Positions 1 through 64,000 of a stretch of DNA of 64,000 nucleotides are shown here, one piece after another; within the stretch, counting starts at the first letter, position 1; every line of letters begins with the position of its first letter. A program made the translations under genes and the position numbers. The notes below the pieces were generated by a model. That model saw only the letters and a program-made list of their open reading frames with translations. It was not told the DNA's origin and did no database searches. This stretch comes from Nocardia nova SH22a (GTDB lineage: Bacteria > Actinomycetota > Actinomycetes > Mycobacteriales > Mycobacteriaceae), in contig NZ_CP006850.1 in NCBI RefSeq assembly GCF_000523235.1, positions 6,758,001-6,822,000 of the forward strand, given 5' to 3'.

Positions 1-949
1 CCGCCCGCTGAACACGATTCTCGACGCGCTGCGTGCGCTCGGCGTCGACATCGACGGCGACACCCTGCCGTTCGTCGTGAAGGGGAACGGATCGCTGCGC
101 GGCGGCGAGGTCACCATCGACGCCTCCGGCTCGTCGCAGTTCGTGTCCGGACTGCTGTTGTCGGCGGCGCGTTTCGAATCCGGCCTCGTCGTGCGTCACC
201 AGGGGGCGCCGCTGCCCTCCCTGCCGCATATCGAGATGACAGTGCAGATGCTCCGCCAGACCGGGGTCCGCGTCGAGGCGCCGACCGATCCGCGCAAGGA
301 ACAGGTCTGGACCGTGCAGCCCGGGCCGATCCACGCGGTCGACTGGGAGGTCGAACCCGATCTGTCCAATGCCACGCCGTTCCTGGCCGCCGCCGCGGTC
401 ACCGGCGGCGAGGTGACCATTCCGCACTGGCCGCAGCTCACCACCCAGGCCGGTGACGTGATCCGCGAGATCCTGGTCCGGATGGGCGCGGAGGCCCGCC
501 GCTTCGACGGCAAGCTCACCGTGCGCGGTCCGCGCACCCTGGCCGGTATCGATATCGACCTGCACGACGTCGGCGAACTCACCCCGACCGTGGCCGCCCT
601 TGCGGCACTGGCCGATTCGCCGTCGCGGCTGCGCGGCATCGCCCATCTGCGCGGTCACGAAACCGATCGGCTGGCGGCGCTGACCACCGAGATCAACCGG
701 CTCGGCGGCAAGGTCACCGAAACCGAGGACGGCCTGGCCATCGAGCCCACACCGCTGCAGGGCGGGCAGTGGCATTCCTATGCCGATCACCGAATGGCCA
801 CCGCGGGAGCGATTCTCGGCCTGCGCGTGCCCGGGGTGAGCATCGAGGACATCGGCACCACCGCCAAGACACTGCCGGAATTCGTCACCCTGTGGGAGTC
901 GATGCTGTCCGGCGCGGACGCCTTATCGGGTGAGGGAGCGGCCCACTGA
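1..949 (+). CDS. aroA: 3-phosphoshikimate 1-carboxyvinyltransferase (EPSP synthase), 5' truncated by window edge
   Basis: This enzyme transfers enolpyruvate from PEP to shikimate-3-phosphate, the sixth step of the shikimate pathway to chorismate and aromatic amino acids, in the cytosol. The frame is already open at base 2 ([14 protein letters not shown]) with no start, so the N-terminal part lies outside the window. Family hallmarks seen are [12 protein letters not shown] near base 130, [12 protein letters not shown] near 360, HETDRLAAL near 657 and the C-terminal [13 protein letters not shown] near 785. The stop TGA at 947-949 overlaps the proposed rsgA start, so the two genes look translationally coupled. 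The identification is firm; only the N-terminus is missing. Confidence 0.95.
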
Positions 950-1947
950 GGCGCCGGGAGTACGACGAATCCGATGTCCGGGTCCGCCCGGGCAGGGGTT
1001 CTCGTCCCCGCACCAAGACCCGGCCCGAACATCGGGATGCGGTGTCGGCCATGGTGGTTTCGGTGGACCGGGGGCGCTGGGGGTGTGTGCTGGGCGGTGA
1101 CCCCGATCGGCACGTGGTGGCGATGCGGGCCCGCGAACTGGGGCGCACTCCCATCGTGGTCGGCGATCAGGTGGACGTGGTCGGCGATCTGTCCGGCAGA
1201 CCCGACTCCCTCGCGCGCATCGTCCGTGTCGCCGACCGCACGACGGTCCTGCGCCGCACCGCCGACGACACCGATCCGTTCGAGCGCATCGTGGTCTCCA
1301 ATGCCGAACAGCTGTTCATCGTGGTCGCTCTCGCCGACCCGCCGCCTCGCACCGGATTCGTCGAGCGCGCCATGGTCGCCGCCTATGCCGGTGGCCTGCA
1401 ACCGATCCTGTGCCTCACCAAACACGATCTGGCGGCCGAATCCGAATTCGCCTCGGAATTCGCCGATCTCGACCTCACCATCGTCTACGGCGGCCGCGAC
1501 GATCCGCTCGAACCCATCCACGAACTGCTCCACGATTCCCTCACCTGCCTGCTCGGCCACTCCGGGGTGGGCAAGTCGACTTTGGTGAACCGCCTTGTTC
1601 CCGAGGCGGATCGAGCCGTCGGCACGGTCTCCGGCGTGGGCAAGGGCCGCCACACCTCGACCCAATCGGTAGCGCTGCCGCTCGCCGACGGCGGCTGGGT
1701 CATCGACACCCCCGGCATCCGCTCCTTCGGCCTCGCCCACATCTCCCCCGACGATGTCATCGCCGCCTTCCCCGACCTGTCCGACGCCATCGAGAACTGC
1801 CCGCGCGGGTGCACCCATCTGGGGCCACCGGCAGATCCGGAGTGCGCACTGGACGAACTGCCTGGCAAGGAGCGCAGGGTGGCAGCGATCCGGCTGCTGC
1901 TGACGGCGTTGAATTCCAATGATCCGTGGGTCGTCGGAAACAGCTGA
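946..1947 (+). CDS. rsgA: Ribosome small-subunit-dependent GTPase RsgA, probable CTG start
   Basis: RsgA is a circularly permuted GTPase that helps late 30S subunit maturation. The P-loop GHSGVGKST is at about 1555-1581, DTPG near 1707, LTKHD near 1414, and a C-terminal zinc knuckle CPRGC-x-H-x6-C near 1798-1845. The first GTG is at 1042, but the frame is open back to 934 and encodes a basic stretch ([19 protein letters not shown]) that I recall as the conserved N-terminus of mycobacterial RsgA. No ATG, GTG or TTG lies upstream of it. CTG at 946 overlaps the aroA stop (CTGA) and sits about 8 bases after a GAGGGAG ribosome-binding sequence, so I choose it, giving 333 residues. If CTG is not used, GTG 1042 gives 301 residues. 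Confidence 0.9.
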
Positions 1948-2162
1948 CCCACATAATCTTTCGCTCGCGATCCGCACCAGTTCTCCAGCACGAGCACAGC
2001 CGTTGTCGACCACAGCGCGGAACGACCGTTACGGGCCGCCATGAGCAGGGCGATCTGGTCGGCGCCGGAAGCCTACGCGGGCCGGGCGGATTCGCAGTTC
2101 ACCGTCGCTGCGATTCGTGCCCAGCCCGCGTCCCTCACCTGACTACGAACGTTTGCCGGTTA

Positions 2163-2408
2163 TCAGCCGTTAGTGGTCGGAGTGGTGGTGGTCCCGGCGT
2201 CCGAACTGCCGGAAACCAGCGCCTGCAACAGAGTCGGCAGCAAGCTCGCGCTACCCGTACCGGTGCTCGGCTCGGTCGGCGTCGGGTCGTCCACAGCCAC
2301 GGCGACCTGCCCGTTCTCGACCGGAACAGCGGCCTGCGCGACACCGAAACCGGCGCCGACCAGGGCCGCGGCGAACAGGGTAGTGCTTGCAACTCGGGTG
2401 ATGCTCAT
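2163..2408 (-). CDS. Small secreted protein of unknown function (81 aa)
   Basis: I do not recognise this protein. It begins MSITRVASTTLFAAALVGAG and ends its hydrophobic stretch at GVAQA-AV, a plausible Sec signal peptide with cleavage near residue 26. The mature part is about 55 residues, rich in Thr, Ser and Pro, with a Thr-rich tail. ATG at 2408 is chosen because AAGGGAAG lies a few bases upstream and because the signal peptide starts exactly there; longer frames upstream lack these signs. It converges on rsgA and diverges from the EspC-like gene at 2705. Confidence 0.6.
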   Translation of the reverse strand: MSITRVASTTLFAAALVGAGFGVAQAAVPVENGQVAVAVDDPTPTEPSTGTGSASLLPTLLQALVSGSSDAGTTTTPTTNG

Positions 2409-2704
2409 AACTTCCCTTCGCTGGTTGTTGTGAATCGCTGATGATTCGCTCGGGTGTGCGGCGGCGTTACAGGGGTGTCGGCGTGTTGTTCCGGGAAGTC
2501 CGATTCGCGTCGAAGAACAGCCCATACCGGGCGGAATTCGACTGCCTCATCGCCCCTTCGCACCCATCGAGCGGCAGGCCCCGTCCACTCCCGGCCGAGG
2601 CGTTCCGGCGGGTTCCGGGGTCGATTTGTCTGTGCTCCCTTGGTTATATTTGGCTGCGCCGCCGGTTCGATGGTGGTTGTGTTGCTGGATGAGGGGGTGG
2701 GCCC

Positions 2705-3028
2705 GTGGGTGCCGATCAGGTGCGGTTCGATCCGGAGAAGGTTCGTACTCACGCGAAAAACATTCAGAGCGTGAGTGATTCTCTCGACGTCGCGTTGCAG
2801 GCGGGGCAAGCGGTGTCGGTGCCCAGCGACGCGTTCGGGCAACTGTGTTCGTTCCTGCCGCCACTGTTCGTCGACGCTGTCGAAGACGACGGGTTGCAGG
2901 CGATCCGTTCCGCGGCAGAGGCATTGAACCAGGACGCCGGCACGCTCGGTCAGGTCGCGACCTCACTGTCCGATACCGATGCCACCAGCGCCGACCGGCT
3001 GGGTGCGGTGCAACCCGGAACTCCCTGA
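2705..3028 (+). CDS. EspC-like ESX (type VII) secretion-associated protein
   Basis: This is a 107-residue all-helical protein starting VRFDPEKVRTHAKNIQSVSDSL, typical of the EspC family (PF10824) of small proteins secreted with or beside ESX substrates. It has no signal peptide or cysteine motif. GTG at 2705 begins the recognisable domain. Its stop TGA (3026-3028) overlaps the ATG of the following WXG/RHS gene at 3028, so the two are probably translated together. The order small EspC-like partner then large WXG protein recurs at 17305-14599 on the other strand. The role as helical partner or chaperone of the RHS carrier is inferred from this linkage. Confidence 0.75.
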   Translation: MGADQVRFDPEKVRTHAKNIQSVSDSLDVALQAGQAVSVPSDAFGQLCSFLPPLFVDAVEDDGLQAIRSAAEALNQDAGTLGQVATSLSDTDATSADRLGAVQPGTP

Positions 3029-6000
3029 TGGCAGCGGCCGACAACCCGCTGATCGCGCAACGGGAATCGTCGACCGAGTGGTACACCGGGATCGGGGTCG
3101 CGGAATCGGTCGCCGATGTTCACGACGCCATCTCCTCGGGTTCCTGGGTCGACGGCGGGTTGTCGGTGGTCGACGCCGGTACCGAAGTCGTGTCCATGGT
3201 CGTCGACCCGATCGGCACCCTCGCCTCCTACGGCGTCGGCTGGCTGATGGAACACGTCCAGCCGCTGCAGGACGCACTGGACTGGATCGCCGGCGACCCC
3301 GACGCCGTCACCGCCTACGCCAAAACCTGGGAAAACGTCTCCACCCACATCAACCAGGTCGCCGACCAGCACAACAAGCACGTCACCACCGACGTGGCGG
3401 ATTGGACCGGATCCGCGGGCGACGCCTATCGCGCCCACGCCACCGAAACCAACACCCTGCTCACCGCGGCCTCCAACGCCGCCTCGACCGCATCCACCGC
3501 GATCGCGATGGCGGGCGGAGTCGTGTCGTTCGTCCGCCAGACGGTGCGGGATCTGATCGCGCAAGCTGTCGGCCGGCTGGCGGCGTGGGCTGCGGAGGAA
3601 GTGTGCACTCTCGGTGTCGCGACCCCACTCGTGGCCGCGCAGGCCGGCACATTCGTCGCGAAAGTGTTGTCCACGATCGCGAAACTGTTCCGCAGACTGT
3701 CGGCCACCTTCAAGAAGCTCACTCCCCTGCTCCACAAGTTGAAGGGGTCGTGGGAAGACATCATCAAGGCGCTCAGGCGCGGCCGCGGCGGCGATCTCCC
3801 GTCCACCAGCAAGCCCCACACCACAACCCATCCGACCTCACACAAACCCGATACCCACGGCAAACCGACCCACCACGACGACGGCGCCGACACCCACACC
3901 ACCTCCCACGACGGCGATCCCGACACCGGCGACCACACGCCGGAAAAACCACGCAACGATCCACACCAACGCGCCACCGACGACCACGGCACCGGCAACC
4001 ACACCTCCGAGTCGGGTCCCGAAAACTCCCGCACCGAGAAACAGGTCACCGGATGCGGCGATCCGGTCGACGGCGCCACCGGCGAATTCCTGCTTCCGGA
4101 AACCGATCTCGAACTCCCCGGCGTGCTGCCGCTCGTCCTGGGACGACGACACCGCTCCAACTACCGCTTCGGCCGTTGGTTCGGCCCCTCCTGGTCGGCC
4201 ACCCTCGACATCCGCATCGTCGTCGAGACCGACACCGTCACATACATCGGCGACGACGGCATCATGCTCGCCTATCCCCACGCCGCGGCCGGTGTCGAGG
4301 CACTGCCGATCAACGGCCAATTGCGCTGGCCTCTGGTCCGCACCGAAACCGGTGGCTACCGCGTCACCGATCCCGATCGCGAACTGCACTGGCACTTCGA
4401 ACCCGAGGCCGCACTCGACGGCCTCGACGTGCGCCTGGGCAACTACGCGCTCAGCGCCATCACCGACCGGCATCGCAACCTGATCCGATTCCACTACGAC
4501 ACCGACGGGTCACCGGTCGAGATCACGCATTCGGGTGGATATCGGGTGCGCGTCGATACCGAAGCGGGCCGCGTCACCGGATTGGCCGTACTGGGCAAAC
4601 GCAGAGTCGCACAAGCACACTCCGAATCCAGCGGATCGGTTGGCGATGCTCCACCGCTGGGCGGTGCAGCTCGACCCGGCACCGGCGAGCGCCCTGCCGA
4701 CGGGAATTCGAGCACTGGCGACCGTTCAGCGGACCACGGGAACGAAACCTCCGACAGGCACGGCCCTGTCGTCGCAGGTTCACTGGAATCGACTGGAATC
4801 GCCGACGAGAATGCCACCGGTCCCGCTTCTGGGAATGTCGCGCATCGTGTCGACAGCAGCGGTTCCCCGGCCGACGGCGCGATCCGTGACGGCAGCGAGA
4901 TCGGATATCGGCCCGGCACAATCGCAGCAGACGCAGTCGACGATGGCCTGGACGACGAGATAGTCACGCCGGTACGAACTTTCATCTACGAAGCAGGCCG
5001 GCTGGTCGGCGTGACCAACGGCGTAGGCGCTACCACCACCTACACCTACGACGCCGAACACCGCATGACGTCGTGGACCGACTCCAACGCGAACTCCCTC
5101 ACCAACACCTACGACGAAGCAGGCCGCGTCATCACCCAACGTGGCACCAACGGCATCCTCAACGCCGACTTCGACTACTTCACCTACCCCGACGGCACCG
5201 GAACCCGCACCACCGTCACCGACTCCACCGGCGCCGCCACCCACTACGACTTCGACCCCGACCACAAACTCCGAGACGTCATCGACCCGCTCGGCGGTCG
5301 CATCCACACCGACTACACATCCGACCGCAAACCGTTGCGCGTCATCGCCCCCGACGGCGGCATCACCTACTACACCTACAACGCCGACGGCGATCTCACG
5401 AAAATCAAACGCCCGGACGACAAGTCGATCATCTTCGGCTACGCGGCCCGCAATCGGCCGACCACGATCACCGACGCCGACGACTCGACCCGCCACCAGG
5501 AGTGGGACTCGACAGGCAACGTCGCCGCGGTAGTGGACGAGGCCGGACGCCGCACGGAATACACCCACGCCCCGACCGGCGCCATCACCGCGATCACCGA
5601 ATCAACCGGGGCGACAACCTCATTCGAGGTGGACCGAGCCGGACTCCCCGCAACGGTCACCGACCCCTACGGCGCACCCACCACCATCGACCGCGACCAT
5701 TTCGGCCGCCCCGTCACCATCACCGACGCCCTCGGCGGCATCACCCGCCACGAATGGTCCCCCGAGGGAAAACCCCTCAAACGCACCGACCCCGACGGCT
5801 ATTCGGAATCCTGGACCTGGGACGGCGAAGGCAACCTCCTCACCCACACCGACCGAGCAGGCAACCGCACCTTCCACAAATACGGCGCCTTCGACCTCCT
5901 CGAATACCGCACAGACCCCGACGGCACCAGCACCCTCTACAACTGGGACACCGAACGCCGCCTCACCACAGTCACCAACCCCCTCGGCGACCACTGGACC

Positions 6001-7275
6001 TACACCTACGACCCAGCCGGACGCCTGGCCTCCGAAACCGACTACAACGGCGCCACCACCACCTACGAACACAACCCCAACGGATCCCTCGCCACCGTCA
6101 CCACCCCCACCGGAGTCCGCCGCCACCACACCCACGACCTCCTCGGCCGCCTCACCCAAATCCGCTGCGATACAGGCGAATACCAGCTCTACACGCACGA
6201 TGCCGTCGGGCGGTTGTTGACCGCGGTATCCGGTGTCGGAAACGACCGCACCCACACCCTCGAATTCACCTACGACACAGCCGGAAACCTGGTTTCCGAG
6301 CGCGTCGACGACCGCCCACCGATGCTGTTCGAACACGACGAACACGGACGGCGCACATCCCGCCGCAGCCCGAGCGGGGCGGTGACCGGTTGGGGTTACG
6401 ACCCCACCGGCCGCGTGACTTCCATGACCATCGACGGTCACCGGGCGACGTTCGCACACGACACACTAGGCCGCCCGACCGGATGGACTCTTGACAATCT
6501 GGTGGTCGAGCAAGCACTTTCGCCTGTCGGCCAGGTCCTCAGCCGACAAGTCTCAGCGCGCCCGAACCTGCCCGCCCCAACTCCTCCGCACCCCAACCAG
6601 GCCCGCTCGATCCGCCGCGACGACTACACCTGGCGCCCAGACGGCTACCTCACCACCCAAACCACCCACCGCCTCGGCGCATCCCCCCAACACCGCGCAT
6701 ACAACCTGGACCAGATCGGCCGAATCACCACCATCACCGACAATGGCCACGCAACCGAGCACTACACCTACGACGCCCTCTCCAACATCACCAGCACCCT
6801 TCCTCAGACGGCCATTGATCACCACCTTCACCCGAACCAGGCGCCCGGCGCATTTACACCCCCGCCCCACCAAGACCTCGACCGCAGACGTGAGTACCGC
6901 AATAATCTCCTCATTCGCAATGGTCGAACGCAATACCACTACGACCGAGCCGGTCGGCTGATTCGAAAACAAGTCAACCGACAGTCCAGGAAACCAGACA
7001 TCTGGCATTTCAGATATGACGCTTTCGATCAGTTGACCGATGTATTCACACCAACCAAACAGTGGTGGCGCTATACGTATGACGCCTTTGGTAGACGGAT
7101 CTTAAAACAGCAGACACAAATGATGGAAGTATCCTCGAACAAGTTCAATATACTTGGGATTCAAAACATCTCATCGAGCAGCACTCCAGTTACGCCGAGA
7201 CCGTTCGCTGGTGGTACCGACCAGATTCACATACAGGATTGGCGCAGCAAGTACACAGCGGCCGAGAACCTGTAA
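3028..7275 (+). CDS. WXG-domain RHS polymorphic toxin carrier, prematurely ended by frameshift
   Basis: The protein is a large RHS (YD-repeat) carrier of about 1,415 residues in this frame. The N-terminal 210 residues are helical with a W-T-G turn near residue 126, like WXG100/LXG proteins sent through type VII systems. A His/Thr/Asp-rich linker follows (about 255-330), then a DUF6531 region (GATGEFLLPETDLELPG, near base 4070) and many YD repeats (TYDAxGRxxxxT) to about 7100. Around base 7113 homology leaves this frame and continues one frame back, so the last 53 residues here, up to the TAA at 7273, are not RHS-like. ATG 3028 overlaps the upstream stop. A Ser/Gly/Asp-rich insert near 4600-4950 interrupts the repeats. 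As written, the carrier is produced without its toxin tip. Confidence 0.85.
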   Translation: MAAADNPLIAQRESSTEWYTGIGVAESVADVHDAISSGSWVDGGLSVVDAGTEVVSMVVDPIGTLASYGVGWLMEHVQPLQDALDWIAGDPDAVTAYAKTWENVSTHINQVADQHNKHVTTDVADWTGSAGDAYRAHATETNTLLTAASNAASTASTAIAMAGGVVSFVRQTVRDLIAQAVGRLAAWAAEEVCTLGVATPLVAAQAGTFVAKVLSTIAKLFRRLSATFKKLTPLLHKLKGSWEDIIKALRRGRGGDLPSTSKPHTTTHPTSHKPDTHGKPTHHDDGADTHTTSHDGDPDTGDHTPEKPRNDPHQRATDDHGTGNHTSESGPENSRTEKQVTGCGDPVDGATGEFLLPETDLELPGVLPLVLGRRHRSNYRFGRWFGPSWSATLDIRIVVETDTVTYIGDDGIMLAYPHAAAGVEALPINGQLRWPLVRTETGGYRVTDPDRELHWHFEPEAALDGLDVRLGNYALSAITDRHRNLIRFHYDTDGSPVEITHSGGYRVRVDTEAGRVTGLAVLGKRRVAQAHSESSGSVGDAPPLGGAARPGTGERPADGNSSTGDRSADHGNETSDRHGPVVAGSLESTGIADENATGPASGNVAHRVDSSGSPADGAIRDGSEIGYRPGTIAADAVDDGLDDEIVTPVRTFIYEAGRLVGVTNGVGATTTYTYDAEHRMTSWTDSNANSLTNTYDEAGRVITQRGTNGILNADFDYFTYPDGTGTRTTVTDSTGAATHYDFDPDHKLRDVIDPLGGRIHTDYTSDRKPLRVIAPDGGITYYTYNADGDLTKIKRPDDKSIIFGYAARNRPTTITDADDSTRHQEWDSTGNVAAVVDEAGRRTEYTHAPTGAITAITESTGATTSFEVDRAGLPATVTDPYGAPTTIDRDHFGRPVTITDALGGITRHEWSPEGKPLKRTDPDGYSESWTWDGEGNLLTHTDRAGNRTFHKYGAFDLLEYRTDPDGTSTLYNWDTERRLTTVTNPLGDHWTYTYDPAGRLASETDYNGATTTYEHNPNGSLATVTTPTGVRRHHTHDLLGRLTQIRCDTGEYQLYTHDAVGRLLTAVSGVGNDRTHTLEFTYDTAGNLVSERVDDRPPMLFEHDEHGRRTSRRSPSGAVTGWGYDPTGRVTSMTIDGHRATFAHDTLGRPTGWTLDNLVVEQALSPVGQVLSRQVSARPNLPAPTPPHPNQARSIRRDDYTWRPDGYLTTQTTHRLGASPQHRAYNLDQIGRITTITDNGHATEHYTYDALSNITSTLPQTAIDHHLHPNQAPGAFTPPPHQDLDRRREYRNNLLIRNGRTQYHYDRAGRLIRKQVNRQSRKPDIWHFRYDAFDQLTDVFTPTKQWWRYTYDAFGRRILKQQTQMMEVSSNKFNILGIQNISSSSTPVTPRPFAGGTDQIHIQDWRSKYTAAENL

Positions 7276-7958
7276 AATTCCATGCCATTTATACAAATCT
7301 AGTCGGATCTCCTGCAGAACTGGTTGATCCCAACACTTTCGAAAACTTCGACACAATCGTTACAGATTTATGAGGCAAAGCAAAGAATAAGAAGAACACT
7401 TACACTTCATTTCGCTTCCCTGGACAAACATATGACCCGGAAAGCGGACTACACTATAACTATTTCAGATATTACGACCCGGAAACTGGACGATACCTCA
7501 ACCGCGACCCGCTAGGGCTTGTTCCCGCCCCCAACCCCAACAGCTATTCTCATAATCCAACAGCATGGTCAGACCCCCTCGGTCTAGCATGCGAGCCAAC
7601 GGATGAAGTCGCGCCAACCACCCCGCGGAGGACTCTGTTCCACTACACAACCGAGGACCGGGCGAACCAGATCATGGAAAGCAACGAGTTGTGGCCATCC
7701 CTACGAGCCAACAACCCGAAGGATGCTCGGTACGGCGATGGCCAGTACTTCTCCGATATTCAACCAGGGACTCGATCGCAGGGCCAGCTGGCCCGCGCGT
7801 TTCTGGGTACTCCATGGGGCGGCCAACGATTCACACACTATCTCGAAATTGATGTCTCCGACCTAGAAGTGGTACAAGGAAGAGATGGCGTATTCGTCGT
7901 GCTCGGTGACAGCCCGTTGGACATAGCTGGCAGAATCGTCTCCCACGGAAAGAACTAG
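7116..7958 (+). pseudogene. Detached RHS core end plus HYD1-type ADP-ribosyltransferase toxin tip
   Basis: This frame continues the RHS protein after a one-base shift near 7113 (TNDGSILEQVQYTWD). It carries the RHS core end: a TGA at 7371-7373 where family members have Trp (L-W-G), then FRFPGQTYDPESGLHYN, FRYYDPETGRYLNRDPLGL and a DPLGLA boundary near 7580. The tip after it reads LFHYTTEDRANQIM, RYGDGQYFSDI and HYLEIDVSDLEV. That matches the HYD1-signature ADP-ribosyltransferase toxins (Tox-HYD1, PF15633), with the signature residues at His 7641, Tyr 7746 and Asp 7851. The first good internal start (ATG 7674) would remove the histidine. Two independent lesions mean the intact toxin cannot be made from this sequence unless they are read through. 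G+C is clearly lower here than upstream. Confidence 0.8.
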
Positions 7959-7961
7959 AAC

Positions 7962-8261
7962 ATGAAATATCTGAAAGTCAAGTGGAATCACCAACACCCG
8001 GAAGAGCCAGTATATTTCTATTCAGAACTCAGCCCCGAACGCTACGAAGTCCGGAAGATTCAGATTTATGGAGATGGCCACCGGGACTGGGCGAGCGAGA
8101 CTTCTGAGCATGGAAGTGCATTTCTAGCAGAGATCCAATTTCCATCCCTGAAGGAGATCTCTTCCGACGCTGATGTACAAGCATGGGATATTTCTGCAGA
8201 GGAGTTCGAGGCACTATGGAAGGAAACCGTGAACAGTAACGAACCGGGATCCGGCGGATAA
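7962..8261 (+). CDS. Probable immunity protein (DUF6881-like), 99 aa
   Basis: The gene begins three bases after the toxin-tip stop and encodes an acidic 99-residue cytosolic protein starting MKYLKVKWNHQHPEEPVYFY. This resembles the DUF6881 family (short proteins with an EVRKIEIF/DG pattern and an SAEEFExLW end), which I recall as common downstream of polymorphic toxins. Immunity to the HYD1 ADP-ribosyltransferase is inferred from position and size. It has the same low G+C as the toxin tip, so the two probably arrived together. The gene is intact although its toxin is broken, a pattern expected of orphan immunity genes. The family assignment comes from memory of the motif only. Confidence 0.7.
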   Translation: MKYLKVKWNHQHPEEPVYFYSELSPERYEVRKIQIYGDGHRDWASETSEHGSAFLAEIQFPSLKEISSDADVQAWDISAEEFEALWKETVNSNEPGSGG

Positions 8262-8264
8262 ACC

Positions 8265-8283
8265 AAGCCTAATGATAAGGCTA
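8265..8283 (+). terminator. Weak hairpin after the immunity gene
   Basis: AGCCT and AGGCT can pair around AATGATA just after the immunity stop, followed by a pyrimidine-rich ATCTTCTCCC. The 5-bp stem is short, so this is only a possible terminator for the toxin module. Confidence 0.3.
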
Positions 8284-8474
8284 TCTTCTCCCTCGATATG
8301 CCTCTTCCTGTAGGTTGCACGACGAATCAAAGGCCACTACAGCTGGCCGAGACCTTCAACAAACTAACTCCTAAGCCGAGGCCAGGGTCGCACTGGCCCA
8401 CCGCGATGATCCTGTGAGTCATCTCCGGAGACCTCGATAGACATATTCTCCGGGAAATGGTTTCTCGACAAGTA

Positions 8475-8807
8475 TCAGAGGCGATCGAACTCACCAGCGG
8501 CGATCCCCTTCGCAAAGGCTTCCCACTCTTCGGCGTTGTACGCCAAACTTGTTTCGCCGCAGGCGATAACAGCATTGCCGCTTGCATAGACCGTGAGAGA
8601 CAGCTCGTCGTTCACGATGCCCGAGTCACCGGCTGCCGCCAGGCTCAGGAATGCTGGCCAGTCGACAGGAGGCACGGTGATGATCGGCTGGTCCGCATCG
8701 CGGCCTGTGTACTTGCTGTCACGGATGAGCACCGCGTCACTCCTGTGAGCGACCTCCACGCAGGTCTTTTCGCCGCCGCTGAATGTCGATTTGAACCAGG
8801 TGCTCAT
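8475..8807 (-). CDS. DUF397 domain protein
   Basis: This 110-residue protein starts MSTWFKSTFSGGEKTCVEVA and contains the DUF397 signatures W-x-KSTFS-x-x-x-x-x-CVEVA, VLIRDSK and a C-terminal W-x-AF-x-x-x-x-x-GEFD. Such proteins nearly always sit just after an XRE/DUF5753 regulator in actinomycetes. In the characterised ScoC/Scr1-like pairs the small partner binds and controls the regulator. Here the XRE gene ends 29 bases upstream on the same strand, so the two form an operon. The sequence carries an internal segment (about residues 30-50) longer than in many family members. Its function is inferred from the pairing. Confidence 0.8.
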   Translation of the reverse strand: MSTWFKSTFSGGEKTCVEVAHRSDAVLIRDSKYTGRDADQPIITVPPVDWPAFLSLAAAGDSGIVNDELSLTVYASGNAVIACGETSLAYNAEEWEAFAKGIAAGEFDRL

Positions 8808-8836
8808 GGAGCTACCCTACCCAGTCCGTGATCAGG

Positions 8837-9727
8837 TCAGTCGGTGCGATTCGAGACCTCGTCGATCAGTTTCAGGGACTCATCTCGTTCGAGTGCAGCG
8901 CCCCAGAGTTGGTTGTACACATAGTCGAGCGCATCGACATCTCGCGCGTTGTCGGTCAGCTCACCGTAGATCGCGGTCTCCATCCAGGCCATGGTCGGCA
9001 GGCGCGGACTCTCGAAGTCCAACAGGTGGAACGTCGCGGCATTGAGACTGGCGATCGACCCCTGCGCATCGAAAGGAATCACGCGCAGGTCCAGATTTTC
9101 TGGGTGACGCTCGACCTGCTCGATGAGGTGTCGCAACTGTTGCCTCTGCACCTCTCGACCACCCACCTGCTGCATCAAGGCCGCTTGGCCGATGATCACC
9201 GACAGCTGCAACGGATCAGGGCCGTCGAGTAGCCGCTGACGCAGCAGTCTCGCTCGGACGCGCTGTTTGGCTTCGATCGGTCGTCCGGTCGACACGATCG
9301 ATGAGACCAGTGCGGCGACATAGTCTTCCGTCTGAAGCAGTCCCGGCACCACACAAACGTCGACGCTGCGAATCCGCTGGGCTCCGGCTTCGAGCCCATA
9401 GAAGCGCATCTGCTCGTCATCGAAGATTGCGGAGAACTCGTTCCACCATCCTCGTTGTTTCGCCATCTCGCGAAGCGAGAGCAACTCGCGTTGCTCGTCG
9501 GGCTCGAACTCGAGTAGGTCCAGGAGTGCGCGCAGCTTTTCCTCGGTCAGGACACCGCGAAAGTGGGTTACCTGTGACCAGTAAGCCGCACTCACTCCAA
9601 GCGCTTTCTGAATCTTGTTGCCAGCGATGCCATGCGATCTGCTCTGCTGGCGGACACGCAGCATCAGCTCCCAACCTGCAACAGCTGGGGACGTTCGGGG
9701 CTTGGGAGCCTCACGCATGTGGTGCAT
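8837..9727 (-). CDS. XRE-family regulator with DUF5753 C-terminal domain
   Basis: This is a 296-residue protein. An N-terminal helix-turn-helix (residues about 15-80, including GNKIQKALGVSAAYWSQVTHF) is followed by a DUF5753 ligand/partner domain. The latter carries the usual FYGLEAGAQRIRSVDVCVVPGLLQTEDYVAAL and VIIGQAALMQQVGG motifs. ATG at 9727 has a second ATG three codons later; either may be used. It is transcribed with the DUF397 gene and is divergent from the gene at 9793, so it may also control that promoter. These pairs act as transcriptional switches in morphological development and antibiotic control in Streptomyces; its role here is unknown. Confidence 0.85.
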   Translation of the reverse strand: MHHMREAPKPRTSPAVAGWELMLRVRQQSRSHGIAGNKIQKALGVSAAYWSQVTHFRGVLTEEKLRALLDLLEFEPDEQRELLSLREMAKQRGWWNEFSAIFDDEQMRFYGLEAGAQRIRSVDVCVVPGLLQTEDYVAALVSSIVSTGRPIEAKQRVRARLLRQRLLDGPDPLQLSVIIGQAALMQQVGGREVQRQQLRHLIEQVERHPENLDLRVIPFDAQGSIASLNAATFHLLDFESPRLPTMAWMETAIYGELTDNARDVDALDYVYNQLWGAALERDESLKLIDEVSNRTD

Positions 9728-9760
9728 GCTACCTCAGTTCACGGTTGAAGTTGACAGAGT

Positions 9761-9793
9761 TGATTACTTAATTTAAGCGAGATACTCTAGCCG
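9761..9793 (+). promoter_or_regulatory. Putative promoter in the XRE/DUF4254 divergent region
   Basis: The 65-base intergenic stretch is locally AT-rich. It contains TTGACA (about 9752), TTGATT (about 9762) and GATACTCT (9781-9788), immediately before the GTG at 9793. TTGATT with a 15-17 base spacer to GATACT or TACTCT is a reasonable plus-strand promoter. The spacing would leave almost no 5' leader. No test of strength is possible here. Confidence 0.35.
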
Positions 9794-10140
9794 TGTTCGG
9801 CGTCACAGTTCGACCTCGGTTCGATTCCTACGGGTGGGAGTGGGTTGCGATGGCGGTGCAGATCGTTGCGGGGGTGTCCATGTGTGGGGATCGGACTCCG
9901 CATCATGCGAGGTCGGTTGGGCAGGAGCGGTGGGTGGTGTCGTTTCTGCCGGGACGCACGCTCACCACCCAGCAGGCGGTCGCTGCGCTTCAAATCGCGG
10001 AGATGACAGGGGAATTGGCGCGGCTGACGCCGTTCGTCGGGCTTACGCCGCTGGAGGCGGTGGGGTTCGCGATGTGGCCGGGGCGGCTGCGCAGAGCGCC
10101 GTGGGATCGCCGGGTCGAAACCGGCGAGGTGCGCGCGTGA
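9793..10140 (+). CDS. Conserved hypothetical protein preceding a DUF4254 gene
   Basis: I cannot name this 115-residue protein. It is globular and Arg-rich at the C-terminus, with no signal peptide or transmembrane segment. The first GTG is at 9793; ATG at 9850 (MAVQIVAGVSMCGDRTPHHA) is a credible alternative and begins the better-looking sequence. Its stop overlaps the GTG of the following DUF4254 gene (GTGA at 10137-10140), so the two are coupled. Confidence 0.5.
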   Translation: MFGVTVRPRFDSYGWEWVAMAVQIVAGVSMCGDRTPHHARSVGQERWVVSFLPGRTLTTQQAVAALQIAEMTGELARLTPFVGLTPLEAVGFAMWPGRLRRAPWDRRVETGEVRA

Positions 10141-10583
10141 TCGGGGACCGGCTGCCGTCGCGGGAGTTGGTGCTCGCGGCGTGTGCGGGGCGGGTCGCCG
10201 TGGGGCATCCGCTCCTGGCCGCGGCGCGCGGGCTGGCGGAACTCTACGGGGAACAGTTGCCCAGCTCGTCGCACGAAATGGTCTGCGAGCGAACGCAGTT
10301 GGCGCGGCGGATCGATCGGTGGGTCACGACGAAGGTTCCGCGACCACACGGCGCGGCACCGATGCACAGCGAGACGGTGGGGATGGTGGTCGATCGCCTC
10401 GCTCGTTGCTTCGTCACCGCGCACGGCAGTCTCACTGCTGCCGTTACGCCTTGGGATCGACATTGCGCGTGGCGGTGTTTGGCGGAGATCTCGCTGGCCT
10501 ATGCGGATCTGTCCGATGAACTGAACACCGGCAATCGACGAATTCCCGAATTCACCGGCGCGACGGCGCAATTCGCCTTCTAG
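10137..10583 (+). CDS. DUF4254 domain protein
   Basis: This is a 148-residue helical protein: LPSRELVLAACAGR, then HPLLAAARGLAELYGEQL, then a central R-R-IDRWV and HSETVGMVVDRLARCFVTA, and a C-terminal W-R-CLAEISLAYADLSDELNTGNRRIPEF. This is the DUF4254 pattern (PF14063), a family common in Nocardia and without a known function. The start GTG at 10137 overlaps the upstream stop. The frame extends further upstream but that part overlaps the preceding gene. Confidence 0.75.
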   Translation: MIGDRLPSRELVLAACAGRVAVGHPLLAAARGLAELYGEQLPSSSHEMVCERTQLARRIDRWVTTKVPRPHGAAPMHSETVGMVVDRLARCFVTAHGSLTAAVTPWDRHCAWRCLAEISLAYADLSDELNTGNRRIPEFTGATAQFAF

Positions 10584-10634
10584 TGCGCTCGACCGCCGAT
10601 ATCTCGAAACCGAATTCGTTCGCCGCACAACTGA

Positions 10635-11381
10635 TCAGCTCGAGAGGGTTGCCAACACCTCGGACTTCAATAGATCCCGGATGCGGTCCCACGGGTACAG
10701 CACCGGGTGAAAGTCGCCTGCCACGTGCGCTACCGGGAAATACACCGTCAGCCCCTCGGGAGACGGGACCCAGTTCACGAAGGACACCTCACTGCGCGCC
10801 GGTTCCGACAGTGGCGGCTCCCCGGAAGGCACCAAGGTCGGCGCCATGACCGCCAGGGCCGTCCATGCGCTGTCCGGATCGTTCAAGGCGGATGCCAGCC
10901 GGACAGGCTGTGCCGTACCGGTATCTATGACGATCGTGCCGAGTTGGTTGGTCGGGTGCGGGCCGCCGAAGTTGTAGCTGGTGACCAGGATTCCCGCGAT
11001 CACGTGGTCGCCGATGCGGGTCACGTGGCTGGAATCGGCGCACCTGTACGGCAATCCACCGTCCACGATCATGCCCGTGGCCTCCGTCACCCGGTCGGTC
11101 AGCGACGCGCGCATGGCGGTATTGAACTTCTCGCGCACGGCATCGTCGCCGCCCGCGAGTTGCGGCACCGTGACGTCGTAGGCCACCTGCGCGTTCTGAT
11201 TGCGTTCACGGTCCCGGGTCACCTGATAGCGAGCGGGCGTGCCCGGCGTGGTCGCCGGGCACGGGTCCGCATTCGCGTTCTGCGGCGCGACAGGTGGTGA
11301 GGACGAACCGTCGTCACCGGAACCGCACGCGGACAATGTCGATATCAGCAGCACTGAAGCGAGCACGATGATCCGACGCAC
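10635..11381 (-). CDS. Secreted lipoprotein, DUF3298/RsiV-like
   Basis: This is a 248-residue exported lipoprotein. The signal peptide MRRIIVLASVLLISTLSAC ends in a lipobox (L-S-A-C), so Cys19 is the likely lipidated residue. A Gly/Ser/Pro linker follows, then a domain with the DUF3298 pattern: paired beta strands and helices, GGPHPTNQLGTIVIDT, and a C-terminal LTVYFPVAHVAGDFHPVLYPWDRIRDLL. The family includes the anti-sigma factor RsiV and mycobacterial secreted proteins; no anti-sigma domain is present here. It stands alone, convergent with the DUF4254 gene. A surface or ligand-binding role is inferred from the fold only. Confidence 0.75.
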   Translation of the reverse strand: MRRIIVLASVLLISTLSACGSGDDGSSSPPVAPQNANADPCPATTPGTPARYQVTRDRERNQNAQVAYDVTVPQLAGGDDAVREKFNTAMRASLTDRVTEATGMIVDGGLPYRCADSSHVTRIGDHVIAGILVTSYNFGGPHPTNQLGTIVIDTGTAQPVRLASALNDPDSAWTALAVMAPTLVPSGEPPLSEPARSEVSFVNWVPSPEGLTVYFPVAHVAGDFHPVLYPWDRIRDLLKSEVLATLSS

Positions 11382-11716
11382 CAGTCACCCCCATTTCTCC
11401 CCGGCCGAAACTTTTCGGCAAGAATAGCCCAGCGCGACCGACGGACGACCAGACCTCGACGACCTTTACGGCCTGGTCACGGTGGCGACCGGGCGCGGGA
11501 TCGCCGCCAGGGTCGCCTGGCCGATCCACCGCGGGATCTGCGAGCGGATCGGGCGTGATTCCCAGCTCGACCGCTCCGGCGGCGCCCGCCATCAGCATCG
11601 CCGCTATCGAGTAGGCCCGACGCGTAGGAGACCGGGCGCAAGAGGCTCGCGAACCTGCGGCCACAGCGCGTCGAAACCGAGTGTCGAAGTAGAGCCGTTG
11701 GCCGACGGCGGGAGCG
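11382..11716. other. 335-base intergenic stretch, no supported gene
   Basis: This holds the upstream region of the DUF3298 lipoprotein and the downstream region of the gene at 11717-12205. Open frames are present on both strands, but none has a convincing start, RBS or recognisable protein. One minus-strand frame has a short Ala-rich hydrophobic stretch and overlaps the lipoprotein start. I see nothing else in it. Confidence 0.5.
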
Positions 11717-12205
11717 CTACGACTCCCACCGTCGCATATCCTCGGCGTTCCCGATCCTGATGCCGAAGGTCCAGCCGGGGTCGAAGAACAGCCAGTAGCG
11801 GGACTCGAGTTCTAGTGCCAGACCTTGGAGTACCCCCTTGGCGAGATCGGCCCCACCGCCCGAGTAGGGACGAATCGCCGTGCAGCGGAGCTGCGACCAT
11901 CCGTCGCCGAAAAGCTGTTCGCCCCAGGACATCTGGGCTATCTCGTCGTCGGCTTCCGCAGCGGCGCGTTCGAAGAATTCGACCCCGCCGAGGGATACGG
12001 AGTCTGTCGAGGTCACCGTCAACTGGTTCGAATGGAAGGCTGATTCGAGCCGCAAGGCTCCGGTGTCGAGGACGACATGTACCACCGTCGGATGTGGACG
12101 GAACACCGGGACGGAACCTGGGTCCCGGTCGATCAGACCGGGGACCAGAACATCGGTCACCGACCGATGGTGCAGCGCTTCTTCGACGCTCTGCCAGTTC
12201 TGCAC
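11717..12205 (-). CDS. Hypothetical protein (162 aa)
   Basis: I do not recognise this protein. It starts VQNWQSVEEALHHRSVTDVL and is acidic and soluble, without signal or membrane segments. It ends in a Trp/Arg-containing tail (AEDMRRWES). GTG at 12205 is chosen because AGGAG lies six bases upstream; a longer frame to 12298 would add 31 Pro/Arg-rich residues typical of non-coding GC-rich DNA. It is divergent from the DUF1444-like gene 122 bases away. Confidence 0.55.
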   Translation of the reverse strand: MQNWQSVEEALHHRSVTDVLVPGLIDRDPGSVPVFRPHPTVVHVVLDTGALRLESAFHSNQLTVTSTDSVSLGGVEFFERAAAEADDEIAQMSWGEQLFGDGWSQLRCTAIRPYSGGGADLAKGVLQGLALELESRYWLFFDPGWTFGIRIGNAEDMRRWES

Positions 12206-12313
12206 GGTTCGCTCCTGCCTGTGAGGTCTATCAGGTTTCGAGGGTGCACCTCGCGGGGATGGATTCGAAGGCGACTTCCCATCAGCGGCCGTGCGCACCT
12301 TCGCTTACGCACA

Positions 12314-12319
12314 TAGAGT
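12314..12319 (+). promoter_or_regulatory. -10-like TAGAGT ahead of a GTG start (leaderless pattern)
   Basis: TAGAGT is followed by eight bases and then the GTG at 12328, with no Shine-Dalgarno sequence between. This is the spacing expected when transcription begins at the start codon. Confidence 0.4.
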
Positions 12320-12327
12320 CTCCCCAC

Positions 12328-13530
12328 GTGGGGACAAATGATCACCAATATGCGTTCGCTCAGCTGGTTCTGCTCAGGATGGCGAGATCCGGGGTCGCCG
12401 GATCGGCCCCGGTTCGGTATCGGCCGGATGAGTTCGCACTCTCGGTCGGCGAGGATCAGGTGCTGTTCCTGGGCAACCTCTTCCAGGAGACCGAGGGGTT
12501 GACCGATGAGGAACGTGATGCGCGCATCGACCGATTCGTCACCGCGATTCTGAGTTCCGTTGCACCCGAATCCAGTTGGGACGAGGCGCAAGCGGCACTG
12601 CGGCCGATCCTGCGCCCGGTGACCTATGGGCTCGGGGCGGGTGACATGCTCGAACCGTTGGTGCGCCAGGCTTTTCCGTTCATCAATGAGATGGTTGCGA
12701 TCGACCGGGAGGACACCCGCGCCATCGTGACCGGGGCAGATGCCGAGAAGTGGGGTGTGTCGGCCGAGGATGTGTTCGCTCGTGCCCGCGAGAATCTCGC
12801 CGCGACGATGGCGCCCGCCGAACTCGAGCCGCGGTCACTGATCCGCTTCGTCGACGATGGCAGCGGCTACTTCGCTTCCTATCCATTGATTCCGGAATGG
12901 TTTGCGGCACTGGTCAGTTCGGAGACCCGTCCCGTCGTCTTCATCCCCGATGTGGATACGCTGCTGCTCGTCCCGGACGATCCCGAGATCCTGGATTCGA
13001 TCTTCGAGATGGTCGAGGAGCAGTACCGGGACGCACCCCGCCCGCTGTCTCCACAGGGCTACACAATCGATGATCACGGCAGCGTCGTCCCCTTCGACCG
13101 AGCCGGTCCGCATCCCGCGTCACCTGCCGCACGGCGCGCCGCCGCCGGGCTCGCCGTCTCCGAGTACACCGTGCAATCCGGTTGGATCAGCAACCAATTC
13201 GACACCTACCTCGAACTCGACGAGTACGGCCTCGATCCGGCATACCCCGGCACCCCACTCTTCGTGGACGGGGACGATGGTCCGTGCACCGTCACCACGT
13301 GGGGCGAGGGGGTCGAATTCCTGCTCCCCCGAGCCGATTACATCGCCTTCTGTCTCATGGACGAGCAGGAGCAGATCAGCACCCTGTGCACCGTGCCGTT
13401 CGAGACGGCCGTCGAGCTCACCGGTATCACGGCCGTCCCCGGAATGACTCCGGAACGGTTCGAGGCCCGGCATTGGCCGGAACCGGAAACGCTGGCGGCG
13501 CTGGCCCGGGCTGACGTCGTGCTGACCTGA
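12328..13530 (+). CDS. DUF1444/YtpQ-like protein (400 aa)
   Basis: This is a soluble acidic 400-residue protein. The central part reads AFPFINEMVAIDREDTRAIVTGADAEKWGVSAEDVFARARENL and later RPVVFIPDVDTLLLVPDD, which resembles the DUF1444 family (B. subtilis YtpQ). The N-terminal 90 residues and the C-terminal 150 (ending in a DUF-like LTGITAVPGMTPERFEARHW) are outside that core and I do not recognise them. GTG 12328 has no Shine-Dalgarno but does have TAGAGT eight bases upstream. Function is unknown. Confidence 0.55.
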   Translation: MGTNDHQYAFAQLVLLRMARSGVAGSAPVRYRPDEFALSVGEDQVLFLGNLFQETEGLTDEERDARIDRFVTAILSSVAPESSWDEAQAALRPILRPVTYGLGAGDMLEPLVRQAFPFINEMVAIDREDTRAIVTGADAEKWGVSAEDVFARARENLAATMAPAELEPRSLIRFVDDGSGYFASYPLIPEWFAALVSSETRPVVFIPDVDTLLLVPDDPEILDSIFEMVEEQYRDAPRPLSPQGYTIDDHGSVVPFDRAGPHPASPAARRAAAGLAVSEYTVQSGWISNQFDTYLELDEYGLDPAYPGTPLFVDGDDGPCTVTTWGEGVEFLLPRADYIAFCLMDEQEQISTLCTVPFETAVELTGITAVPGMTPERFEARHWPEPETLAALARADVVLT

Positions 13531-13619
13531 CCTGGGATCCCGTTCACGCACAGGGCTGAGGCACGGGCGACAGATCGTTCGGCGTCGCGCACTCGGCCTC
13601 GTACCTCGGCGAGCAGTGA

Positions 13620-13676
13620 GCCATCTATAGATGGCAAGATTGATACGGGCAGTTCAACAGGCCATCTATAGATGGT
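13620..13676. promoter_or_regulatory. Paired 16-bp palindromes at the XRE gene
   Basis: GCCATCTATAGATGGC is a perfect palindrome at 13620-13635. A second copy with one end mismatch lies at 13661-13676, 41 bases further on (about four helical turns). The same sequence occurs upstream of two ESX gene groups (17495 and 21585). Its place at the 5' end of an XRE regulator suggests an autoregulatory operator. The first copy overlaps the ATG at 13631. Confidence 0.7.
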
Positions 13677-13984
13677 CGACTCGCGCGCCGCGCCTCGGAA
13701 ATCTCGTTGAGGTGCCCGAATCAGCCGTCGAGAAGCATCTAGCAGTGCTCTTGGGACAACGGCTGGCCACCCTCCGCGAGGGCAGGGGTCTGACGCAGGA
13801 GGAGGTTGCGCACGCCGCTGGCATCAGTCGCAACCATTACCAATTGCTCGAGAACGGCTGGAGCGTGCGCAGGACGAAGGCGCCTGCCAACCCGAGGCTT
13901 TCGACGCTGATCGCGCTCAGCGAGGTGCTCGGCACGACGGTGCCCGAACTCATCGATGAGATGTTCGGCAGGGCCGCGGGCTGA
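13631..13984 (+). CDS. XRE-family helix-turn-helix regulator
   Basis: The DNA-binding domain spans about residues 38-80: GQRLATLREGRGLTQEEVAHAAGISRNHYQLLENG, followed by a short C-terminal helix pair (STLIALSEVLGTTVPELIDEMF). No effector domain is present, so it resembles a small phage-like or toxin-antitoxin repressor. The start is uncertain. ATG 13631 lies inside the first palindrome, and a GTG at 13712 (VPESAVEKHLAVLL) would place both palindromes upstream and give 90 residues. It is the only regulator beside the ESX groups and is the best candidate to bind the repeated palindrome. That link is inferred from position. Confidence 0.8.
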   Translation: MARLIRAVQQAIYRWSTRAPRLGNLVEVPESAVEKHLAVLLGQRLATLREGRGLTQEEVAHAAGISRNHYQLLENGWSVRRTKAPANPRLSTLIALSEVLGTTVPELIDEMFGRAAG

Positions 13985-14005
13985 ACACTCTTCGTTCAGA
14001 GAACG

Positions 14006-14602
14006 TCAGTTGTCGGCTCCGACAGTAGGCTCGATCAACTCGGCCAGGTCGACCATTCCAGTGCAGGGATCGTAGGACATGCTGTCCGGCATGCTGGTCC
14101 GAATGAGTGCCACATCACCGAATTTGGTGGGGAAATACAGGTAGCATTTTTCACTTTGATACATGGGTTTCGCCGAGAATCCATCCCTCCCGTTCACCGT
14201 AACGGTGGTCACGGGATCATGTCGGTATGCCGGATTTTCCCAGAATTTTTTATCCTCCGCTAGACTCGTGTTGCTCGAGGCGATCTTCAGGCCATATGCT
14301 GAACTCGAACCTTCGAAGAAACTGCATCCCAGTATAATTTTCGGCGGCGAGACTTCGCCCGCATATCTTTTTCGGGTGTCCGGGTTGTAGCCAGCTTTAC
14401 GAATTGCGCTGTCAGGAATCATCGTGCATGGATCATAGGACACTTTAGGATTGATTTCCGGCCCCTGCGGCGGTGGCTGCAGGCTGGAAGCCGTCAATGT
14501 ACCCTGAGCGCTCGAATCTACGTCGCGAGGAGCGGAAGGCGTACCACAACCACTACACCCGAATATCACTAGCGCAGCGAGCGTTCCGGTGACTCTTTTC
14601 AT
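14006..14602 (-). CDS. DUF3558 lipoprotein (198 aa)
   Basis: The signal peptide MKRVTGTLAALVIFGCSGC carries a lipobox-like F-G-C-S-G-C; the second Cys is the better lipidation site. The mature domain has the DUF3558 marks: VSYDPCTMIPDSAIRKAGYNPDT, a conserved GCSFFE, and a second DPCTGMVDLAE. These Cys pairs probably form disulfides outside the cell. ATG 14602 overlaps the stop of the 797-residue gene (ATGA), so it is the last gene of the EspC-like/WXG operon. DUF3558 lipoproteins recur in this island (20765-21343), suggesting a role linked to ESX substrates at the cell surface. Confidence 0.8.
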   Translation of the reverse strand: MKRVTGTLAALVIFGCSGCGTPSAPRDVDSSAQGTLTASSLQPPPQGPEINPKVSYDPCTMIPDSAIRKAGYNPDTRKRYAGEVSPPKIILGCSFFEGSSSAYGLKIASSNTSLAEDKKFWENPAYRHDPVTTVTVNGRDGFSAKPMYQSEKCYLYFPTKFGDVALIRTSMPDSMSYDPCTGMVDLAELIEPTVGADN

Positions 14603-16992
14603 TTCCCCGCCCCTGGCGGCCTTTGTCTACCTCGGGGAGCGACCTCTGATTCCAGAATCGGACCATTATTCGAAGGATCTGCTTCCGGGAAGATGTTTCC
14701 ATGGTGATTGGCATTCATATCGAATGCAAATCTGTTGTATGCATTTCTCCACGAATTGAGCCCATTTCCCGATGCAACATTGCGCCAATCTTCCGCTAGA
14801 TTTCCACCATCGGGTTGGTCGAAATAGTGAGCGGACTCCGGATGCTGCTGAACGTAGCTTTGAACTTGCAGATACTGGCTCCTGATCGGATCGTTCGCGA
14901 TGGCATCATTGATAGCTTTCAGCTGGGAGGATACCTTGTCATCAGCCAAGGGATGCGCCGGATCGGCCGGATTGGGAATGACATCGGCTTTGATGTACGA
15001 GTCCACGGTTGCGGCGATTCCTCCTACGACAGGCCCGCTTTCCGGGCCCATGGTGATCGATGCCGCAGTCTGCACCACGCTGGTTACTCCATCGGCAAAA
15101 ACCCCTCGGTCGGCATACTCTTGCGAGGCTTGGTAAGAGCGTTGCGCGGCATGGGCACTGATTTCAGAAGAAATCCCTGTTTGCATGGCCTTTTGCAGGC
15201 TTTCTGCATTTGTCAGCAATGCGGGTGCCTGGTCGGTGTCGGCCCCCGAGGCGTAAGCGATCGCGTCGTGCCATTGCATGCCCGCGCTGTTGATCGTCCG
15301 CGCGGCCTGGGGGTCGGAGTCGAGTACAGAAAACATCTTGGCCAGGCCATCGTCGTTTACGGGCGATTGGAGCAGATGTCCGGAGGAATCCGTCGGGGCG
15401 CTGTTGAGTATGTTGACGCCCGGATAGTCGGTGACGCCGGCAAAATTTCCGAGGTACGGCGCCATCGTGTTGGCGAGGGATCGGGTAACGCCGGGGCTGT
15501 ATTCGCCTATGGGATGGTCCGGGCTGTTCAGTATCTGCTGATTGTTCGGATCGCCGAGAATGCCGGCCAGGCCGTACGCGGTCTGCCCCGCTTGATTGTT
15601 GGCGAAACTTCCCTTGGGCTGGGACGCATCCTCGCCGATCCATTTGAAGAGGTTCTCGGCGCCGTGCTGATCCGGTGTCCACTCGTGTTTCAGGATGTCC
15701 ACCACATGTTGGTTGCCGAAGTACTTGCCGCCGTGGTCGCACGTGACGCCCATCCGGTCCGCCGCCGCGCGCGCGTCGGAGCCCGCCGGGGCGTTGGCAT
15801 CGGCCAGGACGGCATCGTGGATGGCGGCGTGGTCGCCGGAGGCGTTGCTCAGCAGACCGTCGGCGAGGTTGGCCGCGTTCTTCGTGTTGACGTCGAAATA
15901 GGCGTCCGGATTCGAGGCGGCGGCGATTTCCGCGCCTTGTTTGAGCATGCCGCGGTTGATGTCGCTGCCTTGAATCGTTTTGTCGCCCTTGGACATTATC
16001 GAGTCGATGGCGCGAAGGTCATCCCAGTTGTTCACATGATGCGAACCGAACGGGATCGACTTGACCGGATCGTTCGTCAGCGCACGTTGGACAGTATCGG
16101 GCAGCTGGTTCATGCCGCCGGAGGCATTACTCGGCGCCCCGTCGAGCCCCGCCGCGTGGACCTGCGGGTCCGAGACGATGCGGAAGCCGTCGGCGACCGC
16201 CGACTGCACCTGGTCGTGACCGTTGCCGCCGAGTTTGCTTCCGAGATTCGCGATGTCCTCACCACTCATCCCGTTCATCCCCTTCGACAGGGCCTGGAGA
16301 TACTCGAATTGCGGGAGGTTGACACCCTTTCCGTTGGCCAGCGCGTCCTTGTCCTCCGGAGTGAGATCGGTGGCGGCGCGCAGGCGCTCCAGTGTGGCCG
16401 CGTCGGCGGTGCCGTTGCGCACTGCTTCCAGGTCGGCCTCGGCCTGCTGCGCGGTGAACTGGTCCGCGGGATTCTCCGTGTGTTTTTCCGCGGTGGCAGG
16501 TGCGGTCCCCGAAATCGAACCCACCGCCTCGGCTATCTTGGGCGCCCACTTGTCGATCGCCTCACCGAGCTGCTGCGACAAACTCTTCAGACTGGCGGTG
16601 GCGTTGTCGGCTCTCTGCTGAAGGTCGGGGTTGTCGACGTCGTGCGTATCGATGACATAGTCTTCGCCGATCGTCCATCCGGGAAACGAGTTGTTGCGGA
16701 CGTGGGACTGGATCTGCTCGATGAGCCACCCGGTATCGCCTTCGGCTCCCTGCAGCGCGGTTGCCAGGTCGTCGTAGGCGGTGGCGACCGCGCGCTGCTG
16801 GGTCTTTTCCCGGTCCGCTCGGTCGGCTGCCGCCTCGAAGGCCGCGCCCGACCAATCGAGGCCGTGAATGGTCCGATTCATCATGTCGGCATCCGTATCG
16901 ATGGCATCGCGGATCTTGGCCGCATCGGCAGCGATCTCGCCCAACGCTCCGGTTTTCCATCCCATCACTTGGGATTTGGGCGGGATAGCCAT
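14599..16992 (-). CDS. Large WXG-fold ESX-associated protein (797 aa)
   Basis: The first 130 residues are helical with a WXG turn (LDWSGAAFEAA near residue 45) and resemble the N-terminal domain of large actinobacterial ESX substrates. The rest is mostly alpha-helical and acidic, with recurring Asp/Asn-rich loops, and I recall relatives annotated only as TPR-repeat-region proteins. I see no enzyme motif, signal peptide or clear transmembrane segment; one apolar stretch (VVGGIAATVDSYI) lies near residue 675. The start is two bases after the stop of the EspC-like gene, and the end overlaps the DUF3558 lipoprotein start. A secreted effector or structural substrate is likely, its activity unknown. 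Confidence 0.7.
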   Translation of the reverse strand: MAIPPKSQVMGWKTGALGEIAADAAKIRDAIDTDADMMNRTIHGLDWSGAAFEAAADRADREKTQQRAVATAYDDLATALQGAEGDTGWLIEQIQSHVRNNSFPGWTIGEDYVIDTHDVDNPDLQQRADNATASLKSLSQQLGEAIDKWAPKIAEAVGSISGTAPATAEKHTENPADQFTAQQAEADLEAVRNGTADAATLERLRAATDLTPEDKDALANGKGVNLPQFEYLQALSKGMNGMSGEDIANLGSKLGGNGHDQVQSAVADGFRIVSDPQVHAAGLDGAPSNASGGMNQLPDTVQRALTNDPVKSIPFGSHHVNNWDDLRAIDSIMSKGDKTIQGSDINRGMLKQGAEIAAASNPDAYFDVNTKNAANLADGLLSNASGDHAAIHDAVLADANAPAGSDARAAADRMGVTCDHGGKYFGNQHVVDILKHEWTPDQHGAENLFKWIGEDASQPKGSFANNQAGQTAYGLAGILGDPNNQQILNSPDHPIGEYSPGVTRSLANTMAPYLGNFAGVTDYPGVNILNSAPTDSSGHLLQSPVNDDGLAKMFSVLDSDPQAARTINSAGMQWHDAIAYASGADTDQAPALLTNAESLQKAMQTGISSEISAHAAQRSYQASQEYADRGVFADGVTSVVQTAASITMGPESGPVVGGIAATVDSYIKADVIPNPADPAHPLADDKVSSQLKAINDAIANDPIRSQYLQVQSYVQQHPESAHYFDQPDGGNLAEDWRNVASGNGLNSWRNAYNRFAFDMNANHHGNIFPEADPSNNGPILESEVAPRGRQRPPGAGK

Positions 16993-16993
16993 A

Positions 16994-17305
16994 TCAGTTG
17001 CCCTTACCGTTCAAGTCACCGAACTCCGCCAGTTTCTGCGCCAATTCCTCGTCCTGCCCTTGGAATATGGCGGCGGTGGAGTAAAGCAACTCGGCCAGCC
17101 CCGCATGGCGTGACGACAAGGTGCGCTTGGCCTGCGAGCTGGCATCATCCGCACCGGACAGCGCGGCGGCAATCGGCGACCCCTGCAAAGCCGTCACCCC
17201 ACGCCCGGCATCGAGCAGCGGATAAACCTTCGCATCGTGGACTGCCTCACCCAGCCTGCCGAGACTGATCCCGGCTTCGCGCAAGGATTCCGGAGTGATC
17301 TTCAT
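16994..17305 (-). CDS. EspC-like ESX secretion-associated protein (103 aa)
   Basis: This is a small helical protein starting MKITPESLREAGISLGRLGEAVHDAK and ending LAQKLAEFGDLNGKGN. It has the size and two-helix layout of EspC-family (PF10824) proteins and WXG100-like partners, although a WXG turn is not visible. ATG 17305 is preceded by AGGGGG at a suitable distance. It is first in an operon with the 797-residue WXG protein and the DUF3558 lipoprotein, in the same order as at 2705-3028. It is probably the co-secreted partner or chaperone of the large protein. Confidence 0.7.
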   Translation of the reverse strand: MKITPESLREAGISLGRLGEAVHDAKVYPLLDAGRGVTALQGSPIAAALSGADDASSQAKRTLSSRHAGLAELLYSTAAIFQGQDEELAQKLAEFGDLNGKGN

Positions 17306-17373
17306 ACTCGCCCCCTGAGATGGACTCTCGGCCCATTCTCCCTGGCCATCTGTCCCCCTCGGTCCGCTCTTCA

Positions 17374-17510
17374 GTTCCAGGATCGTTCGAGAAATGTTCT
17401 GGTGCAGCAACTCCCAGAAATCGGCTCGGGGACCGATTCGGCCACCGCGCCCCTCACCGTCCATACATGGGCCACCCGATCTTTCGTAAATGATGCCATC
17501 TATAGATGGC
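17374..17510. repeat. Copy A of a duplicated upstream element ending in the palindrome
   Basis: About 137 bases match 21452-21600. The match begins at GTTCCAGGATCG, runs through a shared ATTCGGCCACCGCG block and a TAATGATGCC-like join, and ends with the palindrome. It lies 70-205 bases upstream of the EspC-like/WXG operon. No intact gene lies in it, but one frame partly resembles the 5' end of the XRE gene region (GTGNCCGAATC), so it may be a decayed copy of that regulator's front end. Confidence 0.6.
17456..17510. promoter_or_regulatory. Palindrome pair upstream of the EspC-like/WXG operon
   Basis: A perfect GCCATCTATAGATGGC occupies 17495-17510. A diverged copy at 17456-17471 (CCGTCCATACATGG core, about 11 of 14 positions) lies 39 bases away, the same spacing as the other two loci. 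It sits between the minus-strand operon starting at 17305 and the plus-strand gene at 17654 and could act on either. Confidence 0.6.
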
Positions 17511-17653
17511 TGACGCTAACGGGGGGCGCGTTGCCCGCCGGGTCGCCAAACGATGCGATAGCCCAGCTGTTCCAGCTCGGCGGCCAGCAGCGTGTCCGAA
17601 TCACGCTGAGATCAACTGTCCCGTGCGGCGGTTTCGCCCCGTACCTTGGCGGT

Positions 17654-18313
17654 GTGACGGAACGTGATTGGCATGCCTGGCACGCGGAATACGATCAGCC
17701 CGGTAGTGGACTGGCTCGGCGGCTCGACGCGGTACAGGAGCAGATCAGGGTCGCGCTCGACGCCGCGGCGCCGGGGCCGGTTCGTGTGATCAGTCTGTGC
17801 GCGGGACAGGGGCGCGATGTGATCGGCGTGCTCGCCACCCATCCTCGCCGCGGCGATGTCACTGCGCGCCTGGTCGAACTCGATCCGCGAAATGCCGCTG
17901 TGGCAAGGGATTCGGCGGCTCGGCACGGGTTGGACGGTGTCGAGGTCGTTGTGGGCGATGCCGCACTCATCGACCACTACGCCGCACTGGCTCCGGCGGA
18001 TCTGGTGATCGCCTGCGGAATCTTCGGCAATATCTCCGACGCCGATGTCGAGCGCACCATCGAGTTCATCACGCAGCTGTGTGCCGAAGGTGGCACGGTG
18101 GTGTGGACGCGCGGGCGCCGCGAACCCGATCTCGTGCCGCAGGTCTGCGATTGGTTCGCCGAGCGCGGTTTCGAGCAGGTGTGGCTGTCCGATCCGCAGT
18201 TTTCGTTCGGGGTCGGCGCGCATCGGTTCACCAGGGCGCCGGCGCCTCTCGAACCGGGCGTCACGATATTCACCTTCGTCGGCTACGACCGGCTGTCCGG
18301 CCCCACGACCTGA
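17654..18313 (+). CDS. Class I SAM-dependent methyltransferase-like protein
   Basis: This is a 219-residue protein. It begins VTERDWHAWHAEYDQPGSGL, then has a nucleotide-binding-like VRVISLCAGQGRDVIGVL (motif I, near residue 45), an acidic LVELDP (motif II) and VVVGDAA. This is the Rossmann methyltransferase pattern; the substrate is not evident. GTG 17654 begins the recognisable fold, and TACCTT six bases upstream fits a leaderless start. The frame is open far upstream, but that part covers the repeated palindrome and looks non-coding. It lies between two ESX groups on the opposite strand and may simply be a passenger. Confidence 0.75.
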   Translation: MTERDWHAWHAEYDQPGSGLARRLDAVQEQIRVALDAAAPGPVRVISLCAGQGRDVIGVLATHPRRGDVTARLVELDPRNAAVARDSAARHGLDGVEVVVGDAALIDHYAALAPADLVIACGIFGNISDADVERTIEFITQLCAEGGTVVWTRGRREPDLVPQVCDWFAERGFEQVWLSDPQFSFGVGAHRFTRAPAPLEPGVTIFTFVGYDRLSGPTT

Positions 18314-18320
18314 CAGCGGC

Positions 18321-19076
18321 TCACCAGGTGTCGGATTCGTCCTCGCGCAGGCGCTGTAGTGCCCTCTCGATCCAGGCGTCGAAGCGTGTTCCAAGATCCT
18401 GGGCGCTCGCGGGGCGGACCGTGATGTGCTCGGTTCGCACCTCGCTGTAGCGGCCGTCGGGAATGTCGTACCACTGCACCACATTCGACGGTTTCACATC
18501 GGAGTTGAACGGCCCCACGTGCAGTGTCGCGGAACCACCGCCGTTTACCGGGCCCTCGATCATGGTCAGATATCGTTCCCGAGGAGTGTTGCGGGTCAAT
18601 CCGTTTCGGCCGTCTCGAAGGTCGGCGGGGTGGACGGTGAGGGGAGGCGCGTTTCCTGGAGCGCACGGCGGGATCGTCGCGGCAACGCGGGTCGGCAGGT
18701 CCTCGGGGCGGCACAGCCGCAAGCGGATGAGGCCGTCGCGGTCGCCCTGGGTGAGCTGGTGGATCACCGCCGCACGGTCCACGTTGCGCGCACCGATGAT
18801 CCGATAGACCCGCTGACGGCCGTCGCTTCCCTTGTATTTCGTTGTGCCGCCCATTATTTCGATACGCATGTCCGAGGTGGTGAGGGTGTGCAGGGCCACC
18901 TGGATCAGTTCGAACTCGTCGGTGCTGTATCGCTCACGGACTGTGGTCCGGTGCAGCTCGAACTCGTCGCGAGTGGGGAATCTGCTGGTGAAGCGCAGCA
19001 GGCCCGGAAACCGGTCGTTCGCGTCGCCGAGCCACAGGGCCGCGAAATCATCCGGCTCCCAACTCCATTCGGTCAT
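18321..19076 (-). CDS. EspG-family ESX chaperone
   Basis: EspG proteins are cytosolic chaperones that bind the PPE partner of PE-PPE pairs and deliver it to the type VII ATPase. The 251-residue length is near the family's 270-290. The start WSWEPDDFAALWLGDANDRFP and the central DGLIRLRLCRPEDLPTRVAATIP fit the family (PF14011). It follows the PPE-like gene by 8 bases and is the last gene of the group-3 operon. Its presence supports reading the upstream gene as PPE-like. Confidence 0.8.
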   Translation of the reverse strand: MTEWSWEPDDFAALWLGDANDRFPGLLRFTSRFPTRDEFELHRTTVRERYSTDEFELIQVALHTLTTSDMRIEIMGGTTKYKGSDGRQRVYRIIGARNVDRAAVIHQLTQGDRDGLIRLRLCRPEDLPTRVAATIPPCAPGNAPPLTVHPADLRDGRNGLTRNTPRERYLTMIEGPVNGGGSATLHVGPFNSDVKPSNVVQWYDIPDGRYSEVRTEHITVRPASAQDLGTRFDAWIERALQRLREDESDTW

Positions 19077-19084
19077 CGTGTTGT

Positions 19085-20230
19085 CTACTCCGAACTGTGC
19101 CGATCGTCGTCCTGAAGATCACCGTCGATGACACCTCCGGGCAACGCCTTCGACAATTCACCGAGGAGTTCGGCGGCGTTTTCGGAATTGACCAAGTAGT
19201 CGGCCGTCTTATGAGTTTTCTCGTCCTCGTCTTTACCCTTGCCGGCATTACCGGGTACGCCCATACCGGGCATACCCGCGGTGCCCGCACCGGGACGACC
19301 CGACGCGGCCGCCGCGGGAGTCCCGGCCACGCCGGGAACCCCTATCCCGGGGATCGAACGGCCCGGTCCGCCGGGGGCAGGTCCGCCGCCGAGCCCGCCG
19401 GAGTGCAGGCCACCGCCCGGCAATCCGCTCGGTGTGGTGGACGGACCATGCGGGTCGACGCCCGCCGGAGCGGTGTTCGCGCCGGGATTCGTCCCACTGG
19501 GAGTTGTGGCGGCGGAGTCTCCGTTCGGGCTCGCCGCGGGCCGGTCCTGCGAGTTGGGGTCCTGAGGGGTGTCCTCACCAGGGGTCTTGGCATCCGAACC
19601 GTCCTGGCCGCCGTCCGGCTTCGGCGCATCGGTTCCGTCCGGGCCATCGGGTCCGCTGGTATCGCCGGGGCCCGTGCCGGGAATTCTGCCGTCGCCCGGC
19701 TGTGTCGGGTTCAGTGCTGGAGGCAGCTTCGGCACGTTGTGGTCGAAGCCGCTGAATCCGGCAACATAGTTGTGCTGCATCGCATCTCGGGAATCCGATG
19801 TGACCTTGGAACGTGAACGTTCCTCCTCGGCGGCGCGCGGCGGCCAGATATGCGTGGTCCAGGAATGAGCGGCAGCCGGTGGTATCGCCTTCTTCGTGTT
19901 GGCGATCGTGGTGCCCGCGGCGTCGATGTCCAGGCTGAGGCTGGACAGCAGGTCGGTCAGGTCTGCGGCGTGATCGGTGTAGGCCTTGATGGAGTTCTTC
20001 GCCTGCTCGGCCGCTTGCCCCTCCCATGCCTCGGCGATCGAGTTGTTCACCGAACGCTTGAAAGTCTCGAGGCCCTGATCCCACTCGGTGGCCGCCTTCG
20101 CATAGCTCTGTGCCATCCGATACGCGTCGCCGGGATCCAGATCGGAGAATGCGTTCTCGATTTGAGAGTGATCCCAATTGAAGACATTCTCACCACTGAC
20201 GATTCGGTTCGGCTCGTTCTCCCTGGCCAT
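19085..20230 (-). CDS. PPE-like ESX substrate with Gly/Pro-rich tail (381 aa)
   Basis: The first 150 residues are helical with a WEG turn (AEAWEGQAAEQAKN near residue 68), equivalent to the WXG of WXG100/PPE proteins. About 190 residues rich in Gly, Pro, Asp and Thr follow (PGTGPGDTSGPDGPDG), then a charged C-terminal helix (TADYLVNSENAAELLGELSK). ATG 20230 follows the 162-residue gene by nine bases. A 3' EspG gene and a 5' small partner match the PE/PPE/EspG order, so it is probably exported through ESX. It lacks the exact N-terminal PPE motif. Confidence 0.7.
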   Translation of the reverse strand: MARENEPNRIVSGENVFNWDHSQIENAFSDLDPGDAYRMAQSYAKAATEWDQGLETFKRSVNNSIAEAWEGQAAEQAKNSIKAYTDHAADLTDLLSSLSLDIDAAGTTIANTKKAIPPAAAHSWTTHIWPPRAAEEERSRSKVTSDSRDAMQHNYVAGFSGFDHNVPKLPPALNPTQPGDGRIPGTGPGDTSGPDGPDGTDAPKPDGGQDGSDAKTPGEDTPQDPNSQDRPAASPNGDSAATTPSGTNPGANTAPAGVDPHGPSTTPSGLPGGGLHSGGLGGGPAPGGPGRSIPGIGVPGVAGTPAAAASGRPGAGTAGMPGMGVPGNAGKGKDEDEKTHKTADYLVNSENAAELLGELSKALPGGVIDGDLQDDDRHSSE

Positions 20231-20239
20231 TCACACACC

Positions 20240-20728
20240 TCAATCCACGTGCATCCCCAGTGCGCCCAATAATCGCTGCGGTGCCGGACTCTGCTGCGGC
20301 AGAGTCGCTTCCAGTTGCTTGTACTGCGCCGCCAGGTCTTGATCCTGGGCGGTTATCTGTTCGCGGATCGCGCGAAACAACGTCTGGAAGTCATCGACGG
20401 TCTGGAAGTGCGAATCGAGAACCGCGTAGACGCTGTTCTCCGAACCACGCGACTTCTCGCGCCACCGCTTCACCATCGTCTTCGAAGACACAAGGTCACG
20501 GCCGTCATCAGGGACATGGCCCTCCCCCAAGCCCCAGTGCTCTTGCTGAGAGACCTGCGTCATGAGCTGCTGAATATTGCGGATGCCGAGTTTGAAAAAG
20601 TTGCAGTCTCGATCGAGGTATACGAACTTCTCCAAGTCCATCCGCACGCTGAGCCGTCCGGCCCTTGCATCATCGATCAAAGCCTTTACCGGACTTTGTG
20701 ATCGAGGCTTCTTCTCGTTTGCAGTCAC
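20240..20728 (-). CDS. Hypothetical ESX-linked protein (162 aa)
   Basis: I do not recognise a named family. It has a basic N-terminus (MTANEKKPRSQSPVKALIDD), a charged middle and helical segments (MVKRWREKSRGSENSVYAVLD; FQTLFRAIREQITAQDQDLAAQYKQLE). The GTG start at 20728 lies 36 bases after the lipoprotein stop. Place and size suit the small helical partner of the PPE-like protein, but no PE or WXG motif is seen. That role is a guess from context. Confidence 0.6.
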   Translation of the reverse strand: MTANEKKPRSQSPVKALIDDARAGRLSVRMDLEKFVYLDRDCNFFKLGIRNIQQLMTQVSQQEHWGLGEGHVPDDGRDLVSSKTMVKRWREKSRGSENSVYAVLDSHFQTVDDFQTLFRAIREQITAQDQDLAAQYKQLEATLPQQSPAPQRLLGALGMHVD

Positions 20729-20764
20729 GGCTTATGGATCCCTCCCTGAATCTTCCACACTCAC

Positions 20765-21343
20765 TCAGGCACCGGGCGGCATCATGGATACGACCTTGTT
20801 GCCCAATGTCTCAGCGATCCGACACGAATCCGTACTTCCAGTACGTGGAGCGGAAGCCGGGTTGTTGACGTTGAACTCGAGAGTCCCGCCCCGCATCTCG
20901 ACATTCAGCGTGCATGCTTCCTTGATGTACGGCCCATCGAATTGACGACTTGAAATCGCCCTACGGCCCCCAATCGCGAGTTCGCGCGTCTCCTGAAAGC
21001 CTTTGCCGCGGATCGCGTCGATCGTCAGGTTCGTGGTCCGGATCGCCACCGTATATCCATCACCATCAGCAGGCAGCCAGCTGCATCCACGCCACTCGAC
21101 GCCGTGAGTGCCTGCGTCGCTGTTGCTCCCGAGAATCAACTGTTCCGAATCGCGAACACTCTGCGGCACGTCCTTGCACCCGTCGTATCCGGTAGGCGCC
21201 TGCGCCGCCAACGACGGCCCCGCCGAGCTGGTCCCCTGCCCTGCCGGTTTCGCATCCCCATCGGTCGACGCCCCGCACCCGCCGAGCACCAGCGCGCCCC
21301 CGATCGCGACCGCCGCAACCGCGGTAATTCCCCGACCGCCCAT
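20765..21343 (-). CDS. DUF3558-like lipoprotein (192 aa)
   Basis: The signal peptide MGGRGITAVAAVAIGGALVL ends in a lipobox (L-G-G-C), so Cys23 should be lipidated. The mature part has YDGCKDVPQSVR, GVEWRGCSWLP and DSCRIAETLGNKVV, the Cys-bearing blocks typical of DUF3558 lipoproteins. ATG 21343 is supported by GGGAGG five bases upstream; the frame is open to 21589, but that part covers the duplicated palindrome element. It heads the PPE/EspG operon. With the lipoprotein at 14006 it is the second of this family in the island. Confidence 0.75.
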   Translation of the reverse strand: MGGRGITAVAAVAIGGALVLGGCGASTDGDAKPAGQGTSSAGPSLAAQAPTGYDGCKDVPQSVRDSEQLILGSNSDAGTHGVEWRGCSWLPADGDGYTVAIRTTNLTIDAIRGKGFQETRELAIGGRRAISSRQFDGPYIKEACTLNVEMRGGTLEFNVNNPASAPRTGSTDSCRIAETLGNKVVSMMPPGA

Positions 21344-21451
21344 GTGCGCCCTCCCGATCCCGGCCCACAACTCCCGACCGGCTACGTGTCGCAGACCTTC
21401 ATGTCCGAACCGTCGCGGTGATGATTTCGACCGCGATCCATCCGCGCCCTG

Positions 21452-21600
21452 GTTCCAGGATCGGGCGAGAAGCGTTCTGACGCAGCCACTCCCGGATATC
21501 GACTTGCCAATCGATTCGGCCACCGCGACCCTCCCCTCACCCGTTTGCCATCTATACATGGCATAAGCAATCTTGCGTAATGATGCCATCTATAGATGGC
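21452..21600. repeat. Copy B of the duplicated upstream element
   Basis: About 149 bases match 17374-17510, including GGTTCCAGGATCG, CGATTCGGCCACCGCG and the TAATGATGCC join before the palindrome. It lies upstream of the lipoprotein/PPE/EspG operon in the same orientation as copy A relative to its operon. The two operons therefore share a homologous control region. Several bases differ, so it is not a recent exact duplicate. Confidence 0.6.
21547..21600. promoter_or_regulatory. Palindrome pair upstream of the lipoprotein/PPE/EspG operon
   Basis: A perfect GCCATCTATAGATGGC lies at 21585-21600 and a copy with one mismatch (GCCATCTATACATGGC) at 21547-21562, 38 bases apart. The pair is about 200 bases from the operon start and just beyond the end of secA. 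Confidence 0.65.
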
Positions 21601-21642
21601 TCACGCGAACGCGATGGCTCCAGGACATCGATCACACGAAAA

Positions 21643-21674
21643 CGGCCGGTCCATCCCGAGGGATGGACCGGCCG
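21643..21674 (-). terminator. Strong hairpin after secA
   Basis: CGGCCGGTCCATCCC and GGGATGGACCGGCCG form a 15-bp perfect stem with a very short loop, just after the secA stop (21689). It should end secA transcription and also block reading between the island and secA. The U tract is weak, as is usual in high-GC actinomycetes. Confidence 0.75.
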
Positions 21675-21688
21675 CTATGGAGTCGAAA

Positions 21689-24523
<2,835 letters not shown>

Positions 24524-24728
24524 GGGTTTCGTCAGTCCTCTGGTCGATGTTGTCGTCTTGCAGTGCTACATCCTCGGCACACCACGCCGTTCGGTGCATA
24601 CCGGAGCCCCCGCCACATGGTATGGGCGAAATCCCCGATGCGCGGATACGCGGCATCGTCCATGGTAATGCGGCCTCCATCGTAGGCGTCCGGGTGGCGA
24701 CCCATCACACCCCGCGGCCGTCACCGGC

Positions 24729-25265
24729 TCAGCGCATACGCAGTGCACCCACCCGCCAGCGTCCGCGCCGCTGGATCAGGCGCGCCGCGATCGCAAAGCG
24801 CCGGGGACCGCGATCGTAGCCCGCGAACACCTCGGCGCTGTATGCCGTGATCTCGGAGATCTTCACCGTCACCAGCACCGCGGCACCGAGACGGCGCTCG
24901 GCCGCGGCCGTCCGGGTCAACGTCTCGACCGCGGCCAGCACGGTCGGCTCGACCACCGATCGCAGCTGGCCCACCGGGCGGCGGCCGTCGATCACCTCGA
25001 GCACCAGCCGCAGCGAACGGTCGGCGAATCGGGCCGCGGCGGTGTCGTCCGCACCCTCCGCACCGAAACACACGGTGGGCGGCGCCGGTGTCCGCGGTGA
25101 TCGCCCGTCGTGCGAGCCGCGACGGCGAGTGCGCAGCCCCGCGCTGTCCGGCGGGATCGGGCCGCGTGACGCCCCGGATTCCAGCGGCGGTTCGCAATTC
25201 GGCGCGTGGGCCATCGACGGGCTGGTTCGACGGGTGTATACCGGGCTTGCGGAAGACTCGAGCAT
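24729..25265 (-). CDS. Rv3235-family protein (DUF6459-like)
   Basis: This is a 178-residue protein. The N-terminal 70 residues are Pro/Arg-rich and probably disordered. The C-terminal domain (ADRSLRLVLEVIDGRRPVGQL, LVTVKISEITAYSAEVFAGYDRGPRRFAIAARL, RWRVGALRM) matches the Rv3235 family found beside secA1 in mycobacteria. ATG 25265 has AGGGGGAG upstream; longer frames run into the promoter of the divergent acyltransferase. No function is known for the family. Confidence 0.75.
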   Translation of the reverse strand: MLESSASPVYTRRTSPSMAHAPNCEPPLESGASRGPIPPDSAGLRTRRRGSHDGRSPRTPAPPTVCFGAEGADDTAAARFADRSLRLVLEVIDGRRPVGQLRSVVEPTVLAAVETLTRTAAAERRLGAAVLVTVKISEITAYSAEVFAGYDRGPRRFAIAARLIQRRGRWRVGALRMR

Positions 25266-25437
25266 TCGACACTCCCCCTGGTCGGCCTGCTTCGGGCACG
25301 GATCGCACCAGCATGCCATGCCCGCCCGCGCCGACGAGGAGTTTTCCGGTGGCCGTGCGACAAGTCCGATATGTAACAGCGCGATCGGTTCGTGTGACCC
25401 CACAATGGGAACGGCACCGAGAGGAGTATCCGACAGC

Positions 25438-26862
25438 GTGATCACGAGACTGACGCCGCAGGACGCGGGGTTCTTCCGGCTCGAGTCGAGCAGTAATCCC
25501 ATGCACATCGGCTCGCTCGCGATCCTGGATGTCGCGCATCCGGCGGCCGATGCCGGGGACGCGGCGGCCGAACTGGACTACCGGAGCCTGCTCACGCTCG
25601 TCGACAGCCGCCTTCCGATGGTTCCGCGTTATCGCCGCAAGGTGCGCGAGATCCCGCTGCGGGTGGGACGTCCGGTCTGGGTGGAGGACAGCCGATTCGA
25701 CCTCACCTATCACGTGCGCCGCTCGGCGCTGCCCGCGCCGGGATCCGACGAACAGCTCTACGAGCTGGTCGGGCGGCTGTCCTCACGGCCGCTGGATCCG
25801 AGTCGTCCGCTGTGGGAGATGTACCTGATCGAGGGCCTGTCGGGAGGCCGCTGCGCGATCTTCACCAAGACCCATTCCGCGCTGGTGGACGGCGATACCG
25901 CCCTCGAGATCGGGCATGTGATCCTGGATTCCGGGCCGCAGCCGCGCGACGTGGGACCCGATACCTGGGTGGCGTTGCGCGAGCCCGGCGAGATCGAACT
26001 GCTGGGGATGGCATTGGCCGAGATGGCCACCCAGCCCGCCACCGCCTGGGAGGTGATGCGCGATGCCGGCGCCAACGCCTCGGCCGTGGCCGCCGCGGCG
26101 GGTAAGGCCGTCGACGCCGCGGTCTCCCGGGTCCGCACCGCCGGGCGCAGCGCACCCGACAGCATCTTCAACACCTCCATCTCGCGCTGCCGCCGATTCG
26201 ATATCGCGCAGACCGCACTCGAGGACTACCGCGTCATCCGCCGCCGGTTCGACTGCTCGATCAACGATGCGATCCTCGCGGTGGTGACCGGCGCCCTGCG
26301 GATATTCCTGCAGTCGCGCGGCGAGGTGCTGGTCGAGTCGGCGGTATTGCGCGCGGTCGTGCCGATGTCGGTCTACGTCGAGGGCACCGACGACGAGTTG
26401 CGCCCGGCCAGCGAGGTGTCCTCCTTCCTGATCGATCTGCCGGTCGGCGAGCGGAATCCGGTCATGCGGCTGTCGCATATCGCGCACGCCACCGGCGAGA
26501 ATTCCCGCCACCGGCGTGGGGTGCGTGCCCGTACGCTGGTGCACATGGCGGGTTTCGCACCGGCCAGCCTGCACGCGATGAGCGTGCGGGCGGCGAGTAC
26601 GTTCGCAGAACACACGTTCAACCTGGTGATCACCAATGCCCCGGGTCCGCAGCAGCCGATGTACATCGGCGGCGCGCGGATGCTGGAGATGTATCCGGTG
26701 TCGCCGTTGCTGCGCAATCAGGCGTCGAGTATCGGCATCACGTCCTACGACGGACGGGTGTTCTACGGTCTCAATGCCGACCGCGAGGCGATGGCCGATA
26801 TCGCCGTACTGGCGGCGGCGGTACGCGAATCCATGGAGGAGATGCTCGGTGCCTGCGTCTGA
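25438..26862 (+). CDS. WS/DGAT-family acyltransferase with altered HHxxxDG motif
   Basis: Wax ester synthase/diacylglycerol acyltransferases make storage wax esters and triacylglycerol from acyl-CoA. The 474-residue length, the SRPLWEMYLIEGL region, INDAILAVVTGALR and the C-terminal NAPGPQQPMYIGGARM fit the family. The active-site HHxxxDG reads HSALVDG near base 25875, so the second, catalytic histidine is replaced by Ser. In M. tuberculosis this locus carries Rv3234c/Rv3233c. Start GTG 25438 (ITRLTPQDAGFFRLES follows) has GAGAGGAG about 12 bases upstream. The gene is divergent from the Rv3235-like gene and overlaps the next gene by 14 bases. Activity may be reduced or changed. Confidence 0.85.
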   Translation: MITRLTPQDAGFFRLESSSNPMHIGSLAILDVAHPAADAGDAAAELDYRSLLTLVDSRLPMVPRYRRKVREIPLRVGRPVWVEDSRFDLTYHVRRSALPAPGSDEQLYELVGRLSSRPLDPSRPLWEMYLIEGLSGGRCAIFTKTHSALVDGDTALEIGHVILDSGPQPRDVGPDTWVALREPGEIELLGMALAEMATQPATAWEVMRDAGANASAVAAAAGKAVDAAVSRVRTAGRSAPDSIFNTSISRCRRFDIAQTALEDYRVIRRRFDCSINDAILAVVTGALRIFLQSRGEVLVESAVLRAVVPMSVYVEGTDDELRPASEVSSFLIDLPVGERNPVMRLSHIAHATGENSRHRRGVRARTLVHMAGFAPASLHAMSVRAASTFAEHTFNLVITNAPGPQQPMYIGGARMLEMYPVSPLLRNQASSIGITSYDGRVFYGLNADREAMADIAVLAAAVRESMEEMLGACV

Positions 26863-27421
26863 TCAGGGCAAGCTACGCGTCTATGTACCCGCGACGATCG
26901 CGATGCTGCGCGAATTGGTGGCGCAGCGCGAGATCCGGGCCGTGAACGACACCGCGTTCGCGGTCACCCCCGCCCTGCGGGAGGCCTACGCCTCGGGCGA
27001 CGACGACGAATTGGCCGAGGTAGCGATGGGTGATGCGGCACGCGCGTCGCTGCGGTTGCTGGCGCAGGAACGCGAATCCGCGCTCCTGCACTCGGACGAC
27101 GAGGACGACGACGCGGAGACCGGTTACGCGGCTCCGGTCTACCGGCGGGCGGTGATCGCCGCCGATGTGACCGATACCACCCTGCGGCCCGACCTCGACG
27201 ACGCAGTGGTGCGGTTGTCCGCCCCGATCACCTACGACCGGATCGCGTCGGTGCACGTGGACCTGTCCGAGGCCGAACCCCAGGTCGCCAAGGCCGTCGA
27301 CATCATCGACGCCGCCGATCTCGGCGATCCCGACGCCGAATTCGTACTCGGCGACGCAGAGGACCATCAGCTGGCTTGGTATGCCGCACAAGAGTTGCCC
27401 TTCCTGCTCGACCTGCTCTGA
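26849..27421 (+). CDS. Rv3231c-like / DUF6912 protein (190 aa)
   Basis: This is an acidic 190-residue soluble protein: LRVYVPATIAMLRELVAQREI, a long Asp/Glu run near residue 90, RRAVIAADV, ITYDRIASVHVDL and QLAWYAAQELPFLLDLL at the C-terminus. It resembles the uncharacterised Rv3231c family (DUF6912). GTG 26849 lies inside the end of the acyltransferase gene with GGAGGAG just upstream, so translation is probably coupled. Function is unknown. Confidence 0.75.
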   Translation: MPASDQGKLRVYVPATIAMLRELVAQREIRAVNDTAFAVTPALREAYASGDDDELAEVAMGDAARASLRLLAQERESALLHSDDEDDDAETGYAAPVYRRAVIAADVTDTTLRPDLDDAVVRLSAPITYDRIASVHVDLSEAEPQVAKAVDIIDAADLGDPDAEFVLGDAEDHQLAWYAAQELPFLLDLL

Positions 27422-27433
27422 GCCGACCGCTAA

Positions 27434-27456
27434 CCTACGATGCCGTAACCTTGGGT
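27434..27456. promoter_or_regulatory. Possible operator half (CCTACG..CCGTAAC) before the reductase gene
   Basis: CCTACGATGCCGTAACCTTGGG lies 35-57 bases before the reductase start. It resembles CCTACGGAACCGTAACTTACGG upstream of the second desaturase (30336-30357), where a perfect ACCGTAA-C-TTACGGT palindrome is present. A shared regulator, perhaps TetR-type, is inferred. Confidence 0.4.
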
Positions 27457-27490
27457 CGGAAGGTGCGCCACAGGCGCGTGAGCACAGGAA

Positions 27491-28675
27491 ATGAGCATTC
27501 GCACGATGGTGTCGAAATCGGTAGAAGGCCTGCGGGCGTGGCTCGAGGCCCCGGTCGCCGACGCGAAGATGGCCGGGCGGACACGGCTGGACGCCCTGCG
27601 CGGCGCGGCCGCCCGCATCACCACCCCGCTGTTGCCGGACGATTATCTGCATCTGGTGAATCCGCTGTGGTCGGCGCGGGAACTGCGCGGCCGCATCGTC
27701 GAGGTGCGTAAGGAGACCACCGATTCGGTCACGCTGGTGATCAAGCCGGGCTGGGGTTTCGACTTCACCTTCACCCCCGGCCAGTACATCGGCATCGGCG
27801 TGCTGGTCGACGGTCGCTGGCATTGGCGGTCGTATTCGCTGACCTGCCCGCCGAACTGGACCGATCCGGACAACCGCGCCAAGCGCGTGATCTCGATCGC
27901 GGTGAAGGCGATGCCGGAGGGGTTCCTGTCCTCCCATCTGGTCAACGGCGTCCCGCAGGGCACGGTCGTACGCCTGGCGGCGCCGCAGGGCGGGTTCGTG
28001 CTGCCGGAACCGCCGCCGGAGAAGGTGTTGTTCATCACCGCGGGCAGCGGTATCACGCCGGTGATGGCGATGCTGCGGACGCTGGACCGCCGCGCCGCCG
28101 ATCGCACCGACGGTGACGCGATGGACGACATCGTGCACATCCACTCCGCGCGCACCGCCGACGACGTGATGTTCGGCGCCGAGCTGCGGGCCCTGCACGA
28201 TCGGCATCCGGGCTTCACCGCGCACGTCCACCTCACCGGTGAGCAGGGCAAGTTCGACCTGGCCGAACTGGACACCCGGTTCCCGGACTGGCGTGAGCGC
28301 GAGACCTGGGCCTGCGGTCCGGCGGGACTGCTCAACGATGTCGAAAAGCATTGGACCGCAGCCGGTATCGGCGACAAGCTGCATGTCGAGCGGTTCGAGG
28401 TGGAGCGGTCGGCGGTCGGCGAGGGCGGCACCGTCACCTTCGCGCGCACCGATCGCAGCGCGGAGGTCGACGGCGCGACGAGTCTGCTCCAGGCCGGGGA
28501 GGCGGCCGGTGTGCAGATGCCGTTCGGTTGCCGGATGGGCATCTGCCAGACCTGTGTGGTAACGCTGACCGACGGACATGTCCGCGATCTGCGCAACGGC
28601 GTCGAACATCAGGCCGGCGAGAAGGTGCAGACCTGCATCTCGGCTGCGGCGGGCGACTGCACCCTCGACGTCTAG
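27491..28675 (+). CDS. Ferredoxin reductase, electron donor for acyl-CoA desaturases (Rv3230c-like)
   Basis: This is a 394-residue NAD(P)H-dependent flavin and iron-sulfur oxidoreductase. An FAD domain carries WRSYSLT (near residue 118), the nicotinamide-binding [11 protein letters not shown] follows (near 185), and a C-terminal plant-type [2Fe-2S] ferredoxin domain carries CRMGICQTC and a later C (QTCISAA). Rv3230c passes electrons to DesA3, the stearoyl-CoA delta-9 desaturase, in M. tuberculosis; two DesA3-like genes follow here, supporting the same job. ATG 27491 is chosen; a putative operator lies 35 bases upstream. The protein should act at the cytosolic face of the membrane with the desaturases. 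Confidence 0.88.
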
Positions 28676-28870
28676 GCCGCTTGCGGTGATGTTCGCCCGA
28701 TAGTCCGCAACTGGTACGAGCGATCATCACCGCCAACCGATACCCTGAATTGGAACAGACCGAGACCTCCCACCAGGTGCGGCGGAGGCAATTCGATACC
28801 GGCTCGCCGACGCGCTGCAGAGGCATTCATCTCGAAACCGCCGGAGGCGAAGCGGAGGCATGGCAGAACC

Positions 28871-30271
28871 GTGGCAATCACCGACATCAAGGCGTACTCG
28901 CATCTGACGGCGGCCGATATCGAGACGCTCGGCAACGAACTCGACACCATCCGTCGCACCGTCGAGCAGTCACTCGGTGAGCGGGACGCCGCGTATATCC
29001 GGCGCACCATCCGCGCCCAGCGCACGCTCGAGGCCGCGGGCCGGGCGGCCCTGTTCGCCGGGCGCAACAAGTGGGCCTGGCTGGCCGGGACGGCGATGCT
29101 GTCGGTGGCCAAGATCATCGAGAACATGGAGCTCGGCCACAACATCAGCCACGGCCAGTGGGACTGGATGAACGACCCGGAGATCCACTCCACCAGCTGG
29201 GAGTGGGATATGACGGGCACCTCCGGGCAGTGGAAGCGCGCGCACAACTTCTCCCATCACACCTACACCAACATCGTCGGCATGGACGACGACGTGGGCT
29301 TCGGCATCCTGCGCATGACCCGCGACGAGGAGTGGAAGCCGCTCAATCTCGCACAGCCGGTGGCCAATCTGATTCTGGCCGCGCTGTTCGAGTGGGGTAT
29401 CGCGCTGCACGATCTGAAGATCACGAAGTTGCAGGCCGGAGTGCCACGGTCGGAGCTGCTGTCCGAGCCCAATCGGCAATTCCTGCGCAAGGCCGGACGG
29501 CAGGTGGCCAAGGATTTCGTGGTCTATCCGCTGCTGTCCGGGCCGGGCTGGAAGCAGACGCTGAAGGGCAACGCCACGGCGAATCTGATCCGCAATCTCT
29601 GGGCATACGCCGTGATCTTCTGCGGCCATTTCCCCGACGGTGCGGAAAAGTTCACCGAGGAGCAATTCGCCGACGAGACCCGGGCGGAATGGTATCTGCG
29701 GCAGATGCTCGGCAGTGCCAACTTCCAGGCCGGTCCGGCGATGGCGTTCATGAGCGGGAACCTCTGCTACCAGATCGAGCACCATCTGTTCCCGGACATT
29801 CCGAGCAATCGGTACCCGCAGATCTCCGAACAGGTCCGGCAGCTGTGTGACAAATACGATCTGCCGTACACCACGGGATCGCTCGGTAAGCAGTACCTGC
29901 TGGCATTTCGAACCATTCACAAACTGGCGCTGCCGGATCGATTCCTGCGGCGCACCTCCGACGATGCCCCGGAAACCTCTTCCGAGCGGAAATTCTCCCT
30001 GCTGGCCCTGACCCCGGCGAGCGGTTCCGTCGAATCGTCGTCCGGTGTGGATCCGCTGACCGGACGGCGGCAGGGATTGCGATCGGCACTGGTCGACGCG
30101 AAGGCCGCGGTGCGGGAGAAGGCCCGGCAGGAAAAAGAAGCGCTGCGCGAGGCGAAGCTCGCACTCCAGGAAAAGGCGCGCGCGGAGAAGCAGGTCCTGC
30201 GGCGGCGGGCGCTGCGCGAAGGAGCGACTGTTCGCTTCCGGTTGCGGCAACGGCGAAAGCGACTAACTTAA
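28871..30271 (+). CDS. DesA3-type fatty acid desaturase with basic C-terminal tail
   Basis: This is a membrane di-iron acyl-CoA desaturase. Three histidine boxes are visible: HNISHGQWDW (about residue 90), HNFSHHTYTN (near 125) and QIEHHLFPD (near 300). Hydrophobic segments lie between. Length is 466 residues, longer than the family's 415-430 because of a coiled-coil-like tail of about 60 residues rich in Lys, Arg, Glu and Ala (VREKARQEKEALREAKLALQ) that the second paralog lacks. GTG 28871 starts the domain. It follows the ferredoxin reductase by 195 bases and is paired with a tandem paralog. Confidence 0.88.
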   Translation: MAITDIKAYSHLTAADIETLGNELDTIRRTVEQSLGERDAAYIRRTIRAQRTLEAAGRAALFAGRNKWAWLAGTAMLSVAKIIENMELGHNISHGQWDWMNDPEIHSTSWEWDMTGTSGQWKRAHNFSHHTYTNIVGMDDDVGFGILRMTRDEEWKPLNLAQPVANLILAALFEWGIALHDLKITKLQAGVPRSELLSEPNRQFLRKAGRQVAKDFVVYPLLSGPGWKQTLKGNATANLIRNLWAYAVIFCGHFPDGAEKFTEEQFADETRAEWYLRQMLGSANFQAGPAMAFMSGNLCYQIEHHLFPDIPSNRYPQISEQVRQLCDKYDLPYTTGSLGKQYLLAFRTIHKLALPDRFLRRTSDDAPETSSERKFSLLALTPASGSVESSSGVDPLTGRRQGLRSALVDAKAAVREKARQEKEALREAKLALQEKARAEKQVLRRRALREGATVRFRLRQRRKRLT

Positions 30272-30341
30272 GCAGATGTAGGTCACGATCACAATGCGGG
30301 ATACGCCACAGTTGTAATCCGATACCGAGACAACCTACGGA

Positions 30342-30356
30342 ACCGTAACTTACGGT
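30342..30356. promoter_or_regulatory. 15-bp palindrome ACCGTAA-C-TTACGGT before the second desaturase
   Basis: A perfect inverted repeat lies 13 bases before the ATG at 30369, where it would block transcription or translation start. Similar but imperfect sequence lies upstream of the ferredoxin reductase (27434). A lipid-responsive TetR regulator is a reasonable guess. Confidence 0.55.
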
Positions 30357-30368
30357 AGTGTAACCACC

Positions 30369-31625
30369 ATGGCGATCTCGGATGTCAAGGAATACGCGCA
30401 CCTCACCCCCGAGGATGTGGAGGCGATCGGTGCGGAGCTGGACGCGATACGCCGTGAGATCGAGTCGTCCCGGGGCGCGCGCGACGCCCGCTACATCCGC
30501 AATGTGATCCGGTTGCAGCGCGTGCTCGAGATCGGCGGCCGCGGGGTTCTGTTCGCCAGCTTCCTGCCGCCCGCTTGGCTGGCCGGTACCGCCATGCTCT
30601 CGGTGGCCAAGATCATCGAGAACATGGAGATCGGCCACAACGTCATGCACGGCCAGTGGGACTGGATGAACGATCCGGAAATCCACTCCTCCAATTGGGA
30701 ATGGGACAACGCCGGCCCGTCCGAGCACTGGAAGATCACGCACAACTACCTGCACCACAAGTACACGAACGTGCTCGGCATGGACGACGACATCGGCTAC
30801 GGCCTGCTGCGCGTCACCCGCGATCAGCGGTGGTCACCGTTCTATCTCGGTCAGCCGGTCTACAACCTGCTGCTGCAGATGTTCTTCGAATACGGTGTGG
30901 CCATCCAGCATCTGGAACTGGGCAAGGTCGCGAAGAAGAAGTGGCCCGCCGGATCGCCGGAGCGGCTGCAATTCGAACACGACCGCAGTGTGGTGCTGAA
31001 GAAGATCGGCAAGCAGGCCGCCAAGGATTATCTGATCTTCCCGCTGCTGACCGGTCCGGCCTTCCTGTCGACCCTCACCGCCAATATCACCGCCAATGTC
31101 GTGCGCAATATCTGGACCAATGCGGTGATCTTCTGCGGCCACTTCCCCGACGGTGCGGAGAAATTCACCAAGGGCGATGTGCACAACGAGACCCAGGGCG
31201 AGTGGTACCTGCGGCAGATGCTGGGCAGCGCCAACATCAGCGGTGGCGCGGTCATGCATTTCATGACGGGCAACCTCTCTCATCAGATCGAGCATCACCT
31301 GTTCCCGGATCTGCCCAGTAACCGCTATCGCGCCATCGCGGTCCGGGTGCGCGAATTGGCCGACAAATACGATCTGCCGTACACCACGGGATCGCTTCCG
31401 GTGCAGTACGCCAAGTCGTGGCGCACCATCATGAAACTGTCGCTGCCCAACAAATATCTGCGTCGCGGCACCGACGATGCGCCGGAAACCAAGTCGGAGC
31501 GGGCCTTCGGCGGTGTGGGCACCATCGATCCGGCGACCGGACGGCGCCGCGGCCTGCGCACCGCACTGCGCGAGGGTAAGCGCCGAGTCACTCAGCGCCG
31601 CCAGGCCGTCGGCTCGGCCGCCTAA
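30369..31625 (+). CDS. DesA3-type fatty acid desaturase, second tandem copy
   Basis: This 418-residue paralog of the preceding gene has the same boxes: HNVMHGQWDW, HNYLHHKYTN and QIEHHLFPD. It shares most of its length with the first copy but ends in a short basic tail (RRVTQRRQAVGSAA). It is probably an acyl-CoA desaturase fed by the upstream ferredoxin reductase. It has its own promoter region with a perfect palindrome at 30342-30356 and is followed by a strong hairpin at 31641, so it can be expressed alone. Confidence 0.9.
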   Translation: MAISDVKEYAHLTPEDVEAIGAELDAIRREIESSRGARDARYIRNVIRLQRVLEIGGRGVLFASFLPPAWLAGTAMLSVAKIIENMEIGHNVMHGQWDWMNDPEIHSSNWEWDNAGPSEHWKITHNYLHHKYTNVLGMDDDIGYGLLRVTRDQRWSPFYLGQPVYNLLLQMFFEYGVAIQHLELGKVAKKKWPAGSPERLQFEHDRSVVLKKIGKQAAKDYLIFPLLTGPAFLSTLTANITANVVRNIWTNAVIFCGHFPDGAEKFTKGDVHNETQGEWYLRQMLGSANISGGAVMHFMTGNLSHQIEHHLFPDLPSNRYRAIAVRVRELADKYDLPYTTGSLPVQYAKSWRTIMKLSLPNKYLRRGTDDAPETKSERAFGGVGTIDPATGRRRGLRTALREGKRRVTQRRQAVGSAA

Positions 31626-31640
31626 CAAACCGAACATCAC

Positions 31641-31678
31641 GCAAAGGGGCTTCCCGGAAATCCGGGGAGCCCCTTTGC
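31641..31678 (+). terminator. Strong hairpin after the second desaturase
   Basis: GCAAAGGGGCTTCCCGG and CCGGGGAGCCCCTTTGC pair over 15-17 positions with one bulge and a short loop, ending in an A/T-flanked arm that works as a terminator on both strands. It lies 16 bases past the desaturase stop. Confidence 0.75.
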
Positions 31679-31712
31679 CGTGGGAATCGACCGGAGCTGG
31701 TTCACTGAACAG

Positions 31713-32342
31713 GTGTCAGTGCCAGAACCCAATATCTACGACGTGATCCGGCAGCGCCGCGATGTGCGCGCCGAATACACCGGCGAACTCGTGGACGATG
31801 CGACCCTGCTCCGCATTCTCGACGCCGCCCATCGCGCGCCCAGTGTGGGTAATTCGCAGCCATGGGATTTCATCGTGGTCCGCGATCGGGACACCCTCAC
31901 CCGGTTCGCCGCGCACGTCGCGGACAAGCGCGTCGAATTCCATGATTCGCTGCCGCCCGAGCGTGCCCGCACCTTCGAGCCGATCAAGATCGAGGGCATC
32001 ACCGAGAGCGGGACCGGCATCGTCGTCACCCACGACGACAGCCGCGGCGGTCCGCAGATCCTGGGTCGCGCGACCGTCCCCGAAACCGGTTTGTACTCCA
32101 CGATTCTCGCGATCCAGAACCTGTGGCTCGCGGCCACCTCCGAGGGAGTCGGCGTGGGCTGGGTGAGTTTCTACGACGCACCCTTCCTCACCGAACTCGT
32201 CGACCTGCCGCCCGGAATCCGGCCGGTGGCCTGGCTGTGTGTCGGACCGGTGCACGAATTCCAGCAGACACCGGATCTCGAGCGATTCGGGTGGCGCGAT
32301 CGACGCCCGCTCGACGACGCCATCCACTGGGAACGGTACTGA
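31713..32342 (+). CDS. BluB/nitroreductase-family protein (5,6-dimethylbenzimidazole synthase-like)
   Basis: This is a 209-residue FMN-dependent nitroreductase-fold protein. Motifs are IYDVIRQRRDVRAEYTGELV, APSVGNSQPWDFIVV (FMN and phosphate binding), a middle THDDSRGGPQILGRATVPETGLYSTILAIQNLWLAA and GVGVGWVSFYDAPFL. The middle region is characteristic of BluB, which splits FMN to make the lower ligand of vitamin B12. GTG 31713 is the likely start; GTGs at 31680 and 31719 are alternatives, and the first abuts a terminator. No cobalamin genes lie nearby, so the function is from sequence only. Confidence 0.78.
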   Translation: MSVPEPNIYDVIRQRRDVRAEYTGELVDDATLLRILDAAHRAPSVGNSQPWDFIVVRDRDTLTRFAAHVADKRVEFHDSLPPERARTFEPIKIEGITESGTGIVVTHDDSRGGPQILGRATVPETGLYSTILAIQNLWLAATSEGVGVGWVSFYDAPFLTELVDLPPGIRPVAWLCVGPVHEFQQTPDLERFGWRDRRPLDDAIHWERY

Positions 32343-32345
32343 GAA

Positions 32346-33638
32346 CTACACCCGCTCGAGTACGGCGGACGCGCCGTGCCCTCCGGCCGCGCAGATTCCC
32401 AGCAGCGCGGTGTTCTTTCCTGTGAGAGCCAGCTCGTTGGCCATCGTCGTGACCATGCGGGCGCCGGTGGCTCCGAAGGGGTGACCCAGGGACACCGAAC
32501 CGCCGTGCACGTTGAGGATGTCCGGATCGATCTCGCCGACCGCACTGTCCCGGTCCAGCCGGGACTTGGCCCACTCGTCGCTGGCGAGTGCGGAGACCAC
32601 CGACAGGGTCTGGGCCGCGAAGGCCTCGTGGATGTCCACGACGTCGATGTCCGACAGCGACAGTCCCGCCTTGTCGAGTGCGCGGGGCATCGAGATGGCC
32701 GGTCCGATCAGGACCTGATCGGCGGGATCCACGCTGACGAAACTCCAGGACCGGATGGCCGCCAGCGGGGTGAGTCCCAGTTCCCGGGCCTTGTCCTCGC
32801 TCATCAGCAGGACCGCGGCGGCGCCGTCGGTGAGCGGGCTGGCGTTTCCGGCGGTGACGGTGCCGCCGGACTCGAAGACCGGCGCCAGCGTCGCGAGCTT
32901 CTCCACACTGGTGTTCGCGCGGACCAGGCCGTCGCGTTCGATGGTCTTCCCGTCCGGTGTCCGGACCGGTAGCACCTCCTGGTCGAAGCGCCCGGACTCG
33001 ATCGCCGCGGCGGCGCGGTGATGGGACCGCGCGGCGAAGGCGTCCTGTTCGGAACGGGTGATGCCGTGGATCCGCGCCATCTTCTCCGCCGATTCGCCCA
33101 TCACCTCACCGGTGGTGCGCTCGGCGATCCGGGGCCTGCGCGGCAGCAGGTCGGTGAACGGCGCGAGCTGGGCGACAGCGGACAGATAGTCCTTCGGCTT
33201 GGGCTTGCCCAATGCCAGCGGCGCGCCCGCGTGCACCAGCTTCTGCGGGAGCTTCACCTCGGCGTTGCTCGTCGAATCGCTGCCACCGGCGATCATGATG
33301 TCGTACTCGCCGCGTTCGATGGCGGCGGCCGCCGATGTGACGGCCTGCAGGCCGGAGGCGCACGCCCGGGTCACGGTGTAACCCTCGCAGCCGTGGTCGA
33401 GTCCGAGATCCAGGGCGATTTCGCGGGCGACGTTCGGGGCCGCACTCGGCAGGATCACCCCGCCCCACACCATCGCCTGCACCCGATCCTTCGGCAGCCC
33501 GGTGCGCTCCAGCAGACCGGCGACGGCCGCCGCGCCCAGGTCGATGGTGTCCATCCGGGTGTAGTCGGTGAAAGCGCGCAGGAAGGGAGTGCGGGCGCCG
33601 GCGACGATGACGGCGCGACGAGAACGCTGGGAAGTCAT
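32346..33638 (-). CDS. Thiolase (acetyl-CoA C-acyltransferase)
   Basis: This is a 430-residue thiolase of fatty-acid beta-oxidation or ketoacyl-CoA metabolism. The nucleophile is in TRACASGLQA (about residue 90), the histidine pair in NVHGGSVSLGHPFGATGAR, and the second cysteine in CAAGGHG near the C-terminus. Length and the internal insert (KPKPKDYLSAVAQLAPFTDLLPRRP) suit the FadI/trifunctional type, although no partner hydratase-dehydrogenase gene is adjacent. ATG 33638 begins the domain. It converges on the BluB-like gene with three bases between stops. Confidence 0.85.
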   Translation of the reverse strand: MTSQRSRRAVIVAGARTPFLRAFTDYTRMDTIDLGAAAVAGLLERTGLPKDRVQAMVWGGVILPSAAPNVAREIALDLGLDHGCEGYTVTRACASGLQAVTSAAAAIERGEYDIMIAGGSDSTSNAEVKLPQKLVHAGAPLALGKPKPKDYLSAVAQLAPFTDLLPRRPRIAERTTGEVMGESAEKMARIHGITRSEQDAFAARSHHRAAAAIESGRFDQEVLPVRTPDGKTIERDGLVRANTSVEKLATLAPVFESGGTVTAGNASPLTDGAAAVLLMSEDKARELGLTPLAAIRSWSFVSVDPADQVLIGPAISMPRALDKAGLSLSDIDVVDIHEAFAAQTLSVVSALASDEWAKSRLDRDSAVGEIDPDILNVHGGSVSLGHPFGATGARMVTTMANELALTGKNTALLGICAAGGHGASAVLERV

Positions 33639-33643
33639 GGAAC

Positions 33644-33687
33644 TTACTGTATGGTCAGGAAAATTCCGATACAAGGTGTCACAGTAA
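33644..33687. promoter_or_regulatory. Possible inverted repeat upstream of the thiolase
   Basis: TTACTGT at 33644-33650 and ACAGTAA at 33681-33687 are inverted arms about 30 bases apart, directly ahead of the thiolase start on the minus strand. AT content rises here. It could be a pair of regulator half-sites or a promoter region. Confidence 0.3.
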
Positions 33688-33704
33688 ATTCCTCCGAACG
33701 GAGT

Positions 33705-33732
33705 ACGGCCGGGACCCGAGGGTCCCGGCCGT
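33705..33732 (-). terminator. Hairpin after the hibernation factor gene
   Basis: ACGGCCGGGACCC and GGGTCCCGGCCGT form a 13-bp perfect stem with a tiny loop, 20 bases beyond the stop of the gene ending at 33753. Its place between two minus-strand genes suits a terminator. Confidence 0.7.
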
Positions 33733-33752
33733 CGTCGATCACCCGCGCTCGG

Positions 33753-34478
33753 TTACGCGAGTCTGATCAATCCGTAGTCGAAGGCATGCCGCCGGTACAC
33801 CACCGACGGGCGGTCGGTCTCCCGATCCTGGAAGAGGAAGAAATCGTGGCCGACCAGTTCCATCTGGTACAGCGCGTCGTCCACCGACATCGGTGTCGCG
33901 GAGTGGACCTTGGTACGCACGATATGCCCCGGACCGGCGTACTCGGTATCCGCGGAACGGTCGGCCGGTTCGGAACCGTCGGCACTCGGGACCGTGTCGT
34001 CGATCAGCGTGGCCGTCGCCTCGGCAACCGACAGCGGGGTCTTCTCGCCGTAGTGCACCCGGCGGCGATCCTTGCTGCGGCGTAACCGGGATTCGAGTTT
34101 GGCCACCGCCTGCTCCAGCGCGCCGTAGAAACTGTCGGCGCATGCCTCCGCCCGGACCACCGGTCCCTTACCCCGCACGGTGATCTCCACCCGCTGACAG
34201 TTCTTGCGCTGGCGGCGATTTCGTTCGTGGAACAACTCCACGTCGAAGAGGTATATCGAGGGATCGAAGCGTTCCAGGCGGGAGAGTCGGTCCGCGACAT
34301 GAACGCGGAAATGATCGGGAACCTCGACGTTGCGCCCCTTGACCACGACATCCGCGTCGGGTGTGCGGGGCACATCGGAGATGTTTTGTTCGACTCCGTT
34401 CAGTTCACTGGAACCCATCTGGGTGCCCATACCGGTCGAGGGTTCTGCTTCTTTCACTGAAGGTCGTGAAGTCGTCAC
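33753..34478 (-). CDS. hpf: Ribosome hibernation-promoting factor, long form (HPF)
   Basis: HPF binds the decoding region of 30S subunits and makes inactive 100S dimers in stationary phase or hypoxia. The 241-residue length is the long form: an N-terminal S30AE fold (VVVKGRNVEVPDHFRVHVADRLSRLERF and KNCQRVEITVRGKGPVVRAEA) plus a C-terminal dimerisation domain (MSVDDALYQMELVGHDFFLFQDRETDRPSVVYRR). GTG 34478 is preceded by GGGAGG at six bases; the first ~40 residues are Pro/Ser-rich. This matches Rv3241c in place. Confidence 0.9.
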   Translation of the reverse strand: MTTSRPSVKEAEPSTGMGTQMGSSELNGVEQNISDVPRTPDADVVVKGRNVEVPDHFRVHVADRLSRLERFDPSIYLFDVELFHERNRRQRKNCQRVEITVRGKGPVVRAEACADSFYGALEQAVAKLESRLRRSKDRRRVHYGEKTPLSVAEATATLIDDTVPSADGSEPADRSADTEYAGPGHIVRTKVHSATPMSVDDALYQMELVGHDFFLFQDRETDRPSVVYRRHAFDYGLIRLA

Positions 34479-34738
34479 GCGTACCTCCCGGATCTGGCCG
34501 CACAACCGAGTCATGTGCGGCGGGTTTCAGCCGTGCCGAGCGGCGAACCGGGGATGTGATGGACCGGTGGGAGGGCTCGCGACCTGCCACCCGTGGTCCG
34601 CTGTTCACGCCGGAATGCTCGGCACGAAGTCGTCCGAGTTGCCACCTCCAACCTCTTGGATCGGGTGTCAGATCGCTATGTCAGCAACGCTATTACGCCA
34701 ACGATCCGTCCGCCACTGTTCACGCAAATTTCTCCGAC

Positions 34739-35377
34739 TCAAGCGGCACACGTCACCATCACCGCACGCACACGCACCCCGTGCGCGGCCAGCACCCGGA
34801 CCGATTCGGCGGCCGTCGCTCCGGTGGTCAGCACGTCGTCTACCAGCACGATATCGGCGTCGTCCCAGGTGCGCAGTGCCGAGGTCTGCGGGATTCGCCC
34901 GATGATCCCGCCATTGAGGTTCGACCGCCGCGCGGCGGCGTTCAGGCCGACCGAGTCGCGCACCTCACCGCGGGCCCACAGCACCGGTGCGAGGTGGCAA
35001 TCGGTCAGCCAACCCGTGGCCACACGGGCCGTCCGCACCACCGGATCACCGCCGCGGCGACGTGCGGCCACCCGGCGGCTCGGCGCGGGCACCAGAACCA
35101 GCGGACGCCCGGGCGCACGCAACCGGCCGATGCCCCGAGCCAGTGCCAGCCCCAGCGGCGCGGCCAGATCGCGACGGCCGGACTCCTTGACCGCGAGCAC
35201 CGCCCGCCGCGGCGGCCCCGCATAGCGCCCCAGAGCCCAGCAGGGCACTCCGGGATCGGTCCGTGGCCGGATCCGCACCGGGGTCTCCTCGAGCGTGGCG
35301 GCGCAGTCCGCGCACCATCCGGTCCCCGCCGATCCACATCCCCCGCAGTACCGCGGCAGAATCAACTCCAGCAGCAT
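34739..35377 (-). CDS. ComF-family phosphoribosyltransferase-like protein
   Basis: This is a 212-residue protein. An N-terminal zinc finger (CGGCGSAGTGWCADCAATL) is followed by a phosphoribosyltransferase fold with the PRPP loop IVLVDDVLTTGATAAES near residue 175. ComF proteins take part in DNA uptake in some bacteria, but their biochemistry is unclear. It is placed next to hpf and lpqB as Rv3242c is. Start ATG 35377. The function here is unknown. Confidence 0.85.
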   Translation of the reverse strand: MLLELILPRYCGGCGSAGTGWCADCAATLEETPVRIRPRTDPGVPCWALGRYAGPPRRAVLAVKESGRRDLAAPLGLALARGIGRLRAPGRPLVLVPAPSRRVAARRRGGDPVVRTARVATGWLTDCHLAPVLWARGEVRDSVGLNAAARRSNLNGGIIGRIPQTSALRTWDDADIVLVDDVLTTGATAAESVRVLAAHGVRVRAVMVTCAA

Positions 35378-35442
35378 GGCGTCAGTGTCGCCGATACCAC
35401 CGACAGCCGGGCCGTCCGGCTCACGGGGAAACCGGTGCCGGC

Positions 35443-37254
35443 TCAGCCAGGGAACACCGGTACGGCATTCGCTCCCAGGCCGGGAACCTCACGCCAGAAC
35501 CGGTCCGAGGCCGGATCGGCGGCTTGCAACTGCATGACGGCTCGCGAGTCGGCGGCGTACAACGCCTCGGGCGCGGCGCTCACCACCCGCACCGGCGGAG
35601 TGAGGTTCTGACTGGACAGCGACTTCAGTTCCGAGCCGTCGACGAAGACCGAATCCACCGGCGGCATGTCCCCGTCCCGCGCGATCACCAGCATCTCGGG
35701 AGTGGACCAGTCGATCGACACCGCCGTCGTACTCGAATCGACCGCGACCGGCTGCGGTGACACCAGGGAGAACTGACCATCCGGCTGAGCCACCACGACC
35801 GCCATGTACACCTTGCCCCCGGCGATGATGGCCGCCCGGGCACCGTCGCGTGAGATGCGCAGATCGGTGATCGGCAGGCGCGGAACGGAATCGGCGCTGT
35901 TCGAATCGGCCACGGTGAGGGTGGAACTGTCGACGTTCTGCATCGAGACGTTGCCGGTCGCGCGATCGTGCACGAACCGGACCACCCTGGTGCCGTCGAT
36001 CACCGTCCATACCGCACCGCCGTCGGCGGTCCACGACGGCCGGGTGAAGGTATCGCCCTGGATCACCGAGAACGTGGAGGCGGGCGCACCGTCGTAGCTG
36101 CCGACGACCAAGGTCTGTTTCGGCGCCGGTTGACCACTGTCGGCCACGGCGGCGACCAGCTGGCCGTCCTGGGACAGCCCGGCCGATCGCAGATTGTGCG
36201 CCGAGCCGAAGAAGCCGGGGGTGGGGACGATATCGCCCTTCACGGGATCCACCTTGACCAGTCCGCCGTCGCGCAGGGCGTGCAATCCGACGTGATCGCC
36301 GGTGTGGGCCGCGGGATTGAACGCGTTGACATCCTCCGATGTCCAGCCGCCCGCATAGCGTTCGTCGAGCGGCTTACCGTCGCCGAGCAGCACATACGGG
36401 CCGATGATGCCCGCATTGGACAGGGTCAGGACCACTTGGGCGGCGAGGAGTTCGCGGTTGTGCGGATCGAGCGTCGAGGCGCCGGAGAAATCCATCCGGA
36501 CACCGCCGAGGCCGACACCGACGTTGTCGGTGGCGCCGTTGGCCTTCGTGATGTCGGTGCGCAGACTCACCGGATCGGCCAGCAGATTGCGGACCGCCGG
36601 TGCCAGGGCCTCGCGTGGGCCCCCGGCCAGCAGCGTCACCAGCTCCTGGGCGAGCTGGTCCTTGGTGGTCGCGACCCAGCGCAGGTCCGGAACGGCCATG
36701 GTGCCCGGACCATTGGCGAAATACAGCGAATAACGGTGATAGGCCTTGTAGAACGCACCGCTGTCGACCACGACGCCCGGCTCGAGCTGGTCGATCCGCC
36801 AGTCGTCGCCGACCTTCGTCATTTCGATTCTGGTCTCGTAGGTGGTGTTGTCCTGCGCCCGGAACGATCCGTCGGCGCCCAGTTCACCCAGCTTGCGTCC
36901 CCGGACCCGGAACGTGACCGTGTTGTCGGTGCGCGATTCCCGCAGCGTGTCGGGCTTGTCGACGATGATGGTCCGGGCCTCGTCGTCCCAGCTCTGCGAG
37001 GCATCCGGGGTGAGGTACTGGCGTGCGGTCTGATGATGGTCGGCCGGATCGGCGGTCGCAGCCATGAAGTCGTGCAGCAGCAGATCCGGATCCTGATTGT
37101 GGACCGGCGGATGGGGGCCCGCCGAGGTCGGCTCCCGGCTGATGGTGCCGAGGGCCTGCGGCGCCGAGGAGTCCGGCAGGCTGGCGCAGCCGGACACGAG
37201 CAGGACGCAGCCGAACAGCGCACCGAGCAGCGTCGCCAGGCGGGTGCGGTTCAT
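35443..37254 (-). CDS. lpqB: Lipoprotein LpqB, partner of the MtrAB system
   Basis: LpqB is an exported lipoprotein that binds the sensor domain of MtrB and modulates its signalling. The signal [20 protein letters not shown] ends in the lipobox LVSGC. A GerMN-like domain lies at about 60-330 ([41 protein letters not shown]), and a C-terminal beta-propeller-like region follows. Length (603) matches the family. It overlaps the mtrB stop by four bases (ATGA), so it is translated with mtrB. Confidence 0.93.
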
Positions 37255-39125
37255 GGGTTGATGTCCTCTTTATGCGCGGGTCCGTCGGTGGGTGCGGTGT
37301 CGTCGGCGCTCCCGGCGGCCTCGTCGGATCCGTCCGGTGACGGTGCCGCGGCCGACGCGTCCTCCTCCGGCGGATTCGGGTCGTCGGACCGCTCCTCCCC
37401 CGGCGCCGTCCCGGCCGGTGACTCGGCACCGGCGTCGGCATCGACGGTACCGGGATCGTCCGCGACCGCATCGTCCGTATCGGTCGGCCCGGCGGGCGGC
37501 TCCACCGCGACATCGGCCAGTCGGCGCTTGGGCGGCTCCAGCGACAGCGGGCTCGGACCGAGCTTGCGGCCGCGGATCAGCGGCAGGGTGAGCCGGAAAC
37601 TCGCGCCCACACCGGGTTCGCCCCACGCCTCGAGCCGGCCGTCGTGCAGATTCGCGTCCTCGACGCTGATCGACAGGCCCAGCCCGGTACCGCCCGACCG
37701 GCGCATCCGGGAGGGGTCCGACCGCCAGAACCGGTTGAAGACCAGCTTCTCCTCACCGGGACGCAGGCCGACACCCTGATCGCGCACCACCATCCCGACG
37801 GCGTTGGTTCCCGCATCGCCGCGCATCCGGATGAGTACCGGTTTGCCCTCGCTGTGGTCGATGGCGTTGGCGAGCAGATTGCGCAGCACCCGCTCCACCC
37901 GGCGCGGATCGACCTCGGCAACCAGCGGCTCGTCGGGCAGGTCCACGATCAGTTCACAACCGGCCTCCTTGGCCAGATGCCGCACCGTCGACACCGCCGC
38001 CCGCGCGCACATGCGCACATCCAGCGATTCGACCTGCAATTCGGCGACGCCCGCATCGTGGCGGCTGATCTCGAGCAGATCGTTGAGCAGGCCCTCGAAC
38101 CGGTCCAGCTCGGTCACCAGCAGTTCGGCGCTGCGGGCCAGGGCCGGATCGAGTTCGTCGCTGGAGCCGTGGATCAGATCGGCGGCCATGCGCACGGTGG
38201 TGAGCGGTGTCCGCAACTCGTGACTGACGTCGGAGGTGAATCTTCGTTGCAGGTTGCCGAATTCCTCGAGCTGGGTGATCTGATTCGACAGACTCTCGGC
38301 CATCTCGTTGAACGACATGGCGAGTCTGGCCATATCGTCCTCACCGCGGACCAGCATCCGCTCCTTGAGGCGGCCGTCGGCGAACCGGCTGGCGATCCGC
38401 GCCGCCGACCGGATCGGCAGCACCACCTGCCGGGTCACCAGCGCGGTGATGGCCGCCAGCAGCACCAGCAGGACGATGCCGCCGATGAGCATGGTGCCGC
38501 GCATCAGGCTCAGACTGCGCTGCTCGTTGTTGAGCGGGAAGATCAGATAGACCTCGAGGGTCTGCACCTCGAGGCTCGGACTGCCGATGATCAACGCCGG
38601 ACCGGTGTAGTCCCCCGGATCCGAGACGGTGGTGAACTGGTAGCTGACCTGGTTCTGCTGAACGAAACGGCGCAGTTCGGCCGGTACCTCGAGGATCGGG
38701 CCCGCGGTCACCTCCTGCTGCCCGTCACCGACCATCGCGAGCGCCACGTTGTAGGTTCCGGCGCCACCCGACGACGAGGAGGAACCGCCGCCGGTGGACA
38801 GCGCGTTCACCGCGTTCTGCAGGCGCACGGCCTGGGTGTCGGAATCCGAGACACCGCTCAGCTGCGTCTCGACCGTATTGCGGGCGCGCGTCATCTCCTC
38901 AACGGCCGCATTGACTTTCGCGTCCAGGAGGCGGTCGGTGATCTGACTGGTCAGCACCACACCGAGGATCGTGATGACGATCAGCGACAGCGTCAGCGTG
39001 GACACCACCACGCGCAGCTGCAGCGACCGGCGCCAGACATGGCCCAGTGACTCGCCGACCGCTCGGAACCAGGCAACGACCGCCGCCAGCCACCGCTCGA
39101 CGCGGTTTCTGGAGCCAGCGGTCAC
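37251..39125 (-). CDS. mtrB: Sensor histidine kinase MtrB
   Basis: MtrB is the membrane sensor of the MtrAB two-component system controlling cell division, peptidoglycan remodelling and osmotic response. The layout is: first membrane segment ([21 protein letters not shown], near residue 40), extracellular sensor with a Ser/Gly run, second membrane segment ([19 protein letters not shown]), HAMP, the HisKA box [18 protein letters not shown], then ATPase boxes [11 protein letters not shown] and [30 protein letters not shown] Pro/Asp/Glu tail of ~100 residues follows. GTG 39125 has GAGG about eight bases upstream and leaves 22 bases to mtrA. Confidence 0.93.
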
Positions 39126-39147
39126 AACGCTGCCTCGGCGCGTTCGA

Positions 39148-39824
39148 TCACGGCGGTCCGGCCTTGTAGCCCACACCGCGGACGGTCAGCACGATCTCGG
39201 GGTTCTCCGGGTCCTTCTCGACCTTGGCCCGCAGTCGCTGCACGTGCACGTTCACCAGGCGGGTGTCGGCGGCGTGCCGGTAGCCCCACACCTGCTCGAG
39301 CAGGACCTCACGGGTGAACACCTGACGCGGCTTGCGCGCGAGGGCCACCAGCAGGTCGAATTCGAGCGGGGTCAGCGAGATCTGCTGACCGCTGCGGGTC
39401 ACCTTGTGGGCCGGTACGTCGATGACGATGTCGGCGATCGACAGCAGTTCGGCCGGTTCGTCGTCGGTCCGGCGCAACCGCGCCCGGACGCGAGCGACCA
39501 GCTCCTTGGGCTTGAAGGGCTTGACGATGTAGTCGTCGGCCCCGACTCCAGGCCCAGGACGACATCGACCGTGTCGGTCTTGGCCGTCAACATCACGATC
39601 GGCACACCGGAATCGGCGCGCAGCACCCGGCACACGTCGATGCCGTTCATGCCCGGGAGCATGAGGTCGAGCAGCACCAGATCCGGGCGTAGTTCCCGGA
39701 CCGCGGTGAGCGCCTGCGTGCCGTCACCGACGACATGTGGGTCGAAACCCTCGCCGCGCAAGACGATCGTGAGCATCTCGGCGAGCGCCATATCGTCGTC
39801 GACGACCAGAATCTTCGGCTTCAT
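39148..39824 (-). CDS. mtrA: Response regulator MtrA, split by a one-base deletion
   Basis: MtrA is an OmpR-type regulator, essential in M. tuberculosis, that activates ripA/fbpB-like genes and affects dnaA. The receiver domain ([18 protein letters not shown], phospho-acceptor [14 protein letters not shown]) is intact from ATG 39824 to GLESG near 39545. The remaining receiver ([15 protein letters not shown]) and the winged-helix DNA-binding domain ([28 protein letters not shown]...GVGYKAGPP) continue in another frame. The span is 677 bases, one short of 226 codons. The break is at the C run 39540-39543 (GGGG on the coding strand, GGGGG expected). A sequencing or assembly error is likely because both halves are otherwise perfectly conserved. 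No other lesion is seen. Confidence 0.9.
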
Positions 39825-39903
39825 AACTACTATGTTGTCATCTCTCCGGCTCGGAACGGGCAACCACGCCAACACTGGTTACATTACCGACGCTCATCCC
39901 ACC

Positions 39904-40551
39904 CTATCGGCCAATCAATTCCGACAATCGTGCGGTGAGTCGGGCCGGATCGTCCTGTGGCGCATGGACCCACCACGGGCCATGCCAGTGCGATGCGGCC
40001 AACACACGATAGACCTCCGCGGTGCGTTCCTGCAGCGATATATCGCGTTCGTAGGCATCCAGCGCGCGGGCGGTGTCGAGTTCGCCTCGGCGGCGGGCGC
40101 GTTCGGCGGCCAGTTCGGCCGGAACGTCCAGCAGGACCTGCGCGTCGGGCACCGGCAGCCGGAATCGGGCGAACTCCAATTCCGCTACCCAGGAGACCAT
40201 TTCACCGTCGGCGTCCTCGTCCATCCGGGCCGCGCTGTAGGCGGCGTTGGAGGCCACGTACCGATCGAGCAGCACGATGTCGTTGTCCGCCAGCAGTTTC
40301 GACAGCTCGTCCCGGGCGTCGGCGCGATCCAGGGCGAACAGCAGCGCCATCGCGTTGACCGATCCGGCGACATCGCCGTGCCGGCCGCGCAGCGCCTCGG
40401 CCGCCAGATCGGCGTGTACCGACCGGCCGTAGCGCGGAAAGGCCAGCGTGCCCACCCGGACGCCCCGGTCACGCAGGGTCGCGACGACGGCGTCGATCAG
40501 CGTGCGCTTACCCGCGCCATCGAGACCCTCCACCGCGATCAGTGCTGCCAT
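39904..40551 (-). CDS. tmk: Thymidylate kinase
   Basis: The enzyme phosphorylates dTMP to dTDP for DNA synthesis. The P-loop reads VEGLDGAGKRTL (near residue 7), a form I recall from mycobacterial Tmk. DRYVASNAAY (near 95) is the substrate-binding segment, and the LID region is Arg-rich. Length is 215. ATG 40551 starts the conserved sequence; 15 further residues upstream look spurious. It lies directly upstream of mtrA in the same direction, as in the mycobacterial order. Confidence 0.92.
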   Translation of the reverse strand: MAALIAVEGLDGAGKRTLIDAVVATLRDRGVRVGTLAFPRYGRSVHADLAAEALRGRHGDVAGSVNAMALLFALDRADARDELSKLLADNDIVLLDRYVASNAAYSAARMDEDADGEMVSWVAELEFARFRLPVPDAQVLLDVPAELAAERARRRGELDTARALDAYERDISLQERTAEVYRVLAASHWHGPWWVHAPQDDPARLTARLSELIGR

Positions 40552-40688
40552 GGCGTGCAGATTACAGGGCCCGAAGCGTGCGGTCCGCCACACCACCCGG
40601 CACAGCCCGATCGACCTGCTGAAAACTGCTCGCCGATATCAGCCGCGGCCGCAACCCCGGCACGGCCTGCTGACCGACGGTACGGACA

Positions 40689-40726
40689 ACTGTCCCGCCC
40701 GAGTCGCAAAACCCTGGCGGGACAGT
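40689..40726 (-). terminator. Hairpin after sahH
   Basis: ACTGTCCCGCC and GGCGGGACAGT pair over 11 bases around a 16-base loop just before the sahH stop-side end (40737), followed on the minus strand by GTTGTCC and on the plus strand by CGTTTT. It can act as a terminator for sahH and in the opposite direction. Confidence 0.6.
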
Positions 40727-40736
40727 CGTTTTCGGC

Positions 40737-42221
<1,485 letters not shown>

Positions 42222-42311
42222 GCGCCTGGATCAGCCTCTCGGTGGATGTCGGTACGACAGTTCAGGCTAGTCGCTCCGGCGCGTACGGTGTGCGCCGACG
42301 TCGGGCCCGGC

Positions 42312-43049
42312 TCAGCCGTACCGAATACCGCTGGGAAACAACGTGGATTCGGGGGTGATCGCGCCGTCGGGTTCATCGGCGAACTGTCCGTCGCATCGTC
42401 CGGCCAGCGCGTCGCGCACCTGATCCTGGACCACCGGCAGCAGCGGTTCGAGGGTGTGGTCGACGCCGCCGTTGCCCAGGGTGGGGAACGGCGTCATCCG
42501 GCACTGACCGCCGTCGAGCCTGCCGTCGGTCCACTCCCGTTCGCTGCGGATCGAGTAGTAGGCGGTCGGCCCCGGAGTGTCGTCACCGGCGTTGAGCGCG
42601 CGCATGAAATCGGTGTCAGGGCACACCTCGGGCGCGGCCGGTTGACCGCACGCGCCTGGGGAGCCGTACTGCGGCGCGCCGATCGAGATGTAGGTCGCCA
42701 CCCGATCGGCGCCGCCGAGGTCGCGCAGGTAGTAGCGGGCGCTCACCGCCCCGACGCTGTGGGTGACCAGGGAAATCGGCAGATCCGGATGGTCGGAGCG
42801 CGCCCGGGTCACGGCTTCGGCGATGCGATCGGCGTCGGCGGCCATGTTCGCGCCGGGCACGTCCAGCACGGTCGTCAGATATCCGTCCGATCGCAGCGCG
42901 TCGGCCAGCTGCCCGTACGGCGACACTCCGACGGTCTGACCGGGGACGACGATCGCGATCCCGGCGGGCGACTCCTGTGCGTGCGCCGCCGGGGCGAGCG
43001 CTCCCGCACACAGGGCCACACCGGCAACGGCCGAAAGGATTCGCTTCAT
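42312..43049 (-). CDS. Secreted class 2 lipase/esterase
   Basis: This is a 245-residue exported alpha/beta hydrolase. The signal peptide MKRILSAVAGVALCAGALAP ends at AHA. The oxyanion/N-terminal region is IAIVVPGQTVGVSPYGQLADAL, and the nucleophile elbow is VTHSVGAVSARYYL (Ser near residue 95). Conserved Cys pairs (GACGQPAAPEVCPD; GGQCRMTPFP; AGRCDGQF) indicate disulfides outside the cell. It resembles secreted triacylglycerol lipases and esterases of Nocardia and Rhodococcus. It lacks the mycobacterial counterpart in this synteny block, so it may be an insertion. A probable iron box overlaps its start. Confidence 0.75.
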   Translation of the reverse strand: MKRILSAVAGVALCAGALAPAAHAQESPAGIAIVVPGQTVGVSPYGQLADALRSDGYLTTVLDVPGANMAADADRIAEAVTRARSDHPDLPISLVTHSVGAVSARYYLRDLGGADRVATYISIGAPQYGSPGACGQPAAPEVCPDTDFMRALNAGDDTPGPTAYYSIRSEREWTDGRLDGGQCRMTPFPTLGNGGVDHTLEPLLPVVQDQVRDALAGRCDGQFADEPDGAITPESTLFPSGIRYG

Positions 43050-43067
43050 GAGCTGAGCCTAACCTAA
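43049..43067. promoter_or_regulatory. Possible IdeR/DtxR iron box at the lipase start
   Basis: TGAGCTGAGCCTAACCTAA matches the palindromic consensus TTAGGTTAGGCTAACCTAA at 15 of 19 positions; the right half matches perfectly. It overlaps the first base of the ATG at 43049 and the upstream leader, so a bound repressor could block expression. The 15-of-19 score is at the edge of what functional boxes show. Confidence 0.45.
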
Positions 43068-43097
43068 TAAATTCTCGGCAGGCGCGGCCCTCCGGTA

Positions 43098-44255
43098 CTA
43101 CCCCGCCAGGCCGTAGGAGGCCAGGATGCGCTCACGCTTGCGCGGGGCGATGTTCGCGCGGGTCAGATCTCCTGCGTAATGCGCCCGCACCTTCGGATCC
43201 ATCACCCGGCGCCACAGCGGCGGAACCGCCGCCAGCAGGATCATCGACGCGTATCCGGCGGGCAACTGCGGCGCCTCCCGCGTACTGCGCAGGGTCTGAT
43301 AGCGGCGGCCCGGATTGGCGTGATGGTCGCTGTGGCGCTGCAGGTGGAACAGGAAGATGTTGGTGACCAGCCGATCGGAATTCCAGCTGTCCGCCGGGGA
43401 GCAGCGCGCCCACCGGCCGCCCGGCAGCCGCGAGCGCATCAGGCCGTAGTGCTCGACGTAGTTCACCGTTTCCAGCAGCCCGAATCCGATCACCGCCTGC
43501 AACAGCAGATACGGCAGTACGCCGAGTCCGAACATCGCCAGCAGGGCGCCGTAGAGCACCACCGTCATCGCCCATGCCTGCAGGATGTTGTTGCGAACGC
43601 TCCACCAGCCCAGCCCCTTGCGCCCGAGCCGGTCGCGCTCGAGCCGGATCGCCGACCGGAAGCCGCCGAAAATACTGCGCGGCAGGAACATCCACAACGA
43701 CTCCCCCAGGCGGGCGCTGGCCGGATCCTCCGGCGTGGCCACCCGCGCGTGGTGACCCTTGTTGTGCTCGACGAAGAAGTGCCCGTATCCCGACTGGGCG
43801 AGTGCCACCTTCGCGAGCCAGCGCTCCAGATTCTCGACCCGATGGCCGAGTTCGTGCGCGGCATTGATCCCGATCCCGCTGACCAGGCCCAGCGTGGCGG
43901 CCAGCCCCACCTTGTCGACGATGCCGAGGTCGTTCCCGCCCCACATGTAGGCGGCGATGATCAGCCCGGCCAGCTGGATCGGCAGGAACAGATAGGTGCA
44001 CCAGCGGTAGTACCGGTCGTGGGAGAGCCGTTCGTAGTCCTCGTCGCGCGGATTGGAGCCGTCCTCGCCGACGAGCCAGTCGAGCAGGGGAATCGCGATC
44101 AGCACGACGATCGGCCCGATCCACCAGAACACCGTGAGCCCCGTGTGCATGACCAGCTGGGAGGGGAGTAACGCACAGCCAGGGGCTATCAATCCCAACA
44201 TCCACAAGAGTCGTTTGGGATCTGACGGGACCGCCTGTTTGCCGACCGATTGCAC
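43098..44255 (-). CDS. Alkane 1-monooxygenase AlkB, second paralog
   Basis: This is a membrane di-iron alkane hydroxylase that oxidises medium-chain alkanes at the terminal carbon, using rubredoxin as electron donor. The 385-residue protein has six hydrophobic segments and the histidine motifs HELGH (near residue 135), EHNKGHHARVATPEDPASARLGES, NYVEHYGLMR and LQRHSDHHANPGRRYQTLR. GTG 44255 has GGAG six bases upstream. It is separated from the rubA-rubB-TetR genes by 309 bases and has no rubredoxin of its own, so it probably shares theirs. Confidence 0.9.
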   Translation of the reverse strand: MQSVGKQAVPSDPKRLLWMLGLIAPGCALLPSQLVMHTGLTVFWWIGPIVVLIAIPLLDWLVGEDGSNPRDEDYERLSHDRYYRWCTYLFLPIQLAGLIIAAYMWGGNDLGIVDKVGLAATLGLVSGIGINAAHELGHRVENLERWLAKVALAQSGYGHFFVEHNKGHHARVATPEDPASARLGESLWMFLPRSIFGGFRSAIRLERDRLGRKGLGWWSVRNNILQAWAMTVVLYGALLAMFGLGVLPYLLLQAVIGFGLLETVNYVEHYGLMRSRLPGGRWARCSPADSWNSDRLVTNIFLFHLQRHSDHHANPGRRYQTLRSTREAPQLPAGYASMILLAAVPPLWRRVMDPKVRAHYAGDLTRANIAPRKRERILASYGLAG

Positions 44256-44564
44256 GCATGCTCCACAAGAAACGAACTGGACTTCTGCCAGATCAATATG
44301 TATCGACTTTCCATTCGTTACGCAGGGTCGAACTCACCAAAGGTGGCGACCGTTACATCCACGGCCGCGATGATCCTGTGCCGCTGGGTAACAGCTCAGC
44401 GGCGGGCATACCGGGAGCTAACCATCGCACCGGCGGCCGCATCGGCGGTGACAGGCATTCGGCCGATTCCCCGCGGCGCCGAGGGACCGACCCGGCTGCC
44501 GGTCAGCATCCGCCGCCGGTCCGGAAATCAATCGTTATACGTCACAATACGATTCGGCGATCGC
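44256..44564. other. 309-base intergenic stretch upstream of the second alkB
   Basis: It holds the promoter side of the alkB paralog and the end of the TetR gene. A weak AT-rich patch is near 44300 (ATCAATATGTATCGAC). Frames on both strands have no recognisable protein. I see no clear repeat or regulator site. Confidence 0.5.
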
Positions 44565-45221
44565 TCAACCGCGCTCCGAGGCCGCGAGGATCGCCTCCAC
44601 ATACGGCGAAAGCAGCAGACTCAGCTCCTCCGGGGCGTCTCGGTGGACGGCCGCGGGAGTCGGGATATAGCTGATCGCGATCCGCACCAGCGCGTGCGCC
44701 AGCACATCTGCCTGCGACGATGAGGCGCCGACCCAGCTCCGCTCGAATGCGGCGGCCAATCGCTGGGCGGCATGCTCGATGAGCGGCCCGGCGTCGAGAG
44801 TGATCAATCGCAGCAGATCCAGTTTCGCCTCGCCGACGACGAGCGACTGCACCAGCGGATCGGCCGCGCTGTCCAAAATGAAATTTGCCAGCCCTTCGCG
44901 GAAGGCCGAGCGCGCGTCGCCGACGTTGTCGTCGATCGCGGCGCCGACATGGTCCACCAGTTGATCGGCGAGCCGTAACGCGTACGCCTGGGCCAGCCCC
45001 GTCCGGGAACCGAACTCGTTGTAGAGCGTCTGGCGGCTCACCCCCGCCTGCGCGGCGACATCCCCCAGCGTGATCTTGCCCCAGTCCCGCTCGACGAGCA
45101 GTTCGCGCACCGCGTCGAGCACGGAGGTACGCAGGAGGCTGCGGGCAGCCTCCTGATACGGGACCCGGACACCGTTACGCGGCATACCGGTGACGGTGTC
45201 ACGGGCCGATTCCGCAGTCAA
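44565..45221 (-). CDS. TetR-family regulator of the alkane operon (Rv3249c-like)
   Basis: This is a 218-residue TetR protein. The helix-turn-helix is WGKITLGDVAAQAGVSRQTLYNEFGSRTGLAQAY (residues about 45-80), with a helical ligand domain after it. It is transcribed after rubB with a few bases between, and its M. tuberculosis counterpart sits in the same position. The start is uncertain: TTG 45221 is the longest frame, and ATG 45185 (MPRNGVRVPYQEA) is the clear alternative. Alkane- or fatty-acid-responsive repression of alkB-rubA-rubB is inferred from position. Confidence 0.85.
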   Translation of the reverse strand: MTAESARDTVTGMPRNGVRVPYQEAARSLLRTSVLDAVRELLVERDWGKITLGDVAAQAGVSRQTLYNEFGSRTGLAQAYALRLADQLVDHVGAAIDDNVGDARSAFREGLANFILDSAADPLVQSLVVGEAKLDLLRLITLDAGPLIEHAAQRLAAAFERSWVGASSSQADVLAHALVRIAISYIPTPAAVHRDAPEELSLLLSPYVEAILAASERG

Positions 45222-45227
45222 AACAAC

Positions 45228-45413
45228 TCACGAACGCTCGATCTCGACCATGAAGAAGTCGGCCTTCGCGGCGCCGCAATCCGGACAGGTCCAGTCGTCG
45301 GGGATATCGTCCCAGCGCGTGCCGGGCGCGATCCCCTCATCCGGCCAGCCCTGCTCCTCGTCGTACTCGAAGCCACACTGGATGCATTGATAGATCCGGA
45401 ACTCGCCACTCAC
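45228..45413 (-). CDS. rubB: Rubredoxin (RubB-like)
   Basis: This is a 61-residue electron carrier with a single iron bound by four cysteines: CIQCGFEYD and CPDCGAAK. The central region [25 protein letters not shown] is diagnostic. It passes electrons to the membrane AlkB enzymes. GTG 45413 follows AGGAGG, which lies at the end of the upstream mini-ORF. The stop of that mini-ORF overlaps this start (GTGA). Confidence 0.92.
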
Positions 45414-45487
45414 CGCGCCTCCTGCTGAAACCTGCGGGAAACCCGCACCCGGTCGGCCCGGCGAGCCGCTTCGCGATTGTCGCTCAC
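45410..45487 (-). CDS. 25-codon mini-ORF between rubA and rubB (repeat copy 2)
   Basis: The frame GTG at 45487 reads [19 protein letters not shown] and ends QQEAR. Its start overlaps the rubA stop and its stop overlaps the rubB start (both GTGA). It is near-identical to copies at 45645-45719 and 57057-57134. It contains a GCGGGTTTCCCGC hairpin about 15 bases before the AGGAGG used by rubB. It may be a coupling peptide, a translated leader or a selfish repeat; no known family is apparent. Confidence 0.5.
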
Positions 45488-45648
45488 AGTGCCTCCTCGA
45501 AATCGATCTTCTCCCGCACCCCGCAGTCCGGACAGCACCAGTCGTCGGGAACAGAATCCCACGGCGTACCCGCCGGAAACCCTTCGTGGGGTTCACCTTT
45601 GACCTCGTCGTACACGTAATCGCAGACAGGACAACGAAAAGCGCTCAC
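45484..45648 (-). CDS. rubA: Rubredoxin (RubA-like)
   Basis: This is a 54-residue rubredoxin with [22 protein letters not shown] and [12 protein letters not shown]; four cysteines bind iron. It is one of two tandem rubredoxins serving AlkB. GTG 45648 has AGGAGG upstream, and the preceding mini-ORF's stop overlaps the start. Its own stop overlaps the next mini-ORF start (GTGA), so alkB, mini-ORF, rubA, mini-ORF and rubB form an unbroken chain of overlaps. Confidence 0.92.
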
Positions 45649-45719
45649 CGTGCCTCCTGAAATCTGCGGGACACCCGCACCTGGTCGGCACAGCGAGCCG
45701 CTACGCGATTGTCGCTCAC
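45645..45719 (-). CDS. 24-codon mini-ORF between alkB and rubA (repeat copy 1)
   Basis: The frame from GTG 45719 reads VSDNRVAARCADQVRVSRR and ends FQEAR. The start overlaps the alkB stop and the stop overlaps the rubA start by GTGA. About 57 of 63 aligned bases match copy 2. A GCGGGTGTCCCGC hairpin precedes the AGGAGG for rubA. Real translation is plausible from the coupling, but no protein family is known. Confidence 0.5.
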   Translation of the reverse strand: MSDNRVAARCADQVRVSRRFQEAR

Positions 45720-46945
45720 CGTTCCTCCTCCGCATACCGTGCGAGGACCCGGGATCGCTTGGGCGGGTGCACATTCGCCAGGCTCAGATCACCCTCGTAA
45801 TGGGCGATGACGCGCTTGTCCATGACGCGACGCCACAGCGGCGGGAAGTAGGCCAGCAGGATCATGCTGGCGTATCCGCTGGGCAGATTCGGCGCGCCGT
45901 CCCAGCTGCGCAGGGTCTGGTAGCGGCGGGTGGGATAGGCGTGATGATCGCTGTGCCGCTGCAGGTGGTACAGGAAGATGTTGGTGACGATGTGGTCGCT
46001 GTTCCAGCTGTGCCGCGGCAGCGGCCGCTCGTACCGGCCCCGGTCGGTGCGCTGGCGCAACAACCCGTAGTGCTCGAGATAGTTGACCGCCTCGAGCAGG
46101 CTGAATCCGACCACCGCCTGCAGGATCAGATACGGCAGCAATCCGATGCCGAACACCGCGACCAGCACCGCGTACAGCAGCAGCGACATCGCCCACGCAC
46201 TGAGCACATCGTTGTGCCGCGTCCACGGCCGCTTACCGAGGCGCTCGAGCCGCGTGCGCTCGAGTCCCCACGCCGAGCGCAGACTCCCCCACACCGTGCG
46301 CGGCCAGAACGCCCAGAACGTCTCTCCGATACGCGAACTCGCCGGATCCTCGGGAGTCGCCACCCGGACGTGATGGCCGCGGTTGTGCTCGATGTAGAAG
46401 TGCCCGTACCAGGTCTGAGCCAGCGCGATCCGCGACAGCCAGCGCTCCAGATGCACCTTCTTGTGCCCGAGTTCGTGCGCGGTGTTGATCCCGATCCCGC
46501 CGATCATGCCGACGGTCAGCGCCAGCCCGATCTTGTCGACCACGCCCAGACCGCCGTCGATTCCGAGCCAGCTCAGATTGCCCGCGGTGATCAGATAGCA
46601 CGCCATGACCAGCGAGGCGTACTGGAAGGGCAGGTAGATATAGGTCAGGTAGCGGTAGTACCGATCGTTCTCCAGATACTCCATGACCTCGTCCGGCGGA
46701 TTCTCCCCGTCGGCGCCGAAGAACAGGTCCGCGGCCGGGATCACGAGGTAGATCAGGATCGGCCCGAGCCAGAACGGCACTCTCGCCAGCGTGTGCCAGC
46801 CCAGTTCGTTGAGCGCCCAGATCGACGGCAGCCCGATGATGAACAGTCCGGTCGGGGCGAACAGTCCCCACAGCCACAGATATCTCTTGCGATCACGCCA
46901 TCCCGAGTCGAGAACTCCGCTGGAGGCTCCGGCTTCGGTCGACAT
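45716..46945 (-). CDS. alkB: Alkane 1-monooxygenase AlkB
   Basis: This is a 409-residue terminal alkane hydroxylase of the inner membrane. Six transmembrane helices and the histidine motifs are present: HELGHKKVHLERWLSRIALAQ (near residue 150), EHNRGHHVRVATPEDPASSRIGE, NYLEHYGLLRQ and LQRHSDHHAYPTRRYQTLR. ATG 46945 has GGAG a few bases upstream and is preferred over an ATG four codons earlier. It heads the alkB-rubA-rubB-TetR chain. The paralog at 43098-44255 shares the same motifs. Confidence 0.93.
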   Translation of the reverse strand: MSTEAGASSGVLDSGWRDRKRYLWLWGLFAPTGLFIIGLPSIWALNELGWHTLARVPFWLGPILIYLVIPAADLFFGADGENPPDEVMEYLENDRYYRYLTYIYLPFQYASLVMACYLITAGNLSWLGIDGGLGVVDKIGLALTVGMIGGIGINTAHELGHKKVHLERWLSRIALAQTWYGHFYIEHNRGHHVRVATPEDPASSRIGETFWAFWPRTVWGSLRSAWGLERTRLERLGKRPWTRHNDVLSAWAMSLLLYAVLVAVFGIGLLPYLILQAVVGFSLLEAVNYLEHYGLLRQRTDRGRYERPLPRHSWNSDHIVTNIFLYHLQRHSDHHAYPTRRYQTLRSWDGAPNLPSGYASMILLAYFPPLWRRVMDKRVIAHYEGDLSLANVHPPKRSRVLARYAEEER

Positions 46946-47012
46946 CGTTGTCTCCATTTCGATACAGCTGCCACATCGACTGTGATGTGGATTACCTCTA
47001 CCGTGGACAATA

Positions 47013-47030
47013 TGTCGGATTCTGTCGGAC
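47013..47030. promoter_or_regulatory. Direct repeat TGTCGGA upstream of the alkB operon
   Basis: TGTCGGAT at 47013-47020 and TGTCGGAC at 47023-47030 are ten bases apart, one helical turn, in the AT-rich region between alkB and the NUDIX gene. This could be the binding site of the TetR protein encoded at the end of the operon, though TetR sites are usually palindromic. Confidence 0.35.
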
Positions 47031-47106
47031 GTCTATACATATGAAAGAATTTGTAAACCTCCTGTGACCGCGCGGAACCGCGACGACGTCACGGGGCCGC
47101 GCGGCG

Positions 47107-47625
47107 TCAGCGCATCAGCACATCCGAATCGGCCGGTAGCGCGTCCACCGGCCACCAGCGCAGATCCGTCGACTCGGCACTGCGCACGGGGATCGCACCC
47201 CGCGGCGCGTGGATCTTGAACAACAGATCCAGATGCCGCGTCGGCACGCCCAGCGAGCAGGTGATCGGGTGCGCCTGCGCGCCGTACAGCCCCGGCTCGA
47301 CCACGAGCCCGTCGATCCCCGACTCCTCGGTCGCCTCCCGCAGCGCCGCGTCGACGACGGTCTCGTCACCGGGTTCGCAATGCCCGCCCAGCTGGATCCA
47401 CCGCCCCACCCGCGGATGCAGGGTCAGCAGCACCTCCCGCCCGTCGGCGGAGAAGACCACCGCCGAGGCGGTGATGTGGCCGGGCGCGTGCTCACGCAGG
47501 CAACCGCGCGGCGCCGACCCCAGGAACGCGAGCATCGCCTCCCGGATCGACTGCTCCGGATGTGTTGCGGGATACCAGTTTTCGAGCAGCTCGGTCGCGG
47601 AGGCGTGCAGTGACGCGGCGCTCAC
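47107..47625 (-). CDS. NUDIX hydrolase
   Basis: This 172-residue protein carries the NUDIX box [25 protein letters not shown] (near residue 78), which binds metal and cleaves nucleoside diphosphates linked to another group. The N-terminal 40 residues ([26 protein letters not shown]) are an actinobacterial extension. GTG 47625 overlaps the fbiB stop (GTGA), so it is co-translated with the F420 genes. The substrate is not evident. Confidence 0.85.
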
Positions 47626-48980
47626 AGCTCGATCAGCCCGAATCCGCCCGGCCGCGGCTCGCGCGGCTGCAGTTCCTCCTCGGGATAGCCGACGGCTATG
47701 GCGCCCAGCGGATTCCAGTCCCCGGCCAGATCCAGCACCTCGCGCGTCACCTCCGGCGCGAAGATCGTCGAACCGATCCAGCAGCTGCCGACACCGCGGG
47801 TCGCCAGCGCCACCAGCAGACCCTGTACCGCCGCGCCCACCGCCACGGTGAACATCGTCGACTCGGCCGCCCGGCGACGCTGATCGGGGTAGTCGTGCGC
47901 ACCGTCGGGCACGCAGAACGGAATGATCACCTCGGGTGCGTCGAACAGGATGCGCCCGCGCGCCACCCGGCGCTCCACCCGCTCCGGCGCCAGTCCGTCG
48001 CCGCCCAGATCGTCACGCCATCGCGCGGCCATCGCGTTCAGCAACCTGGCGCGCAGCTCTGGCTCTCGTACCCAGACGAAGCGCACCGGATGGGTGTGAT
48101 GGGGCGCGGGAGCGGTGAGGGCGTCGGCCACCGCCGCCCGGATCAGCTCGGGCTCGACCGGCGTCGCGGCGAAACTGCGCACCGACCGCCGCACCAGCAG
48201 CGCCTCCCGGCGTCCGCGCTCGATCGCCTCGGCGGTGCCGAGCCAGAACAGATCCTCCTCGCCCCCGCGCAGTAGATCCTTGGCAGTCGAGCCGTCGTCG
48301 ACGGTGGCCAGGCCGCGCACGACCGCGACCGGAACTCCGCCGAGTTTGCCCTTCGCCAGGTCGGCGGCGGCCGCGAGTTCGTCGGCCACCGCGACCTGAG
48401 TGACCTGCAGTTCGTTGCCCTGGCCGTCGACCGCGCCGGCGTAGTCGTGCACCACGCGCAGGCCAGCGGCGCCGATCGCGGCGTCGATCTGCCCGATCCG
48501 CCAGGCGCGCCCCATGGTGTCGGTGATCACGACCGCGACCTCGACACCCAGCCGCCGCGCGAGCTCCGACCGGATGGCCTTCGCGCTCGCGTCGGGATCG
48601 GTCGGCAGCAGAACCAGTTCGCCCTGTTCCACATTCGACCCGTCGACCCCGGAGGCGGCCTGCACGATGCCGATCCGGTTCTCGGTGATCAGGGTGCGCC
48701 CCTTGCGCGCGAGCACCCGGACCGCCTCAGCATCGACGAGCTTCCGGCGCACCGCGTCGCGCTCCTCCGGATCCAGCGGCGCCGCGACGATCCGCCCCTC
48801 CGCCTTGGCGACGATCTTGCTGGTCACCACCAGTACGTCGCCGTCGGCGAGCCAGGGCGCCTGTGCCGCAATATGTTCCGCGACATCGTCACCCGGCCGG
48901 AACTCCGGCAGCCCTGGGACGGGAATGATCCGGACCTCACCGCCGGGCGCGTGATCGCCCGCTCGCGCCTGCTCGCTCAC
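47622..48980 (-). CDS. fbiB: Bifunctional F420 biosynthesis protein FbiB
   Basis: FbiB adds glutamates to F420-0 (N-terminal CofE-like ligase) and, with its C-terminal nitroreductase-like FMN domain, reduces dehydro-F420-0. The N-terminal half has [52 protein letters not shown] and [20 protein letters not shown]; the C-terminal half has [17 protein letters not shown] and [12 protein letters not shown]. Length is 452. GTG 48980 overlaps the fbiA stop (GTGA). The frame runs upstream but that is an fbiA shadow. Confidence 0.93.
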
Positions 48981-49990
48981 GAGGCGACCCCCGCGATATC
49001 CAGTGCCGCGCGCACCATTTCGGCGGTCGCGGCCGGATCGGTCATCAGCAGCGGCACACTGCGTACCTCCACGCCGGGCACCTCGGCCTCGTCGGTGGAA
49101 TGGATGAGCCAGCCGTCCAGGATGCCGGTGTCCGAGCGAGCGCCGAAGTGCCGTCCGATCGCCTCCGCGGAGGTCTCCACCCCGATCACCTCGAGGCATT
49201 CATCGGCCATGCCGCGCAACGGTTTTCCGTCGATCACCGGTGACAGCCCCACCACCTTGGCGGACGTGGTGCGCAGTGCGCCCCGGATACCGGGCACCGC
49301 GAGTATCGCGCCGATGCTCACCACGGGGTTCGACGGGGCGAGCAGAATCGCGTCAGCCTGCTCTATGATTTCTGTCACACCGGGGGCAGGTTTGGCTTGA
49401 TCCGCCCCGATTGTGACGAATCCATGGGTCTCGACGTTTGCCCGGTACCGTACCCACCACTCCTGGAAATGAATCGCGCGGCGTTCGCCAGGGTTGTCGG
49501 GGTCACTGATCACTACATGGGTTTCACATCTGTCGTCGGTCGCCGGGAGAAGTTTCACACCGGGTTCCCAGCGGTTGCACAGCGCTTCGGTTACCGCCGA
49601 GAGCGGGTATCCCGCGCGCAGCATTTCACTGCGCACGAGATGTGTCGCGATATCGCGATCTCCGAGCCCGAACCAATCCGGTTGGGCGTGATATTTCGCC
49701 AGTTCCTCCTTGGCGTGCCACGTTTCTCCGACCCGGCCCCAGCCACGCTCGGTATCGATACCCCCACCCAGCGTGTACATGCAGGTGTCCAGGTCGGGAC
49801 AGATTCGTAAACCGTGCATCCAGACGTCATCGCCGACGTTCACCAGTGCCGTTACATCCGCGTTCGGCAGCAGTTCTCGCACGCCTTGCAAGAAGCGCGC
49901 GCCACCGACTCCTCCGACCAACACGGCAATGCGTGGTTGCGCATCATCGCGTGTGATCGGCGCCGCGATGTCCGCTTGTTCTCCAGTCAC
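48977..49990 (-). CDS. fbiA: F420 biosynthesis transferase FbiA
   Basis: FbiA joins the phosphoenolpyruvyl/lactyl group from its GDP-linked donor to Fo, forming dehydro-F420-0. The 337-residue protein starts with the nucleotide-binding [17 protein letters not shown] and has [36 protein letters not shown] and [24 protein letters not shown] 49990 is the start; TAGGCT lies eight bases upstream with no Shine-Dalgarno, so it may be leaderless. It is co-transcribed with fbiB and the NUDIX gene and divergent from whiB2. Confidence 0.93.
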
Positions 49991-50335
49991 ATCCGCACAG
50001 CCTATGCGGTGCTCGGAACCACTCGTTCGAGTACGTATTTGCTGGTCATTTGCTACTCCGGCGTTACCGAACCGCGCCGAAGGCGGCCACGGATAGTAAC
50101 GGAATTGTGTCGGCAGCTTGACCATCGCTGCGTCCGGCGTGTCTAATCACAGACATGTCATTCCGGGTCCGCGCGAGAGCATATGTCGCAGACCGGATTT
50201 CGAACAAGCGTTCGTACCGGAACGACAAGCTCGGGGATGTCCGCGGGACTACGTCGCGGTGTGGGACCGTCGGTGGGCACGTTCGGTCCGACGGAAAAAT
50301 CATTCTGCGCTAACACACAGTGAGGAGGCGGAGCG
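49991..50335. other. 345-base divergent region between fbiA and whiB2
   Basis: It carries the promoters of fbiA (minus) and whiB2 (plus). A long leader for whiB2 is likely because the only strong RBS is GAGGAGG at about 50320. Frames on both strands show nothing recognisable. No repeats or clear operators are seen. Confidence 0.5.
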
Positions 50336-50806
50336 ATGGCCGATGAGCTGGCCCCGTCGGGCATTCCGGGCGGTGTATCGCAAACCGATTCCACAACATG
50401 CGCAGTACCAGGCGACTGCGCTGACGGCCGGAACGACGAACGAGAGGGGGACAGCACGGTGACATCCGAACCGGGACAGCTCGACAGAGCCCCGCAGGGC
50501 GGACAGTGGGCGCGCACACAACGCAAACCCGAGCCACCGCAGCTGAGTCTCATCGTCACCGACTTCGATTCGATGTTCGACACCATCGAGGAGCAGTGGC
50601 AGGAACGGGCGCTGTGCGCCCAGACCGATCCCGAGGCCTTCTTCCCCGAAAAGGGCGGCTCCACAAGAGAAGCCAAACGGATCTGCCTGGGCTGTGAGGT
50701 ACGTGACGAGTGCTTGGAGTACGCACTCGCCCACGATGAACGTTTCGGTATCTGGGGCGGCCTGTCCGAACGCGAACGCCGCCGCCTCAAGCGCGGCATC
50801 AGCTAG
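50336..50806 (+). CDS. whiB2: WhiB-family transcription factor WhiB2
   Basis: WhiB2 is a [4Fe-4S] regulator required for septation and cell division in mycobacteria. The four-cysteine core is ALCAQTDPEAFFPEKGGSTREAKRICLGCEVRDECLEYAL, and the signature loop and basic tail are GIWGGLSERERRRLKRGI. ATG 50336 has GAGGAGG upstream and gives 156 residues with a Pro/Asp-rich N-terminal extension; a GTG at 50459, with AGAGGGGG upstream, gives a protein of about the mycobacterial length. Either may be used. Confidence 0.93.
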   Translation: MADELAPSGIPGGVSQTDSTTCAVPGDCADGRNDEREGDSTVTSEPGQLDRAPQGGQWARTQRKPEPPQLSLIVTDFDSMFDTIEEQWQERALCAQTDPEAFFPEKGGSTREAKRICLGCEVRDECLEYALAHDERFGIWGGLSERERRRLKRGIS

Positions 50807-51011
50807 GGCTGCCACGCCTCCCCGCGCCTCTGCGGACGAGCGAGAGCCGCGTAGGTCGCGTTGCGGGGCGGCGGTCGGGAGCGTGATTGGGTTCCGGACG
50901 TTCCCGGTGATTTACCCGTGCTCACGAAATCTGTTGTCACGGCTCCCCGTTCGCCTCGCTTCGCTTCGGCGGAGCGAGGCGGCGGGGCCGGTGTCGTATC
51001 CGGCTCGCGGG

Positions 51012-51488
51012 TCAATCTCCCGTCGGGTCTATCACTTCCGGGTCTACGCCCAAGTATGTGGCTATCTGCTGGACGAGTACTTCGCGCAACAGGTCCAGGA
51101 GGTCTTCCGGGTCGTGAGCTCGGAGTTCGAGAGGTTTGCGGAACAGGACCACTCGGGCTCGGGTGGCGGCGTTGTGACGGTCCATACCCGCGGGGACGAG
51201 GCGGGAAAGCGGGACCGGGCCGTCGGCCACGACCTCGTCGGGCCAGGTGACCGAATCCGGGTGTAGGGGGCGGATCTTCGGGACGTCGTCGACCGCGATG
51301 TCGAGTTTGGTCAGGCGGTCGTGCCAGCGGGCGTCCAAGGGGGCGAACGCCTCCAGCACCAGCCGGTCGAACTGCTGACCGCGGGTGCGGCGCGCGGGCG
51401 CCGACGGCGGCAGCATGGGTCCGCGAACGCCGCGCCCACGGCGCACCACCGAACGGCTCGTCACCGGCCGTCTCTTCGAACGGGTCAT
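51012..51488 (-). CDS. Zincin-like protein with degenerate active site (Rv3259-like)
   Basis: This 158-residue protein has a basic N-terminus (MTRSKRRPVTSRSVVRRGRG) and a domain reading FAPLDARWHDRLTKLDIAVDDVP and LLDLLREVLVQQIATYLGVDPEVIDP. Metallopeptidase-family relatives have HExxH in the last segment; here it is REVLVQQ, so zinc catalysis is not expected. Its neighbour is DUF3499, as in mycobacteria. ATG 51488 is chosen. The function is unknown. Confidence 0.7.
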   Translation of the reverse strand: MTRSKRRPVTSRSVVRRGRGVRGPMLPPSAPARRTRGQQFDRLVLEAFAPLDARWHDRLTKLDIAVDDVPKIRPLHPDSVTWPDEVVADGPVPLSRLVPAGMDRHNAATRARVVLFRKPLELRAHDPEDLLDLLREVLVQQIATYLGVDPEVIDPTGD

Positions 51489-51591
51489 ATTTTCGACAGT
51501 AGTCACCGCGATCGCGCGACGGCGAAAGGATCTCCGCGACCGGCCGCACTGTAGTCAGCGTGTCTGTCTGCGACACACGGCCCGGGGGGGT

Positions 51592-51597
51592 TAGTCT
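51592..51597 (+). promoter_or_regulatory. -10-like TAGTCT before the DUF3499 gene
   Basis: TAGTCT is followed by seven bases and GTG 51605, with no Shine-Dalgarno between. The same arrangement is seen before the next gene, manB. Confidence 0.5.
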
Positions 51598-51604
51598 GCT
51601 TGGC

Positions 51605-52003
51605 GTGATTCCCATGCGTCGTTGCTGCCGCCCCGGCTGCAAGAATCCGGCCGTCGCGACGCTCACCTATGTCTACTCGGACTCGACCGCCGTCGTCGGC
51701 CCCCTCGCCACCGTCGCCGAGCCGCACTCCTGGGATCTGTGTGAGACCCACGGTTCCCGCATCACCGCGCCCAAGGGCTGGGAGATGGTCCGCCACGAGG
51801 GCGGCTTCTCCTCCAGCACACCGGACGACGACGATCTGACCGCACTGGCCGAGGCCGTCCGCGAGGCCGGGATGCGTCGCCGCGCACCGGAACCCGAACA
51901 GCCCGGCTACTCCGACTACACGCCGCCGCCGTCCCGGCCGCAGCGTCCCGGCCGCACCGGCCGTCGCGGGCACCTGCGGGTGCTGCCCGATCCGCCGAAC
52001 TGA
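51605..52003 (+). CDS. DUF3499 protein (Rv3258c-like)
   Basis: This is a 132-residue actinobacterial protein with likely zinc-binding cysteines: MRRCCRPGCKNPAVATLTYVYSDSTAVVGPL and WDLCETHGSRITAPKGWEMVRH. The C-terminal half is Pro/Arg-rich and disordered. GTG 51605 is chosen on the leaderless pattern; ATG 51614 is possible. It precedes manB in the same direction. The family has no known function. Confidence 0.82.
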   Translation: MIPMRRCCRPGCKNPAVATLTYVYSDSTAVVGPLATVAEPHSWDLCETHGSRITAPKGWEMVRHEGGFSSSTPDDDDLTALAEAVREAGMRRRAPEPEQPGYSDYTPPPSRPQRPGRTGRRGHLRVLPDPPN

Positions 52004-52054
52004 GACCGCAACACCCGCTACCGGCCTGAAGCCCGATCGGGGGCGGGGTCCTAT

Positions 52055-52060
52055 TAGGGT
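52055..52060 (+). promoter_or_regulatory. -10-like TAGGGT before manB
   Basis: TAGGGT is followed by seven bases and ATG 52068 with no Shine-Dalgarno, the same layout as before DUF3499. Confidence 0.5.
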
Positions 52061-52067
52061 GTTGGTC

Positions 52068-53516
52068 ATGACAGTCGCCCGGTCCGCCGAGTCCGTTCAC
52101 GCAGTTGTCAAGGCATACGACGTTCGCGGGGTTGTCGGAGAGCAGATCGACGCGGCGTTCGTCCGCGATGTCGGCGCGGCCTTCGCCCGGCTGATGCGTG
52201 ATTCCGCCACCCGTATCGCCATCGGTCACGATATGCGCGAATCCTCTCCGGAACTGGCCGCCGCCTTCGCCGACGGCGTCCTGGACCAAGGGCTCGACGT
52301 CGTTCACATCGGACTCGCCTCCACCGATCAGCTGTACTTCGCCTCCGGTCATCTCCAGTGCCCGGGCGCCATGTTCACCGCCAGCCACAATCCCGCCCGC
52401 TACAACGGCATCAAACTGTGCAAGGCCAACGCCCTGCCCGTGGGTCAGGAGACCGGCCTGGCGACGATCGCGGACGAACTGATCGAGGGTGTGCCCGCCG
52501 GTCCGGGACCGCGCGGCACCGCGACCGAACAGAATCTGCTCGAGGCGTATGCCGAATTCCTGCGCGGACTGGTCGATCTGAGCGGAATCCGGCCGCTGAA
52601 GGTCGCCGTCGACGCCGGTAACGGGATGGGTGGGTACACCGTGCCCGCCGTGCTCGGCGCGGTGTCGCAGCTGACCATCGAACCGCTGTACTTCGAACTC
52701 GACGGCTCGTTCCCCAATCACGAAGCCAATCCGCTGGATCCGAAGAATCTGGTGGACCTGCAGAAGTTCGTCCGCGAGACCGGCGCCGACATCGGCCTGG
52801 CCTTCGACGGTGACGCCGACCGCTGCTTCGTGGTGGACGAGCGCGGCGAACCGGTCTCCCCCTCGGCGGTGACCGCGCTGGTCGCCGAGCGCGAACTCGC
52901 CAAGGAGCCCGGCGCCACCATCATCCACAACCTGATCACCTCCCAGTCCGTGCCGGAACTGGTCACCGAACTCGGCGGCACCCCGGTCCGCACCCGGGTC
53001 GGGCATTCGTTCATCAAGCAGCAGATGGCGTCGACGGGCGCGATCTTCGGCGGTGAGCACTCCGCGCACTACTACTTCCGCGACTTCTGGGGCGCCGACT
53101 CCGGAATGCTCGCGGCGCTGCACGTCCTCGCGGCGCTCGGCGGGAGCGACGGGCCCGAAGGCGGCAGCTTGCGTAACCACGAAGGGCCCCGCGGACGCCG
53201 CATCGAGCACAGCGAGAAGGACGACCGGACGATGTCGGAACTCTCGTCCTCCTACAGCACGTACGCGGCCTCCGGCGAGATCAACTCCACCGTGGCGGAT
53301 GCGAAGGACCGGACACTCGCGGTCGTCACCGCGTTCGAGGGACGCGCCCGCTCGGTGGACCGTCTCGACGGCGTGACCGTGCGGCTGCCCGGCAACGCGT
53401 GGTTCAATCTGCGCGCATCCAATACCGAGCCGCTGCTGCGACTCAACGTCGAGGCCCGTTCGCAGGAGGAAGTAGACGCACTCGTGACCGAGATTCTGAG
53501 CATCGTGCGCGGCTGA
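52068..53516 (+). CDS. manB: Phosphomannomutase/phosphoglucomutase ManB with an extra loop
   Basis: The enzyme converts mannose-6-phosphate to mannose-1-phosphate for GDP-mannose, feeding PIM, LM and LAM synthesis. Motifs are VKAYDVRGVVGEQI, the phosphoserine loop GAMFTASHNPARYNGIKLC, the metal site LAFDGDADRCFVVDE, sugar-binding IFGGEHSAHYYFRDF and the phosphate site RASNTEPLLRLN. A charged insert of about 27 residues (GPEGGSLRNHEGPRGRRIEH, bases about 53145-53235) sits in the loop before SELSSSYSTYAASGEIN, where the mycobacterial protein is shorter. The reading frame is kept. Confidence 0.92.
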   Translation: MTVARSAESVHAVVKAYDVRGVVGEQIDAAFVRDVGAAFARLMRDSATRIAIGHDMRESSPELAAAFADGVLDQGLDVVHIGLASTDQLYFASGHLQCPGAMFTASHNPARYNGIKLCKANALPVGQETGLATIADELIEGVPAGPGPRGTATEQNLLEAYAEFLRGLVDLSGIRPLKVAVDAGNGMGGYTVPAVLGAVSQLTIEPLYFELDGSFPNHEANPLDPKNLVDLQKFVRETGADIGLAFDGDADRCFVVDERGEPVSPSAVTALVAERELAKEPGATIIHNLITSQSVPELVTELGGTPVRTRVGHSFIKQQMASTGAIFGGEHSAHYYFRDFWGADSGMLAALHVLAALGGSDGPEGGSLRNHEGPRGRRIEHSEKDDRTMSELSSSYSTYAASGEINSTVADAKDRTLAVVTAFEGRARSVDRLDGVTVRLPGNAWFNLRASNTEPLLRLNVEARSQEEVDALVTEILSIVRG

Positions 53517-53608
53517 CTGGAATAGTGGAATCACAGGGCTTGGATTCACCCGGGGACAACGATTTCACCCGGTGTGGTGACCCGATTGAGGGGAGGTGGC
53601 AACGCCCG

Positions 53609-54808
53609 ATGATCGCAGGGACACCCGTACTCGACCTCGATGACGTCGCCTCGTTGGAGGCCGCGGATTCCGGGGGAATTCTGCGTTCGGCCGCCTCCGG
53701 GGGCGCACAGGTGCGCGCAACCGCGGCCGACATCGCCGAGGGCGCACTCGCCCGGCTGGACGGTTTGCGACCGCGCAGTCTGGTACTCGTCTCCGGCACC
53801 GGCCGGGCGGCACGCGCGGTGACGCTGCTGCAGGCGGCGTTCGGCGACCGCGCCGGACTGCCCATCGTGGGCGCCACCACCATTCCGCAGTGGGTCGGCT
53901 CGCTGGACGTGGTGATCGTCGCGGGCGACGACTCCGCCGATCCGCGATTGACCGGCGCCGTGGACCGGGCGCTGCGCCGCGGCGCCGAGGTCGTGGTCGC
54001 CGCACCCGACGAGGGACCCATGCGTGCCGCGGCCGCCGGACGCGCGACCGTCCTCGCGCCGCGGGTCCGGGTGCTCGACCACAATCGGATCCTGCGATTC
54101 GTCGCAGTCGGTGTCGCGGTGCTGCAGGCCATCGACCCCACCCATATCGGCCCGCTGGTTCCGGATCTCGAACTGCTCGCGGATGTGCTCGATGCCGAGG
54201 CGCTGCGCGACGGCCCGCACAACGAGGTCTTCCACAACCCGGCGAAGACCCTCGCGGCCCGGATGCGCGAGCGGCGACTGGTGCTCAGCGGCGATTCCCC
54301 CGCCGCCGCGGTGGTCGCCCAGCACGGTGCCGAGGTGCTGTTGCAGACCGCGGGACAGATCGCCGCCGCGGCCGATCTCACCGAGGCCGTGGCCGCGAAC
54401 GCACGGCTCGTCGAATCCGCCGCGGTCACCGCGCCCGGCTACGATCCGCTGTTCCACGACGAGCAGCTCGACGGCCCGGCGCCGGTCGACCGGGCCCGGG
54501 TGTTCGTGGTCAGCGCCGATGCCGATCAGGTCGCGGCGCGGCGGCGGCTGGCCGTCTTCGGCACCGGCGCGGGCATCGTCGACGCCGATCTGGTGAACGT
54601 CGATGTCGAGTTGATGCGGACGGAGGCCAGCGTGCCGCGCGACGCCGGTGCGGGTGAGCCGCAGTCGCCGGTGGCCGGACGCGGCAGCGAACTCGAACAA
54701 CTGGCGGTGCTGATACTGCGACTCGAGATGGCCGCGGCCTATCTGCGGCTGCTCACCGGCCCGGCGGCCGCGACCCGGCCCGGCCATTACGACGGGGGCC
54801 GCTACTAG
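53609..54808 (+). CDS. TobH/SIS-like protein (Rv3256c-like)
   Basis: This is a 399-residue protein with an N-terminal phosphosugar-binding SIS-like fold (RSLVLVSGTGRAARAVTLLQAAF, GATTIPQWVGSLDVVIVAGDD) and an isomerase-like C-terminal half. It lies between manB and manA as Rv3256c does, suggesting a role in hexose-phosphate handling. ATG 53609 follows GAGGGGAGG at about 12 bases; GTG at 53525 is a longer alternative. The stop overlaps the manA GTG. No biochemical role is established. Confidence 0.75.
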   Translation: MIAGTPVLDLDDVASLEAADSGGILRSAASGGAQVRATAADIAEGALARLDGLRPRSLVLVSGTGRAARAVTLLQAAFGDRAGLPIVGATTIPQWVGSLDVVIVAGDDSADPRLTGAVDRALRRGAEVVVAAPDEGPMRAAAAGRATVLAPRVRVLDHNRILRFVAVGVAVLQAIDPTHIGPLVPDLELLADVLDAEALRDGPHNEVFHNPAKTLAARMRERRLVLSGDSPAAAVVAQHGAEVLLQTAGQIAAAADLTEAVAANARLVESAAVTAPGYDPLFHDEQLDGPAPVDRARVFVVSADADQVAARRRLAVFGTGAGIVDADLVNVDVELMRTEASVPRDAGAGEPQSPVAGRGSELEQLAVLILRLEMAAAYLRLLTGPAAATRPGHYDGGRY

Positions 54809-56040
54809 TGCACGAACTCGTTGGTGCGTTGCGCTCCTATGCCTGGGGATCCCGCACCGCACTCGCTCAGCTGTGCGGTCGGGACGTTCCCTCGGCCCAT
54901 CCCGAGGCCGAATTGTGGTTCGGCGCCCACCCCGCCGATCCGGCGAAGATCCTGTCCGACGGCGAATCCCGATCGCTGCTGGAATTGCTCGAGACCGATC
55001 CGGCCCGGGAATTGGGTTCGGTGGCGCCGGAATTCGGCGGGCGGCTGCCGTTCCTGCTGAAGATCCTCGCCGCCGAGGAACCGCTGTCGCTGCAGGCCCA
55101 CCCCAGCGCCGCGCAGGCCCGCTCCGGGTTCGACCGGGAGAACCACGCCCGGGTCCCGCTGGACTCGCCGATGCGCAACTATCGCGACGACAGCCACAAA
55201 CCCGAACTGGTGGTGGCACTCGACCGATTCGAGGCACTGGCCGGATTCCGCGATCCGCTGCGCACGGTGGAACTGCTCGAATCCCTGGCCGTCCCCGAGT
55301 TGACGCCGTACGCGGAACTGCTTGCCGCCCAACCCGATGCCGGTGGCCTGCGCACCCTGTTCACCACCTGGATCACGCTGCCGCAGACCGCGCTGGCCAC
55401 CCTGCTGCCGAAGGTGCTCGACGGCTGCGTCCGCTATCTCAAACAGACCGACCCCGAATCACCGCGGCAACCCAAGGAGTTCGCGGCCGAGGCCCAGACG
55501 ACGCTGGAGCTGGCCGAGGGCTATCCCGGCGACGCGGGCGTGCTGGCGGCCCTGCTGCTGAACCGGCTGACGCTCGAACCCGGGCAGGGGTTGTTCCTGG
55601 ACGCCGGTAGCCTGCACGCGTATCTGCGCGGTATCGGCGTGGAGATCATGGCGAACTCCGACAACGTGTTGCGCGGCGGGCTCACCCCCAAACACGTCGA
55701 CGTACCGGAGCTGCTGCGGGTCCTGGACTTCGAGCCGCTGCGGCTGCCGATCATCGAACCCGAGCCCGTGGGCCCGGGTTCGTACCGGTACCGCACGCCC
55801 GCACCGGAATTCGCGCTCCGGCGATTCGAACTCGACGCGGACGGCGACGAGGTGGCGATCCCGCGAACCGGCCCCGGCATCATGCTCGTGACGGCGGGAA
55901 CCGTGCGGCTGTCCCAGGGCGGTACCGAGTTGTCCGTCACCGCGGGCAGTGCGGCGTGGATCTCGGCCGCCGACACCGATATCCGGGCCGCCGCCGTGGA
56001 CGGCCCGGCGCAGCTGTTCTGCGCCTGTGTGGGTGAGTGA
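54808..56040 (+). CDS. manA: Mannose-6-phosphate isomerase, class I
   Basis: The enzyme interconverts fructose-6-phosphate and mannose-6-phosphate. The 410-residue protein has YAWGSRTALAQLCG (about 9), AELWFGAHP, a zinc site in PFLLKILAAEEPLSLQAHPS and DSHKPELVVALDRFEAL, and GLFLDAGSLHAYLRG. C-terminal cupin strands follow. GTG 54808 overlaps the tobH stop (TAGTG). The manB-tobH-manA run supplies mannose-1-phosphate precursors for the guanylyltransferase at 59365. Confidence 0.92.
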   Translation: MHELVGALRSYAWGSRTALAQLCGRDVPSAHPEAELWFGAHPADPAKILSDGESRSLLELLETDPARELGSVAPEFGGRLPFLLKILAAEEPLSLQAHPSAAQARSGFDRENHARVPLDSPMRNYRDDSHKPELVVALDRFEALAGFRDPLRTVELLESLAVPELTPYAELLAAQPDAGGLRTLFTTWITLPQTALATLLPKVLDGCVRYLKQTDPESPRQPKEFAAEAQTTLELAEGYPGDAGVLAALLLNRLTLEPGQGLFLDAGSLHAYLRGIGVEIMANSDNVLRGGLTPKHVDVPELLRVLDFEPLRLPIIEPEPVGPGSYRYRTPAPEFALRRFELDADGDEVAIPRTGPGIMLVTAGTVRLSQGGTELSVTAGSAAWISAADTDIRAAAVDGPAQLFCACVGE

Positions 56041-56136
56041 CTCTAGTCGACAGCGCCGACACCGGGCCTTGTAGATTGATCGACAAATCGGACATCTTCC
56101 GGCGCGCGCCGGCGACGAAAGGACCGGGGCGACACC

Positions 56137-57060
56137 ATGTCTGCAGGTGGCGGTAAGAAGGCGATCTTCGCGGCATTGTCGGCGAACGCCGGTATCGCGG
56201 TGGCGAAATTCGTCGGCGCGGCGATCACCGGCTCGGGGTCGATGCTGGCCGAGGCCGTGCACTCGGTGGCCGACACCGGTAATCAGGGCCTGCTGCTGCT
56301 CGGCCAGAAGCGCGCCGAGCAGGAGGCCGACGATCTGCACCCGTTCGGCTACGGACGCAACCGGTACTTCTACTCCTTCGTCGTGGCGCTGGTGCTGTTC
56401 TCCCTGGGGTCGATGTACGCGATCTACGAGGGCGTGCACAAGATCCAGCATCCCGAGGAGCTGAGTTCGCCGCTGGTGGCGATCGTCATCCTCGGTATCG
56501 CGGCGGCGCTGGAGGGCTACAGTTTCCGCACCGCGATGAAGGAATCCTCACCGCTGCGGCAGGGTGCGAGCTGGTGGCGGTTCATCCGGAATTCGCGCAG
56601 TCCCGAACTGCCCGTGGTGCTGCTGGAGGACACGGGTGCGCTGATCGGTCTGCTGATCGCGCTCCTCGCGGTGATCCTCACCGTACTGACCGACAATCCG
56701 GTCTGGGACGGTATCGGCACCCTCGGCATCGGCGTCCTGCTGGGCGTGATCGCGGTGGTGCTGATCGTAGAGATGAAGAGTCTGCTGATCGGCGAGGGTG
56801 CCACCCCGGCCGAGGACTCGGCGATCCGCACCAATCTGGTCGACGGCAGCCGCATCGACCGGGTGATCCACCTGCGCACCCAATATCTGGGCCCCGAGGA
56901 GATGCTGGTGGCGGCCAAGGTGGCGATCCTGCCCGGCCTGGACATCGCGCAGATCGCGACGGCCATCGACGATGCCGAGGCGCGCGTACGCACCGCGGTG
57001 CCCGCGGCTCGGGTCATCTATATCGAACCGGATCTGTATCGGACGCAGAAGGCACTGTGA
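56137..57060 (+). CDS. Cation diffusion facilitator family transporter
   Basis: This is a 307-residue proton-coupled divalent cation exporter (zinc, iron or manganese) with about six transmembrane helices. The metal-site sequence is AEAVHSVADTGNQGLLLLG (near residue 40), with the family's DLHPFGYGRNRYFYSFVVALVLF next, VLLEDTGALIGLLIALLAV in the fifth helix, and a cytosolic ferredoxin-like C-terminus (RTQYLGPEEMLVAAKVAI). ATG 56137 is chosen. Its stop overlaps the mini-ORF at 57057 by GTGA. Confidence 0.88.
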   Translation: MSAGGGKKAIFAALSANAGIAVAKFVGAAITGSGSMLAEAVHSVADTGNQGLLLLGQKRAEQEADDLHPFGYGRNRYFYSFVVALVLFSLGSMYAIYEGVHKIQHPEELSSPLVAIVILGIAAALEGYSFRTAMKESSPLRQGASWWRFIRNSRSPELPVVLLEDTGALIGLLIALLAVILTVLTDNPVWDGIGTLGIGVLLGVIAVVLIVEMKSLLIGEGATPAEDSAIRTNLVDGSRIDRVIHLRTQYLGPEEMLVAAKVAILPGLDIAQIATAIDDAEARVRTAVPAARVIYIEPDLYRTQKAL

Positions 57061-57134
57061 GCGACAATCGCGTAGCGGCTCGCCGGGCCGATCGGGTGCG
57101 GGTGTCCCGCAAATTGCAGCAGTCGGTCGGATAG
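57057..57134 (+). CDS. 25-codon mini-ORF after the cation transporter (repeat copy 3)
   Basis: The frame reads [19 protein letters not shown] and ends LQQSVG. It starts by a GTGA overlap with the transporter stop. About 60 of 66 bases match copy 2 between the rubredoxins. Here no gene follows in the same direction and there is no AGGAGG, so it cannot be a coupling leader for a downstream gene. This points to a mobile repeat or a real small protein. Confidence 0.45.
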   Translation: MSDNRVAARRADRVRVSRKLQQSVG

Positions 57135-57171
57135 CCCGGTAGCGCCGAAGTGCCCGAGCGCACGGCGGCGA

Positions 57172-58641
57172 TCATCGCGAATCCGGCCGTCGGATCGGCG
57201 CGCGCAGCAACGTTTCCGGGGGCGTCCGGATGCCGAACCGATCCCGCAGGACGTGCGCGGCCGCATGCATTCCGCACATCCCGTGCACGCCCGGGCCGGG
57301 CGGGGTGGCCGAGGAGCACAGGTACACCCCCGGCAGCGGGGTGGCATACGGGTCCCAGTGCGGGGTGGGGCGAAAGACGGTCTGCCGCAGACTCATCGCA
57401 CCGGCGGCGATATCGCCGCCGACATAGTTGGCATTGTGCGCGGGCATTCGGGCCGCGGTGCGGACGTGGGTGCCGCGGATCAGATCGCGGAACCCGGGCG
57501 CGAAACGTTCGAGCTGGGCGATGATTTCGGCACTCACGTCGCGATCGGATCCGTTCGGGACGTGGGCGTAGGTGTAGAGCGTATGGCCGCCGGACGGCGC
57601 GCGGGAATCATCGACCACCCCCGGCTGGATCACGAGTACATAGGGACGCGGCGCGTGCTCGCCCGCGGCGACCGCTCTTTCCGCGGCCACCGCCTCGGCG
57701 CGGGTGCCGACCACGTGGACGGTACCCGCGGCTCCCAAATCCGCGGCCTGCCACGGCACCGGACCCGACAGCGCGAAATCCACCTTGCACGCGGCACCGC
57801 CGAATCGATAGCGCTGCAGTTGTTTCCGATATCCCGAGGGCAGCCGGGCGATCCGCAGCAGTTCCGTCGGTGCCGTGTCCAGCAGCACGGCCCGCGCGGT
57901 GCCGAATTCGTCCAGTGTGTCCACGCGGTGCCCGAGCCGGATCCGCCCGCCGTGCCGCCGGATATCGGCGATCATCGCATCGGCGATGGCTTGGCTGCCG
58001 CCGCGCGGAACCGGCCAGCCACCGGCGTGGGCGAGAGTGCCCAGCAGCAGCGCCACCCCGGCCGCGGCGAATGCGCGCGGTGGAATGATGGCGTGGGCGC
58101 TCACCCCCGTGAACAGGGCCGCGGCCGGTTCCTCCCGGAATCGCGAATTCCACAGTGGCGTGGACTGTTCGGCGAGCCTGCGGCCGAAACGCACCGCGGT
58201 GAGCAGATCGCGCGGCACGTGGCGCAGATCCGACATCGCCAATTCGACCAGTGCGTCCGACCGTCGCAGCAGTGGCTCGAACAGGCGCCGCCACGCGGGT
58301 CCGTCCCGGCCCAGACCGTCCACGGTGCGGTCCAGATCGCGCCATGCCAGCGCGGCCCGGCCACCGTCGAGCGGATGCCCGTAGGAGATTTCGGGGGTCA
58401 GTAGTTCCACACCGTGCGCGGCCAGATCGAAGGCCCGGAAGAACGGGGAGGCCACCGCCATGGGATGTGCCCCGGCGCAGATGTCGTGGTGATAGCCGGG
58501 CAGGGTCAGCTCCGCCGTGCGGCTGCCGCCACCGGCATGCTCGGCCGCCTCGCAGACCTCGACCTCGAGGCCCGCGCGTGCCAGCAGCACCGCGGCGGCC
58601 AGGCCGTTGGGCCCCGAACCGACCACCACCGCATCCGTCAT
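57172..58641 (-). CDS. FAD-dependent oxidoreductase, carotenoid/phytoene-desaturase-like
   Basis: This 489-residue flavoprotein starts with the dinucleotide loop AVVVGSGPNGLAAAVLLARAG and has the family's GGGSRTAELTLPGYHHDICAGAHPMA. It ends with YLCSSATPPGPGVHGMCGMHAA, typical of phytoene-dehydrogenase-like proteins. The substrate is unknown; no carotenoid genes are near. ATG 58641 has TACAGT seven bases upstream and no Shine-Dalgarno. It is downstream of a TetR gene on the same strand. Confidence 0.82.
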   Translation of the reverse strand: MTDAVVVGSGPNGLAAAVLLARAGLEVEVCEAAEHAGGGSRTAELTLPGYHHDICAGAHPMAVASPFFRAFDLAAHGVELLTPEISYGHPLDGGRAALAWRDLDRTVDGLGRDGPAWRRLFEPLLRRSDALVELAMSDLRHVPRDLLTAVRFGRRLAEQSTPLWNSRFREEPAAALFTGVSAHAIIPPRAFAAAGVALLLGTLAHAGGWPVPRGGSQAIADAMIADIRRHGGRIRLGHRVDTLDEFGTARAVLLDTAPTELLRIARLPSGYRKQLQRYRFGGAACKVDFALSGPVPWQAADLGAAGTVHVVGTRAEAVAAERAVAAGEHAPRPYVLVIQPGVVDDSRAPSGGHTLYTYAHVPNGSDRDVSAEIIAQLERFAPGFRDLIRGTHVRTAARMPAHNANYVGGDIAAGAMSLRQTVFRPTPHWDPYATPLPGVYLCSSATPPGPGVHGMCGMHAAAHVLRDRFGIRTPPETLLRAPIRRPDSR

Positions 58642-58648
58642 GATCACC

Positions 58649-58654
58649 ACTGTA
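58649..58654 (-). promoter_or_regulatory. -10-like TACAGT before the FAD oxidoreductase
   Basis: On the minus strand TACAGT is followed by seven bases and the ATG at 58641, as in the other leaderless-type starts in the window. Confidence 0.45.
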
Positions 58655-58732
58655 GGACGACACGTCGGGCCGCCGTCCGCCCGGCGCGTGGCGCCTGTCG
58701 AAATGCTCTGCGGCACCCGGTATTCGGCGGTG

Positions 58733-59320
58733 CTATCGCTGTTCGACCCGGCGATTCGCCCAGTGCATCAGGACGTGCATGCGCTGTTCCCACAGGTCGG
58801 GGCGCAGGCGGCTGTTCCGGTCCAACTCCGCCATCCCGTGCAGTGCGCTCCAGAACACTTCGGTGTACGCACCGGATTCGTCTTCCGGGACGAGCGGGCG
58901 GAACAGTCGCTCGAGTTCTTCGAAGCAATCGCGCAGCGTCTGGGGAGCGTCGGGCCCGAACGGCAGTTCGGTGTCCTGGACGCACATCGCGTCGTAGAGG
59001 GCGGGGTTGTCGATGGCGAATTGCAGATAGGCCCGCGCCACGGCCTCCATCGCCCCGCCCGGTGAACCGTCGGACTGCTCGTGCGCCGCTCGCAACACGT
59101 CTCTGAGCAGGGCGATCCCCTCCTCGGCGACCGCCGAGACGATGGCTCGCTTGCCCGAGAAATGGCTGTAGAGCACGGGCTGGCTGTATTCGATCCGATC
59201 GGCCAGACGACGCACGGTCACCGCCTCCCAGCCATCGGATTCGGCCAGTTCACGCGCACTGTCGATGATCGCCTGCCGACGTTGGGCGCGCTCGCGTTCC
59301 TTGCGTTCCTGAACCGTCAT
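58733..59320 (-). CDS. TetR-family transcriptional regulator
   Basis: This is a 195-residue regulator. The helix-turn-helix is GWEAVTVRRLADRIEYSQPVLYSHFSGKRAIVSAV (residues about 30-65), with a WHG-type helical C-terminal domain (FWSALHGMAELDR). It is divergent from nothing nearby and is followed by the FAD oxidoreductase. A perfect 15-bp palindrome lies just before its start, consistent with autoregulation. The ligand is unknown. Confidence 0.87.
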   Translation of the reverse strand: MTVQERKERERAQRRQAIIDSARELAESDGWEAVTVRRLADRIEYSQPVLYSHFSGKRAIVSAVAEEGIALLRDVLRAAHEQSDGSPGGAMEAVARAYLQFAIDNPALYDAMCVQDTELPFGPDAPQTLRDCFEELERLFRPLVPEDESGAYTEVFWSALHGMAELDRNSRLRPDLWEQRMHVLMHWANRRVEQR

Positions 59321-59328
59321 ACGAAAAT

Positions 59329-59343
59329 TCTAGCACCGCTAGA
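59329..59343. promoter_or_regulatory. Palindrome TCTAGC-ACC-GCTAGA before the TetR gene
   Basis: A perfect 6+3+6 inverted repeat lies 9-23 bases upstream of the ATG at 59320, overlapping a TAGAAT that could be the -10 box on the minus strand. Position and symmetry fit a TetR autoregulatory operator. Confidence 0.65.
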
Positions 59344-59364
59344 CAAGGTAGCGGCGAGCACGAG

Positions 59365-60465
59365 CTATACGTCGGTGGAGAAGCGGATGCCGCCGTCGGG
59401 CAGATCGACACCCGGCCAGATACGCGCGCCGCGCAGCAGTTCACAGCGGGCGCCGACGCTGGCGCCGTCACCGATCACCGCATCGCGAACCAGGGCGCGC
59501 GGGCCGATGCGGGCACCGAATCCGATGATCGACCGCTCGACCGTCGCGCCCGCCTCGACCCGGGCACCGTCGAACAGCACCGCACCGTCCAGCCGGGCGC
59601 CCGCGCCGACCTCGGCGCCACGACCGACGACCGTGCCGCCGATCAGCAGCGCGCCCGGGGCCACACCCGCGCCGGAGTGCACCAGCGACTCACCGCGCTG
59701 ACCCGGCAGCGCCGGAGAGGGCGCGATGCCGCGGACCAGATCCGCCGAACCGCGGACGAAATCCTCCGGGGTGCCCATATCGCGCCAGTACGAGGCGTCC
59801 ACATGCCCCTGCACGTGCGCGCCCTCGGCCAGCAGGGACGGGAAGACCTCACGCTCCACCGAGACCGGGCGACCGGCCGGGATCTTCTCGATGTATTCGC
59901 GGCGGAAGACATAGCACCCGGCGTTGATCTGGTCGGTCGGCGGATCCTGGGTCTTCTCCAGGAATGCGGTGACCCGGCCGTTCTCGTCGGTCGGCACACA
60001 ACCGAAGGCGCGCGGATCGCCGACCCGGACCAGATGCAGGGTCACATCGGCGCGGGTCGAGGCGTGGGTGTCGAGGATCGCGCCCAGATCGGCGCCGCCC
60101 AGGACATCCCCGTTGAAGACCATGACATTGTCGGCGCGCAGCTTCGGCAGCACGTTGCGGATACCGCCACCGGTGCCCAGCGGCTCGGTCTCGGTGACGT
60201 ACTCGAGTTCGAGGCCGAGGTCGGCGCCGTCACCGAAATGCTCCTCGAAGACCTCCGCCTTGAACGACGTGCCCAGCACCACATGGGTGATACCGGCATC
60301 GGCGATCCGGGCCAGCAGGTGGTGCAGGAACGGCAGACCCGCGACCGGAAGCATCGGTTTCGGCGCCGACAGTGTCAGCGGACGCAACCGGGTGCCCTGG
60401 CCGCCGACCAGGATGACGGCGTCCGTCGCGGTGTCCACGCCCGCTCCCTCCCGAATGTCCGGCAT
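59365..60465 (-). CDS. Mannose-1-phosphate guanylyltransferase / sugar nucleotidyltransferase (Rv3264c-like)
   Basis: This 366-residue enzyme makes GDP-mannose (or another NDP-sugar) from the sugar-1-phosphate. The N-terminal transferase domain carries VILVGGQGTRLRPLTLSAPKPMLPVAG and FNGDVLGGADLGAILDTH, and the C-terminal half is a left-handed hexapeptide beta helix (GAGARLDGAVLFDGARVEAGATVERSIIGFGARIG). ATG 60465 follows AGAGGAAG. It is upstream of the TetR gene and next to wbbL and rmlD. Confidence 0.85.
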   Translation of the reverse strand: MPDIREGAGVDTATDAVILVGGQGTRLRPLTLSAPKPMLPVAGLPFLHHLLARIADAGITHVVLGTSFKAEVFEEHFGDGADLGLELEYVTETEPLGTGGGIRNVLPKLRADNVMVFNGDVLGGADLGAILDTHASTRADVTLHLVRVGDPRAFGCVPTDENGRVTAFLEKTQDPPTDQINAGCYVFRREYIEKIPAGRPVSVEREVFPSLLAEGAHVQGHVDASYWRDMGTPEDFVRGSADLVRGIAPSPALPGQRGESLVHSGAGVAPGALLIGGTVVGRGAEVGAGARLDGAVLFDGARVEAGATVERSIIGFGARIGPRALVRDAVIGDGASVGARCELLRGARIWPGVDLPDGGIRFSTDV

Positions 60466-60499
60466 TGAGTCTTCCTCTGTTCAGCGTTCGGTCAACGCA

Positions 60500-61411
60500 C
60501 TACTGTTGCGCGGCGCGATCGCGTTCGCGCAGTGCGGATCGAACCGCAAGTTTGCAGCGAATCGCAAGTCCGGCCCGCAACGCCCAGCGCAGCGGGGCCT
60601 GCCACCAGTGCGGATGGCGGTCGGCCTGGAAACGATAGGCGGAGGCGTGGTGCGCGGGCAACATCGTCTCCGGATGCCGTCCGGCCGCATGTCCCTTCGC
60701 GTGCGTCACCTCGGCGTCCGGGACGAAGACGTTGTGCCACCCGGCCTTGCCCATCCGGTCGCCGAAGTCGACGTCCTCCATGTACATGAAGTAGCGCGAG
60801 TCGAAACCGTCGATGCTGTCGAAGGCCGCCCGGCGGACCAGCAGGCACGAGCCCGACAGCCAGCCGACCGTCCGCTCGGCGATGTCCTCGTTCTCCTGCC
60901 GGTAGCGTCGCGTCCAGGGGTTACCCGGCCACACCGTGCCCAGTACCGCGTGTCCGGCGCCGTCGAGCAGGCCGGGAACCCGGCGGGCGGAGGGGTAGAT
61001 GCTGCCGTCGGGTTCGTGGATCAGCGGGCCCAGCGCCCCGGCGCGCGGCCAGCGTCGCGCCGCCTCGAGCAACTGGTCGATGGCATCGGTGCCCCAGCGC
61101 ACATCCGGATTGGCGATGACGACGAACTCGATGTCGGGATCGATCTCGGCGACCGCGCGGTTGACCGCACCGCCGTAACCGATGTTGCCGCCGGTGCGGA
61201 GCAGGGTGACGTGCTCGTCGGCCTCGGCGGCGAGTTCCGGGGATCCGTCGGTGGAACCGTTGTCGGCCAGGATCACCTGCGGTTTCTCATCGGTCGCCGT
61301 GGCCAGGGTGCTGATGAAATGGCCTAGATGTTCACCCGGCGAGTAGGTCACGGTGACCACGGCCAGCACGGGAGTACGGTCCGTGGAAGGGGCTGAATCC
61401 GAAGCGCTCAC
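60500..61411 (-). CDS. wbbL: Rhamnosyltransferase WbbL-like (GT2)
   Basis: This enzyme is expected to add L-rhamnose to the GlcNAc-diphosphoryl lipid, completing the linker between arabinogalactan and peptidoglycan. The 303-residue protein has a GT-A fold: AVVTVTYSPGEHLGHFISTLA, ILADNGSTDGSPELA, NIGYGGAVNRA and ANPDVRWGTDAIDQLLEAA; the acceptor region has SCLLVRRAAFDSIDGFDSRYFMYMEDVDFGDRM. GTG 61411 has TAGGCT eight bases upstream and no Shine-Dalgarno. Its neighbour rmlD makes the donor dTDP-L-rhamnose. Confidence 0.9.
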   Translation of the reverse strand: MSASDSAPSTDRTPVLAVVTVTYSPGEHLGHFISTLATATDEKPQVILADNGSTDGSPELAAEADEHVTLLRTGGNIGYGGAVNRAVAEIDPDIEFVVIANPDVRWGTDAIDQLLEAARRWPRAGALGPLIHEPDGSIYPSARRVPGLLDGAGHAVLGTVWPGNPWTRRYRQENEDIAERTVGWLSGSCLLVRRAAFDSIDGFDSRYFMYMEDVDFGDRMGKAGWHNVFVPDAEVTHAKGHAAGRHPETMLPAHHASAYRFQADRHPHWWQAPLRWALRAGLAIRCKLAVRSALRERDRAAQQ

Positions 61412-61419
61412 GGGAGGCC

Positions 61420-61425
61420 AGCCTA
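61420..61425 (-). promoter_or_regulatory. -10-like TAGGCT before wbbL
   Basis: TAGGCT on the minus strand is followed by eight bases and GTG 61411 without a Shine-Dalgarno sequence, the same leaderless pattern. Confidence 0.45.
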
Positions 61426-61471
61426 ATGGGTCGGGGCGCGGAGGCGGCAACGAAGTGCGAGCACCGACGAG

Positions 61472-62326
61472 CTATCGAGGTGCGACCGCGAGGAGAGCGT
61501 CGGTGAGCGCCTCCCGCCACTCACGCAGCGGAGTCAGCCCGGCCGCGATCCAGGACCGGTTCGACAGCGCCGAATAGGCCGGGCGCCGTGCGGGACTCGG
61601 GAAATCGGCGGTGCCGCACGGTCGCACCCGCTCCGGATCGGCGCCGAGTCCGGCGAAGACCGCGCGCGCCAGCTCGAACCGGCTCACCGCGCCCGCGCCG
61701 GCGGCGTGCACGATGCCCGGATATGCTTGCCGGGCAACGAGTTCCAGCAGTCCCGCGGCGAGATCGGGCGCGTAGGTGGGTGATCCGATCTGATCGTCGA
61801 CCACCGAGATCGTGTCGCGTTCGGCCTCGAGCCTGCGCATGGTGGCCACGAAATCGCCTCGGTCACCGGTGTACACCCACGCGGTCCGCACGATCGTGGC
61901 CCGCGGATCCGCCTGTAGTACGGCGTGTTCACCGGCCAGTTTGGTACTGCCGTAGACGCTGGCGGGCCCGGTCGGATCGGCCGATTCGTAGGGCCGGTCG
62001 GCGGTGCCGTCGAAGACGTAGTCGGTGGAGATGTGCACCAGCCGCGCCCCGGTCTCCCGGCAGCGGGCCGCCAGGATCGCGGGACCGGTCGCATTGACGG
62101 CCAGCGCCGCACCACGATCGGACTCGGCGGCGTCGACCGCGGTGTAGGCGGCGCAGTTGAGGACCACATCGCCCGGCCGCACGGCCGCCGCGACCGCGTC
62201 CCCGTCGGTGATGTCGAGATCGGCACGGCCCAGGGCGACCGCTTCCGGCGCACGGGCCACGAGGGCGCGGCCGAGCTGTCCACCGGCGCCGGTGATCACG
62301 ATCCGGGACTGAGAAACGGGGCTCAC
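61472..62326 (-). CDS. rmlD: dTDP-4-dehydrorhamnose reductase
   Basis: RmlD carries out the last step of dTDP-L-rhamnose synthesis. The 284-residue protein has the Rossmann ITGAGGQLGRALVARAPEAV, VVLNCAAYTAVDAAESD, ISTDYVFDGTADRPYESADPTGPASVYGSTKLAGE (YGxxK catalytic pair) and the VVDDQIGSPTYAPDLA loop. GTG 62326 is the start. It is convergent with nothing and divergent from the LCP gene. It supplies the sugar for WbbL. Confidence 0.93.
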   Translation of the reverse strand: MSPVSQSRIVITGAGGQLGRALVARAPEAVALGRADLDITDGDAVAAAVRPGDVVLNCAAYTAVDAAESDRGAALAVNATGPAILAARCRETGARLVHISTDYVFDGTADRPYESADPTGPASVYGSTKLAGEHAVLQADPRATIVRTAWVYTGDRGDFVATMRRLEAERDTISVVDDQIGSPTYAPDLAAGLLELVARQAYPGIVHAAGAGAVSRFELARAVFAGLGADPERVRPCGTADFPSPARRPAYSALSNRSWIAAGLTPLREWREALTDALLAVAPR

Positions 62327-62487
62327 CCGGCAAGTCTGGCACGCCGCGCCATCAGCGGTTCAGCGGTACGGGCAGTGGGGTTGACTAGCCTCCAAAGCGG
62401 GAACCCACACCTCGGCGCCTGCCGGATCCGTCCGCGTGGCCGAGTTCCCGAACGGGGGTCGATCGCGAAGTGGAAAAGGAATATCGA

Positions 62488-64000
62488 GTGCCGCAGAACA
62501 GAAGTGCATCGTCGCCGCGGCCGCGCGGCGCCGGTGCACCGCTGGCAGGCGGTCGCGTCCCGCGTGCCCGTGGTGTGCGCCCCGTCGCGGGACCGCCGGT
62601 GAACCGGCCCGGGCGGATCCTCGCCGTCGCCGCGGCGGCCGTGGTCTTCATCGTGACCGGCTTCGGCTGGCACAGCGTCGACTCACTCGTCTCGGGCATC
62701 GAGCGGATCGGCAATCTCGGCCTGGGCGGCGGCCACGACGGCGCGGTCGACATTCTGATGGTCGGCATCGACAGCCGCACCGACGCGCACGGCAATCCGC
62801 TCAGCGACCAGGAGCGGGCCATGTTGCACGCCGGGGACGAGGTGGGCACCAACACCGACACCATCGTGCTGATCCGGGTGCCCAACGACGGCAGTTCGGC
62901 GACCGCGATCTCGGTGCCGCGCGACTCGTACGTCGATATTCCGGGACTCGGCAAGGGCAAGATCAATTCCGCCTACGGCGCGACCAAGGAGGCCGCCCGG
63001 CAGAAGCTGGCCGATCAGGGGCTCTCGGATTCGCAGATCGAGGAGAAGTCCACCCAGGCGGGCAGGCAGGCGCTGATCAAGTCGGTGGCCAATCTCACCG
63101 GGATCACCGTCGATCACTACGCCGAGGTGGGCCTGCTCGGATTCGTGCTGCTCACCGATGCCGTGGGCGGCGTCCAGGTCTGTCTGAACAATCCGGTCGA
63201 CGAACCGCTGTCGGGTGCGGATTTCCCTGCTGGAGAACAGCGCCTGAGCGGGCCGCAGGCCTTGAGTTTCGTGCGGCAGCGCCACGATCTGCCGCGCGGG
63301 GACATCGATCGGATCGTGCGGCAGCAGGTGTTCATGGCCTCGCTGGTCAATCAATCGCTCAATGCCAAGATCCTGGCCAATCCCGGAAAACTGCGGGAAC
63401 TCAGCGATGCCGTCGGCCGCACCATCGTGCTGGACAAGGGCTGGGACGTGGTGTCGTTCATGCACCAGTTGCAGGATCTGTCCGGCGGCAAGGTGAACTT
63501 CGAGACCATCCCGGTGCAGAACCTCGACGCCACCACCTCCGACGGCGAATCGGTGGTGAAGGTGGATCCCAAGGCGGTCAAATCGTTCGTGGCGGCGGCG
63601 GTCGGCGGGAAGAGCGATGAGCACAGGGATTCCGACGCGGTGGCGCCGGACACGGTCACGACCGATGTGTACAACTCCGGGAGTACATCGGGGCTGGCCA
63701 CTCAGGTGGCACAGGCGTTGACGGGCAAGGGTTTCCACACCGGGAGCGTGGCCAACTGGACGGGTGAACCGGTGCGCAGCAGCCGGGTCCTCGCGGCGTC
63801 CACCTCGGATGCGAAGGCGAAAGCGGTGGCCGAGGCGCTCGGCGGGCTCACCGTGATCGCCGATCCGGAACTGTCGCAGGGCGCGATCCGCGTCGTCCTC
63901 GCCGATGACTACTCTGGTCCGGGCTCGGACGCGGGCTCGCTGTTCGATCTGTCGGGTACCTCGCAGACCTCCGGCGCCCCGACACCGGTACCGCCCGCGC
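62488..64000 (+). CDS. LytR-CpsA-Psr (LCP) family protein, 3' truncated by window edge
   Basis: LCP proteins attach wall polymers to peptidoglycan; the M. tuberculosis protein at this position (Rv3267) links arabinogalactan. A basic Pro-rich N-terminus leads to one transmembrane helix (RILAVAAAAVVFIVTGFGWH, near residue 50). The LCP domain has VDILMVGIDSRTDAHGNPLSD, TDTIVLIRVPNDGS, ISVPRDSYVDIPGLGKGKINSAYG, FVRQRHDLPRGDIDRIVRQQ and a LytR_C-like C-terminal domain with VYNSGSTSGLATQVAQALT. GTG 62488 has AAAAGGA seven bases upstream. The frame is open to the last base, so the end is outside. Confidence 0.92.
   Translation, partial: MPQNRSASSPRPRGAGAPLAGGRVPRARGVRPVAGPPVNRPGRILAVAAAAVVFIVTGFGWHSVDSLVSGIERIGNLGLGGGHDGAVDILMVGIDSRTDAHGNPLSDQERAMLHAGDEVGTNTDTIVLIRVPNDGSSATAISVPRDSYVDIPGLGKGKINSAYGATKEAARQKLADQGLSDSQIEEKSTQAGRQALIKSVANLTGITVDHYAEVGLLGFVLLTDAVGGVQVCLNNPVDEPLSGADFPAGEQRLSGPQALSFVRQRHDLPRGDIDRIVRQQVFMASLVNQSLNAKILANPGKLRELSDAVGRTIVLDKGWDVVSFMHQLQDLSGGKVNFETIPVQNLDATTSDGESVVKVDPKAVKSFVAAAVGGKSDEHRDSDAVAPDTVTTDVYNSGSTSGLATQVAQALTGKGFHTGSVANWTGEPVRSSRVLAASTSDAKAKAVAEALGGLTVIADPELSQGAIRVVLADDYSGPGSDAGSLFDLSGTSQTSGAPTPVPPA

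Follow-up and report, generated by a model that had tools for sequence, protein, structure and literature searches.

A small XRE regulator of Nocardia nova SH22a and two operons for type VII secretion (ESX) substrates are preceded by pairs of one 16-bp palindrome, GCCATCTATAGATGGC, within a 64,000-nucleotide stretch of DNA (the window, to which all positions refer unless another locus is named). The sites, their linkage, their recurrence in other genomes and the sequence similarity of the modules that hold them are established by the observations below. Judging from the sequences, we consider it probable that the regulator is a controller of the restriction-modification (R-M) type, autoregulated via paired operators, which was rewired onto the ESX operons. 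A fuller version, for which we would claim slightly less than an even chance, is that this controller was exapted as a type VII secretion switch: the R-M enzymes would have been lost, a two-operator module with remnants of restriction-gene codons would have been copied before the ESX operons, where sites stand in several Nocardia, and a defence-style timing (delayed, all-or-none) would now govern ESX substrates.

The first-pass annotation had reported perfect copies of the palindrome at 13620, 17495 and 21585, near copies at 13661 and 21547, and pair spacings of 41, 39 and 38 bp, all of which a motif scan confirmed. The diverged copy that it placed at 17456 stands by its place in a duplicated control region, but not by its own sequence. 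The sites are as follows:

13620..13635, outer palindrome of the XRE pair, 0 mismatches; a partner is found in most, not all, homologous loci
13661..13676, inner palindrome of the XRE pair, 1 mismatch; ends 35 nt before the GTG start
17456..17471, diverged copy before operon A, 5 mismatches in 16; positional homologue of the site at 21547
17495..17510, perfect palindrome in the control region of operon A, 0 mismatches (motif scan)
21547..21562, inner palindrome of operon B, 1 mismatch; reads GCCATGTATAGATGGC on the minus strand
21585..21600, outer palindrome of operon B, 0 mismatches (motif scan)

At up to three mismatches, the palindrome has five matches in the window against 0.07 expected, a number reached by 0 of 100 shuffles. 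In the whole genome of 8,348,532 bases (8.35 Mb), these five places are the only ones at up to one mismatch. Four further places carry two or three mismatches, which makes nine in all, and they fit chance because a reversed control pattern yields 30 at up to three mismatches. Through the genome and the genus, the palindrome proved neither abundant nor unlinked to ESX genes. The core variant GCCATGTATAGATGGC of the operon B inner site also occurs in the R-M promoter of Mycobacterium hubeiense and in ESX promoters of N. macrotermitis.

The regulator gene itself lies immediately downstream of the first pair:

13712..13984, plus strand, XRE/HTH_3 regulator of 90 aa, GTG start predicted from homologues

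Its product is small, with a single HTH_XRE domain (PF01381, 8.7e-12) and a five-helix model. We take the gene to encode 90 aa because the GTG start is common to the homologues and its distance from the palindrome is constant (34-35 nt); the pair, first described as being at the front of the gene, therefore adjoins it and lies upstream of GTG 13712, not inside it. A palindrome within the XRE coding frame, as a 117-aa open reading frame beginning in the palindrome would imply, was rejected, since the GTG of the homologues speaks against it. The block GCCATCTATAGATGGTCGAC at the inner site is near-invariant among homologues. Predicted paired palindromic operators thus stand before the regulator's own gene; the two XRE copies of genome G061 and the gene of Mycolicibacter have one site only, and the Miniimonas relative has none. 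The XRE tree recovered no order of relatives, and a scan with a sigma-70-like consensus gave nothing in the XRE region (13500-13760) or the operon B region (21300-21720).

Both ESX operons are on the minus strand. Operon A comprises genes for an EspC-like, an EspA-like TPR_23 and a DUF3558 protein, and operon B for a DUF3558, a 162-aa, a WXG100/PPE-like and an EspG protein, and together they show the Pfam marks of ESX substrate operons (PF14011, PF06013, PF23275, PF10824):

16994..17305, minus strand, gene opening operon A, for a small EspC-like protein; predicted start ATG 17305
14599..16992, minus strand, EspA-like protein with TPR_23 (PF23275)
14006..14602, minus strand, DUF3558 protein, lipoprotein-like, operon A
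20765..21343, minus strand, gene opening operon B, for a lipoprotein-like DUF3558 protein; predicted start ATG 21343
20240..20728, minus strand, 162-aa protein, no Pfam match
19085..20230, minus strand, WXG100/PPE-like ESX substrate
18321..19076, minus strand, EspG-family protein (PF14011)
17363..17521, minus strand, control region of operon A, similar both to the XRE/R-M intergenic region found in relatives and to the start of the restriction gene (GGTGGCCGAATCG at 17434-17446)
21498..21620, minus strand, R-M-like operator/promoter module before operon B (GGTGGCCGAATCG at 21512-21524)

A methyltransferase gene (17654-18313, plus strand) separates the two operons, and operon B has a SecA gene (21689-24523) upstream of it. 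That the operons share a homologous control region was borne out: the two regions are diverged duplicates, with 96 nt at 77% and 33 nt at 94% identity. The leader stretch that they have in common beyond the R-M-like part (17363-17446 and 21441-21524, minus strand), around GGGAGTTGCTGCACCAGAAC, has no relative in the 150 genus genomes other than a 22-nt match.

Linkage of the XRE gene, the paired palindrome and ESX operons recurs in other Nocardia, which makes the earlier label of an island-specific arrangement too narrow. Among 150 genomes of the genus, the XRE gene is present in 8, the core site CCATCTATANATGG in 9 and both in 7, and the reversed control of the core appears in 1. The core is found in 7 of the 8 genomes with the XRE gene and in 2 of the 142 others (p = 1e-9, a value that treats genomes as independent, which relatives are not). 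Thirteen of the 21 core sites are at most 200 nt upstream of an XRE gene (a broken one in G067), and six precede ESX operons: three in the window genome, two on contig 8 of N. macrotermitis (G174) and one on contig 1 of G061. The remaining two are in a TetR-like coding region (G082) and at a relic locus (G185). In both G061 and G174, the site-bearing ESX operons sit on contigs other than that of the XRE gene. Around the XRE gene itself, N. caishijiensis has a divergent ESX operon (105-aa protein, Abhydrolase_8, DUF3558, PPE, EspG), G061 has two XRE copies in a cluster with EccC-like FtsK/SpoIIIE, EccD and WXG100 genes, and the operon divergent from XRE in N. camponoti, at most a candidate ESX operon, holds a YbaB gene and a DUF6973 gene. 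Gene calls in the relatives come from a home-made predictor, with a Pfam check for part of the genes. Two broken XRE copies (L057 in G067, L059 in G152) are at seemingly the same place, after a run of rpsF, ssb, rpsR, rplI and a large open reading frame (names by eye).

The palindrome as a general feature of ESX loci was rejected, since the EspA-like loci compared elsewhere are without it. EspA-like matches occur in 30 of the 150 genomes; of the 40 matches outside the window genome, 29 were scanned as loci (L023-L051, flanks of up to 1.5 kb), and not one of these showed a site at up to three mismatches, nor did 15-16 kb around four of them. One-mismatch matches whose centre is CG (GCCATCTATCGATGGC or its complement) were taken as chance: those of G025, G060 contig 74 and G072 fall in the same conserved coding sequence, that of G060 contig 113 in a similar one, and that of G068 between predicted genes. 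The core at 9178 of L168 (G060 contig 113), GCCATCGATAGATGGC, is within a coding sequence and is read as chance, a weak site being possible; a pair of genes that look ESX-like by eye, downstream of this coding sequence, counts against chance.

The regulon had also been described as not tied to a known regulator family site, which misses both the same XRE gene and site pair beside type III R-M operons and the likeness of the ESX control regions to the R-M promoter. In Nocardia sp. BSTN01, in a Nocardia metagenome-assembled genome (MAG) and in M. hubeiense, the site pair lies between the XRE gene and a divergent two-gene type III R-M operon. One gene encodes a restriction endonuclease of the BPTD_3080 family, which scores 1145 bits in BSTN01 and 1148 in M. 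hubeiense against a cut-off of 800, and 1160 in the MAG; the other, tested in BSTN01 and M. hubeiense, encodes a type III methyltransferase. More distant XRE relatives in Kocuria and Rothia (39 and 37% identity) are divergent from methyltransferase genes, type III by PADLOC in Kocuria and recognized in Rothia by eye from a DPPYN motif, with no PADLOC match. In both, a different near-palindrome precedes the XRE gene, and a partner that is half-like by eye stands 37 and 38 bp further upstream. Core-like palindromes occur in Nocardioides as well, with 0, 1 and 1 mismatches (L086 9720-9733 and 10560-10573, L075 5716-5729), around or near a longer XRE gene (186 aa in L086), possibly of a related regulator family.

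Traces of the R-M arrangement persist in some genomes. The relic XRE/R-M locus of G185 (L162, about 9340-9460) keeps both sites, and after the outer one comes a remnant of the beginning of the restriction gene, whose likeness to the BSTN01 and MAG tails is reached by 0 of 1000 shuffles and whose likeness to M. hubeiense has p 0.012; the search found no XRE match in this genome. Tested for such a remnant at four XRE loci, N. macrotermitis alone was marginal (p 0.019 and 0.006), and none was found at the window XRE locus (p about 0.6), in G067 (about 0.6) or in G157 (0.15, 0.35). A restriction gene of the BPTD_3080 family is absent from the window genome; the gene had no match in G000, G061, G156, G157, G174, G152 and G185, only weak partial matches in G067, and is present in G191, M. 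hubeiense and M. icosiumassiliensis. In this Mycolicibacter icosiumassiliensis (G603:C2:221028-224006), it lies away from the XRE gene and without the palindrome, and G012 likewise has the R-M family without the palindrome. A phylum-wide pairing of XRE with BPTD_3080 R-M is not supported, a close XRE gene being found beside 1 of 18 R-M loci and a weak match beside one more (1.5 kb flanks, some clipped by contig ends).

Within the window genome, the likeness of the ESX control regions to the R-M promoter extends beyond the palindromes. The stretch 21498-21620 aligns at 71% identity (E 3e-7) with the XRE/R-M intergenic region and restriction-gene start of BSTN01. Because palindromes drive such scores, they were left out when the 55-nt tails were compared: for operons A and B against the BSTN01 and MAG R-M tails, 0 of 1000 shuffles reach the scores, and among 4408 55-mers of the window, a set that includes the modules themselves, one reaches the score of operon B and two or three that of operon A. 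Against M. hubeiense the tails gave p 0.005 (B) and 0.39 (A). With palindromes masked, whole modules gave 0 and 0 per 1000 for operon B and 1 and 3 per 1000 for operon A against BSTN01 and the MAG, and a weak or absent match to M. hubeiense (20 and 161 per 1000 for B and A). Spacers alone show no significant likeness to the R-M region, and upstream blocks are significant for operon B only. The stretch GGTGGCNGARTCG of the shared tail, picked after the alignment had been viewed, has exactly two copies in the window, at both ESX modules, and 1 of 100 shuffles has two. Moreover, BSTN01 has a homologous operon B and a homologous upstream gene, with a gap between the matching stretches of 145 bp against 327 bp in the window and no site in it; the same ESX operon therefore exists with and without the module. 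In the ESX promoter tails of other genomes transfer is unsupported (G061, p 0.04, 0.09 and 0.99; G156, 0.14-0.90; G174, 0.011-0.013 against M. hubeiense only and 0.9 or more against the others). Since only the sites are common outside the window genome, the claim of transfer is drawn from the window genome.

These comparisons bear on a reading that we find unlikely, where the XRE protein would be solely autoregulatory, having formerly also controlled R-M, and the ESX copies would be inert debris of duplicated or recombined DNA. Such debris would agree with the decay of the operon A inner copy to 5 mismatches, with the broken XRE or module copies of G067, G152 and G185, and with the R-M-like codons of the ESX leaders, which resemble leftovers. 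It agrees poorly with outer ESX sites that are perfect within an otherwise diverged module (77-80% identity), and with site-bearing ESX operons that recur elsewhere, unlinked in two genomes where no restriction-gene match was found. Moreover, each of G000, G061, G156, G157 and G174 has 12-28 EspG matches, and therefore a random site would fall within 6 kb of an EspG gene at only about 2-4% (four genomes computed).

That the palindrome is the site of another transcription factor, which would have the XRE gene as merely one more target, is quite improbable: although XRE binding is itself a deduction and the Miniimonas relative has no site, the site tracks the XRE gene and is absent in 140 of the 142 genus genomes that have no such gene. 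Two diverged copies of a segment of about 160 bp in one genome could recall a short mobile repeat of the MITE kind that happened to insert before ESX genes, an origin that we find very doubtful, given that the operon B leader (21405-21545) matches, in the 150 genus genomes, only itself, operon A and one 22-nt stretch, that viral contigs have no match to the exact palindrome pair pattern, and that plasmid and phage records have none to the XRE protein at E 1e-5. A post-transcriptional RNA hairpin or leader element is scarcely credible, for although the sequence can be folded on paper into a UAUA loop on a stem of 6 bp and changes are two-sided in G152, almost every site, also that of G152, retains the TATA of the would-be loop (the decayed operon A and G185 copies excepted), and a recurrent C-to-G change breaks the stem in operon B, M. 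hubeiense and N. macrotermitis.

Under the preferred reading of a rewired R-M-type controller, the 90-aa XRE protein would bind the 16-bp palindrome as a dimer, with two dimers, probably cooperative, on each pair of sites some 38-41 bp apart. From its position, the inner XRE site most likely covers the promoter, which would make the gene autoregulated, and the sign would most likely be repression once the promoter-covering site is filled. The ancestral arrangement would be a divergent XRE/type III R-M locus, whose inner site served the XRE gene and whose outer site served the R-M operon; here the restriction gene would have been lost, and copied intergenic operator/promoter modules would now drive ESX operons A and B, and thus, we propose, place one local, self-controlling switch over them. 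We infer the direction, from R-M to ESX, because the ESX modules carry restriction-gene codons and R-M linkage is seen in more distant relatives.

R-M controller (C) proteins, above all C.Csp231I and C.EcoO109I, are among the closest known systems, as are HsdC and EspR. C-protein genes usually adjoin a type II nuclease gene, whereas in relatives the present XRE gene and a type III R-M operon diverge from each other, and in the window genome no enzyme of the BPTD_3080 family remains and ESX operons carry the predicted operators. The C-protein sites are CTAAGN5CTTAG or GACTtatAGTC, and the window palindrome, CCATCTATAGATGG, does not match the canonical C-box GACTtatAGTC. Motifs other than the canonical C-box do exist, as excerpts of one account describe, and the wide operator spacing of C.Csp231I, longer still in C.EcoO109I, is a likeness to the pairs described here (PMC3115060). 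HsdC of Mollicutes, a C-protein of type I/II R-M, has, according to the portion of its report drawn on here, two further targets, clpB and trnM, and a site covering the -10 box, and is thus alike in having targets outside R-M; its tested site is a short direct repeat, unlike the two-operator, R-M-promoter-like modules found before secretion operons (PMC5282649).

EspR of Mycobacterium tuberculosis is an HTH protein that affects the espACD operon and binds its own promoter region. In the sections of the EspR study used here, it is nucleoid-associated, with hundreds of sites of consensus TTTGC[TC][GA], those at espACD being more than 300 bp ahead of the promoter, and it has a C-terminal dimerisation domain (PMC3315491). 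The window genome, in contrast, has five near-exact sites, and a single HTH domain takes up most of the 90 aa of its XRE protein. BswR is a Pseudomonas regulator of the XRE type, and type III secretion genes rise when it is deleted; its fold has been set against C-proteins and EspR, and the available extracts of that paper mention no R-M origin (PMC3985676). Our own fold comparison did not single out C-proteins, ClgR (13.1) and SinR (11.7) being close too; EspR is absent among the 50 fold matches listed, which excludes nothing. SinR/CapH-like proteins and actinobacterial XRE regulators (ClgR, 5woq of M. smegmatis) are likewise counted among the closest known systems. Because of the wide-spacing precedent, the HsdC targets outside R-M and the differences from EspR, we hold, by analogy, that the XRE protein would work like an R-M controller.

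If the preferred reading is right, ESX operons outside mycobacteria would have a concrete regulator and operator; the literature that we searched contained nothing joining Nocardia type VII secretion to an XRE regulator. It would also provide a before-and-after case of rewiring, in which one ESX operon carries the module in the window and lacks it in BSTN01 and one regulator occurs with R-M and without, and orphan R-M-type controllers of actinobacteria would become candidates for secretion or toxin targets.

Elsewhere in the window, 3028-8261 holds a polymorphic-toxin-like cluster, with a WXG-headed RHS-repeat protein followed by a gene with a HYD1 ADP-ribosyltransferase-like domain and a DUF6881 gene. 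A DUF5753 XRE regulator is encoded at 8837-9727 on the minus strand, and a homologous stretch with a like gene is found in BSTN01 (L065, 14833-15660).
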